NCBI RefSeq assembly: GCF_041260155.1
Contig: NC_091933.1
Location: forward strand, 23,094,599 to 23,158,598
Direction of reading: 5' to 3'
Source: Ptychodera flava
Taxonomy: Eukaryota > Hemichordata > Enteropneusta > Ptychoderidae
Length of the DNA: 64,000 bases
Shown here: positions 1 to 64,000 of the stretch, piece by piece
How the letters are laid out: every line of letters starts with the position of its first letter
Numbering within the stretch: position 1 is the first letter of the stretch
Program-made: the position numbers and the translations under genes
The notes under the pieces: model-generated
The model's input: the letters and a program-made list of their open reading frames with translations, nothing else
The model's database searches: none
What the model was told of the DNA's origin: nothing

Positions 1-1299
1 CACAAGTCTCCTGCACAGGAACAGTTCTTTCTTACACTGTCTCAATTTTAATTATAGGAGTGCTGATATGTAAACTACCATTTCAATCCACCTAAGTGTT
101 ACTGATTCTGTTTTCACATCTTTCACATCTGTCACTCACAATGGAAGTAATGAGATAATATTGGTACCCACTGCATTGTTGTGCTGAAATCCATGCCTGG
201 ACTGTGCCAACAAAAGCAGAAAGACCTATAGCATACAGGCATTACCAACCATTCAGAAGTTCGTGTCTGTCTAATGTGTGAATCACTTTTGTGGCTGGAG
301 TTTTCATCATTTCAATATGACATAAGAGTTGTAACTTCTCACATGTTCATTTCAGGAGGGTAAATCTGTCATCATCTGGTGTGAACGTCCTGTGGGTTCT
401 TGACAGCTGAAACGTCAGAGGAAGAGGCATCCTGGGATGTGACCACGGCTTTGCTCAGTGTTTAAAGGGACAAGATGTGAACATTTATATGGATGTGACA
501 ATCAGAAAGCTTGCTGGAGTGTGTGCATTGTATACTTTTCATGCTGATACGTCGTGATGGTCAGTGGATTACTGGTACCTGTTAACAATGGACTTGGTGC
601 TAATTTATTGAGCTATGCAACATACTGGCCACACTCTATGCAAACGTCAGCAATCAAAAGTTTCAGCGCTTCTACCGAAATGTTATGGAAGCCAGAAGTA
701 AGAGAGTAAGCTGTTCAAAAACACAGAACATGTTACTCACTGGCCGTTTGTTTGTGCATTTTGATGTATGTATTCTGCTTAGGTAGAAATGGCTGTTTTC
801 CCTGAATTATAATATGCCTAGCTGGAATCCGGCAATCTGATTGGCTGGAGCCAGGGTTTATATTCTCAACAAGAAGACCTGCGCGCCGCGTAACATTTTT
901 GAGCTCGCGCAAATTTCGAACGCCAACTTGAGAGCTCAACGCGCCATAATGTCGAACAAGTCTATGGCTTCAGATTGATTTTGATTGTTTAATTTTAGTC
1001 TAGTGCAGCTTGACGAACCAACAAATGAAGTGTTTCTGTAAGGAGCGGAGGCTATGTAACAACAACATGATTTTTCAAAGTTTTTTGGGCGTTTTTTTAC
1101 GTAAAATTCTTCAAGTTCGATGTCTAATCGCGATATCGATGCGTTGCGTAACCGTATTTTATGAATTCAACTTTGCACGCGCGCGCGTTCTGAAACGTTC
1201 TTTTTTAGAGTTTGTATGAGGCTGGGCGCTCCTGAACTCTCGTTCCAACTTCGGCGTTACGAAATTGCCCACTTGTTTTAAACTCTAGCATATTATAAT
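1..1299. other. No recognised gene; possible 3' end of an upstream gene
   Basis: I see no convincing coding exon here. Frame 1 is open from base 1 and stops at a TAA at 49-51 (last residues FLTLSQF), so these 17 codons could be the tail of a plus-strand gene lying to the left, with the following DNA as its 3' UTR. That is a weak inference. Around 880-1,250 the DNA becomes richer in CpG and GCGC words than its surroundings, without a recognisable motif. Confidence 0.25.
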
Positions 1300-1485
1300 G
1301 AGGTTATAAACGGTGCGCTCGGATATTTGGTTGCGGATATAAGACCTCTGGGGTGAAAATTAGCATATTTGGGTGAAATAATCACCTCGCTTCGCTCGGT
1401 GATTATTTCCCGCCAAATATGCTAATTTTCAGCCCAGAGGTCTTATATCCGCAACCAAATACCCTCGCTTGCCGTTTATAACCTC
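1300..1485. mobile_element. Foldback / MITE-like inverted repeat
   Basis: The two halves are near-perfect reverse complements, with arms of about 85 bases. Both ends read GAGGTTATAAACGG and its complement, and the arms share a long block around GGATATAAGACCTCTGGG. The centre (CTCGCTTCGCTCG) is itself self-complementary, so almost the whole 186 bases would fold as one hairpin. There is no coding capacity. This fits a short non-autonomous foldback DNA transposon. The high arm identity suggests a fairly recent insertion. No clear target-site duplication was seen. Confidence 0.85.
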
Positions 1486-3315
1486 TAAGTAACAAATGAC
1501 TGCAAGGTTTGTAATTGTCATGCACAGCTGCACGAAATGTAGCATGCATTTCAGGAGTAGGAAGCATTGGTGATTCTGATTGGTTCAGTTCAGCTGAAAC
1601 AAGTGCTATCAGCCTATCAGGCTGCAGCTATCATCTAGTTCTCCTCAGCCCATGCTGGTGAAGCATATAGATCTGATTAGGGCTCTAAACTTGTTATCGT
1701 AGACATTAGTGTTGATGCAATGGTATTTCTGAAGGAAAATTGATGCGCACAAAAAATATTTTTGAAAAAGAGTCTGTATTTGAAAAAATATTTATTTCTC
1801 CAGAAGATGATTGTCACTGCAAGTGTGTAGATAGAATTATTTTTAAAACAGCCATAACTCACTTGATACTTAGCTACTACTTCGTGCAGACAGAAGTGAT
1901 TTTAGGTCATAGATGCTGGTATGGAGATTGTTAGCACGAGGAGAGCTGACATGGTTGTTTGGAAGGTTATGTATTACTACACAGTGACATCACAGTTATT
2001 AAGAAGTTGTGTCTATCAAGGAGACCAGTTTAAACAGTACTAATGAGGACAGGGGGAAAAGTTTACACAGTTTTTGACAGTTGAATTTTAATGTAGATGT
2101 GCGTTCACATCATCAATTCTGTAATTCAGATTCTTTCTTTGGCTGTGTTATGTCATTTTTTGCATTTGACAGAAACAACTACCGCAAAGTGCATACTGAT
2201 GAGATATGATTGTATCTTGTGCCATACATTGTCTGTAAGAATGTTAGGTAGAATTTGACAACATAACTCCAAATTTAAAAGGTCCAGTAATTTCATGGTA
2301 GACAGCCATGTTCATTTTCACCAAATTCTGCATGGCCTACATGGCCAAATAAAAGATAGTGTCTGAGAAGGTTCTGTTGTATTTCTGAAGTTCAATCAGC
2401 CCAGTTGACGATATAATAAGTGCTAATGGAATGTAAAACAGTAAATGAACTCTCTGCCGTTGTCTGAAGACATTCAGGAACAAAATCTATCAATTTTTCA
2501 AAAGTATATTGGATATGTTTATTTCAGGACAAAAAATTGGAAGTGATACATAAGCTGACGCAGCACAAGCAGTCTGTGTTTGCATGCATGCTGTAACTTC
2601 AAACATATCTTTACTTCACCAAATTTACCGTGTAAATAACACATTTGTTCAACAAGTGTTTGCTTTACAGTGGCATACTGTTATTTAACATTGGAGTTTC
2701 ACGTAGTTGTGTAAGCATGAATGGGTACTTAACTTAAGTCAGAGTGTCTTAAATGTTAATACTGTAGGGCAGAAGTTGTTGTAGATATCACATTTATATT
2801 TCCCATACTTCATGTATATAGAACTGTTGAATAAAGTATGTTCCTGGTGCAGCGTTGTCTTACCCCAAGACAGTACACTTGCAGAAAACATAGGCAATCA
2901 AATCAGCCTGTTGTATTCTATATTGATACCTTTTATGACCTGTGTTTTCTTCAAATATGATATTTGTTTCTAGCTGAAGTCTTAAATATTTATATCTAAG
3001 ATATTTCTTTGTGCATGGTGGGCAGTAAACCTGTAAAGTGCAGTCCATGCTGAATTCTGTAAGGGAGTTTTGGGAGTTTTACAGGAAAGCAGGTGTCACT
3101 CAGGCTTAGCCAGTTATGTACTGCAAGATATTGTTTAAAATGAGCATTTCGGAATAGCATTCAAGGCAATCAAATTTTCATGATTTTATGATTGGACAAT
3201 TTTTAGATGCAGACACATTCACCTTCAGTCCAACACTTCCTGGAGTGTACCGGCATGTAAGAAAACTGCGATTCATTTCATGCAGTTCTCAGGTTGTGTA
3301 TACAGAAATGATGAG
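1486..3315. other. AT-rich non-coding DNA, no gene seen
   Basis: Both strands lack exon-like open frames. A plus-strand AATAAA at about 2,830 could be a polyadenylation signal if an upstream gene has a very long 3' UTR, but nothing else supports that. Confidence 0.3.
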
Positions 3316-3459
3316 GTTATTACCCAATATGGCCTGTTCCTCTGTCATATCAGCATGATTGTCATTTGTGATGCGTCAGACACAAGTCGAGTGTCTGACG
3401 CAGAACAAATGACATGAATGCTGATATGACGCAAGGAACAGGCCCTATTAGGTAATAAC
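3316..3459. mobile_element. Second foldback / MITE-like inverted repeat
   Basis: The arms (GTTATTACCCAATATGGCC at the left, its complement at the right) pair over about 68 bases with a handful of mismatches, around a 7-base loop AAGTCGA flanked by GTCAGACAC and GTGTCTGAC. It carries no open frame. It is a different family from the foldback at 1,300 and is somewhat more diverged between arms, so it is probably older. Confidence 0.8.
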
Positions 3460-3694
3460 TAATTTATCACGTAACCAATGCCCAGAAGTTTACAAATGAT
3501 AGAAAAAGCCTTAAATTTAAAGGCTTTATTTTCATCCCGCCATGCACATTAATATGGAAATCTTTCTGTAAACAGGCTTCATTTATAAACTATACGAAGA
3601 AGTCAACACCGTGTGCGACAAATCCTCCATATTTCAATGAACACCAAAAGAAAAGATACCAGGATTCAAATACAGTCGTACGGGAAGAACTTTT

Positions 3695-5196
3695 TAGCTC
3701 CGCTGTCAGCGACGCGGAGCTTATCAAATAGGTTGATTTTCCGTCGTCGTCCGTCGTCCGTCGTCGTCGTCGTCCGTCGTCGTCCGTCAACAATTGCCTT
3801 CTCCTCTGAAACCGCAAGTCCAATTGCTTTGAAATTTTATATGCAGTTCACTAAAGGTGACCTCACTTCAGTTTGTTCAAATCGTGGTGAAATTTGCATA
3901 TTTGTATTTTTGGGGCATTTTTTGGTGTTTTTGGTAAAAAAATCTTCTTCTCTGAAACCGCTTGTCAGATTGCTTTGAAATTTTATATGCAGTTTGCTTA
4001 CGGTGACTTCAGTCAGATTTGTTCAAATCGTGGCGAAATTTGCATATTTGTATTTTTAAGGCAATTTTTGTCATTTCTGGTAAAAAAATCTTTAAAAATC
4101 TTCTTCTTCAAAACTGCCAGTCAGATAGCTTTGATATTTGCTACATAGGTCCCTAGGGATGAGCTATTTCAGATTTGTTCAAATTGTGCAGAAATATGCA
4201 AATTTGCATTTTTAAGGCAATTTTTGCCATTTTTGGTAAAAAAATTAATTTCTCAAAAAGTACTGGTCTGATAGTTTTGAAATTTGGTATACAGGTTTCT
4301 ATCGATGAACTAAGTAATATGTATTGAATTTCTGATGAAATCTACAATTTTGTATTTTTGGGGCAATTTTTGCCATTTTTGGTCAAAAAATGTGTATTTC
4401 CAAAACTACTCATCCGATAGCTTTGAAATTTGGTATACAGGTTCCTACAGATTAACTTAATGATAGTTATTGAAATTATGATGAAATCTACAATTTTGTA
4501 ATTTTGGGGCAATTTTTTCCATTTTTGGTCAAAAAATGTGTATTTCCAAAACTACTCATCCAATAGCTTTGAAATTTGGTATACAGGTTCCTACAGATCA
4601 ACTAAATGATAGTTATTGAAATTATGATGAAATCTGCAATTTTGTAATTTTGGGGCAATTTTTACCATTTTTGGTCAAAACATGTGTTTCTCAAAAAGTA
4701 CTGGTCTGATAGCTATGAAATTTGGTATACAGGTTTCCATAGATGACCTAAATGATATTTATTGAAATAATGATGAAATCTGCAATTTTGAATTTTTGGG
4801 GCAATTTTTCCTATTTTTGGTCAAAAAATGCGTTTCTCAAAAAGTACTTGTCTAACAGCTTTGAAATTTGGTATACAGGTTTCTATAGATGAACTAAATT
4901 TGATCTTTTGAAATTATGATGAAATCTGCAATTTTTACTTTTGGGGGCAATTGTTGCCATTTTTGGTCAAAAAATTTATTCTCAAAAACTACTCATCAGA
5001 TAGCTTTGGTTGACATGTTCTTAGGGATGATCCTATGTGATACATTCAAAGTATGATGAAATCTTCAATTGCGTATTTTTGCAGCTTATTTTAGCCACTT
5101 TTTTCTGGCCACTGCATCGAGCTATCAAAGATTTCCACCCTTCTTCATCAACATGTGTCAAAAATAGTTATTCTCTACATAAACACAGCGGAGCTA
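3695..5196. mobile_element. Element of about nine 146-bp tandem units between 12-bp inverted repeats
   Basis: The left boundary carries TAGCTCCGCTGT (3,695-3,706), and an exact reverse complement lies at 5,185-5,196. Next to the left end is a GTC/CGT-rich microsatellite (about 3,740-3,790). Between them the phrase GAAATTTGGTATACAGG, or a close variant, recurs near 3,831, 3,976, 4,132, 4,280, 4,425, 4,571, 4,717 and 4,863, with a decayed copy near 5,008. The spacing is 145-148 bases except one of 156. The flanking units are the most diverged, as expected of an array that expanded from its middle. Open frames inside it only reflect the repeat. It is a non-autonomous element or satellite seed, with no transposase. 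Confidence 0.75.
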
Positions 5197-5306
5197 TATC
5201 GGCCGCTAGGTCGCTTGTTAAGTGTATTATACGATATGATCATTAATGATCAAAAACTGTCCTCTGCTTTCAATCTCTCCTGATTTTTATCGCATTCAAT
5301 CGTTGC

Positions 5307-5338
5307 ACCATGGAGGTACTTCTTTATACCTCCATGGT
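5307..5338. repeat. Short perfect hairpin (12-bp stem)
   Basis: ACCATGGAGGTA is followed after 8 bases by its exact complement TACCTCCATGGT. It resembles the tiny inserted hairpin at 19,415-19,440, whose stem also begins CATGGA(T/G)GTA. Confidence 0.6.
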
Positions 5339-7510
5339 CACATGGAACGGAGAGAGGCAGCCATTTTGTTTGTTTACACTGAGAATTGCCATGTCAACAG
5401 CTGTCGTGCGTGCGACATCGCTGTCACGCTGCACACTCATTACCTGTTTGGAGGTTGACTGTCTTGTGCGAATGGCAGAATATCTGCTAGAGCTTTCCTA
5501 AAAAATTACAAGAACTTGAATGGAATAACCACTGGATAGCAGTATAAGATTCAACGTGTAATTCCTGTATTTAGCTATTGGAAATGTCATTGTTCCTCAA
5601 AGCCTTCCAAATTTTTATGTCAGCAACATTGCATGGTAGGCGGAGAGCAGCAGCCATTTTGTTTGTTTACTTTGTTTACTATTTAATTGCAAATTTAGTT
5701 TGGGGAACATTCCAAAACTGATGACGTTTATCGTGCATATCTCGATGTTTATCATAAAATATCATGGCCAATATTTTACGGTAAACGTCACCAGGATGGA
5801 GTGATATGGGCATGGGTGTATGATTAACTTCAGTATCAATCACAGCACAAGGTGAACTCGGTTGAATGTAGAAACTCATAGTTTGGATGAACAGAGAGCA
5901 AATTGTTTCTATGGGCAACAATTCAATGAAAAAATATTAGCAGAATGTAAATTAGATAGGTATACAGTGAAAAATAGGTGTGCTGCTTTGTCAAAATACA
6001 GGGAGCTTGTTCATAATTTTAGTCAGTCAACAAATAACAAGCTCTAAAATTGTCAGAAAAAATTGGAAGTTTGAAGTTCCATCAAAATGTGAATTCAAGG
6101 CATACTTTTGGTGCAAGAATTACATTATTATGAACTGTGGTGTCCAAAAGACACAAATTAACGAAAAAAAGCATCTACACCCACTGTTTGTGGGACAGTC
6201 ACACTGGACAGTTTCTTGACCCTCTGTGCCAGTGAATACCCAGTATTTCAAAGCCCAGCGTAGTTCAGTGGAGAATTTGTATGACGTTTTGTTGTTCTAT
6301 TCAAAAATGTTGAGGACTTCATATGTCAGTATTTACAGAAATCTGTCTCACTATCCTGTCAGCATCGTATAACTGTTCTTGTCTTGCAAACTGTACACAC
6401 ATACTGTGAGATTTTTAAATAAAAAGGAAATATTTGTCAACATAGATTATCATGATTCTTGAAGTATGTATTATCAAGTATTTACATTTTGTTATAAAAA
6501 TGTCGACAATGTAGAGTAAGTGTACGCTTCATGCATTTTGATTCCAAACTCTAGCTGTTAAGATTTTTAGTGCTTGGCTGTGTCCTTTAGATAGTGAATA
6601 GCCCAAAGTAACGAAACATATGTTGAACAGATGGTGTTGTCTGCAGTCAATACATATCAGACAAATGTTGTGTTGCTGTAATAATAGAAATATATAAAAT
6701 CAAAGGAAGATTTGTATGCCAGCAATTTGCATAAACGTGTTTCTTTTTTATGTTTTTAATCCTGAATTATGAATGCAGAAGGACAGGTTCTGTATCTCAT
6801 CACCATCAAAACCTTAGTTACAGCCTACAATCATGCACTCAATTTCATTATTGACGAAATCAGCATCAACGACACCAGGTAACTTGAAGGGGTACATTTA
6901 GTTTATTTTTTTGCCCATTTTCAACAGATTACGCAGGCTGCGCCACCAGGGATAGAGTCACTACAGCAGTCGTAATTCCTCATTCCTTACCCTAGTTGCT
7001 GCTGACACTGACTGTATTTATGTGATTTTAGTCCATTGTTCTCCTTTGAAAGTTGTGTGCAACTTGCTCAGAGATAATGCTGATAAAAAACCTACCCCTG
7101 TAATGAGGGAATGATCAAACAATGATGGGCTGGCTGTCCCTTATTTAAAAGACCAACAGTGTAAACATTCATAGGGACCAAAATTCAAGGCAATCTGAGA
7201 TTTTCTGACCAAAAAACAAACACATTCTGAAAGCACCATTGCTATTATACAAATTGATGCATAATTTACATTGTCCCTGGGTGTAAGTCTAAATATCTGA
7301 CATGCAATTTCAGTTGATGAAAAAGTTTTGACCAAAGGACTGAAAAATTTTCAGAAACAATATTCTATCCTCATCCTAATTCAAACAAATCTGAATAAGA
7401 ATGTTCTGTATCATCAGGAAACCAAGTTTTACAGTAATCAGTAAAGGGCTTTCTGAAAAGATTTTTTTTTCTGCAAAATATGACAGCAATATTACAATCT
7501 TAAAAGTACA
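5339..7510. other. Non-coding DNA between repeat elements
   Basis: Short open frames exist, but none has conserved-looking composition or splice context. A plus-strand AATAAA occurs near 6,418. Composition is AT-rich and similar to the first 3 kb. No tRNA, rRNA or transposon protein was recognised. Confidence 0.3.
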
Positions 7511-8810
7511 ATTAAAGCTGCAAGCAGCGTTGGCGGGGCCCAAGCGGTTGCCATGGTTGAAAGTACTTGCACTGATGATACTATGTGCACATTTTGAGCT
7601 TCCATGTGTCTTGTGTGTAGAGAAATTTTTAGACTAGTTGTTAACACATTTGAAAATACATTTAAAAGCTGACGCATCTCAATTCTCATTTAAAATGATT
7701 TTGAAAAGTATGCTTGACAGAGAGAGGCGAACAAGCATTTTAAGTACGTGACAATTGATGTATATCATCTTAGCTCATTCTGTAAATTTACCATGTGTCC
7801 TATGTGTTGATTAATCCTTAAACTAGTTGTTATACATGAAAATTTCGTGTCAAAGATCGTTTTCCCGAGTTCCCATTTACATCACTTTGAAAAGTGTGTG
7901 TGTCATAGACAAACGGTAAATAGCATTACAATAAATTTCAACTGATTATGTGGTCACTTGTAAGCCATACAGACTGATGTGATGACAAGAAAAATAAAGT
8001 TTGTTTTTCTCATCCTCGCGCGTGTCAATTCAGATCTGCTGTGTCCACCTATTTTCTGCTAATGAGGAAATAAATGAAAAAAACTGCAAAAAATACATCA
8101 CGATAGTGCATGTATAAAACAGAACTGTAAACTAAATAATTGACACTAACATATCATTCAGAACTGTACACATATTTGACTGTTATATTACTCTGTGAAA
8201 AATTTGCAAATGTTGCACTTAAAGTCAAACCGCTGAACTGTTGCTGTACAAAAATAATAAAGCAACACTGCTGTTCATTTATCTCTGCGTGCATTCATAT
8301 GTTGTTGCCATTTTTTCCCGCGTTGTTGATTGAAGAATAAATAAAGAAACCCGCGTCACCACATAATTTTTGAAATATGTCTAGGATAACAAAGAAATGT
8401 TTTATTTTTCTTGGCATACTAGTTGTTTTGATGACCTGTATACTATGAATTTGAAAATGTTGGGTAGAACAAAAAGGTGTTCTTCAAAACCTGAAGATTC
8501 CAAATAATAAACTGCAAAAGTTACTGGCAATAACAAAGTATGGAGTTGTCACTCAGGAAATAAATGCTAAACATCGTGGTAAAAGTTGAAAATACTGTCT
8601 CTTTTATAAGATTACAATTTTTGCAATAAGAAGAGTGGGTAGCTGAACAAATCATAACAGCCTTGAGTACGAATCCTCCTTTTTAAGAGTCAAATAATAC
8701 TAGTCCTGAGCACTGTTTCTGTTGAGTGAAATGCTCCCTTAGCAGTAACTTTAAAGGCTAGTTATACTTGTCAAAAGTTAGGCGTATGCGATGCAGCTAT
8801 ATTTAATAGT

Positions 8811-10279
8811 TACAAACCTGTAATCGCTATCAATGCAGTACTGTTCATATCGCGCTATAGACAACGGCACGAAACCTGCTTCAGCATACCAGTTTTTCAA
8901 ACGAATTAGATATCCATTCTCATAGCAGTTCAAAAGTAAAATACTCTCAGACTTGAGAAATGTGTGCATTTTAGACTTTCGACACATTTGCTTTACGCTT
9001 TAATTTAGCGAGCTTTGGTAGCTCGATGAATTTAGCAAGCGATGCATATGCTCGGACAGCGCACAGTGTATCGATGACACTTGGGTCAGGGGTCATCACC
9101 AAAAACGTCAGAGCGTATTCACGGCGAGCTCGAATCATGCCAGGATCGCAGAAATCATGGATCATAAATCCAAATGTTCATGTCTATTACGTAAAGAGAA
9201 CCCTAAAATATAAAACACATAATGATTTGATATGGAGAAAGATCTTTTTGTTTCACTGACAGTCAAGTTAAATGCTCAAATATCGCGACAAGACTTGCGC
9301 ATTGGCACAATATGAATGCGTAAGTACGTCAACTGTACTCGGCGGACGAGCGAGCGCCTTCTCTGAAAATCTGTTTACGATATCACGTCACAATTAATAC
9401 ACTGAAATTTCTTGCGAATTCATCTTTAAGGAGGCCAATTCACACAAGTTCCTAACGTCAGTAAAGATATTTTCTTGTTGTCAGCAATACACCACCAATG
9501 TTTTCACCGTTCAGGAGTGCCTTACTCGCTCTACGTTGACAAAAAAGGCGTAAGCTTTTGACCATGCAAATTCCAGTCGACTTTCCTACTCTGATCATAA
9601 TCTTTCTTTCCATTTCATAGCTCTACTTGTGCTATATTGGTGGAGCTGCCTAAGTCAAAAAACGAAAGTTTACCGTTTTTGCTTAGTTTCACCGTCACTA
9701 CAATCCTTCAGTGTTGACGACGACACTGTACTGCACAGTGCACGGAGTAATCTGTAGGCACATTGTGCGAAGTTGTCCAACCCAAAACTTAGTAAGATTT
9801 TAGTCAAATAGTCATGGTAAACATATGGGGTACTTTTGGTTTGTGAGCTATTTCGTTACAATGTTATTCATTACTGTATGTGTTACAAATACGATCTTCT
9901 GACGGGGATGAACAGAGATAAAGCATTACTTCTCAAGTTGAATGCAGGACAGCGCGTGGACAGACTAAGTGATGACATATCATAGTACAATTTTCGATTC
10001 GCAGGTTTGGCTAATTTTTGCCTAAATCTTCTCGGCAAACGCTACTTTTTTCTCGCATTTGCGATTTTGCGAGCAGGCAGCGGAAACACTGTCTGCGTCA
10101 TTGCGAACAAAGGAAGGCCACAACGCACCTTATTTTCAAGCAGGCGATTTATGTTTGTTTTTCAGATTTCGTCCATTGAAAATCCTACCCGCACGCGAAA
10201 AGCAAACAAGAATTTATTGTATGGCGCCTAATGTAGAGTGTGTGGATAAAATACACAAGGAAAGTGCTAAATGAGTCAT
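8811..10279. repeat. Block shared with unit D (left part of the duplicated segment)
   Basis: This stretch matches 18,208-19,240 in the same orientation. Both begin TACAAACCTG or AACAAACCTG and share long runs through the Ter-like and CpG-rich part near 8,990-9,540. After about 9,560 the two copies differ: this one has about 700 bases against about 285 in the other. Minus-strand open frames at 8,971-9,165 and 18,371-18,556 encode similar short peptides (shared FLVMTPDP, IDTLCAVRA and KRKANVSKV). I do not recognise them. They may be a captured host gene fragment or simply conserved because the copies are recent. Confidence 0.6.
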
Positions 10280-11095
10280 GGAGTTGATCGTTTGACAGAA
10301 TCTAGTACCGCTTAGTTTCGAAGTTAGAGGCAGTCCTTAGAAGTCGGATTTGTGAAAACCTGTAAGGTGGTGAAATCTACGATATATATATCGGATATTT
10401 ACCAGCGATTTGACAGAATCTAGTATTGTCTAGTATCGAAGCTAGAGTCAGTCCTCGGAAGTCGGGTTTGACAAGAACTGTGAGGTGGTGAAATCTCCGA
10501 TACATATCGGATATTTACCCGCGATTTGATAAAATCTACTATCGTCTAGTATCGAAGCTAGAGTCAGTCCTTTGAAGTCGGGTTTGGCAAACCCTGTAAT
10601 TTGGTGAAATCTCCGATATATACCGGATATTTACCCGCGATTTGACAGAATCTATATCGTCTAGTATCGAAACTAGAGCCAGTCCTTGTAAGTCGGGTTT
10701 GACCAAAACTGTAAGGTGGAGAAATCTCCGATATCGGATATTTACCCGCGATTAATTGACAGAATCTAGTTTCATCTAGTATCGAAGTTAGAGTCAGTCC
10801 TTGGAAGTCGGGCTTGACCAGAACTGTAAGGTGGTGTAATCTCCAATATATATATCGGTTATTTACCCGCGATTTGACAGAATCTAGTATCGTCTTGTAT
10901 CGATATTAGAGTTCCCAAATTGCCGATAAACATCGAGTAAATATCGGCGATTTCACAGATCTGGCGTACTGAAGCACAGGGCCGGTCATTCTACTATCGT
11001 CTAGTATTGATATTAGAGTCCGCAAATCGCTGATAAATATCAGGTAAACTTCGGCGATTTCACAGACCGGGCGTGCAGTGGCACAAAGCAATTAC
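10280..11095. repeat. 116-bp tandem repeat array (unit A copy)
   Basis: CAGTCC recurs at 10,331, 10,449, 10,565, 10,680 and 10,795, spacings of 115-118 bases. Each unit contains GACAGAATCTAGTATCG, GGTGGTGAAATCTCCGAT and the self-complementary core CGATATATATCG or a shortened form, followed by GGATATTTACCCGCG. The last two units (from about 10,900) are more diverged. A second array of the same unit lies at 19,240-20,400. Confidence 0.85.
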
Positions 11096-11749
11096 AGTGA
11101 AATACGATCAAGCTGCAGAACTTTATTAAACAAGGTGTTGTTTTAATCGATGTGTATCAGCGATTTTTACGACTTGATGTGGTCTTGTTTACATCTTTAA
11201 TAAGCTACATGCTCTCAGTTACGCATCACACCAGGGCCACTCCATGCATGTCTGATAGAGAAACATAAACAAATCACCACACCTTGCAATGTCATGTATC
11301 TTTCTTTGTTATTAGTTATGAACAAGTGAGCGTGAATTCAGACACCTATACATAACATTACCCGAATAGCTTCATTGACACTCACATATCAGCTGTGCGT
11401 AGACCCCAGTAATTGTGCCCTGGTGGGACCTTGTCCCGCTCTTATTCAGTCAATCACACCAGTCGGCCACCCCTTAAAGTTAGTGGCACACTGCTCTAAG
11501 TACTTCCGTGGCAGTATACTTGACAACGTCACCTGGCGTACAAAAGCTGGTCGCCAAAGTTGCCTTACACAAGGCGCCGAGATTAGGGTTCGTGTAGCTA
11601 GGGTTCGTGTGACTGCTAGCTGAATTTGACAGCGGGCATTGCAGTCTGTTGTGCCGTCTTTGACTTTCCAGTGTACAATATATCATACATCACTAATCGA
11701 TCTTCTGACTGACGAGGTATTAGACTGCAGCCTTATGAACATTGAGGCG
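11096..11749. repeat. Spacer shared by units A and D
   Basis: This non-coding segment is closely matched by about 20,400-21,080. It includes AGGGTTCGTGTAG and AGGGTTCGTGTGA side by side (11,586-11,612), which read as two telomere-like words in this copy. The other copy has one. The open frames in it differ between the two copies in length and phase and are not genes. Confidence 0.6.
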
Positions 11750-12700
11750 ACTTAACCGATCCAAATGCTGTTCGCAAACTTGAAAGTGCTCGCACTAAGA
11801 AAGATATGGGTAAAATTTCAGTTGAATCTGTGTGTTTGTTTTTGAGAAGAAGATTTTTAATGATTAAACTGCGATTTTCGCTATATCCAATACTGCGAAC
11901 AAACCTACTGACTGACCCAAACGCCTTTTGGAAATTAAAAAGAACTACCACTAGGGATTATGAGTGTAAAATTTTAGTTCAATTTGTGTATTTGTTCTGG
12001 AAGAGAAGATTTTTAAAGATTAAATTGCGATTTCACAAAATCCAATATGGTGGCCAAACCACGTGACCGATCGAAATTTTTTTTGCAAACTTGAAAGAGA
12101 TCACTGTAAGGATGACATGAGTAAAATTTCAGATTAATCAGTGTTTTGGTTCTGGAGAAGAAGATTTTTAAAGATTAAATTACGATTTTTCGCAAAATCC
12201 AATATGGCTGCTAAACCACGTGACCGATCCAAACGCCTTTCGTAAACTTAAAAGAGATCACACTAAAGATTATATATATATAATTTTAGTTCAATCGGTT
12301 GACCGGTTCAGGAGAAGAAGATTTTTAAAGATTAAATTGTGATTTCACATAATCCAATATGGCGGCCAAACCACGTGACCGATTGAAATGGTTTTTGCAA
12401 ACTTGAAAGAGATGACACTAAGGATGACATGAGTAAAATTTCAGCTTAATCGGTGTTTTGGTTCTGGAGAAGAAGATTTTTAAAGATTAAATGAATATTT
12501 TTGAAAATCCAATATGGCGGCCAAAGTCACGTGACCGCACGCGATTTTATTTGCAAATTCTAAAGACCTTAGGTCAGGCTTGCTACACAGAAAATTTCAA
12601 ATCGACTAGACCCCTAGGTCTTCTGGAGAAGCCGTTTTTAGGTTTTTGGAAAATCCAATATTGCCGCCAGGTCACGTGACCAATCAAAATTTCAAGGGTC
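11750..12700. repeat. 156-bp tandem repeat array with YY1-like and CACGTG motifs (unit A)
   Basis: About six units with a period of 155-157 bases: the TATGG of the core falls at 12,046, 12,203, 12,358 and 12,513. The unit reads roughly AAATCCAATATGGCGGCC, AAACCACGTGACCGATC, CAAACTTGAAAGAGATCAC, a TTCAGTTGAATCGGTGT-like phrase, and TGGAGAAGAAGATTTTTAAAG. The terminal unit is distinctive (GACCCCTAGGTCTTCTGG, then GCCAGGTCACGTGACC). It is followed by GACCTAGGTCGAC-like sequence and the GAAGAA tail. Confidence 0.85.
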
Positions 12701-12814
12701 AGGTGCACGAGTACTAATTGACACCTATTTGCCCTGCAAATTTGAGAAGTTTTCGTTCAGCCGTTTAAGAGATCTAGGTCGACAAAGAATCGGCAGAAGA
12801 AGAAGAAAAAGAGG

Positions 12815-15011
12815 ATTAAAGCTGCAAGCAGCGTTGGCGGGGCCCAAGCGGATAACATGGTTGAAAGATCTTGCACTAATGATATTATGTGCAAAATTCG
12901 ATCTTGGAAAAGTATGATTTTGAACATCATCTCATAGTTACTGTACGTGTCAGTGGGAATTGCATATTCTACGTAAAATCCAATATGGCGGCGAAATATG
13001 AAGGATGTAGCACTTGTGGTTACTGAGTTATGGACATATACTGATATTTAAGGGCAAAGGTCAACGAGGTCACGTGACATTTTGTCAAAAAAATTGTAAA
13101 GCTTAGTTATCCCTATATACCAAAAATCAGACCTCTAGCTCTATTGGCTAGCTCAGAATTAGATATGCGCATAATTAATGAGGTACAGGATGTGGTGTCA
13201 TAAGGTCTCCCATCATACCAAATATGAAGGGTGTAGCACTTGTGGTTACTGAGTTATGGACATATACGTATTTTCAAGGTCAAAGGTCATCGAGGTCATG
13301 TGACATTTTGTCAAAAAAATTGTATTGCTAAGTTATCCCTATATACCAAAAATCAGACCTTTAGCTCTATTGGCTGGCTCAGAATTACATATGCGCATAA
13401 TTAATGAGGTACAGGATGTGGTGTCATAAGGTCTCCCATCATACCAAATATGAAGGGTGTAGCACTTGTGGTTACTGAGTTATGGACATATACGTAGTTT
13501 CAAGGTCAAAGGTCATCGAGGTCATGTGACATTTTGTCAAAAAAATTGTAATGCTAAGTTATGCCTATATACCAAAAATCAGACCTCTAGCTCTATTGGC
13601 TGGCTCAAAATTAGATATGCACATAATTAATGAGGTACAGGATGTGGTGTCATAAGGTCTCCCATCATACCAAATATGAAGGCTGTAGCACTTGTGGTTA
13701 CTGAGTTATTGATTTATACGTATATTCAAGGTCAAAGGTTATCGAGGTCACGTGACATTATGTCAAAAAAAATTGTCTTGCTAAGTTATCCCTATATACC
13801 AAAAACCAGACCTCTAGCTCTATTGGCTGGCTCAGAATTAGATATGCGCATAATTAATGAGGTACAGGATGTGGTGTCATAAGGTCTCCCATCATACTAA
13901 ATATGAAGGGTGTAGCACTTGTGGTTACTGAGTTATGGACATATACGTATTTTCAAGGTCAAAGGTCATCGAGGTCATGTGACATTTTGTCAAAAAAATT
14001 GTATTGCTAAGTTATCCCTATATACCAAAAATCAGACCTTTAGCTCTATTGGCTGGCTCAGAATTACATATGCGCATAATTAATGAGGTACAGGATATGG
14101 TGTCATAAGGTCTCCCATCATACCAAATATGAAGGGTGTAGCACTTGTGGTTACTGAGTTATGGACATATACGTATTTTCAAGGTCAAAGGTTATCGAGG
14201 TCACATGACATTTTGTCAAAAAAATTGTAATGCTAAGTTATGCCTATATACCAAAAATCAGACCTCTCGCTCTATTGGCTGGCTCAGAATTAGATATGCG
14301 CATAATTAATGAGGTACAGGATGTGGTGTCATAAGGTCTCCCATCATACCAAATATGAAGGGTGTAGCACTTGTGGTTACTGAGTTATGGACATATACGT
14401 ATATTCAAGGTCAAAGGTCATCGAGGTCACGTGACATTTTGTCAAAAAAATTGTATTGCTAAGTTATCCCTATATACCAAAAATCAGACCTTTAGCTGTA
14501 TTGGCTGGGTCAGAATTAGATATGCGCATAAAATCCAAGATGGCGGCCAAATCATGTGACCAATCCAAATGTCTTTCGCAAACTTAAAAGAGATCACTCT
14601 GAGGATGAGATGAGTAAAATTTCAGTTAAATCGGTGTGTTTGTTCTGGAGAAGAAGATTTTTAATGATTAAATTGCGATTTTCATAAAATCCAAGATGGC
14701 GGCCAAATCACGTGACCGATCCAAACGTCTTTCGCAAACTTGAAAGAGATCACTCTAAGGATGACATGAGTAAAATTTCAGCTAAATCTGTATGTTGGTT
14801 CTGGAGAAGAAGATTTTTAAAATTAAGTCGGTATTTTTCGCAAATCCAATATGGCCGCCAGGTCGCGCGACTATTCGAAATTTCTATACCCAGGTGCACG
14901 AGATCTCATAGGTACCTATTAGCCCTGCAAGTTTCAGAAGTTTGCGGTAAGCGGTGATTGAGTTCTAGGTCGACAAAAAAAGAGCGGAAGAAGAAGAAGA
15001 AGAAGAAGAAG
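12815..15011 (+). mobile_element. Helitron/Helentron-like non-autonomous unit B
   Basis: It starts directly at the GAAGAA tail of unit A with the same 5' end (GGGGCCCAAGC at 12,839-12,849) and ends in its own (GAA)n tail against the 5' end of unit C. It is 2.2 kb long. After a short 5' segment it is filled by a 226-bp tandem array (12,990-14,530) and then about two and a half 156-bp units with the family's terminal unit. It has no coding capacity. The direct tail-to-head junctions on both sides suggest a concatemer, not independent insertions. Confidence 0.6.
12990..14530. repeat. 226-bp tandem array, about 6.8 units, each with a DR1-type element
   Basis: AAGGTCTCCCATCAT recurs at 13,202, 13,428, 13,654, 13,881, 14,107 and 14,333, spacings of 226-227 bases. 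Copies differ at only a few positions, so the array is young or homogenised. Most units carry AGGTCAAAGGTCA (for example 13,277-13,289, 13,503-13,515, 13,956-13,968, 14,408-14,420). A further AGGTCA follows three bases later and runs into CACGTGAC or CATGTGAC. The array joins the following 156-bp units in mid-unit at about 14,528. Open frames through it are artefacts of the period. Confidence 0.9.
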
Positions 15012-15169
15012 ATTAAAGCTGCAAGCAGCGTTGGCGGGGCCCAAGCGGTTAACATGGTTGAAAAATCTTGCACTAATGATATTATGTGCAAACTTCGAGC
15101 TTGAAAAAGTAGGATTTTGAACATCATCTAATAGTTACTGTACGTATCACTTGGAATTTAATATTTTAC

Positions 15170-16440
15170 GGAAAATCCAATATGGCGGCAAAACCACGTG
15201 ACCAATCAAAACACATTTTGCAAACTTGAAAAACATGACACTTAGATGGTGTATGGAAAATTTCAGTCAAATCGGTGTTTGTTCGGGAGAAGAAGATTTT
15301 TAAAGATTAAATCACGATTTTCGAAAAATCCAATATGGCGGCCAAACCACGTGACCGATCAAAACGCCTTTTGCAAACTTGAAAAAGATCACACTTAAGA
15401 TGTTACATGTCAAATTTCAGCTCAATCAGAGTGTTGGTTGTGGAGAAGAAAATTTTTAAAGATTAAATCATGATTTTTTCAAAAATCCAATATGGCGGCA
15501 AAACCACGTGACCGATCAAAACGCCTTTCAGAAACTTGAAAGAGATCACACTTAAGATGTTACATGTCAAATTTAAGTTGAATCGGTGTGTTTGTTTTTG
15601 AGAAGAAGATTTTTAAAGATCAAATCATGATTTTCGCAAAAATCCAATATGGCGGCCAGACCACGTGACCGATCAAAACGCCTTTCACAAACTTGAAAGA
15701 GATCACACTTAAGATGTTACATGTCAAATTTCAGTCGAATCGGTGTGTTTGTTCTGGAGAAGAAGATTTTTGAAGATTAAATCACGATTTTAGCAAAATC
15801 CAATATGGCGGCCAAACCACGTGACTGATCCTAACGCCTTTCGCAAACTTGAAAGAGATCACACTTAAGATATTACATGTCAAATTTCAGTCGAATCGGT
15901 GTGTTGATTCTGGAGGAGAAGATTTTTAAAGATTAAATCACGATTTTCGCAAAAATCCAATATGGCGGCCAGACCACGTGACCGATCAAAACGCCTTTCG
16001 CAAACTTGAAAGAGATCACACTTAAGATATTACATGTCAAATTTCAGTCGAATCGGTGTGTTTGTTCTGGAGAAGAAGATTTTTGAAGATTAAATCACGA
16101 TTTTCTCAAAATCCAATATGGCGGCCAAACCACGTGACCGATCAAAACGCCTTTCGCAAACTTGAAAGAGATCACACTTAAGATGTTACATATGAAATTT
16201 CAGTCGAATCGGTGTTTTCGTTCTGGAGAAGAAGATTTTTAAAGATTAAATTGGTATTTTTCAAAAATCCAATATGGCGGCCAAGGTCACGTGACCGCAC
16301 GCGATTTTATTTGCAAATTCTTAAGACCTTAGGCCATGCTTGCTATACAAAAAATTTCAAATCGACTAGACCCCTGGGTATTCTGGAGAAGCCATTTTTA
16401 GGTTTTTGGAAAATCCAATATGGCCGCCAGGTCACGTGAC
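15170..16440. repeat. 156-bp tandem repeat array (unit C), eight regular copies
   Basis: The core TATGGCGG falls at 15,181, 15,334, 15,491, 15,648, 15,804, 15,961, 16,117 and 16,273, giving spacings of 153-157. All eight have the GCGGC word. Nearly all have CCACGTGACCGATC 10-15 bases downstream. Identity is higher here than in the unit A array, so this array looks the youngest. Confidence 0.9.
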
Positions 16441-16593
16441 CAATCGAAATTTGTATACCCAGGTGCACGAGATCTCATAGGTACCTATTAGCCCTGCAAG
16501 TTTCGGAAGTTTGCGGTAAGCGGTGTTTGAGTTCTAGGTCGACAAAAAAAGAGCGGAAGAAGAAGAAGAAGTAGAAGAAGAAGAAGAAGAAAG

Positions 16594-16700
16594 TTGAATT
16601 CCTATAAAACCAATAGGGGCCCAGCCGGTAGGCTTGGGCCCCTAAATATTGAACTCCTATAAAACCAATAGGGGCCCAGCCGGTAGGCTTGGGCCCCTAA
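16594..16700 (+). repeat. Doubled 3' terminus with GC-rich hairpin ending CTAA
   Basis: Two near-identical units of about 52 bases (16,594-16,645 and 16,649-16,700) each contain CCTATAAAACCAATA and end in a hairpin: AGGGGCCCAGCC, loop GGTA, GGCTTGGGCCCCT, then AA. The next base is T, giving the CTAA|T pattern typical of Helitron 3' ends. The hairpin abuts the end, where classical Helitrons leave several bases. Repeated termini are known in this superfamily. Confidence 0.7.
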
Positions 16701-17035
16701 TTAAAGCTGCAAGCAGCGTTGGTGGGGCCCAAGCGATTAACCTGGTTTCCAAATCTTCCACTGATTATATTATGTGCAAAAATTTAGCTTGAAAACAGTC
16801 AAGTTCTTGTAAAGAAGAATTTTGAACATCATCTCACATTTATCTGTTCCATGCAAAATACAATATGGCGGCAAAAACATGTGAGCGATCTAATTGCCTT
16901 TCACAAACCTGAAAGAGCTCTCACTAAGAATGACAAAAGTGGAATTTCACTTCCATCAGTGTTTTGGTTCAGGAGAAGAAGATTTGTAGAGATAAATTGC
17001 GATTTTCAAGAAATCAAATATGGCGTCTTAAACTG

Positions 17036-18207
17036 AGCACGGTGACCTACCAAAAATTTGTTTCAAAAGTACAAGACATATATGATTTAGATACTACTCA
17101 AAATTTACAATACGGGAAGGTTAAAATATTCCATCAAATAAATGTATTAATCTCTGAAATTTTTGGCGCAATAATTGCAAATTTGGTTAAAAAATAAATA
17201 ATTAGTCATATATTTTTTCATTTCATCTTTACTGTTTAAAGTTATACTTTTGTATAATGTTTTGACAAAACTGTGAAAATTTAGAAAATCAAGCATGGTG
17301 ACCCCCTCTTTTTTCTTTAATATTTGATTATTCTCATATGCTAGAATGCAAAAATTTTTATGTGTTCTTCCTTGTGTTGCTTTCTGGCCTGATCTTGTTT
17401 AGGTAATGTTTTACTGTCATGAGACAAAAACTCTTCTTCAACTACAATGTATATCGGAGTCAGAGGTATCTCTGTCACTGCTCACGTATATACTACAGTA
17501 GCAGGGCGGTATCTGATAGTGACAGTTGCCCATAGGAAGAAGTTGTATTAACTTTGATAATTTTGACACTATTTTTGTTCAGTTTATCATACAACTGCGT
17601 TCTTGTTCTACTCTCTACAGCATGTTGAACTGTCCAGTATTCAGCTTGCTAGCACAGCCTGTGTATGTGTACCACGTATCAGTGCTGACAACTGACTGTC
17701 AGTCTGGACTCTAATCAAACTATCACCTAATACATATTTATATATACAGGTTTTGTCGACAAACTGAACATTGTGTGTTTGAGCATGCTGTAGGGAGACA
17801 GCAGGAAACTGTAGTTGATATATTAGATAGATTGCAAAAATCATCAACGGTTGCAGCTTCTGCCCTGTTACTAGGCTCAAGTTAGATTTTTTTACGACAA
17901 TCACACATGTTTAGATTTTTTCAAGATATAAGTCATGGAATGTGACAAAATGGTTCTAGATTCTGTTAAATTATTACTAACATAACAACATTTGAATGAC
18001 ATAAAAATGGTATTCACTTCATTAGATTACCTACAAAAAAACTTGGAATCGGAAAATGTAAAACATAAAAGGGAACCAATAAATTTTCAAGTGCCCCCTG
18101 CAGGTAGAGCAAAATTTTCAAGTCCCCCTCTACTACCCCCAAAATTTTCGATTTCCCCTTCCTGAATGAATACCTCCAGCCCCCCTTTTTTTGTGAACGC
18201 AGCCTTA
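17036..18207. other. Private DNA inside unit D, no gene seen
   Basis: The sequence is AT-rich and mostly unrelated to the other units. Near 18,075-18,190 are C-rich runs alternating with AAAATTTTC (for example CAAGTGCCCCCTGC and CAAGTCCCCCTC), probably the end of another small repeat. Open frames in the region have no recognisable similarity. Confidence 0.35.
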
Positions 18208-19239
18208 GTAACAAACCTGCAATCGCTATCACTGCTGTACTGTACATATCGCACTATAACGGCACGAAAACTGTTTCAGCATACCAGTTTTTCAAACGAA
18301 TTATACGTAGATATCCATTTTCATAGCAGTTCAAAGTAAAATACTCAAAGACTTGACAAATTTGTGCATGTTAGACTTTCGATACATTTGCTTTACGCTT
18401 GAATTTAGCATGGAGCTTTGGTAGCTCCATGAATTTAGCAAGCGATGCTCGGACAGCGCACAGCGTATCGATGACAATTGGGTCAGGGGTCATCACCAAA
18501 AAAGTCAGTGCGTATCCACGGCCAGGTTGAATCATGCCACGGATCGCGGAAATCACGAATCATAAATCCAAATGTTCATGTCTATTACTTAAACAGAACC
18601 CTAAAATATAAAACACATAATGTTTTGATATGGAGAAACATATTTTTGTGTCACTGACGATCAAGTTAAATGCTCAAATATCGCGACAAGACTTGCGGAT
18701 TTGCACAATATGAATGCGGAAGTACGTCGACTGTACTCGGCGGACGAGCGGGCGCCTTTTCTGAAAATCTGTTTCCGATATAACGTCACAATAGCTGAAA
18801 AATCTTGTGAATTCATCTTCAAGGAAGCCAATTCACACAAGTTTCTAACATCAGTAAGGATATTTGCTTATTGGCAGCTATACACCACCAACATTTTCGC
18901 CGTTCAGGAGTGCCTTACTCGCTCTACTTTGTTAAAAAAGCCGTATGCTTTGGCCGTTTAAATTTACCCATGGAGATCGCCATTGTGAATCTCGCCGCAG
19001 AGACTCCAGTTAACCACAGACTGTTGCCGGGAACAAACACACCTGAACGCAGGGCTACTTTTGCACTAATAAACTTCACAAATTAAGGAAGTACATGTTT
19101 ACTGAGTGTTCCCACTGTAATAAGTTGTGCAAACAATTCTTCTGAACAGCTACACTATCAACTGAAATGGTCACACCTATTTAGACCTAGAACTATGGCA
19201 AGAGCGTCCAGCTTTGAATAGCAATTTTACCGACAGGCT

Positions 19240-20400
19240 GTGAGCAGATTTGACAAAATCTAATATCGCCTAGTATCGAAGTTAGAGTCGGTCCTTTGAA
19301 GTCGGGTTTGACCAGAACAGTAAGGTGGTGAAATGTCAGATATATATCGGATATTTACCCGCGATTTGACAGAATCTGGTATCGTCTAGTATCGAAGCTT
19401 AGAGTCAGTCCTGGCATGGATGTAAAAAATTACATCCATGGTCCTGGGAAGTCGGGTTTGACAAGAAGTGTAAGGTGGTGAAATGTCCGATATACATATC
19501 GGATATTTACCTGCGTTATGACAGAATCTGGTATCGTTAAGTATCGAAGCTAGAGTCAGTCCTTGGAAGTCGGGTTTGACAAGAAGTGTAAGGTGGTGAA
19601 ATCTCCGATATATATCGAACATTTACCGGCGATTTGAGAAAATCTAGTATCGTCTAGTAACAAAGCTAGAGTCAGTCCTTGGAAGTCGGGTTCGACCAGA
19701 ACTGCATGTAAGGTGGTGTATTCTTCGATATATATCGGATATTTACCCGCGATTTGAGAAAATCTATAGAAGCTAGAGTCAGTCCTTTGAAGTCGGGTTT
19801 GGCAAAACCTGTAATGTTGTGAAATCTCCGATATATACCGGATATTTACCCGCGATTTAACAGAAAGTATATAGTCTAGTATCGAAGCTAGAGTCAGTCA
19901 TTGAAAGTCGGGTTCGACCAAAACTGTAAGGTAGTGAAATCTCCGATATCGGATATTTACCCTCGATTTGACAGAATCCAGTATCGTTCAGTATCGAATT
20001 TAAAGTCAGTCCTTGGAAGTCGGGTTTGACCAGAACTGCAAGGTGGTGTATTCTTCGATATATATCGGATATTTACCCGGGATTTGACAGAATCTAGTAT
20101 CGTCTAGTATCAATATTGGAGTCCCCAAATCGCTGATAAATATCTGGTATTAAAATATCGGCAATTTCACAGACCTTGTGTGCCGAGGCACAGGGCAAGT
20201 CATTCTAGTATTGTGTGCTATTTATATTAGAGTCCCCAAATTCCCGATAAACATGCAGTAAATATATCGACGATTTCACAGATCTGGCGTACCGATGCAT
20301 AGGGCAAGTCATTCTACTATTGTCTAGTATCGATATTAGAGTCCCCGAATCGCTGATAAATAAAGGGTACATTTCGGCGGTCACAGACCGGGCGTGCAAT
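19240..20400. repeat. 116-bp tandem repeat array (unit D copy)
   Basis: Same unit as 10,280-11,095, with about ten copies. Phrases such as AAGTCGGGTTTGAC and CGATATATATCGGATATT recur with the same order and spacing. One copy carries a 26-base hairpin insertion at 19,415-19,440. The distal units (after about 20,100) are diverged in the same way as those of unit A, so the array had its shape before the two copies separated. Confidence 0.85.
19415..19440. mobile_element. Tiny 26-base hairpin insertion with a 7-base flanking repeat
   Basis: CATGGATGTAA, four A, then TTACATCCATG form a perfect 11-bp stem. Directly on each side is GTCCTGG (19,408-19,414 and 19,441-19,447). The other units of the array have a single copy of that heptamer-like site. 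This is the signature of an insertion with a target-site duplication, at an exceptionally small size. Confidence 0.65.
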
Positions 20401-21079
20401 GGCACACAGCAATTACAGTGAAGTTAGATCAAGCTGCAGAACTTCATTAAACAAGGTGTTGTTTTAATAGATGTGTATCAGCGATTTTTATGACATTTAC
20501 AGCTGGGCTTGATGTGGTCTTGTTTACATTTTTAATCAGGTACATGCTCTCAGTTACACAACACACCAGGGCCACTCAATGCATGTCAGATAGAGAAACA
20601 TAAACAAATCACCACACCTTGCAATGTCATGTATCTTTCTTTTTTATTCGTGATGAATAAGTGAGCGTGCATTCAGACACCTACATATAAAATTACCGGA
20701 ATAGCTTCATTTATGATCCTTGACACTCACATATCAGCTGTGCGCGCGTAGACCCCAGTAATCGTGCCCTGGCGGGACCTTCTCTTATTCAGTCAATCAC
20801 AGCAGTCGGCCACCCCTTAAAGCTAGTGGCACACTCCTCTAAATACTTCCGTGGCAGTATACTCGACAAAGCTTCACCCGGCGTACAAAAGCTGGTCGCA
20901 AAAGTTGCCTTAAACAAAGGGCCGATATTAGGGTTCGTGTGACTGCTAGCTGAATTTGACAGCGGGCATTGCAGTCTGTTGTGCCGTCTTTGACTTTCAA
21001 GTGTACAATATAACATACATCACTGATCGATCTTCTGACTGACGAGGTTTTACACTGCAGCCTTATGAACATTGTGGCG
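20401..21079. repeat. Spacer shared with unit A
   Basis: Counterpart of 11,096-11,749 with small insertions and deletions. It ends at the phrase GCCTTATGAACATTG, after which the 156-bp units start in both copies. No gene. Confidence 0.6.
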
Positions 21080-22300
21080 ACTTAACCGATCCAAATGCCT
21101 TTCGCAAACTTTAAAGTGCTCGCACTAAGAAAGATATGAGTAAAATTTCAGTTGAATCTGTGTGTTGGTTTTTGAGAAGAAGATTTTTAATGATGAAATT
21201 GCGATTGTCGCTATATCCAATATGGCAAACAAACCACTTGACCGACCCCAATGCCTTTCACAAACTTGAAAGTGCTCACACTAAGGGTGACAGAAGTAAA
21301 ATTTCAGTTGGATCGTTCTGGAAAGAATAGTTTTAAAGATGAAATTGCAATTTTTCACAAAATTCAATATAGCGGCCAAAGCACATGACCGATCCAAATG
21401 CCTTTCGAAAATGTAAAAGAACTGCCACTAGGGATAATGAGTGTAAATTTTTAGTTCAATCTGTACATTGGTTCTGGAGAAGAAGATTGCTAAGGATTAA
21501 ACTGCGATGTACATAAAATCCAATATGGCGGCCAAATTACGTGACTGATCAAAATGTTTTCTGAAACTTAAAAGGACTACCACTAGGGAAAATAAATGTG
21601 AAATTTTAGTTCAATTGGTGTATTTGTTCTGGAGGAGAAGATTTTTAAAAATTGCATTACGATTTCACAAAATCCAATATGGCGGCCAAACCACGTGACC
21701 GATCGAAATGTTTTTTGCAAACTTGAAAGAGATCACCCTAAGGATGACTTGAGTAAAATTTGAGCTTAATCGGTGTTTTGGTTCTAGAGAAGAAGATTTT
21801 TAAAGATTAAATTACGATTTTGCAAAATCCAATATGGCGGCCAAACCACGTGACCGATCCAAACGCCTTTTGCAAACTTGAAAGAGTTCACACTTAAGAT
21901 GATATATGTGGAATTTTAGTTGAATCGGTGAATTTGTTCTGGAGAAGAAGATTTTTAGAGATTAAATTGTGATTTCTCAAAATCAAATATGGCGACCAAA
22001 CCACGTGACCGATCAAAATGATTTTTGCAAACTTGAAAGAGATCGTTCAAAGGATGACATGAGTAAAATTTGAGCTTAATCAGTGTTTTGGTTCTGGAGA
22101 AGAAGATTTTTAAAGATTAAATGAGTATTTTAGAAAATTCAATATGGCGGCCAAGGTCACTTGACCGCATGCGATTTTATGTGCAAATTATGAAGACCTT
22201 AGGTCATGCTTGCTATACAAAAAAATTCAAATCGACTAGACCCCTAGGTCTTCTGGAGAAGCCATCTTTAGGTTTTTGGAAAATCCAATATGGTCGCTAG
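21080..22300. repeat. 156-bp tandem repeat array with YY1-like and CACGTG motifs (unit D)
   Basis: About eight units with the same consensus as the arrays in units A and C, more diverged. Several cores are altered (ATAGCGGCC, ATGGCAAAC) and several boxes have lost the CACGTG (CACATGACC, TACGTGACT). It finishes with the same terminal unit as unit A (GACCCCTAGGTCTTCTGG). Confidence 0.8.
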
Positions 22301-22445
22301 GTCACGTGACCAATCAAAATTTCAAGGGTCAGGTGCACGAGTACAAATTAACACCTACTAGCTCTGCAAATTTGAGAAGTTTTCATTCAGCCGTTTAAGA
22401 GATCTAGGTCGACAAAGAATCGGCAGAAGAAGAAGAAAAAGAGGA

Positions 22446-22577
22446 AGAAGAGGAAGTAGTAGAACTTGAGCAATAACAATAGGGTCCCAGCCGGTCGGCT
22501 TGGGCCCCTAAAGAAGAGGAAGTAGTAGAACTTGAGCAATAACAATAGGGTCCCAGCCGGTCGGCTTGGGCCCCTAA
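22446..22577 (+). repeat. Doubled 3' terminus of unit D
   Basis: Two 66-base copies (AGGAAGTAGTAGAACTTGAG, then CAATAACAATAGGGTCCCAG, ending in GGCTTGGGCCCCTAA), one ending at 22,511 and one at 22,577. The hairpin has one G-T wobble relative to the unit C version. The next bases are TAAT, so the element again ends CTAA before T. Confidence 0.7.
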
Positions 22578-22608
22578 TAATCTTGATCATGACACAATCA
22601 TCAGGATC

Positions 22609-22674
22609 AATGAAACCATCGCGAAAATGAATTAATGGTCATGACCATTAATTCATTTTCATGATGGTTTCATT
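22609..22674. repeat. 66-bp near-perfect palindrome with no loop
   Basis: AATGAAACCATC and its complement GATGGTTTCATT close a palindrome whose centre is GGTCATGACC. Only about four bases near the outer third (CGCG opposite ATGA) fail to pair. It lies 32 bases beyond the 3' end of unit D. It could extrude a cruciform. Family unknown. Confidence 0.85.
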
Positions 22675-25600
22675 TGTCTAAACCTGGGGTGGAATATATG
22701 CATGGTCACCCATTCATTCAGTATCTTTCAACACGTCAAACAATATAAGTAGTATCTCGTATCAAAAAAAATTCATGAAAAATGGCCGACTTTTTCCTCT
22801 TCATTGCATTCACTCAGGACAGACAAAGTTATGTACAGTGAAATGTTACATTACAGCACCACAGACACAAGTTTTCATTGCAAACAGTTGACCGTTTATT
22901 GCCTCTGATATTAAGCAGCTCTTATGATACAAAACAAAAGCCTTACAAAAAATTTGAAAATCTGCTCACAAATGTTTGCCTGACTTTACAGTGTTGTCAA
23001 AATGAAGAAAACAAAATTGATCAAATACCACTTTAACGGAAACATCCCAGGAGTTTGGAATGAAATCAGACAAATTTACGGAAAAAGTACTTTGATTTCT
23101 GTCTTTGACAGAGTAAAATAGACTTCAAAATAAATATCTGAATATACATAATAATAAAAGCACCGCTTCTTTTCTGCACAGATACTGCCATCTCTTAAAT
23201 ACTACAGAAATATACAATCAACTTCTGACCAAAAAAAATCATTACATCCGTTTGGTAGATTACATGACATTGTATGAATAAATTTTTATGGAATGTACTC
23301 AAAGCGAATCTCACTAGCTGCCGAAGTTCAAGGTGTGGAAACTTAAGTTACTGGTAAGCTGCAAGGTATTGGATAGCTGTACATGATCCTTAGCGTAATA
23401 ATCTCAGATTAAAACCAAAAAAAGACCATCAGATAAATGAGCAATGAGCAGTGATAGATACATGTGTTTTAAGTATAAATCAGAGGTATGCAACAGACGT
23501 TTGCAACATGCATTGATCTGCAGAAAGGCTTTACCATTTCAAAAGTTCCAACCACAAAACCATTCAATAACCTCTTTTTCTTGCAATGAAGGAAATTCGC
23601 CTGTTGTAAATGTTTATCCTAGTGTTCACTGTCACATTGGCAAAATTAACATGTGTACATTTCACATGCAAATGATAACAAAACCTATGACTTTACTATG
23701 ATCCAACACATTCAACATTATAATTTAATTTTTACCATGAAAATGTAATGAGCATAATATACCAATAGCAACAATCTGGCAGATAATGCTTTATATAAAC
23801 CTCAGTGCAACATCCTACAAAATGAGAAATGTGATAGCGTCTCAAAAAACACGAATATCTTGAAACCCTAAAAGTACTTGCATGTTTCAAATAAAACTTG
23901 AGTATTTTGAAATCCTTGATGTACTAAGATGTTTGTAATACAGTCTATTGCTACGCACATTCTAATGGATATGAAAACTTGATACTGTTCACTAAAATGC
24001 ATACCCTGTGTACGTTTTTGTCATGATACATCTGAAGTAGGGAGTACATATCTTATCCTATGATGGGGTAGTCTAAAGTCTGCTATTCATATTTTCTGTA
24101 TATGAATATCTGTTTCTAACGCCTATTGACAGAAATGCCTGCTGTCTCTAGTGGCTGGCATCTTCTTAAGATACTACAAAAATTAAGCTACTACTATCCA
24201 TCCCTGTTTCACTTTGGAAAATCTCTACCACACTATGGAAAACAACCTGTGTGTGAGAGATGATGGTTTTGTGTGCTGTGGAACGAGATACTGGAAATAG
24301 TCATGCAGAGCTGTTTTGCCAAGGCATTCAGTCTCAAGAAAGATTTCTCAATGAAAGTCTACTACAACTGCCAATATTGTGAGGAACAGAAGAGCAGAGG
24401 GTTGATAACATTTATTCACCTTTTGCAGCACTGAAATTTAAACTGCAGTAGCCCCTCACTGCAAGATATTATTTTGTGTTTGAACCTGGTGTAAAGGCCA
24501 AAAGAACACATATATCTGTACATTGACAACTACCTCGGAGCATGCTCGATGACTTTTTCTGTCACTCTGAACTGTCATTCATTTCAGATGATCAAAGCAC
24601 TTGCAGTGTCATAATGCAGTCAAACAACACAAAAACACATCAGAAATATGGATGCTGAGACGGCAATGCAACAACAAAGCACACATTTGTTGACATGAAT
24701 CATTTAACGAACCTCCTTACGGAAAGCTATGGTTTTCAATTTGGTATGCTTACAGATTTTATAACTTTTCATACAAAGTAATTTTTAAACATCTTTTCAC
24801 ACAAAAGTAATGTTACGAAGAATTCAAAGTGATATGTATTACCAGAGCTGTCCACTTAGACAGGTAAAATATTAACAGAGCTGGTGATCTGGTCTTCTGC
24901 AATAACCTTAGCTGTACTGTACATGTAATTCATGAGCTCCCTGGCTGAATATCAAACACTATACAAATTTGTTAGATCTCTGCAATATAATATATCGATA
25001 CATTTTGGACTTTTTCCCTCTACTTTTGAAGGAAATTTCATTAAGTGTTATGATTTGTTGAATTTAATTGCAATACGCCTGCAAAATATCATATTCCTTC
25101 ATAATTCGTTTCAAATAGAGGAAAGAGTACAGTGTTGGTTAGATCAAAGTCAGATCTACTTTTTTAATGTGGATATGTATATCTCTGACTAGTTTTTAAA
25201 GAATTAAGTTTCAGCTATGATACATGATTTTTTTATACACCAACCTGAAATGAATCATGAGCACAGTTCCCAAATCACTGTGATTCATCACGACAAAAGA
25301 AATGTTTTCTTCGAGCTATCTATGAAATTTCCAAGCTAAGCTATTTGGGATCATGATAGATAATGCATGCAATATACAGCATATAAAAACTGATCAGGTT
25401 TGTACTGCAGAGCACCCAGCCACATTACAGGTTGGACGGCTGGAGAAAATTAAATTTGTATACCTGGGATGATGGATTGAGAAGCCAATTCAATTATCCC
25501 CTTCAAATGTAAATGAGTTCTTTATCAATATATATTAATCACTTGACTCCCTTTTCTATGAGCTTTTGTATGGTCAACACAGCATTTGGTATGAAATTTC

Positions 25601-26568
25601 ACAGGTGAAAGGCCCACGATGATTCCACTATGTAATATGCAGTTAATGATAAGTAATGATAATAATAGACAGCAGTGCCACTTGTTGATTCTGGCCTATA
25701 AAGTTGATCTCAGTAATTGAGAAATTTTCTGTCTGGGTGTCCTTTGTCACTGTCACAAAATCACACTGAAATGTGCTTCAAAATGGACACAAGTGGCAGC
25801 AAATTTATCATGAATACTGTTGTCTCTGACAAACCACACTGGTATGTATTCATTTTTTAACAGTACATGAGACATATTGACTAGCTATTCTTCAGTGTAA
25901 ACGTATTTACCTGCAGAGTAAGGGTACCAGTACATGTTTATACTTCCCAAAAGGGCTTGAGTCAACCCAAAACAGTGTTTTAGGAGACTGTAGTCCAAGG
26001 GAAACAGACTGTTTTTGGTGATTCACGCCCGCTACCTGAATATGTCCAGTCAATGTGTTCTGTCACACAACTTATTCAATTTTCTCTCTGAAAAATCAAG
26101 AAGTTCCTACGCTATCACTCATCGTGTTTGCAGAACAATACTGCCATCTCCCTTTTTATGTGTTTTTTTCCAAAACATGCCCATGCATAGACAGAACTTT
26201 GAAACTTGCCATGGCAACAGTTGTCATAACTGTTCACTGATTGGTTAATAGTTTTAGAAAACATTTAACCGGTAACTTGCTCTTTGCAAGTATAAGTGCT
26301 CAAGTGACAAATATACCACATGACTGTAAATTGGCCAATCATGACAGTGATTTTGGATGGTGTTTTAAGTTTTAATTGCTGATTATATCTTCCACTTAAA
26401 ATTTCTCTCTTCCAAGAAGGGAAATACACCTTCCCTGGCTACCACTCCAAGACAAATTTGCCATTGGAAAGAGGACCTGCTCTACTTGTGCATGTTACGA
26501 CTCACACTTCAAAACATCACTACATCACAAGCATATGAGAAGACAAATGAGCGTGAGCGAGTCTGGCT
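22675..26568. other. Repeat-poor DNA downstream of the FHA gene; probable long 3' UTR
   Basis: No exon-like frames are seen on either strand. The sharp change from repeat-packed to repeat-free DNA at about 22,680, and minus-strand AATAAA signals at 24,411-24,416 and 22,895-22,900, fit a long 3' UTR of the minus-strand gene that stops at 26,569. Which signal is used cannot be told from sequence. Confidence 0.35.
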
Positions 26569-29500
26569 TCAAGCGACGGATATCAGAGCGTTGTAAGAGA
26601 GTAGTTCTTCTTGTAATGCCTGCAATCGCTTGATGAGTTCCCGGCTGTCAATGCCACTGTCACTGACTCTGGATATGGCGTAATCAACATGGTCATGCAC
26701 TCTGCTCAGTTCATTGTAACAGATATCAAGGTGGACTCTGTTGTCTTTGTTGAATGGACTTGGCCAACCTACGGCATGAAAGAGACAAATACTTACTGTT
26801 TGGTCATCAGTGGGGCAAAAATGTTGCCTCAAGAGAGCACGAGTGAAAAGCGATTGGTTACTTGGAAGAGAGTTCTGATGCAACTTTGGGTTTTACCGAT
26901 GTGCGGCTGAAGTACCACAGGTAGAATTTTTTGTTTTTCTGCACAGCCAAAGGACAATTGCTAACAATACAAATACAATGGCAATCACATAATTCGTAAT
27001 GTGTTCAAAGTCAATCTGGTTCTGCATGTGTGCTGACAGTGCATGCTGGGAAGCAATATGCAAACAAAGTATACAAAGTGAAGATCTGGAATAGACTTCC
27101 TATGTTTGCTCACTAAGATTCAAATCGTATAGACATGTGACAGGCCATGTTATTACATCATAAATACCTTGTTCCAATGCTTCAGCATGCTTTAGGATAT
27201 CCTGGCCATACATGGACAGTATCAAGGAGACGACTTCTGCAGCCGGTCTCATCAAGATCTTTTTGGCAAAGAGCATCTCTGTCAATGGCATCACTTTGGC
27301 TGCAGCTACAAGGGTCCATTTGGATCTACAAAATTAAAAAAATTTCAGACACTCAAATCAACCCTCAACATTAAAATTTGGGATAAAAGTACAAATACAT
27401 TCTACTGGTATAATACGATTAAATTAAACATATTACAATTGTCATAAATTTAGGGTTGAAGTGCCTTGGGGACATGTATTTGATCTCTCAAACTTTTACA
27501 ATGTTCTGTTGGCCCAATAATTGTGGGGATTCATTTTGAAGCTTGTGGAGTAAATAAATTTTTCATAAGCTTAGTTTTGTGAAAATTGGGAATTTTTATT
27601 TTCCCTTACAGAGGTAACACAAGAATGGCGGCCATTTTGAATTTCTAGTGCCGGTAAACATAAGGTACATGTAATTTGTTTCTCTAGCACCAAAATTTGA
27701 TTTTGAAAGTGAGTAGTAAAAGTTTACTTGAGGTAAATTTGTGCAAAAGTTTAAGTCCTTCATTTTCGAGGCACAAACTACCTTAACCTGAATACTTTAT
27801 CCGTTTTTGTACATTTGCAATGCTTCTACTAGCTAATTTCCATGTGCTTTTACTGTATTCCTAAAGACCTAATGCAGCGCCCTCAAGCAGTATGAGCATT
27901 AAGTTCCACAACTATAAAGGAAAACTTACTTGTGTGAGCAGAATACACTGAGTGCATCAGCACAGACAGTAGGATCTGTTTGGATGAGCCAGTTGTCAGG
28001 TGAAGACGAATCTCTCTTGTTCTCTTCCTTTACAGGTGGTGCTAAGATTTCTTCTGTTGCCTTTGTCAGTGATTCAACTGCTTGGATCTGATTACCTGTT
28101 ATCCATAGAGTTCCAAGGAAGTTGATGATCTGGAAATGGTAGCAATAGGTGAAGTTTAAAATTAATTTGGCCCCAAAATCGCAAACTTGATGACGGTACA
28201 TACTATTGATTCATGACCTTGGGACTACACCAGCTCATAGTATTTTCAGAATTTGAATAGGAATTTGGTTGTTGCTTACTATATAACAGTCAACACCAAT
28301 CAAAATCTTGCACGAGTAAATGCTTTTTTTGTTCATGAGCTGATAAAGGAAACAAATCTTGGCTATTTCAGAAATTTGCTGGGATGCAATAAAACACAAG
28401 CAACCATACAATTCCACTGAGTGTGCCTGGAGGACAAATTTTCCAAAAGAGAATTTTGAGCAAGAACGCCATATATACAAATTAAATTGTGTGATGATTT
28501 GTCGATGTTTGTCCAAAAGTCAACAATACTTTAAATTACAAGTGTAAATGTAACAAAAAATCTATACTTGAATTATCCTTTAAGTGTCCTTGGTGTTTTT
28601 TTCTGTTTGGAAGCACTGTCATTGAGTGTTAAGGTAAACTGTTAAGTTTGCTGGCAAGTAATGACCTCTGCAAAGAGTAACGTGTGCTGACACACTTCAC
28701 TATTTACACTGAAAATCACAAGTTCACTTTAACAGATTATGCTGGCAAGAGAGGAACCTTATGGCACACAATTATGACAAATTAACTTGATTAAATGAGT
28801 TACTATTGATTGCATTCAATTTCAAGACTCAGTTGGCATGCTACACAGTTGGTATTGAATCTGGCATGACTGTAAAGGCCAAGCTCACTCTTGCCTACCA
28901 TATTTCTGATTCATGGCAAGTGAACAAACAGAATGAATGAAATGGATGGGCATCTGTGTGTCTTTGCTTATCCTTTAAAAATATTGGAACAAAACAGAGC
29001 CCCTCCTGCTGTATATCTGTCTTTGTTCCTTATGACTGTTCTAGGAATTTTACTGCAAACCTCTATTATGTAGTCGTTTCATTTTTGTTGACATTTAAAG
29101 CTCTATGGTTATATTGTGTGAGATTGTTGTGATGAAACACAGAAAGTTCAAAGTTCACTTTAACAGATTACGTTGTTAAGAGCAAAACATTGAAATTTTC
29201 TGAACACAATTACAGTGGTTTGCATCAAACCTTTGGTAATACGGGAACTAGACACACTCTCTTAATTGAGGAGTTGTCAACACTGTCAGGTGTAACTATC
29301 GTCTGGGCAGCAATACATGTATCAGTCAATTACAAAGGAATCAACTCCACGAAAGTTGAAAAACTGCCCAGAAAGAGGTCACATGTAGTCAAAATAAGAC
29401 CAACACATCCTGCTAATTGTCTGGCAAGCATACTTTGCAAGTATTATTTTTGTGGATCTGGAAGTGTTGTTTTGACTGCATCTAACCTCCTTTCAGACAT

Positions 29501-32500
29501 CGTTTCAACCTTCACTGTGGTTTTTTTAATTTTGTTCACTCCTATTACCACTAGATGATAGTTACATCTGACAGTGCTGGCAACTCAATTTAGACAGTCT
29601 GCCTAGTTCCCATATTGCCAACAGTTCAACCACTGTATGACAAATTCACTTAAGTTACCTCAGAATGGTTGACCTTTGGCCTTGGACGTTGCTTCTGTTG
29701 GACAGTGGTGGTTGTGGTGGTGGCGGCGGTTGCAGCAGTAGTGGTTGGTGTAGCAGTAGGTACAACTGCAGCATCAGTGGCATCTGAAGTGTTGGTGGTA
29801 GTTGCAGGGCTAGCAGTGGCAGCAGGGGTGGCGCTTACCTGGCCATGGCTCCTCACGTCTTTCTTGGCCATATTTCTCCTGCTGTGTATGGTATTATCCA
29901 TACCCACGAGGTCAGCCGGGATGACAGGCTCGTTGACAACTCCCCACCTCTTCCTTTCCTTCTTAGTTTCTGGAGAGGAGGCCTTCTCTCCCCTGAATCC
30001 ATCGGAACCCTGACCCCTTGCTGACCGTCCCCTTGGCTGACGTCTGTTGACTCCTTGCCACTGTCTGCCATCGGTGGAGTCAGCACCACTGTCTCCCTCA
30101 TCAAACTGACCATGGTCGTCATCCTCCGTACTCTCAGAGGTATAAACATCCTCCCTGTCCGGTGAATCAAGCACGGATGCCACTGATCCCTTCACAGCCA
30201 TGCCATTGTTAGCAGCATTCAACTCACTGCCATTCTGGAATTCATTTGGCGAAAGCCCACCGTTAGATCCCTTGTCCTCATTCCTCAAGGAATGTATATA
30301 AACCTGACCTGACTCTGGTTTACCAGCCTCTGGGAGTTGAGATCCTTTCTTCTTCTTGTCCGACTTCCTTTTCACTTTCTTTGCTTCCATGGCGATATTC
30401 TTCATTGCATCTTTCTGGGCTTTGTCTCTTTCCATCTCTTTCCTGAAAAAAATTGCCACATACAACATCTATTCCCAGCATTCTGCAGGAGATATCACTT
30501 TAGTCACGGAGCCTACATGTAGGGTCTTTTCCAAGGTCAATGGTTCATAAAAAATGGTATAAAGTGCAATGGACCTGATTTCTGACTTACATCAAATAAC
30601 TAACAAATCAAAGGTCATTCATACACTAGTGACTGGATGGGGCTATCACTGGTGCTACTGCAGACTGAGTTTCTGGTGTGTATAAAATTTAATGATACAG
30701 ACATAACATAATTAACCATACAAATCTGTGGCTATACTCCTATTGTAGGGATCAGTATACACATATTGACTGGCCATGAGCGCAACAGCATACGTCTGTA
30801 TCCCGAGGGACTGTGTCATCCCGGAAAACAGACTGTTTCCCTCGGCCTACAGCCTCGGGAAACAGCCTTTTATTGGGGGGTGACATAAGAATGTACTATA
30901 CACAAAACTTGTCACATGTATGATGTAATATGTTGAAGTGGTTCGGCAAGAAAAAGTTTTTCCCGACAGGGTCGCAATACTTCTGCAAAACATTCAATGC
31001 ACCTTTGATTATCGTTTTCGTTCGTTTAGAGTCCTTGTTGGAAACCAGAGCATTCAGTTCTTCTTCATAAACCGAGAAATTTCTCAACTATCGTTTCGCT
31101 CGGCCGCAGACGACATCTTTGTTTACAGTTCGCACATGTGCCAATTTTTTTTGACGTCAGCGGGCATCATTTTTCGGAACTGATGCCTGGCAGGCAACAG
31201 TTCCAACAAATGATGCCTGATGACGTCGTTTACGTGGATCAGCACAAAAAGAATGCATCCCACGTGACTATCAATTGGCAAATTAGAACACAGACTGCGG
31301 ATGGGGTGTTATAATACTAAATGAATCAGGTTCACGATCAAATTTAAAACTCACATGTGTTTAACAATCTGTAAAAATATATATTTTATTTATTACAATG
31401 AAATGTCACAGAAGCAGGGATACGTAAATTGTAACAATGGAAACTTACTTCTGTTTAAATTTTGAAGGAGACTGGAAGTACTCTTTGACCTGTTTTCCAT
31501 CAAAATTGATACTGAAATCTTTTGGGTATTCCCGCATCGCCGATTCCAAGACTGGCAGGGCTGAGTCCCGGATGTAATCGATCATCTCGAGCGACGCAAC
31601 CACCATCTTATCAAACTCCTGGACATTAAAACCTACGAAAGCAATATTATTCAAAGCATTATGCGGAAAATATTACTCGTTTACCGTCTGCATGCACTAA
31701 ACCTCAATAATGTGCATTCACAATCTTGGCATAATATGAAACCATACACTAATCAATTCTTGAAAGCTTAATAAAATATACAATTGCAGTGCAATAATGA
31801 TATTGGTATTATACCTTGCTCTAAACTTGGAAATGAAAAAGTCATTACATTCAGTTTTTCAGTATTTACCAACAGGAACACTCACCAAATATATTCCATG
31901 GATAACAATTTTATCTTAGGTTAAAAAAGGTAAGTTGAGATTATTACCTTCATGCTCTCTTGTCATGGCAGTGACTTCTGAAGTTGTGTGTACAACATTA
32001 GCAAGGAGACGACATGCCGGTCTCAGTACATTGGGTCTGTCCAGGTGTCTTTCCATGGCATTGACAACCAGCTCTATTGCACACTGACGGACTGCACCCT
32101 GGAGTTTGAAAAGCATTACATGTAAAACTTTCATTTTGGATTTACTGTCAAGATGAACATACCAAATGTACACACCTGTTAACCTCGATAAGATACGAAG
32201 ATAATTCATAAGCAAATTTGAAAGCTGAGAGAATGATTGACAATTGACAGTACCTTCAATTAGATGTTTTTTGTTGCTTGATTGATCCATTGTTTTGGGG
32301 GTGTTTTCACAAAATAACTGGTACCAGTACACTACTACAGACGATTTCACACACGCTAAACAACTAACTGTGTGACATAAGCACTTTGTTTGTGATGACC
32401 CAGCATATGATTTATATATACAAAATGTTTGTTTAAAACAATGAGCTGTGTGGCTTGAATGAAATCCACTGTAACTGGTCTAAACAAAGTCTGTGTTGAA

Positions 32501-35500
32501 CAATGTCAAAAACCATCATAAAGTCTACCACTCTGCTAGCTGCCTGTACTAGCTACTTTATTTTTCATCGGTGAAAGAGTTGAAAATAATGAAAGCCCTT
32601 TCACTACCATGCTTCGGCTCAAACCCATTGTAATCAATGGTTATCGTGGACCAGTTTACAGGGAAACGGGGGTGAACAGTTTACGTATGAGAAGTTTTAT
32701 CATCTGCTGTCACTATAGAAACCTATCATTGTTTGAAGGGTATACTAAAATGCATGAGCTTATTAGATCAGCAACATTCTAAAACAGGATGTCCATTAAC
32801 TACAAAGAGTCATCCTCAGAAATATCCCACAGCCAACCAACTGTTATATTAGAGTTTGTTGATGCTTAAAAAAGTTCAAAAAACAAGATAAATTCATCAA
32901 AGTTTACAAAAACTTCCCTATGAATGAGTTGAATTCACAAGGTACTGAATGGCGAAAGACTCATGAAATGTCAGGAATTTAATCAGCGGATACCATTTTG
33001 CTACTGCATTCTATGCTCACTGTCAAAAGTGTAAAGATCTTTGCAATACATACCTTTTCCTTTGGAGTTGGTTTATACTTGGCAAGCTGGGCTAGTACAA
33101 TACAGGCGTATTCCTGTATTTCATGGCTTTGTAGGTGTGCTGCCATGGTACCTAGCAACACAGCCCCTGCCTTGTTCCTCAGTAAGATCATCTGGTTCTC
33201 CTCCAGTACACTGAGTTTGGCCAACAGACTTATCCACAGGATGTTGTGATCTACAGGATCCTGGATACAGATTGACAGAACACATGGTGGACATGGTCAA
33301 CAGTATGTTGTGATGTACAAGATCTGTGTATGCAACTTGACAGGATTAACACATTTTCCCAAATAAAATTGTGATCTACAGGATCCCACTGTGTATGCAT
33401 TTGATTGAATAACTATATTATATGACTGGTTCGGTCCATAGACATATAGACAGGCAATTGCTATCTGCAGGATGTGGAATATGGTATACAGTGTTTTTGT
33501 TAAGGCCGGTGCCCAAGTGAATTTTACCAGGGTTCCCCAATCATGTTACTTAGGTTCCCCTACTACTAGTATTTCAATGTAATCCTATTAGGAGATGACA
33601 CATTGACACCGGGGTTCTCACACAATTTACCCATCTTCCGAAACCTCTGCAGAAACACTGATATACAAATTGACAGAATACATAGCATTTCATATACATG
33701 TATATATATACATGTATAGGTTATTGTTGCACTCTACACGCATTCTGAATGAATATATTCTCTTTGTAATGGTTGATTTCTCATTTGCCTGTCTTTCCAT
33801 TGCATTCAACAGCACACGAAGAACATGCAATGTTATCTTGCAAATCATCAAAGTTATTAGACCATTATTTTGTAATGCATCGTCACTAGGTGATGTTCGT
33901 TGGTTCATTGTACGAACACAGCCACTAAACAAATGGAATCATCTACGGTATACTCCTTTTAGTGTTGTTGTAACTTGCGTGTCACTCATGCATTTGAAGA
34001 TACAGAAAACCTCTGCAAAACACCATGGAAAACACAGGTCTTCAGGCTTGAAACTGCGCTATGGCTTTTAAATATGATGTACCCTGTCAAAACACACTGG
34101 TAAAATGTATCAAGGCATATGGAACACTTACCAGTGAAAATCTCAAGAGATCCAGAAGCAGTTTGATGAGAGGTCCGTGACATGGCAGTTCTGGTGATGG
34201 ACTCTCTCCGCCTGCATCATCTTCTTTATTAAAATCTTTTTCCTTCAAAGTGTTGTTCTTTTCACAAAACTGCCTCAGGAAGTCCAATATCAGCGTTTCA
34301 TTGGTGTCTACAACCTCCTATGAAAGACATTAATGCCAACACAGGTGTAAGGTGTATGATAACTGGCACCAGATTTACATTCAGACTGAATGCCAGCTAT
34401 GTTACGACATATAAATTAAGTGCATGGAGGGCAGCATCACATTCACATTCAACAAGACCACAAGGGGACAAACTATGAAATAGCAATAATTTTGTTGAAT
34501 AATTAGGTATACATCACGCGAAACATTGCAGATTGCTAACATACATCAGTGCTTGATTAACTGTACCAATTTGCATGAAGTCTGTCAAATTCAAGACGAT
34601 TTGGTGATTCACTTTTCGTGTTTAAGCTGATTTCATGACCCATACAATTTGCACAAACAGAGAACACTACACTGAAACGGTGGTTGGACTGCATACCCGT
34701 AGAGCCTTGAAGACTTTGTCCACAATCTGAGGTGATATGTCCATATCCGTCAACATCAACAGCTGTCTGCTCATGTAGGATGATGCCAAATGCGCAATCT
34801 AGAAGGCAAAAATCAGTCAATTTCATTGCAACCATTGCAAGTAAATGGCAGTGACACAGCCATAGCCAGCACAGTTGATATACTTTCATACCCTTTTGCA
34901 CTTTCACTTTGTTTTCTACAAAATACAGGGTACATGTACATTTGGCATCAGTGTATCAATTATTCCTTGATAACATACAAATGCATCTGCAAAAATTTGA
35001 CAACTTACCTTCTGTAGATGATTTACATTTTCTACAAACACGGGCAAAGGGCCATTTGAAATAAAATCAACTCAATACTGAAAATGCACCTCAAATATTA
35101 CAAAAGAAGCACAAAACTACGACGAGAACAGGGCAGTTACTTTTGCAATCAGTCCCACAAGATTTTTAGAATACTAATGTTTGTTTTGGACTCACCTGTT
35201 CAGGCGTCTGTAGTTGCTGTATCAACTCTGTATCGATGTTCGGCTGTACCACCACACACCATTCATCTGACAGCTCACTGTAACTTGCTCTGTGATCGCC
35301 TTGCCTGGCACCACCCACTGCATTCTCAGGCAGCTGTGGTTTGTTGTTGTATATTCTCTTGGGTTTTGGCGGAGGTCCGTCCACCCCAAGATCTCCCTGA
35401 TCTGACACGCTGCCTCTGTTGCTTCTGCAACTGTAAATGCATAGAGTACCATAACACACAAAATTCATTTCTCTAATCACTGTAGGTTTTACAGTGTGAA

Positions 35501-38500
35501 CAATGACATTTAACAGTGCAAAGCACTGTCTGGTATTGGTTATGTGGAGGTGAGTGCTGATTCAGCCCCGGAGAGATGTGGGAAACAAATAAATCAATGC
35601 GTGCTATTGTGAAGGGCAGTCTTTGAAAATGCTTCAAAATCACTTACAAAGCCAAGATACTGGTACTACATCAATCAGTTACTTGTAAACAAACATTTAC
35701 ACACAGGGAAACCTACATGTGTCACACTTTTTCCCATTGCAGTGGTGTTCTACGTTGACACAGAACAGTACCATAGCTCATGCTCACAAGTCACGTTTGC
35801 ATTACTTCAATGGGATAATAAATCAAGAGTATAAATTCCTCCCTGATGCCTTGGCTTATGTGGGGAAATTTTCTTTGACAAGTCCAAAACCTGTAAATAT
35901 TTTCCCAATCTAAATTTGGATGGAGTCTCACCATGCCTGCCAGCTGGTTATTGTTTTGCAAATGACCTTTCACCTAAACCTGTGAGAACATCAAAGATCC
36001 TTTTTCTCATCTTTATTACCTCTCCATTTCTGACCTATTTATCAAGTATAATTATGAAATACTTTAAATATTACCAATGCAAAAATGTTAGCTGGACTAA
36101 ATTGCCACATGCACATATGTTGTTGATAGGAAATGTTCAACTTAGAGATGTTAGACAGTTCATATTTACCACCATTTGAAAGTTTTATTTCTCATGGGAA
36201 AGAATGGCAAACATATTAGTAAAATTGAGAGAAACAAAAATTAAAAAAAATACAGGTAGCATACAAAAGTGGCAAAAAATAGTGAAAGCGAAAGAATGCA
36301 TGGAGAATTATGGAAAATAAAAATCATGTTTACGTGCAAGTGTGACATACTTATATTACCAACACACAAATGCAAGGTGGACTGTGCTGTAGCATTAATT
36401 TGCTGTTGACATGAATCATTCAATGAACCCTGTCAGTCAGGGACAGCTATAGTCAGAAAGGATAGCTGTTACTTTTGATACTGCTTTCATTGTTTTTGGT
36501 TTAGAAGACATGTCAGCTGTCATCTCCTTCTCCGCCCAGTATATTGCAACAACAAAATATTACCCTTGCAAAGCTAATAGATTGTGTGTACAATATAAGA
36601 TGTCATTGTTGACAAATGAATTCTAGTCCGGACTTAAATTCAGCTGTAAACAATAACAATGGACATCACGCACATACAGGCAGTGTTGACATGATGGACA
36701 CTTGGATTTCTGATATGATATTGGGAAAAGAACAAGAAACTGTGTTTTACAAATCGAACAGAAGTGCTGGAAAACAATGAAGTTTTAAAGCTGATGGAGC
36801 TGTAAGTTGCAGTTTAAGAGTTTTTCTACTTCTCAAGCAAGATATTACGTTGAAAATATAGCTTAAACGATGAACAAAAAAAATAAAAAAGACATGGAAA
36901 GACTAATGGAACTATTGAATCTAACTAAGGACACTACGGATCAATGGTGAAATGATAACGTACAAGAAAATGAATTTGATATGAATACGTACATTACATG
37001 TACAAGACTGATCGGTGGTGGTAAGCAGCTGGAGGGAGCAAAGCACATGTGTCAAATTAAACGCAGAATTCCAATGTTACGGAGCATTCCTGTTGCAGTT
37101 CATGACAATTACAAGGATTAAATGGAAATTTAATGAGTCATCCCTTTTAAAAAGATTTCAGTACATCAGCCACTGATTTCTGTGTAAGTGATGGAAGTTC
37201 AACATACAGTGACAAAGAGTCAAAAACATTGAGATGTGTCCTATGCAGTGATCATCACATCTGCCTGTCAAACCTAACCACCAAATTTTATTGGTATACT
37301 GTCACGTTTTGATTTTACACTTTAATTCATTTAATATTCACAATATAAACTAACCTACTCACAAACAAACTGATACCATCAGATCAATGATATAATTTTC
37401 TGTTCATTTAATAAGATTATCAGAACTACAGTCATACATGTATGTGTTATGTAATTAAACATTACAAGAAGGCCTCTCAATTGTTACACTTCAGTTCAAC
37501 CAAAAAATTTATGACATCATGTAAAATTTAAACATTTTGTACTTACCTGCTCTGCTCATACCTATACAGACTTGATTTTCCCAGCTTTATTGTGCATCCT
37601 GAAAATATATTTTGAAGATGGGAACATGAGTAAGAGAACCTGTATACACAGCAGATTTAAACAGGGCACACTTTCAATGCTTTACAAAGCTATGTTTTGC
37701 AAAGTTACAACTAAGACAAATGTTAAACAAACGTGATCTGAATACATTTATAATAAACAATTATTTATTATGAATTTAAATCATTTCAGGTGATTTATTG
37801 GTGAATTTTAATGGGATTATGAATGTACTGTGTATCAGTGTGTGAGAAGTTCACAGCTGCAACGATAATTGGAGGGCAGAGTTTCAACTTCACAATAACA
37901 AAGTTGACTATGTCCCAATTTGAAAACTTGAAGTTGATTATTTAAATGCATTCTGTGATAAGCAAAGCCAGGTGGAATCTATTCAGTAATGAGAGAAAAA
38001 TACTAATGCATAGTATTTGTACACACACCATGACTTAGTGTTGTCTGTTCGTCCACTTCTGTATCATTCACCAGACATGGAGTCAGGATGGAAAACGGAA
38101 ATAGAATGACCTCATTCTCCTTGCTGACAATCTCACAACACAGTCCTTTACAGTCTTCATCTGGTAAAACTAAATCATAATCTCCCCAGCCTGCAAATCC
38201 AAACATAACACAGAAGATAACAAATCAAAAAAGATACAAAATTAAAAGTATCACAGGTCAAAGTACAAATACAATTAACCTTCTGACATAATGTACAAAA
38301 TTGAAGACTATCACAGATGTAGAGTACTTTTGCACCTGTTGAGAAAACCCATTATGGCATGAGTAGCTGAGTATTACATTAATGGTGCTATTGTATGACA
38401 ACAATACAGAGATAGGATCTTTTCTCAATTAGTGATTACATTGAAAGTATTAAATGGATCACCAGGTTACATTTGTCATGGACAAACAGTTCAATGTATC

Positions 38501-40828
38501 AATAGTTGAAAAGACACTGGCTTTTGTAAAAGACAATTATTAGAATGTTGATCATAAAAAATGCAACAAGCATGCAGGTATTGGGTGACGTCAATCAGTG
38601 AGAATTGATGACCCAGGTAAAACATAAATGATAATTAAATGGGGTGCCATGAGTTTTTTTGATCAGGGACGGTATTGAATATTGATGAAGAACACCTTCA
38701 AAGACAATGTATTGTGCAAACAAAGCCTTGCACTGTCATTCAAGACCCTTGAACATCACAAGACACTTAGTAAATCTTGAACATTTGAAGGCCTCTGAAG
38801 ACATGGACATACTGTAAACATGCATTGTTTGTAAAATAACATAATATGCCTAGTGGCTGGTGGAAACACCTACAGATTTGGCTCAATACCACTTTTTACT
38901 GACTTGGCGGATTGGGAAGTGACAGGTTAGCATATATGGGTCAACGCTGAAACTGAGACACCAGTGTGTAAAACTAACAGCAAAAACAAAATTCTTTATC
39001 TTTTGAAAACTGCAACAAAGTGAATATCAAGATACAGTTATATCAGATTTATTACCATAAATCTGATTAACATAATTAAAATAATGTTTACCTTTTGTAC
39101 TGTGATCTCTGTTGTTCAGGAGTAACTGTACATTGCAATCATAACAACACATTTGTGGAATCAAAGACGCTTTGTCAAAGCTTTATCACATGAATACAGG
39201 AAGCAGTTATGCTACTGTATCCCCGGTACTGTATCGAGGTAAAGCACACAGTGTTGGCCAACAGAGAAAGCATGGAGGCATATCAGTTTACAGTAGACAA
39301 GCTCAAGGCAAACATGAAAAAATATTAAAGATACTTGTAACAAAGCCAAAAACAACTTCACGGTCATTTAGCTTCTCAACAATGCACAAGAACATTGTTG
39401 ACCTTTGACTCTATTACGTATTACCAAAGATTAACGCAGTCAGTTTTATTACAAAAAGGTTTCTCCAGGACAAGACTTATCAAATACCATGGTGTAAACA
39501 GCAGAAAAACAGTTACGCCTGGTATGTGGAAGTGGTATTTTACTGGAGAGAAAGCATGAAATTTATATTTCCTCATGTCGCCGAGCTCAATATTTACTGC
39601 TTAAACACCTACACACACCAACTATCAAAGCAATCACAGCTCTGAGTATGGCCGGCCCTTTGAGATTCCTGGAAGCAGTGTTATTTATAGGTAATGGTGA
39701 AGACACACTGCTCACAAGTCTTCCTGAAATCACAAGTGAAATCTGCCATTGATTCCGATGACTCACACAGGTGTGCCCAGGTGAAACCCTCAGTTCCCCC
39801 TATTGTGGACAATGCAAGCACGGCCTAAGGTAATAACAGGTTACATTTTATGACAGTGCAACCCACACAATGGGCGTGTTGCTCAACGAGTCATGAAGGC
39901 TTCGTGGACACTGTGTAACTGTCATATGACTATTCTTTGTTTTCCTTAGGTCAGGTGTCACTCTAATTGCCCTGCGTAAATTAGAGTAAAACCTGTATTG
40001 GCTATATATACTAATACAACGAGGAACAAATGAAAACATGGAAAAACATCAATAGTTAAAGTAAACTAAATATTTTCTGAGTCAATATTATAGGTTTTTT
40101 AATTGTTATTAAACCATACTTCTTCTGTCTTAGAATGAACAACCACATTATTCAATTGTTACAGCGGTGCTATACTGCTAGTGAGAAGCGAAGCTCAGAG
40201 TACGGGCCCTGCTTCTTGTTCTATGCGATCTTCCGTAGTCCATGATCAAATTGGCAAATGGTAGCTTTGGATATACAACAACATAAAAAGAACGAGCAAA
40301 TAAAAATTTCCCCATACGCAATTGAAAGCAATAAAATTACAAGCTACACATAACTGAAGTCTACTTGTACTGATATATGTTGCCAGCATTGAATTTTCCA
40401 CATGTACAGTGACTGACCATGGAGGTAGTAGTGAGTCTTTGGCAGATCGTCCATGTAGCCGACACGAACACGATTTTGATGTTCTGTCACTCACGTATTT
40501 TCAGACATTTCCATAACACGCAACAACACTCAGCTGAATGACAGTACCTCTCAGTGGTGTGTCGATATCGATGGAAGACTGCAGCAGTCCGACTAAAGCA
40601 GTATTCAGTGTAGTAAACAACGTCAACGATTACAAGCTTAGAAGCCTGGCCCCGTGTTACCTGTAGACAGTATATATTTTCATTGTTTGTGCTCAATACA
40701 CACGATAATATATTGTAGAAAAATAATATATCCATACCAATTTTGAGCGTCCTTTTTGATATGTGATAAGTCTTCTTGCTTCTTAAGTCTAGCAGGCGTG
40801 GATACTCGTCTTCGGCGGTAGACGTCAT
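26569..40828 (-). CDS. FHA-domain and armadillo/HEAT-like repeat protein, unnamed
   Basis: Thirteen coding exons join in frame: 40,738-40,828; 38,029-38,190; 37,547-37,598; 35,196-35,430; 34,697-34,798; 34,132-34,317; 33,054-33,260; 31,948-32,098; 31,449-31,632; 29,659-30,442; 27,930-28,129; 27,168-27,325; 26,569-26,768. They give 903 residues, all with GT-AG junctions. Residues about 10-100 read as an FHA domain (YHISKRTLKIG, YDLVLPDEDCKG, then HGCTIKLG). The phosphothreonine-binding Arg and Ser-x-x-His positions are not conserved (GW, KGLCC), so the fold is probably kept without classical phosphopeptide binding. Residues about 180-430 are leucine-rich helices of armadillo/HEAT type (LLAKLSVLEENQ, AVRQCAIELVVNA). 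Residues about 457-718 are charged, then Thr/Ala-rich. The C-terminus is helical (ELIKRLQALQEELL). I do not recognise the family. It is divergent to the sperm-tail gene at 41,944. Exon limits are hand-read; the first ATG was chosen because the reading frame begins there after the CpG-rich promoter. Confidence 0.85.
29690..29830 (-). repeat. Thr/Ala low-complexity tract inside exon 10 of the FHA gene
   Basis: An imperfect trinucleotide repeat (GTG/GTA/GCA on the plus strand) encodes runs of Thr and Ala ending in TTTTTTVQQKQRPRPK. It stays in frame. It is probably length-variable between individuals. Confidence 0.7.
30896..31116 (-). pseudogene. Orphan exon-like coding fragment inside an intron of the FHA gene
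   Basis: A minus-strand ATG at 31,116 opens MSSAAERNDS and stops. One frame over, a second open frame continues with coding-like composition (NFSVYEEELNALVSNKDSKR, then ALNVLQKYCDP) to a stop at 30,896. The flanking exons (31,449-31,632 and 29,659-30,442) join perfectly without it, both in phase 2. So it is either a gene fragment landed in the intron or an alternative exon. A possible acceptor (TTGAG, then AAAT) would be in phase with the upstream exon but has no pyrimidine tract. The parent gene was not recognised. Confidence 0.35.
31152..31228. repeat. Inverted repeat with CRE (TGACGTCA) in its arm
   Basis: Arms TGACGTCAGCGGGCATCATT and its imperfect complement enclose TGCCTGGCAGGCA, itself self-complementary. 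The left arm has a full CRE/ATF consensus and the right arm TGACGTCG. It lies 36 bases upstream (in minus-strand terms) of the orphan fragment's ATG, in an intron of the FHA gene. Confidence 0.65.
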
Positions 40829-40876
40829 ATCTTAATTTTGCTATGAGCGAAGTGAACTCAATCGCTTACGCGATGC

Positions 40877-40908
40877 GCCATCTTGACATTTATGTCTCAT
40901 CACGTGAC
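40877..40908. promoter_or_regulatory. YY1 site and TCACGTGAC box near the FHA gene start
   Basis: GCCATCTTG (40,877-40,885) is the complement of the YY1 core CAAGATGGC. Fifteen bases on, TCACGTGAC (40,900-40,908) matches the E-box/CLEAR type bound by USF, MITF and TFE factors. Both lie 50-80 bases upstream of the FHA start codon. The match is to known consensus sequences; binding itself is inferred. Confidence 0.5.
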
Positions 40909-41808
40909 AGTCTGGCCCCGTCGTCCCTTGCGGTGTGGTAAACTTTCGAAACTTGCTCGACGAGCAAAGTACCATTTGTCACCAGTCTGACGCATACAGA
41001 TTTTTCTGCCACATCGCAAACCAAAAATTCAACGGTGTAGGCCATTTTCTATTTTAGTTTTTACCCTTTGAAAGATTAAAAAACTGCACAGTTACTGATA
41101 CAATTCACAGCGCGTCACTGTTATGCATGACATCGTCACGGTCCGCTCGTACGGGTCTGATTTCGGGGAGCATCCAGCAGTCCGAACAAGGGATCTTGGC
41201 AAGCGAGGATGGGCATTGTATCATCGGAAATGTTCCTTGTGTTTTATTATTCGTTAAGTGATAGAGGGGCCGTTTTAATTGATTCCTTTTTTTTTTATTT
41301 TGACGTGACCTGATAGGCCTAAATGGAAAGAAGTTAAGGAACGCGAGAATGGCAGAGTCACAAATCTGTAATGAAATGTCAGATTTTTGTCATGTTAGAG
41401 TATGAAAGACTGACATTTAGATCCAGAGCTCATGTGTGAAGTAGACAATTGCTACACTGATGACAATAACATGTGAAATAGGAGTTGCATTTCTTTATTT
41501 TTTCAGTCTTTGTGCCGAAGACATTGTTTACAGTAGAAGCAATGTGTGAAGTTGAATATGTCGAATAGCGTACAACAAACGTGAGATTTAATCAAGAGAA
41601 AGACAATTTTTGTCGATGAACAGAGTGTTTCTATATTGCAAATGGTAACAGCAACTGTCTTCCCCATTTGGCCACCCAAAGCCAGTGCCCGGGCGGCGAA
41701 CACGAAACTCGAAGACACACAGCGGAACTCTATCTTGACGCGCATAACGTAGATTCATTGATGACAAGCTTTGACATGGAACTTCTGGATCGCCGCCGTG
41801 CGACGTTC

Positions 41809-41822
41809 GATTCCATGGCAAC
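41809..41822. promoter_or_regulatory. Candidate RFX X-box upstream of the SHIPPO gene
   Basis: GATTCCATGGCAAC matches the ciliary X-box GTTACCATGGCAAC at 12 of 14 positions, including the full right half GGCAAC. It is 122 bases upstream of the plus-strand ATG at 41,944. RFX factors switch on ciliary and flagellar genes, which suits the sperm-tail protein. Confidence 0.55.
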
Positions 41823-41943
41823 TTGTCACTGATACGGCGATTCGAACGTCAAGCAACACATGCTCCGAAAACAACAAACTGTGAAATTTGCATCATAGTA
41901 TTGTGGGAGTCTGGCTACTCAAAATACTGGGAAACTTTAAAAT

Positions 41944-44900
41944 ATGGATAATATTAAAGAAGATGTTTCAAAACCAGAAGTCGACGAGAGCACAAAAGAA
42001 TGCTTTGGAAACAGAAAAGAGAGAAGAAAAAGTGAGTACTACGTTTTTTTCTACCATTCTTTATCAGGCGAAAGCGTTTAACTTGAATAAAAATATAAAT
42101 ACAGTTTCACAATCAAAATTCATTTACATACATCGTAAAATCAAATAATTATTGTGTGCATTCCCGAAAAACGACTAGCAACATGAAAATAACATGCATT
42201 GTTGATTTATTTCATTGGCAGATATGACAAGCATGCGGACGCCAATGGGTGAATACATCGTACCATCCGGAGGAAAGCCTCTTACACAGCAGGGTAAACA
42301 GCAATCTTGCAAAACGTTTCTGCTTTTGATTGAAAACCGGGCGATCCCCTTTTTTACATATTACAAATGGACGTTTTCTGAATAGATTTTCACAGAAGAT
42401 TCAAAATACTTCTGTAGCAGTTCTGTATCAGTTGTTTTGCCTTTGCGTTATAACCGCTCACAGTCATAGGTTTCACGACTGTGCCACAAATGGTGCTCAA
42501 ATTTGAAAAAAATTGTTGAGATTCGGAGTACGGCACACTTTGTGATGTTTCCTTCCAACCAACTTTGTTCTTGAACAGCTATACCCTTACCCGGCCCCTC
42601 TGACTACACACCGAAGACAAAGATCACCAGCCCGTCCCAACCTCAGTACTCCATAGTTAGCAGGCCGAAATCAAGAAGAGGTATGTGGATTCGTCACCCG
42701 TTTATTTCTCTCAGCGATATTCTTGTTGAAATATTTTCCGCCAATTCTAAGTAATGGAGCTATAACACATTGTTCACAAATACAATTTAAAAGAAGAGCT
42801 TAAAAGTTTGTATATCATGACAAGATCTAGTTTGCTACATCGGTCAAACTTTATAAACACCGTCGACAAGTATATGTCATTAGTATTTCCTGATTGAAGC
42901 CCATGTTAGAAATCTAACTTGTTAGCCTGTTATACACCCTGCTGCGGTCCTTAGTATAATACAGCAAGTTCGTGCTTCGATATTTTTTGATAGCGCGTCA
43001 AAATATTATATCGAGTGCATGCGCATTTCTTGGTATATATTTTGAATCCATTGTACGTTAAATACTATCTCTTGAAAGACGGAAGATTCCCTGGGGCCTC
43101 AGATTATGACACAAGTCAAGACATGATATGGAAGGACAAAAAACTGTCATTGAAGAACAAAGGAAAGATGTGCATTTATGATGTCGATGGTAAGTTGGTT
43201 TAGTAAGTTATTTCGAGACTTGAAAACCTAAATACTAATGTGTGGGGGATTCTTGTGTTTCAATTGGTTGCCTCAATGAATTTGATGTTAGATTCTCATC
43301 CGTCGGTTCATCCATTTATGTATCCGTACATTAATATTGACTACACAAACACGTTAGTAACGTCACCACAAAGACACAACATTTCAGATTAAGATGCATT
43401 ACTTTAAATATAGAAACCGTGTGGAAACGAAACGTTATTTGTTCAAAATTTACTCCATGGTAACCTCTTCTCTTGTTTATTGGTCACCCGTGCACATGTC
43501 CCAACAACCTTGGAGTAATAACAGCAATGTAAACGTTTGACGGCCTTAGCAATTATTTTGTCGTCTGCATGTAGCGGAGCGTCACTTGACTTGCAGTCTT
43601 GGACCTGCCTACTACGTCGATGAGTACAGGGACACGGGAAAACACGCTCCCGAGATCAGTGTGGCATCACGACATCTCGATGGGGTCAACGCAGGTCACC
43701 CAGGTAGATTGGTGCAACCTGTTGATACACACGGTAAGTCACGTGACTGACTGAGGGTTGCTACACAATACGAGTTACTTACTATAGGTCACAGTCCCTC
43801 CAGGAGGACTGTTTATAAGTCGAACGAGAACCTTGACGAAACCAGTCAGGAACATCTAACCTATAGATTCCATAAATTTCACAGGAGTTGCAGTCTTTGG
43901 ACAGTTTTCGCGATGGTTGGTATTCGTCGTTCTCCAGTTTGAACCAAACATTGGAATGTGTTGATGGCAGAAAAATAGAAGCGTTGACAAATTAGAAGAA
44001 ATCTTGACGTGTTACGTTACAAACGCATACAAAATATCATTTATTTGCGAACCTATAACACTCTAGTTCTGTAGTTTTTCACTTGGCAAATATATATTTT
44101 TTCAAAGCACGACTACAAATTTCTAAAATAGGGGCCGATATTTTTACGTACAATGCACAGGCTTTAGGACACCCGGGCCAAACTACAGACCGAATTCAGG
44201 ATACTGGGGAAGAGGGCCGAAGAAATCATTTGGGCTCAGCAACCCGTCCAAAAACCAAACTCTCGGACCAGGTCCTGCTGGGTATACCATCAGAAATCCA
44301 AAGAGCATGCCCAGTTACTCTCTGGCAGAGAGACTCACCGACGAGCAAGGAGAGGGTTGGCAACAAGGTAACTGTTCATCCACACAGATCCAACCGAGAA
44401 AGTGCTAACGGTTTATTATAATTTCTTTCGATGTGACCTGTCAGACCGGTATATCAAATTTGGCATGTTTGACTCGTAAAAGCTGGACCCAGTTAGTTCG
44501 AAGTTAAATAATCGTAAAATAATCATGAGACTTTGTAAAGATCTGAAGAGAGAACGAATGGTAAAGTGATTTATTGTTTTCAATAATTCTACCAATATCG
44601 TATTGCAGATACTAGTACTGCTGACATTGTTAGCACTTTCCTTTTTGTTACGTTATATAAAACAAGAAACTTATGAATGTGTTACGTTAAAACTAGAAAC
44701 TAATGAACGATGAAGGAAGATTATAGTGTTTTTGCAGTAAATATACACGTGGTCCTTTTTGCACTTCTCTCGTTTTTGGACTTTTTTACAAGTATCTCCT
44801 TTTGCTGATGGTCCATATTTTTTAGTTTCAGCCAAAGACAATAAAGAATGCGATACTACTATTTGGTATCAAATCAAAATGAAATCGTATTGCTACAGTA

Positions 44901-47900
44901 CCTTGCTTATAAAGCTTTGTAATTTCTTCCGAACAGTGAGTGATGCCTGTGTTCCAGGAGCAAATGCATACAACATTGGTACAACCGTGGGGAAAGGAGT
45001 GGCCATGTCAGTGCGCAGTCGTCAACCAGTCAAAGAGAGTAAGTGAGCTAGACCATCTGAACAACATGACACCGTTCTTGAAAATTCATGGACGGTTTGC
45101 CTTTCCTCAAATGTAAAATTTTCGAGCTTGTTCTCAGAATGTAAACTTAAAGCTTATAGATAATGCAAGTGAAATGAATTTACCGAGTAAAACAATGTTG
45201 AAATAATATTATGCCCGTTCTGTTGCTATATTTTCTTGAACTCCGTTTTTCACAGTGCACATTCTTCCCATGTTTTTTTTTCACTTTAATGTATAAGCTT
45301 AGCATGGTATCATTGAGAGTGCGATAAAGCAATTACAACTGACTAAATTTTGCACTCATTACAAGCAATGACTGTTGTTACAGGGAAAGTTTAAAATATA
45401 CTTAAAAGAATTTCGTCCTAGAAACTTAGACGTAATGTACAGGAGGATTGGGGGACACTATCTTCCTCTAGTCATTTTAATTTGCAAACTGTAATCTGAA
45501 ATGATTGGATTCTAACTTCCCCACAATAAGCATTCTTGATATCTGAGTTTACTGTTTGAATCTAACGTTTGTATAATACCGTTTTTCAAACTCATTGTCA
45601 GAACGAGTTGGTCCTAGCCCAAACGCTTACAACTTACCTGATAGCATTCGACGACGACCCACTGCAACACTGACGTACAAACCATTTGAACCAAACGGTA
45701 AAGTATAACATATTTTTTGCTTTCATACAAGGATCACAGTCTCACTGAACTGGCAGGAAGTTGTAATAGTTTTCGTAGTTCGATTTCGTGATGTTAGTGA
45801 ATCAATCCCGTTCTCCCTCGAACTCAATGAAGGGGCCAGATTTAATTACGCCATGTAATATTTGTGAATTCAATGGAAACCAGAGATCTTTATGATTGTC
45901 GGTTTTAAAGATAGCTGCAGGCATACTTGATGGACGCTTGTTCACGTAATTTAGTTAACATTCAGACTTTTTACGATCATTTGCAACAGAGGCGGCGAAA
46001 CCAGGACCGACGCACTATGAACTGAACGACAAGACTTTCAACAAGGCCCCTGCATATTCGTGCAGGAAAGGATGTAAGCCCTGTTTCCCAGATATTCTAC
46101 ACTACCCTAGAGAAGGTGAGTACAACTCTTTAATGATGTTGGAGTTTCAAACAAGCCATATTATCTACAGATTGAACATACCTTAAGATTGCTTGCCTAT
46201 AGTAATCTCGTTTCATTGATACATACGGGGTATGCTGACTTCATTATTACCGTCTTTTTCAGACTGCACGCTTTTTCTCACTATCAACTATACACGTATG
46301 ATGTTACGATGATTATGTCACTGTGTTACTTGGATAGAGACTGTATTTTACATTTGGCAAGATATGTAATATTGAACGAAATATTTTATTCATCGTAAGG
46401 CTCCGCACATTGAAGAGTATATAATACAAATTATATATGTACTCAAATTGCACACACACAATAGCATAGTTCCCGCCTTCGTTCCGTTCATTGACCTCAT
46501 TTGCAGTTGACGAGACTTACATGTACACTTTGAAAATGCGATTCAAACACACGTCAACTAATGGCAAGAAAGATATTCTCTTCTCCTGAATAAATGGCTG
46601 AAATAAGGCACCGTAGCTTGGTTTTGAATTATTGCTTCACTAGAATATGTGATAGAATGATGTCATCCACACCTTGTTATATACTTTGATCGATACTAAA
46701 TATGTTCTGTATTCTTTTTATTGAACAGTAAAAGATGTGACCCCGGCACCAGGTCATTATCACAAACCAGGGAAATTTACAGACAACGATAATCCTGCGT
46801 TTTCCATGGGCAAAAGAGCTAATCATGTGAAAAGTAAGTCGTAAAGCCCTGCTTATTTTTGAAAAAGATGGTTTGATGGATTTCTCTCAGTTTTTATACC
46901 TCTGAATATATAGGACTCAGTAGATTTTCGGAAATATATTAACTTTTTACCCTACATGAATGATGACACCTGTGGGCATACTTATGGTTGCGTAGGGTCT
47001 ACATGTGTGTGAAGATGTACAGCATCTTCACGCCGACTTACGTTGTGTAGAGCCCTCTATGACAATCAGCATTTTCTCTTTTATCTTTACAGTTCACTCT
47101 TTTGTCTTTACCGTTTACCCAAATTTGTTTTCCAACAGACGAAGTACCGGGACCAAACCACTACAATATCGTCACACCCCATCGCCCTGACGCTAAGAAA
47201 GCACCAAGTTTTTCAATCACTGCTAAATTCAGACCAATCGAAAGTAAGTAATGAAATCCTTAATATCTATCTGTACTTCAAGTAAACTTATCTGATAGTA
47301 GTTTGTGCCATCGTAGCATAGGTGTTTAACGCTATGTATAAAACGCACAAAAAACACGATAAAAACATTGAAATGTTCCAAACAGGGATAAAAGATGCCA
47401 TGAGAAGATCTTCACGAAAGACGATACACTTTGACTCAACAAACAATGTCCTCCATAGCTATAGGTTTTGCGAATCGTATATTTCATTTCAGAAAATGCA
47501 AGTCCTGGTCCGGCTGCCTACTTTCCTAAGCCAATAGCTGACCAACCACGTTACAGCATGAGTAAAAGACACTCAGCAGGGACATTCAGTAAGAATTGTT
47601 GCATTTTATTTTTCCTTCAAGTTTTATGCATTTGGCAAAGAGGTACATGAAATATTATTGAGTCCGGACTGACCTGATGACATCATGGTTTTTGATTGAA
47701 TCACAAGTTATTCTTAATCATTTCTGGAACAGTTGTATTGAAATTCGTCTTGAGACCTGTGAAGAGGTGGATGATCTTACCGGAATATCTATATGCACTT
47801 AACGTCATATTTTGTTTTGCCTTCTTCCAACAGAGTGTTCAAATCCAGCTCCCAATGCCTACATCGTGAAAACAGGGCAAACAGCCAAGGGTGTTTTCAA

Positions 47901-47985
47901 AGGAGCTTGTGCAACTCTGAAGTGCAGGGCCAGCCCCTACGTGTACTCGGGATTCACCACCACAGTCAGGTTACAGCACCCATGA
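41944..47985 (+). CDS. SHIPPO / sperm-tail PG-rich repeat protein (ODF3/CIMAP/STPG-like)
   Basis: Thirteen exons: 41,944-42,031; 42,222-42,293; 42,579-42,680; 43,079-43,189; 43,575-43,733; 44,161-44,367; 44,937-45,038; 45,602-45,697; 45,990-46,115; 46,729-46,833; 47,139-47,243; 47,493-47,588; 47,834-47,985. They give 506 residues. From exon 3 on, each exon carries at least one Pro-Gly-Pro-type motif with a following Tyr: LPGPSDYTP, LGPAYYVDE, TPGPNYRP, LGPGPAGYTI, KPGPTHYEL, VPGPNHYNI, SPGPAAYFP, NPAPNAYIV. Such repeats are the hallmark of SHIPPO proteins, which line sperm and ciliary microtubules as outer dense fibre or microtubule inner proteins. It is about twice the length I recall for human ODF3 and nearer to STPG2, so a one-to-one symbol is not given. 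All introns are phase 1 and every internal exon is a multiple of three. The start of exon 5 was set at a TAG acceptor because it alone keeps phase with exon 4. Confidence 0.92.
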
Positions 47986-48579
47986 GAAGTGCCAGCAGTT
48001 GAAATTGTCAAGCCATGGTGGAAGTATAAGAATGAGGTTGCCACAGTCTAGAAGGATGTGATTTTCAGAAATACAAACGTGTCTTTTTTTCCTGTATTCA
48101 TTTTGAAATGCAGTTGTTCTGTTCTGTTTCAGTCTTGCAATTGCCTCGTCCTTTATTAAATATAGGGAGGCCTGTACAGTGTCATCATTGTAAAACTTTT
48201 GTACACAGTGGTGCCTCAATAGTGAATGCATAGATTTGAAAATGGAACATCTCAAGGGGAATTTTAGTCGGTGTTTACATAGCATATGCTGAGGGCCTCA
48301 CTTCAGATAGCATGCCTGATTTATTGATGGTTGCAAAGTTTGCCCGACACTGTGATGGGCATCAGAAACCAACAATGGAAAATGTTTGCCCAGCACTGGG
48401 ACAAGCGTCAAAGATTCACTGTGAAATGGACATGCACACAAATGGTTTGTTGAGACTTCAATTACATGACTTTTCTTTTCCACTACCAGCATAATATTGC
48501 TATGCTTAGTTTAATTTTTGTCATTTTCCATATGCTAAGGTAAACACCTGACACAAATTTTAATCAGCTAAAAAATAAA
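47986..48579 (+). other. Probable 3' UTR and polyadenylation signal of the SHIPPO gene
   Basis: After the TGA there is no further coding signal. ATTAAA lies at 48,155-48,160 and AATAAA at 48,574-48,579. Either could end the transcript. Confidence 0.5.
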
Positions 48580-51109
48580 ACCCTGCACTTGAATTGAAAG
48601 AATATAATCATGAAGAATTATCAAAGATAAAAAAGTTGCTAAGAATGAGATTGAGCCGTATCAGGGTGTCACATTACTACCAATATTCAATTCTTTGGAT
48701 AGGTTGATACACCGAAAACGGCTTGGCAACAGTTGTTTACGGCAACTTGATATTTACAAAAACTCCACAAGTCACTATTGATTTTAGATTTATTACTATT
48801 TAATATTTCTTAGGGTCAATTGTTCATTAACAGCATAGCTGAAAGTGATACTCTTATAGAAAATAGCAGTGGTTTGCTTGTCAAGTGGACACACAGAAGG
48901 TATATTGGTAAAATGGGGCTGCAAGGGGCATTTTTTCTTTATTCTAACACAAAACTGAGGTACTGCAACCATGTACACTTCTGGATGTGAACACATTTTA
49001 TTTAACTCTTGGCTGAAAGTGGCAAGAGTAAAGATTGGTGGACCCAGACTGTATTTTACATTAATCACCAGTAACCTAGGGAGTCGTGATGGTCAGAATA
49101 GAGTACATATCTAGAGGCCCATAATACTCAGCAGTCTGTATCCACCGATCTGCGCTCTCGCAGAGAAAATCCAACACTTATTTTAAAAGTATCTGGTGAG
49201 ATTTTTATGGTGTCTGGCAGACTTGTAACCAGTACACACCGTTTGTTGACAGACAAGCCAAGCGATTTCCCCTTTCCTGCACCTCCACTAAAACACAAAA
49301 TACAATTTTATATAAAGTTCTTTAATATCAGAAAAGCAAATTGCTCAATATGCATCTGTGACTGATTGAGGTAATATCAGGATACACCTGTGCAATGTGG
49401 TCAACAAGATGGGTAAACTCAATACCTGGCACTGAGATTCCTCCCTTTCTGATGAAAAAGAAAACAAGATCTTCACAGCTATGTTAGTACAAAAGGCAGA
49501 CACACAAAAACTGTGTTATAAAAACTTTTTAAATTATTTAATAAGCGATGTTGAATTTGACATGTTCATGAGCTTGCCTTTCACAAAATATGCAGTCATT
49601 AATGAAATCACAAAAGTTCAATACAAGTGGGTTAGATGCTTCCGTACAAGGGCCTGTTTTGTTAAATACCGTGTTTAGACATTTCTCGATGTCAGATGAG
49701 ATGTTAATGAAATAAACCACTGTAGACTCTGTGAGAGAAAATCCAAACCAAGACGCAAAATCATAGACAATGGAAACATTTCCTAAGGATCTTTTACAGG
49801 TAATCTGCCCCTTATGATCCAAATATTAACTATTTTCACAAACTTGAACTATTCCTTATGAAAATGAAAACAATCCACTGGGTTGTCCGTCGGCAATTTT
49901 TCTGTGAACAGAGACAAATTTACCTTATCAAACATCTGAGATTTAAAGTGGCTGCCTCTTTCTGCGTGACTGAAATACATTTTCATAATCCCCGACCTGA
50001 AAAAAAGATCATCACTTGGGTATTCAAAATGACCAACAACAAAATTTATCACCTCGAAAAAAATGACATATTTTGGAAGACTCTCATGTTTCCATTGAAA
50101 ACCTCTCTTACTGGGATATGTGTTTTACATTTTAAGTTGGCTTGGTTTGGGAATTTTCACGCACACTGAACCCAGAAAAAAGCAAACCAATTTGAAATTC
50201 AGCATAACTTGAAAGAATACTTGTCCAAGGGTTTGGAATGTTACCTTTGTTTAAAGAGAAGAGAAGAACACACAATAAGGAATAGGGAATCAAATAATAC
50301 AAAAGCACTATGTTTTAGCTATGCCTGTACATCTACAACAAAAAAACAAACAAGTGAGATAAAGATGAAGGAAAGACCTTAGAAAATGCACAATTTTTTG
50401 TTAAGAGAGTTGTGTGAAAGTTCAAGGTACCTCCTCCGTCATTGTGGTGTACTGTACATACTATGTGTAAAAAAGATCAAAGTGGGATTTCAACCACTAT
50501 GAATTTTACTTTGTATCAGTAAAGTTCCTATGCACCAAGCTAATGCCATGTAACTGCTGGTAATTTAAGAAGTACTCACAGAGCCTCGTGACTTAGCCAG
50601 CATTGCTCATCATGTTGACAGCTGACAGACACAACACTGAATTACATTACAAGTACAGAATAGTCCCACAGGCATGCTTCATTCACATCTCTTTTTAACC
50701 CATAAAATCCTTCTACTGGGTCAGTATTACTTGTGCATATGCACTGCAGTAGAATGTTATTGAACGCCAAAGTGCTGGCAAAACAACTTCTAATGTTGCA
50801 TATACAAGTGAAAAATGGGTCAACTTTGGCTACAGTTCTTTTTGAAACTGGGCAGCACCCACCAGTGAGTTGAATACCCTGAACAGCGCAGAAAATACAA
50901 GTCTAGGTAAACTGTCCAATCTTGCTGAGAACTATGGCATTTACTGAAGATGTAGAAGTGGGACATGTTGAAGTTCCTGTACTTGTTTGACATGAAGGTT
51001 AGTCTCTGCTGGACTCCAGTGACTGTACTCTTGGCATTCTCTGTAAGTTTTTCACATAAACACTCTTTGCACCATTATTATTATTACATCTAGAGAGACG
51101 CATCCCAGT
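48580..51109. other. Convergent intergenic DNA and probable 3' UTR of ARIH2
   Basis: No exon-like frame was found. Minus-strand AATAAA words at 48,938-48,943 and 48,789-48,794 are candidates for the end of the ARIH2 transcript, which would then have a 2.2-2.3 kb 3' UTR. The two genes meet tail to tail within a few hundred bases. Confidence 0.35.
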
Positions 51110-54100
51110 TTAAGCTACCAGGAAATCTTTGAGTAAAGTCTGCCTTCTCTTCTCGGCAATGTCCATCTGGTTTTCCAGGTCCTGATGGAATGAACAAATG
51201 CAAGAGTTACTGTTCATGGTCAGGGACTTCGGAATAGCATCACCTCCACACAAAGGCAGTGAAACATTTGATGACATTTTTGAAGTTACACTATACACTT
51301 CAAGTTATCACATGGACAATGAATTAAAGCACTCTGTGTAAACATACTTATGTTTCCCACTCCTGAATGCACTAGATCAAAGAATTCCAGGGTGTCATCA
51401 ACCATCTTGCAATTTGAAATTATCTTAGGGGGTTACACTTCTTTCTATTACTTATGAAAGGCCCCCTAGCACACATACATTATCACCAAGGATGACAAGG
51501 GCCTATTATTACCAGGTGTACATTTTGTAGACCTGGACAAAAGACGGTCTCATACCCAAGTTTGGTTGCAAGATGGATGCTTTCACTGCACATCTACTTT
51601 GGTCAACATTTGTTCTACACATAGAGAACATCACAGAAAGACTACGGTGCTGCTTGCAAAACACTTCATGATTCTTACCCCTCTGTCTGTTGTCTCTGCT
51701 CTTTCCACTTTCCAGGACAGGTTCTCTATCTCTGCCTCCAGTTGAGCTTGCTGGTATTCAAACAGTTTCTTCCTGGGACCAGAGTCCATGTAGTATGCAT
51801 ATGGGTAAGTGTATTGTAATGTGTAGCGGCACTGTAGGAGACAAAAAAGAACCAACTTGTTACACAAGATTTACCTTTCGCCCATCACAATTGTAACATG
51901 CACCTAGGCATACATTGCCATTTTGTCAGATAACCTTTTAACGTGCAGAAACTGATCATAATACCTGTCTTTTTCATTTGTGACATACCTTTGCCAGCAA
52001 TGAGGCCGCATCAAGTAAATATTGCCAGTCAATCCAAGTTCCAGCGCTGTTCATCACTTTCTCTTCTATTCTTTGGTTGATTTTCTTTAGAGTCTCTTGT
52101 TCCAGTCTCAAACTCTTGGAGTGGTTCTCCCACTGAAGGAAAGTACAGATTAAAAAAATTATTCATTTTGGTCATCACACGCATGATCACTGAATGCACT
52201 TTTATACACACCCTAAACAGGTTCTTAGCAATACCGACATTGACTTCATTAACATCACCATCATCATCGTTGTCATCACCATCATCATCATCATCAATGT
52301 TGCTGCTGACATCTTCATCATCATCAACCTTATCATCATAAATGCAATTATCATCATCACTGTTATCATCGTGTCATCATAATAATAATTATGATGAAGG
52401 TGATGATGAAGGTGATGATGATGATGATGATAATGATGGTTATTATTATCATTATCATATTATCTATGCCAATGTCAGTGTTGTAAGTCCTCTTCATCAT
52501 CATCCTTATCATCTCAACCATCAAAACAACAAAATCCTGCTTTCACATATGAAAAGAATGATTTCTTGTGAGTCCAAAATAAAAGCAAGCTGGCATCCTA
52601 GTGACCTTACCCTTTCAAAATAGAAGAGGTATTTCTTCAGGGCCTCTCTGGCCTGCACGTGTACAGATTCATTAGCAATGTTGGGGTTCTCCTTGTAGCG
52701 GCTACATTCGTAGTACTCACTGCCGTGATTCTTCCAGTCTGAAATGTACCAAGGGTCATGCACACCATCTCATTAGAAGAATCATGAATTATTATATTCT
52801 TTTTCTAAAATGCCCGACCATCCCATTCAGTATTGAATGCAGCACAAGCCTGGGTTGATGGCGTGAGGCCTCTATAAAGCAAATATCTGTGAGGATTTGC
52901 CGATAACATTTGGCAAATTTCATCAAACATGACATATGCCTCTTCTCTCTGCTGTTACATTTCGTAATATTTGCATCTGTTCAGAAATCAATTTCACTGT
53001 TCTTCCCTGAGGCATCAACATTGTATGGTACATCTCTCAGATATCTTTTATCACTGCTCCACATTTAACACCATTCACAATAACACAGTTTTCAGGCAAA
53101 TTCATCAACCATTTATTCTCAAACACAGCTGTGCACTGAAGGTGAATTCCACTCTTGTTCTGAAGTAAATGACCTCATACTCTGAGATAGACTACACTCT
53201 GCTTAGGGTATAATTTTATCAAACCAGACAATGACAGTGAATTGTTTGTCTTGGTATTTGCCATGCATGATCAATTAGGTATGATGGGTGCCGGTACATA
53301 GCAAAACCTAAATGAAAGGCACAGAGGATACAATAAGTTTTGAAACTATCTTTTTTAAGATCACTGTCAACTGGTACCATTACCTAATTAGGGGAAGAGC
53401 TTGATAAAATGGTTTACCACATATGGCAGATATAAGTTAAAAAAGTTGAGAGTGAGCTTACCTCCTAAGCACATCCAACAGAAATCATGTTTGCACTTAA
53501 AGCATTGCTGAAAATGAAGAAAAAAAAGAGTCATTTAGAGAAGGAATCAAACAAATATGTCATATCTGGGACAAAAAATCACAACAACTAGCTATAACAT
53601 GCATGACCTTCACTGACATTGATAAATTAAACTGAAAGCAATTGTATTTGCACGATGCACTCATAGCAGCAAGAGCTGTTGACATGAAGTTTGTTTTACT
53701 TTGCACACCATGTGTTATTATCAGTACATTTATAAAATCATATCATGTATCATTTTGAAAGTTTGGCTTACCATATGATTGCATCCACCATTCTTCTCGA
53801 TACACACACTGCATTTGGGACACTGAAAGAGACAGCATAGACTACATCAAACTGCTGTAACCGTGGTAAAAAGATTTCTGTGATGATTACAAAATATGCT
53901 TGATTTCATAACTTTTCTTGTTTATCTTAAAATAGTGTTTGTAACAGTTGTGCAAAGCATTTTTCTCTGAACTACATTAATTCCCCTCTGAACTCAATGA
54001 AGAGTCGCCCCTGAAGATTTACCCCTGCGACTACCATCTTTTCTCTGGTAATGGTGCTAACTCTGAAACTGACTGCAATTTCAATGATTGAAGACTTGCA

Positions 54101-57100
54101 ATGAATGACTATTACAAACTAATGCCCTTTATCTATTTAACCCTTAAACCACTAGCCTATAGGACAGTGCTGTTTCCAATAGGGTGTTCCCACTGTTTTC
54201 AACAGGGTTGGAGGACCTTTACACAGAAAAATGGGGTTAAAAGAGTGAAAGGGACAAGGTATGCCCAAAGTGGCCTGCAAAAAGGTAGTATTTCAAACAC
54301 CTCATTCAATAAACGCAAATTCTTACAGAACTATGTAAACTGCTGTTTGGCATTAAATCAAGCTGTTCAGAACTGGAAATTGTGTTTTTCCACACAAATG
54401 AGTGATGGCCACTCCAGGAAAGATTGTTGTACTGTACAGAGGAACCTGTGAGGATCAAAACCATTTTGTTGACTTACATCTTTAGTGTGTGCACTGATGT
54501 AATTTGCAGTCTCTGAATCATCTCTGCATTTAGTTAGCCATCGTTTGATAGTTTCACAGTCTGTAGGGGCATGGTAGATATTACCACATCTGAAACTTGG
54601 AATCAGAAAAAAACACCATATTCTAAATTCCGTTAACATTGAATTCAGAGGAAATGTGCCAGATAAAAGAGCGATGAACTCACGAAATTATTACAAGTTA
54701 AACAACCACTCATTTACCTACGTCAAAATTCTGAATAAACATCCTTTAGAGCTTACCAAAATGAGACATTGCACTTGCTGCATGTAGCACGCTTTGCTGC
54801 GGGGATTTCAGCTTTCATCACAATCTCACAGTTGCGGCCAGGACAGAAGCATAAGTTGTAATGACTCTGTCAAGAGGTGAGGAAAAAGATAAATTGACCA
54901 CTAGACTGACACCATCAACAATCATAGGCTGAAGGCTGTGTCCAAGCATGGCCTCAATAAAGCCTATTTGATGTAAAAAATCACATTGACTCCAAAAATA
55001 TTTCACATGTTACATGTACTGTATCGATATAGGAGTGACTAAAAAAATTCCTGAGATTGACTCAGAGTTCAGAATGACAGAAAGCCTAAAAGTCACCCAG
55101 CTCTGATCTCTAAATTTTATATACTTTGCATGTCCTCCTATTAATTCATCAAAGAACTTGGCCCAATGAAAATCTCTACAAAGCCATATCAATGAAGTGA
55201 ATTATTCTCTCCTCTCAGTCTGTTACAAAATGGAAACCTCTTCCTGGTTATTCAGGTCATCTTTGAAAGAATGAAGTCACACACTTACCTGCACATGGTC
55301 TTTGAAGGTAAAATACTTAAATTTTTTAACTATATCTTCTCTAACTAGAAGTGGGGATACAAAATCTTCAAGGGCAACTATATTGCAGTTGTTTGCCATG
55401 CACTGAATACCTGAAATGAAACCCAACATCAAGACATGTTAGTTACTTGCTACGTGCAATGAACAAAATCAAGGTCATGAGGCTAGCATGACGCTGTTTC
55501 TTTGTAAGTAAGGGACAGCCCTTGTTGGCATGGCTGCAGGGCAAAACATTGTGTATTGACATATGCCTTTTTTTTTTCACTAATGTGGCTTGCAAATCAT
55601 GTAAAACTCTGTACCGGTTTGCATCACACGTCAATGAGGCACTGATAGTACAACATGGAAGTTCAATAAGTGTTTTTCTGCTGTGTTTTGCTCCGACTTC
55701 ATGCCGGTATGTTTACATGGCAAATGAATCAATAACATGTGATATCCCTGTCATTCTTTTGTTGAAGAGACTGTTGGTTATAGAATACACTTGTCAACAC
55801 TGAATGTTTGAAACTTCTTTCCTCAAAGCTACTCTTAGTCTAATTAAATAACTTTATTCAGTAATCATGAATAAAATCATGAGTCAAAACTCACAGATTG
55901 GTCTTAGAGGAATAAATCACGCAACATTTACCAACACTGGAAATTAAAATGGCTCCTATGCCCTGAGTTAACTCTATGTGAAAATTTTAAAATGTTTGAT
56001 TTTCATAAATGCGAGATGGCAAAACCTTCACTCATTCCGGCTCTGAAATAAGTCCACACAAGTACCAGGCCAGTAAATAAGGTAAAAATTTGAGAATCCT
56101 AATTTATGCCCACAGATACACTCTACCCTAAGCCATGATTCAGAGAATGCTGCAGGTATGTTAAACTGCACCATTGAGAAGACCCTGTTTCTCTGTCCAC
56201 ATATACTGATAACAAAATCTGACAAATTAGACTATTCGTGGATATTCTTCTGTGTGTATGCACATGTACTAACAAGAGTGCTTTGCCCGCACTTCCCACA
56301 CATTTGCACTGTATGAAACCATTTACAAGGATACCCTATTATATTCCCAGGCCATTCATGTCGTAATATACATGTTATGGTTTTGTTTTGGACTCAACAA
56401 TTGCTCAGGGTATGTTTTCAGGGCTAATATCCAGTCATTAAAGCTAAACTACAACAGTACTGCAGCTGTTTTGTTGGTACACTGGTTTTGACAAACCACC
56501 TGGTTGTTATTATTCATGTCACTGAATCCATATTCTCATTGTGATACACATACATTAAGGTTTTATTGTTGCTGTTTGACACACTCATTATCCACCTACA
56601 TGTGTTTTCAATCATCCATAAAATTTATATTACCAGCATAGACATAAAGTTTGTAATAATTTTCCCTGTAAAAACCTCACTGGCATTTGAATGAAATTCC
56701 AAAAAGTACTACCAGCAAATAGATGACCACAGGTCTTGTTTGAATTCAGATAGTAGAGTGAAATTGCAGACATCATCATGCTGTTATCAAAGAAGTTGAG
56801 ATCAGGGAACATCTCTTCTAACCAAATGCATTACTTTGTACTGTGTACTTTGCCATACCTTCATAAAACTGATTCAAAAAATAGCTCAACCACTATTTTC
56901 AGAGGGTCTACGGTTCAACCGAAAATGTCAACTGTGTAATTGATAGCAGTTATTTGAATCCCAGAAGCTCCAGGCCACAAGAAAAGGTGGGTGATATTAC
57001 ACAGTAGGTATTTCAAACCATAAATATTATAATGTGGAAGATGCTCTCCATAATAATTTACAGTAAAATAAGTCACCTAGTAGTCAAGTTCACTAGGCAG

Positions 57101-60100
57101 TTGTTGGCTTATTTCCGATGTGATTTTGAAAATAAATACAGAGTGTGTACGCTCTCATCTATAAATGCTTATACAGTCACCTGTAATCTAAATATGCCCA
57201 TATATGGTCAAAGGGGCATTCCTTCGTATTCAAAATGCCCATGTGAGGCATCTGTGATTGGTTAGATTTTCTTTCCATGGTAACTGTGGCAAAATTGGAA
57301 CAGGTGACAGTATACCTTTAATAGTGTCTCTGATTTTTAACATGGAAATGCATCATTTTCCTGTTTGGGCATTCTCAACAGAAGAGCTGTTTCGTTTTTG
57401 GTTGTTTATTTAAAGCCTCAGAATTTACGAGCGTTATGAGTATTCTCAGACATCAACAACATCACATACCTGAGTATTCATGACATGACACATAAAAATG
57501 TATGTTTCTACGCCATCATAAGTAATTGTGAAGGGAAACCCTCAGTCTACAGTTGTTCAGAGTTACATTCTTCATGCACGCTCCCAGACAAAGCTACACA
57601 CCTCTTTGTTGTAATGGTGAATTAATAATAATTTTTTGAAGGCTAAATCAGGTTTAAAGGTTATCTATTTGAGAGTTGCTGTATTGAAAGAGCATGACTG
57701 ATGGAGATTGGGTTCGCACTCAACAGTTTTACCAATCAACATAATCCTAGAGGGTCAAATTTTGCAGATGAAGCTGTAGGGGTCCCCCTAGGAAAACCCC
57801 ATTTATTTCATGATGAAATTGGGCCCAGCCTTCTTCAGCTGCCTTGATAGAATAGTTCAGAGAGGACTGACTTGTTGTAGAGCCGACTGACCTGTAGAGA
57901 CGCCATCTTTCACAAGGACAGAGAAGTGCATAGTCCAGCAGTCCTTGCAGAAGTAATGTCCACAGGACAGGGCTTTCAGCTTATCAAGACTGCATTTCTG
58001 TAAACAGACAGGGCACTGTTGATTCTTTGGAGGAGCACTGCTCTGTTGGGAAAACAAAACGAGAAAGGGTGACTTCAGAAATCATGATGGATATACGTTG
58101 ATTGAAGTTAAACCAACCAAGGATTCCAAGATCAAAGATGACTATCCCTAAAGATTCTAAATTTGCTTTTCTCCTTATGCTCAAATATATTGATAGGGCT
58201 ATGATGTAAATTAGCAAATCCAGGATCATAAACATTGTTGTTTGCAGGCTGCTCAGTACACAAAATAATGGAGTGGTCACTTTTGGTAATAGTTTGACTA
58301 GAATGTCTACAAAAAGCAACAGAATCTATCTAAAACACCCATCTTTGAGTCTACAAATATACTCCCCTTCCCCTGCTGATTGTACAATTCAGAGTATAAT
58401 GGGTACATTGAGGTTGTGACTGAGACCACATAAACTCATGACATTTTAATGATTGTCTGCAAACAATATTCCCGTGAGAGAATTCTGTGACAACACTGGC
58501 TGTACAAGACAAACTCACAAGGTCATGGGATACCAAACTGTATCTGTATAATAGAAACACCCGGGCAAGACATACATAATCATGATTTGAAGCCTGTGTA
58601 AGCACATAATTTTTTGCATTGTTTACAAACAATCACACAATAAGGACTTTATATTATAATCTTTTTTTCATCAGATCTATTTCCAATATCACAGAGAGAA
58701 ATGAAAGGTTTCTGGCAGATATTTGGTTGTAGAAACCTGTCATTACAGGCTGAAACAATCTATTTCTGAAATTTGAGCACGATATTTTCTCATTCACTCA
58801 GTGACAGTAAAATAAAATAAAAAAGCTCTTTATCACCTGATAAGTTGTAAAATGAAACGGTCATATCAGGGAGAATTTTTTGCATGATGCAAAAGCATTT
58901 GTCAACAGTGACCACTTCTACAAGAATATTGAAATGAGTAAATCCTAAGAAAGATTATTTTTGGTTTCACGTCCTTGTGAAATAACAAGAGTGCAATAAA
59001 ATGGCACATGGCCATGTTCACAAAACAGTTGTAAAATGGCAGACTTTGAAAAGACACTCATGTCACTACACACCTGCATGTATTCATGTATTCATCATAC
59101 AGCTTCTGGTATTCTTTATTGTTGCACCACAAATTCAAATATGCATGTGAAAATGAGCCCCAATACCAATGATTAACACGATATCACTTCTCACATAAAA
59201 GTGCACAGCATTCAAAACCAAAGAAAGTCATGGCAGTATCAACATTGTGTAATTTTGAAAAATTTTGACTTACTTTAGATTTCCTAGCACACGGTGGCGG
59301 TATTATGTGGGACTCTACCAGAAGATTGGTTTTATCTTCTGAATTTCTGTTCAATAAAAGATATTTATAGAATTAATAAATGTTTATGTTATTATGAATA
59401 ACGTTGCATAACACAGCAATGATATAAAGCAACAGCAATTGTATATCTGGCTGTAGCTGAATATCGTCACAATATGTATGAAATTGAAACATGTTGCCAG
59501 CTTTGCAAAGCTAAGGGCATGAAATGCATACCTTCATAGCTTATTTGACCATGAAATTGCAACAGATGTTGCCTTTCAGGGGCTTTGTTTATCAAACATG
59601 CCTTGACTTGCTTCATACATTACAAGCTGACGTTAAATTTCCATCGATAAGAATAGCATTTGAGAGCACGCATACAGTGAGAAATAAACAGTAATAACGT
59701 AAAGTAGATACCTGACTAAATTCTACACTGTCACACATGTAATGAATACAATATACTTACCTCTGTAGAAGGTCTGCTAGCACCCAATTATGCATTTTCA
59801 AAAGCACTTTAGCACTTGTAGGAGACACCTAAACACAGAAGACAAATCGCATATTTTCGTAGATTTGAGTGAAATAACACATGCACAATTTTCTTAGCAA
59901 CAAAGATATTTTACTTGTGTTCACTAATTTTCGTCAACATACTTCAGTACCTTCCCTTGTATAGCAAGGGTAGGTTATTCCCTTTTTTGGAGAAGGCTTA
60001 CACTAATGGACTTTTTTATCTGTGTGATGTAATTTACAGAAAATGTGTCTGGGCATAAAGATTATGAATATCACACGACTTTAATTTGGATCATCTGTAT

Positions 60101-60662
60101 CATATTGTTCCAGTGAATTTTCAAGGTGTACATTGAACAGTATGCTGTACATGTACTAACCAATACATGTATATGTTTGGTAGACACTGAAAATATTATG
60201 TTAATCTTCAACAAGTATTCTCATAAAAAAATATAAAATATTTTGCAGCTGTATGAGAGATATATTGTGTCTGTGACATTACAAAAATCCGAATTTATCT
60301 AAAGCATTAAGACTTGCTGTGCTTTTACGTAAAATCACCTATCTTATTCACTCTGAAAAACAAACCAAAATGCATCTAGTAATATTTTGGAAAATGTGCG
60401 AAAAAGTAATTCTCACCTTTAGTGCCTTACTTGCTTTGTCTACCTGCTCAGACAGGTATTTTTCCACCTCCTCCATTGTCAAGCACTGGAGTTCAAAATA
60501 TTCTGGGTCATCCTTCTTGTCATAGGGCTTGTCTCCATCTTCATGGTCGTCGTTGTCATAGTAATCGTACATGTCATCATCCTCTACATCGTCACCATAG
60601 TCACTGTTGTCCTCGCCGTAGTCGCTGTCATCAGACGCCTGGCTATTCATGTCGACCGACAT
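51110..60662 (-). CDS. ARIH2: E3 ubiquitin-protein ligase ariadne-2
   Basis: Thirteen coding exons: 60,417-60,662; 59,761-59,828; 59,274-59,346; 57,892-58,042; 55,289-55,410; 54,757-54,866; 54,478-54,595; 53,772-53,822; 53,462-53,507; 52,611-52,738; 51,989-52,132; 51,679-51,831; 51,110-51,181. The 1,482 bases encode 493 residues, the family length. Order: acidic N-terminus (1-60), UBA-like region, RING1 from Cys139 (CPVC, then [10 protein letters not shown]), IBR (about 205-270, [22 protein letters not shown]), RING2 from Cys297 ([29 protein letters not shown]) and the helical Ariadne domain to the end. The RING2 catalytic Cys falls at residue 310, as in the human enzyme. RBR ligases accept ubiquitin from an E2 such as UBE2L3 onto this cysteine. 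ARIH2 works with neddylated cullin-5 ligases. Zinc ligands look intact. Acceptor choice at exon 7 (AAG) follows from phase. Confidence 0.97.
52245..52515. repeat. Inverted microsatellite (CAT)n then (ATG)n in an ARIH2 intron
   Basis: About 130 bases of CAT/ATC units on the plus strand give way at about 52,380 to ATG/GAT units. The second half is therefore complementary to the first, and the tract could fold into a long hairpin. A shorter CAT run follows at 52,493-52,513. It lies between ARIH2 exons 10 and 11, well away from the splice sites. Confidence 0.8.
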
Positions 60663-63600
60663 TGTGGAAATGATAGTCCAATGACCGGTTTGACAACTGC
60701 AAGGTCCCGACCCTTTTACCTGCAGAGTGATTAAAGTAAATCCGCATAATCTCTGGCTTAATTTAGCTCATGACAACAGAATGTAGTTTCAAAAAATATG
60801 TTCAATGCATATTTCCAAGCATATAGATCACTGGTTGCCTAACAACTGTTATTACCCTGAACTCACAAGTCCTATTGTCATTAAGGAAAAACTGTCCAAC
60901 AACGAAGCTAATTTCAGTTTTTCTACACTGATGTCACGATTTCAATGAGATACAAACAAACAAACACTGGACAAATACCATGTAAAGAGACTTCAGATAC
61001 ATTCACCAAGTAGCGATAGGGATGTATACATCTTCAGGATATCCTCTGTGCTAGCTCATTAGCAATTCAATACTTGTATCTCATATTCACGAAAGGCTAT
61101 TATATTTGCAATTGTACTAAAAATAGAGTCCAATGACTTTGAGAGATGAGATATTTCATACACACTGTAAAAGCATTAATTACCAGTATTCATTAGAGTT
61201 CAGGTTCACTATTTTTACTGACAGATGAAACAGTTGAAGCCTGGAGAAAAAATTGAATATTAAGCGACTGATTGCTTTAATGGCAAATAAGTAAACTTAA
61301 ATTCCAAGTGAGACATAGATGTGTCAAACATCAAACTGGTAAATTTAATCCCTCACTAATAAACCAATGCTTTCATTGTAACCCTTATCCTGCCTGGTTG
61401 TATAAACTCCCTATCTGTTGATTCAGTAACAATAGAGCCAAACCCTTTAGTATTCCTGTTCATATTTTCATCCCTTTGCCATATACTATGTCACAGTAGA
61501 CAGAGTGAGTAAACATCATGTTTACAGTATCTCTGTTTTTAGGGTTTTTCCAATTTTTGAGTCTTATTAAACGCAACATACGGAACATGTTATGGCTCAT
61601 TAGTTTTAACCTACTGGACCTGACGGTGAAATATGAACTTGGCAGGATAAGGAGTCATTGTGGAACTTTCTGAAAAAAAATCTGGAGATTCTAAAACACT
61701 ATCAGAGTGAAATGTTGTACCACGACAGCCTTCCTTCACAAAATAAGAGAGGGAGCTCAGAAGCTAATAAATTGAATTTAGGGTATTACCGTATTTTGCA
61801 TAACAGCAGATCTGAATAAATAATGGATTGACAGCCCAGCAGATCAATCCCTCTTTAATCGTGGCTTATCCCATTTTTTTGCTAGCTTTGCAGTGTCTGC
61901 TTGCTCAGGGAGCCTCTACTCCCTCAATTTAACCCTCGGCAGAATGTTTGTGAATGGATTAAATCGATAAATGCAATGATGTTGTCGGACGTGACCCATG
62001 AATAGCCAATCATGTCTTTCCTCATGATCAGTGCTGCGCTTTACAAAAGTCAAGATGGCAATGAGTAATGGTAGTGGCAACCTGAAGGAATACATCACTA
62101 ACTTTTTTCCAATAGGAGTTGAATTTAAAGAGCATCAAACGCCTGTGCCAGAAGCAGAACTGTAAATGGCATGGCAGGCCATCTGTTTTGCCAAACCCCT
62201 ATAAGACAACACCAGAAGCATAACTACTTCAGATCGGGCCACAGATTTGAAAGCTGTTGCCTGAATGCTGAACGCAAAGACTGAGCAATGTTTGTGTACA
62301 GGTCAGTTATGAAGACTCTAGGTACACCAACCTAACAAAGCAGTTGACTGGACGATGGTCTTATCCAGCGGGGTTACATTACTACGTTGCAAAGTAATAG
62401 ATTGATATTGAAGGTTTAATTAAATTTGTAAAGGAGACAATGAAAGAGTGAGATGCAGGTGATTGCCATCTGTTCTCCTAGAAATATATGAGCTGCAACT
62501 GTATTGCTAGTCACTTCTCACTCACAGAATCAGCTCTCATTTAGCTTATTCAGTTTCGCTTTCATTCACCAGAGGACTGCATCCTGTCATAGTCCCTTCA
62601 GTCGATGATTGTATCAGTAAATGAATAGGAAAACTGAAGCTTTTGTCTCCCATGAAAATGGATGACCTCACGCTCTATATGCACATTATAAACCAATAGT
62701 TTGATGCACTCATAACAATAAATAACAGTAGATTGTTGGCCATCATACAGTATTTTATTCCCATCCACTCTGCGTAACTATTCATTCCCCGCTTTTCTTT
62801 GCTTTCATATCAGGGTCTGTGCTGAGAGGAAGGTTCTGGTGACAGGAAAAGAGAGTTCCTCTTTTTGTAACAGGTGTTATGGTGCTTACACTACAATACC
62901 TGTTTCCTGATTTGTCATTCAGTCATTTTTTCGTGTATGGGCTCATAGGGACTGGATGAACATTTCATTTGAAATGCAGTTGGTTATTGAAATATTCATG
63001 CATCCCACTAAATGAAATAATTAGACACTCGAAAAAAATTTGACAATTTTACACCCATGATGATACAATGTTGGCATGTACACTGAAGCACATGATCACA
63101 AAAAATAGTTTTGTTTATTTCTGTTTGCCAATGGGGGAATAGAAGTATAGGAGTGGGCATGACACTGTGACTATTGATCTATCGAGATATTTTTTTCTAC
63201 ACTGATACTGGCACACAGACACATTTCGGCAAACATCCAATTTATGTTGAAGTTCTGAGCAAATGTTCACCAAATGGCAAATACAGTAATTATAAGATCT
63301 TCAAGAAACCAAAATTACCATAAAACATGCAACACACGAAATAGCATATTTCACGACTTTCATGTCATGTTGAAAGTTGTTTTCTGTACAGTCTGTTTCT
63401 TTGGAATTACTGACCACTGTTTAATTAACTAGTATGATGGGTACGCCTATCCGGTTTAGCCGGAAAAGCAGTGTTCATTATTATCTCAGTATTTGTACTA
63501 CACTGTGACGGCCATTTGCAAAACGACCACACTAATAAATCTTTCCAGCACGTTCGTTATCTGGTGTCGATCTATATGTCCCTTGTCCAGAGATAAAAAT

Positions 63601-63993
63601 AAAGCTTTAAAGATTCCGGATTCAAGGCCACTACGTCGATATTATGCCGTCGTCACTCTGGAGTAAACATTGCATTTCGTCATGCGAAGGTCAACTGAGT
63701 CACCCAAAGGACTGTATGTGTATTGAAATGTGTGTTCTGACCCACTTCTTCAAAACAATCCACAAAACAACGCCAAACAGAGAGATAATTGACGAAAGCT
63801 TCGAAAATGCTGTCACTCTTGGAGCACATATGTCACCAAAACAACAATATCTGAAAGCGGTGAACAAAAAGTAATTTTCGGAGAGACAGTCACGTTCAAA
63901 ACAAAGAGAAAGGGCTTCGTTTAAATCGCGATAGAATTTCCAGTTCCACATACAAATAAGTAGTGAAGGTCAGGGGACGATGGCACGATTCTT
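60663..63993. other. Upstream or 5' intronic DNA of ARIH2, no coding exon seen
   Basis: A CTGCAG acceptor-like site preceded by a short T-containing run lies near 60,720 on the minus strand, 58 bases before the ATG. The coding exon may therefore begin as a spliced 5' UTR. The rest is AT-rich with no repeats of note. A plus-strand open frame at 63,644-63,874 has coding-like ends but no recognised family and was not called. Confidence 0.35.
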
Positions 63994-64000
63994 ACCGTTA
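63994..64000 (-). other. Possible splice donor of an exon lying beyond the window
   Basis: Read on the minus strand, the last bases are TAACG followed by GTAAGAATCG, a strong donor. If real, TAACG is the end of an upstream exon. A non-coding first exon of ARIH2 is the natural candidate, because the DNA between has no other gene. Confidence 0.3.

Follow-up and report, generated by a model that had tools for sequence, protein, structure and literature searches.

Positions 7511 to 22576 of the 64-kb window (the entire stretch of DNA analysed) very probably hold a minus-strand nest of four elements of the HINE/DINE-1 type, each later arrival having inserted into the pyrimidine tract of a relative. 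The pieces of these elements, termed A to D, are arranged as follows.

7511..12814, minus strand: element A, body and 3' end (remaining pyrimidine tract, 155-bp array, 116-bp array, 3' subterminal repeat, palindrome, TTTAAT); its body is placed on D from offset 66
12815..15011, minus strand: element B, body and 3' end (TTC tract, 156-bp units split by a 226-bp array); continues at offset 64 on C
15012..16644, minus strand: element C, complete, with a 157-bp array, inserted where the TTC tract of B begins
16645..16699, minus strand: element B, orphan 5' piece; 52/55 nt identical to the start of C
16700..22510, minus strand: element D, complete, within the pyrimidine tract of A and 5' of B; same subfamily as A
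22511..22576, minus strand: element A, orphan 5' piece (5' subterminal repeat, inverted repeat, start of the pyrimidine tract); 66/66 nt identical to the start of D

Shared ends and internal arrays

The four units share a 34-nt end (TTAAAGCTGCAAGCAGCGTTGGCGGGGCCCAAGC), which is found exactly at 7512, 12816 and 15013 and with one mismatch at 16701; there is no fifth site in the 64 kb on either strand with up to 10 mismatches. The base A precedes all four, giving the starts at 7511, 12815, 15012 and 16700 at which a preliminary description had correctly placed a recurring end. The hairpin motif AATAGGG[G/T]CCCAGCCGGT[A/C]GGCTTGGGCCCCTA occurs at 16612, 16667, 22478 and 22544, with no additional site in the window within 9 mismatches, and the paired terminal hairpins described earlier are indeed present before 16700 and 22577. 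Folding with DNA parameters predicts -10.8 kcal/mol for the 5' hairpin of A and D, and -14.6 kcal/mol for that of B and C. The 11-bp inverted match GGGGCCCAAGC / GCTTGGGCCCC, previously noted to link the two ends, was recovered four times on each strand of the window, with no further copies at 0-1 mismatch. The terminal features are located as follows.

5' subterminal repeat GGGGCCCAAGC, minus strand, by motif search: A 22564..22574; D 22498-22508; B 16687-16697; C 16632-16642
3' subterminal repeat GCTTGGGCCCC, minus strand, by motif search: A 7535..7545; B 12839-12849; C 15036-15046; D 16724-16734
3' terminal palindrome GCTGCTTGCAGC, minus strand: A 7517..7528; B 12821-12832; C 15018-15029; D 16706-16717
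5' module of these elements: begins TAGGGGCCCAAGCC

The internal satellite arrays reported earlier are likewise present, with units of 116, 155-157 and 226 bp. The 116-bp and 155-bp arrays are found in both A and D, and the elements fall into two subfamilies, A with D and B with C. After joining of the split pieces, the unit lengths are 5370 (A), 2252 (B), 1633 (C) and 5811 nt (D).

Class and orientation of the elements

The assignment of the four units to non-autonomous, non-coding Helentron-associated (HINE/DINE-1-type) elements, a known class, is supported by their layout. Read along the minus strand, each unit presents a 5' subterminal repeat, an inverted repeat, a microsatellite (TTC), central arrays, a 3' subterminal repeat and a palindrome. 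Subterminal inverted repeats, for which the class definition asks 11-15 bp near both ends, are present in all four elements after joining, and a short-stemmed palindrome lies downstream of the 3' subterminal repeat in each. The 5' block carries a microsatellite (a TTC-type tract) and the central part tandem repeats. In contrast, the features of canonical Helitrons (Helitron1), i.e. a 5' TC, a 3' CTRR, a hairpin ~11 nt from the 3' end and insertion between A and T, are lacking. The earlier Helentron-like or DINE-1-like label was right in kind, with the published HINE layout (PMC2374699, PMC4067079, PMC7492417) being matched.

Measured against the DINE-1/HINE convention, the orientation given previously is the wrong way round, and its 5' end is the 3' end. 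In HINE orientation the actual ends are TAGGGG... (or TTAGGGG...) and ...GCTTTAA(T), with flanks T and T; a T precedes TAGGGG and a T follows TTTAA in all four copies. The ends seemed to differ from those of known types because the element had been read backwards, and the suggested new lineage with a TTAAAGC 5' end is therefore rejected as an artefact of that reading.

Some features of the 3' end speak against the HINE fit. At ~23 nt for the 3' subterminal repeat and 6 nt for the palindrome, both lie closer to the end than in mite HINEs; the stem of the palindrome is shorter than in DINE-1; and the predicted fold of the 3' end of A does not include it. When the last 41 nt are folded, the palindrome region of B, C and D is predicted to form a weak 3-4 bp hairpin (-3.5 to -3.7 kcal/mol for the whole stretch), whereas the corresponding part of A folds otherwise, without the palindrome hairpin (-5.0 kcal/mol).

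A second HINE-like element, termed E, is located elsewhere in the window.

3694..5200, plus strand (3' end approximate): element E, with a 5' TTAGCTCCGC..GCGGAGCT hairpin, a CGT-type microsatellite, a 146-bp array and the 3' subterminal repeat CACAGCGGAGCT at 5184-5195

Coding content and database searches

The nested region contains no open reading frame of at least 120 aa. A Pfam scan covered 20 of the 143 reading frames of at least 45 aa, including all 12 of at least 87 aa, and no Rep or helicase match was obtained among these 20. Two weak matches fell under the curated cut-offs, CpXC (E 0.018) and PilZNR (E 0.095), both unrelated to Rep or helicase; the remaining 18 gave no match at E 0.1. 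Rfam yielded no match at the gathering score across the whole window. Viral contigs scanned for the element ends gave only two matches, both in unrelated contexts, while the 18-nt end matched six times in the contigs of 84,980 prokaryote species, again always in unrelated contexts and against a roughly estimated chance expectation of seven to eight. Literature searches on the end sequences gave either no paper or four papers with titles suggesting other subjects. Similar end sequences presumably occur in fish repeats.

Nested insertion as the probable source of the joins

The arrangement was previously described as a head-to-tail concatemer, fitting rolling-circle replication that did not terminate. 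On this view a single event would have produced all four units, which would then have diverged. All four units do share one orientation, and tandem Helitrons whose inner copies are truncated are on record (PMC7492417, PMC4067079). Three Helitrons also lie in tandem in Metarhizium acridum, a case in which both repeated 5'-end insertion and rolling-circle replication are left open (PMC5148889). However, the units are not of one sequence type, belonging to two subfamilies with differing arrays and with lengths from 1633 to 5811 nt, and a 3' end meets a 5' end at only one of the three internal joins, that at 16700, where D meets B from the other subfamily. For the remaining two, nested insertion fits in exact or near-exact register. 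We have thus rejected the concatemer and regard it as very unlikely.

The register of these two joins is strong evidence against a concatemer and speaks for nesting. The body of A is best placed on D at offset 66 (114/120 identities; the runner-up among 200 offsets reaches 46), and the orphan 5' piece of A is 66 nt long; hence A is in exact register with the intact D. When rejoined (22576-22511 followed by 12814-7511), A aligns in one block with bases 1 to 1126 of D, at 88.4% identity with 126 mismatches and 4 gap openings. No internal gaps are necessary over 419 nt aligned, and the first 125 nt are identical, 59 of these lying beyond the join. For B, the body is best placed on C at offset 64 (117/120 identities; runner-up 57) and the 5' piece measures 55 nt, i.e. 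9 nt or three TTC units short. Rejoined B resembles C minus these three units, in near-exact register, and the 9-nt shortfall counts against nesting. So does the observation that outer and inner 5' pieces (66/66 and 52/55) are more alike than the bodies (81-88% for A and D), a pattern also expected had the hairpin been duplicated locally; persistence of the A/D identity for 59 nt past the join runs counter to such a duplication.

The order of ends is also consistent with nesting. Along the minus strand it reads 5'A 5'D 3'D 5'B 5'C 3'C 3'B 3'A, a balanced bracket string of four 5' and four 3' ends with matching subfamily labels, and balanced arrangements make up 84 of 2520 label orders. This bracket test is not independent, since C and D are unbroken in any case and the 3' ends were labelled from their bodies. 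Interrupted elements supply both the doubled hairpins and the GAA tails that lack a hairpin, each feature representing one half of such an element. The hairpin pairs said to terminate two of the units are real, with the outer copies being the orphan 5' pieces of B and A. Similarly, the copies do abut as described, but the joins before 12815 and 15012 set the end of one element against the pyrimidine tract of another, rather than a start against a preceding tail.

It could alternatively be supposed that C and D arrived as chimeras with double 5' ends, next to 5'-truncated copies A and B that abut by chance. The Fusarium model proposes that elements with doubled 5' ends can move (PMC5148889), yet the truncations of A and B would have to match the orphan pieces both in register (66/66 nt and 55/64 nt) and in subfamily type by chance. 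On these coincidences the proposal was rejected, and we hold it to be highly unlikely.

Target duplications, which the preliminary description had named as grounds for refuting it, were looked for at the two internal empty sites by comparison with the intact homologues within the window. Both sites are of the TT type and lack a target duplication, with the reservation that a duplicated single T is indistinguishable from an element-borne T. The A site shows neither duplication nor loss beyond this possible single T; the B site differs in length by three TTC units and shows no duplication beyond a possible single T. These sites bear on a further alternative, a SINE-like retroposon with an end microsatellite, copied through RNA and having precise 3' ends. 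All four TTTAAT ends are precise and the opposite end lies close to a microsatellite; for DINE-1, Yang and Barbash considered a retroelement mechanism but favoured a DNA-mediated one (PMC2374699). Against this, neither empty site has a target duplication beyond the possible single T, matching subterminal inverted repeats are present at both ends, and nothing tail-like follows the precise end. A retroposon was rejected on these grounds and appears exceedingly improbable.

For the favoured nest, A would first have landed in host DNA. B would later have entered the pyrimidine tract of the 5' module of A, C the corresponding tract of B, and D likewise the tract of A, immediately 5' of B; we infer the order of B and D. 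Insertion might have been by the Rep-helicase of a Helentron from elsewhere, through single-strand transfer into TT. If the TTC tract offers TT on its pyrimidine strand alone, the orientation of any insertion there would be fixed, and the head-to-tail appearance would follow from this confinement.

Inverted repeats of at least 14 nt were also surveyed in the 3' parts of A and D. The interval 7500-8900 holds a pair of them, namely a repeat at 7982-8417 whose 35-nt arms are 77% complementary and a short palindrome at 8195-8218, whereas 16690-18300 holds none. The 3' part of A may contain a small additional insertion.

A possible landing pad

As a further point against the nest, three landings in the same 5' module are improbable under random choice of TT, hence a preference must be assumed. 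We tentatively suggest, while considering it doubtful, that the 5' microsatellite serves elements of the same kind as a strand-specific landing pad. The TTC tract would offer TT on one strand, so that self-insertions would always be head to tail; each would leave a doubled 5' hairpin and a fresh TTC tract for the next arrival. If true, this would be a cheap, self-reinforcing way for a dispersed element to form tandem clusters and for satellites to grow, with rolling-circle termination intact. HINE families with a microsatellite devoid of TT (GTC types, e.g. element E) should then not self-insert in this manner.

HINEs, nested Helitron insertions and tandems arising by site preference are already known, and the microsatellite as pad is a new but modest addition. 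Insertion-site preference can yield tandem transposon pairs in Drosophila (McGurk and Barbash, as cited in PMC12628747), and the general idea is therefore not new. A nest can underlie a head-to-tail HINE array that shows doubled hairpins, and comparing registers within a single sequence is a simple way to distinguish it from a failed rolling circle.

Comparison with known systems

As in DINE-1 and HINEs, going by the published descriptions available (PMC2374699, PMC4067079), the 5' subterminal repeat lies 2-3 nt from the end and adjoins a partial inverted repeat, the 5' block contains a microsatellite, central tandem repeats follow, and the 3' subterminal repeat precedes a short palindrome. 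Long reading frames are lacking, and insertion is at TT-type sites, where no duplication of the target is seen apart from, at most, a single T. According to the same descriptions, the subterminal repeat is 11 bp here versus 13 in DINE-1 and 12-15 in mite HINEs, while the 5-bp palindrome stem is shorter than the 7-11 bp of DINE-1 and falls in the 5-10 bp range reported for mite HINEs. The 3' features are nearer the end than in mite HINEs (repeat at ~23 versus 38-60 bp, palindrome at 6 versus 8-35 bp), the microsatellite is TTC rather than GTCY, and units reach 5.8 kb.

The bivalve Cg_HINE and Pearl elements, compared by description only from the account available (PMC7492417), similarly have 11-12 bp subterminal repeats, a left-module microsatellite and consecutive satellite-like arrays of one or two types. 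Their GTC-type tracts are comparable to the CGT-type tract of element E.

A published precedent for the nesting is provided by FoHeli, Helitron2-type elements of Fusarium oxysporum, which have short doubled 5' ends and a single 3' end, attributed to self-insertion in the available part of the report (PMC5148889); the same source gives 5'-end insertion as one of two options for the three tandem copies of Metarhizium acridum. Unlike the units here, FoHelis include putatively autonomous copies. Furthermore, the orphan body of the parent adjoins the nest here, whereas the part of the FoHeli report available does not describe an interrupted parent with the doubled ends. A single locus thus displays interrupted parents beside doubled 5' ends, i.e. 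the source proposed in the Fusarium study for such ends.

Repeated ends and orientation of the elements

The 34-nt end is present in four copies with a single mismatch in total, and no other match within 10 mismatches occurs in the window. A recurrence of this kind cannot reasonably be attributed to chance. The four ends, two hairpin pairs and 11-bp inverted match noted in the preliminary description were confirmed in position, with no further copies in the window at the mismatch limits searched. Tandem Repeats Finder detects both doubled hairpins, at 22445-22577 (66 bp x 2.0, 100% matches) and 16594-16700 (55 bp x 1.9, 98% matches), and also picks up the internal arrays. The elements considered are the following:

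22511-22576 and 7511-12814, minus strand: element A, a short 5' orphan piece and its body
16645-16699 and 12815-15011, minus strand: element B, likewise in two parts
15012-16644, minus strand: element C
16700-22510, minus strand: element D
~3694-5200, plus strand (opposite orientation): element E, HINE-like and distantly related to A-D, with a CGT-type microsatellite and a 146-bp array

As laid out in the relevant passages of PMC2374699, PMC4067079 and PMC7492417, the DINE-1/HINE 5' block comprises a subterminal repeat, an inverted repeat that is partly complementary to it, and a microsatellite, followed by central tandem repeats and a 3' block in which a second subterminal repeat precedes a palindrome. 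By this layout the ATTAAAGCTGCAAGCAGC side, previously taken as the 5' end, is the 3' end. On the minus strand, the 5' part of every unit (A and B after joining of orphan piece and body) carries TA-GGGGCCCAAGC, an inverted repeat and a TTC-type tract, followed by a conserved stretch of ~100 nt and then the arrays. The 3' part reads ...GCTTGGGCCCC-GCCAAC-GCTGCTTGCAGC-TTTAAT, with ACCAAC replacing GCCAAC in D. Since the 5' and 3' assignment is described as arbitrary for DINE-1, given its lack of ORFs (PMC2374699), the orientation used here is a convention and no proof of replication polarity.

Element E supports this convention. Between its array units and the 155-157-bp units, which are on the opposite strand, matches of at least 80 nt show 57-69% identity (best E-value 3e-10), and the hairpin and CGT-type microsatellite of E flank its array on the equivalent side. 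The 3' copy of its subterminal repeat (5184-5195) matches at 11 of 12 positions, a level that none of 2000 base shuffles of 700 nt attained, the query having been picked after the hairpin was seen.

Register of the joins and probable nested insertion

Tail alignment groups A with D and B with C, each pair forming a subfamily. The bodies of A and B begin within the tract and lack a hairpin, while D and C each have a second hairpin in front, of A type beside D and of B type beside C. When 22576-22511 is joined to 12814 onwards, the first 125 nt are exactly those of D, 59 nt of these lying beyond the join. The joined A aligns to D without internal gaps across 419 nt, and its bases 1-1126 fall in a single BLAST block (88.4%, 4 gap openings). 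Among 200 offsets tried, the A body fits D best at 66 (114/120 identities; next best 46), which is the length of the A orphan piece. The 55-nt B orphan piece is identical to C at 52 positions, and the B body fits C best at offset 64 (117/120; next best 57); the 9-nt difference corresponds to three TTC units within the tract.

On the minus strand the ends are thus ordered 5'A 5'D 3'D 5'B 5'C 3'C 3'B 3'A, very probably as a result of nested insertion. Of the 2520 arrangements of these labels, 84 are balanced and have matching labels, the present one included, making the count a consistency check and not an independent test.

A bypassed rolling-circle stop copies one element. The units, which the preliminary description had read as a head-to-tail concatemer produced in this way, instead differ in length after joining (A, 5370; B, 2252; C, 1633; D, 5811 nt) and in array type, and the neighbours D and B belong to different subfamilies. 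The 5' pieces seemingly missing from A and B on the minus strand are displaced, not missing. The concatemer idea was nevertheless reasonable, as parts of PMC7492417 and PMC4067079 report Helitrons in tandem whose inner copies are truncated.

Target sites and a possible landing bias

The base preceding TAGGGG and the base following TTTAA are T in all four cases. Comparison of the A join with intact D reveals that the target held only one of the two Ts, with no longer duplication. Hence, either the insertion lies in a TT and the element brought one T with it, or a single T was duplicated, and the two cannot be told apart. The host site of the nest would read ...AAGATTAT-TGTACTTTT..., the hyphen marking the insertion point.

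Of the 1125 TTs on both strands of the whole of A, 17 are same-strand TTs in the first 100 nt; for B, the corresponding figures are 411 and 20. With even TT use, two landings in the A module and one in that of B would arise about 1 in 100,000 times by our own multiplication, a figure that is no test, given that the region was chosen for its unusual look, and only a reason for a genome-wide count. Within a TTC tract, TT is present on just one of the strands, and insertions there would take one fixed orientation, which would explain the orientation shared by all four elements. Disruption of GAAA microsatellites by a Helitron-like family is cited in the reference lists of PMC4067079 and PMC4344730.

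Internal and neighbouring features

The 3' parts of A (7650-8806) and D (17056-18205) share no match of at least 300 nt, other shared stretches being 81-88% alike, and the last ~355 nt of D resembles C (73%); this suggests that the 3' part was exchanged. Inverted 35-nt arms in a part of A not common to D (7982-8016 and 8383-8417; 77% complementary, 366 nt apart) are possibly a small further insertion. Within the 156-bp array of B lies a 226-bp satellite-like array (12994-14531, 94% matches) that looks younger than its surroundings, its age being inferred.

Beyond the 5' end of the nest, at a distance of 32 nt, is a near-perfect palindrome (22609-22674) whose 33-nt arms are 94% complementary and directly adjoin each other; it is possibly another foldback element. 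Among 25 listed foldback pairs of 26, those at 3344-3430, 1300-1485 and 31153-31227 are long (arms 37-73 nt, 86-90% complementary); many of the 25 fall in the CAT-type repeat near 52.3 kb. Minus-strand reading frames lie within 29653-60767, one with a RING-finger exon match (Pfam E 2.1e-6) and probably ARIH2-like. A plus-strand frame at ~47.5 kb has a weak sperm-tail PG-rich repeat match (E 0.002), just under the cut-off. The DNA probably comes from an animal, a point on which the RING-finger match is uninformative.

Comparison with known systems

The ends required of a canonical Helitron are not those of these elements. Pfam detected no Rep/helicase among the 20 of 143 region ORFs scanned, including all 12 of at least 87 aa, and gave two weak matches below cut-off, unrelated to Rep/helicase. 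An end-sequence text search of openly licensed PMC papers returned no such element, the four papers listed being on unrelated subjects; this says little, as most repeat families are in databases outside that search.

Self-insertion is proposed for the short doubled 5' ends of Fusarium Helitrons in a passage of PMC5148889. In Metarhizium acridum, where three copies stand in tandem, that paper gives repeated insertion into a 5' end as one of two options. Excerpts of a review (PMC12628747) describe Helitron parts inserted into other elements at oyster loci, and dimers of Drosophila transposons arising through insertion-site preference. All five features examined for likeness to DINE-1/HINE are present in these elements, which depart from that group in having an 11-bp subterminal repeat, a palindrome with a short stem and 3' features close to the end.
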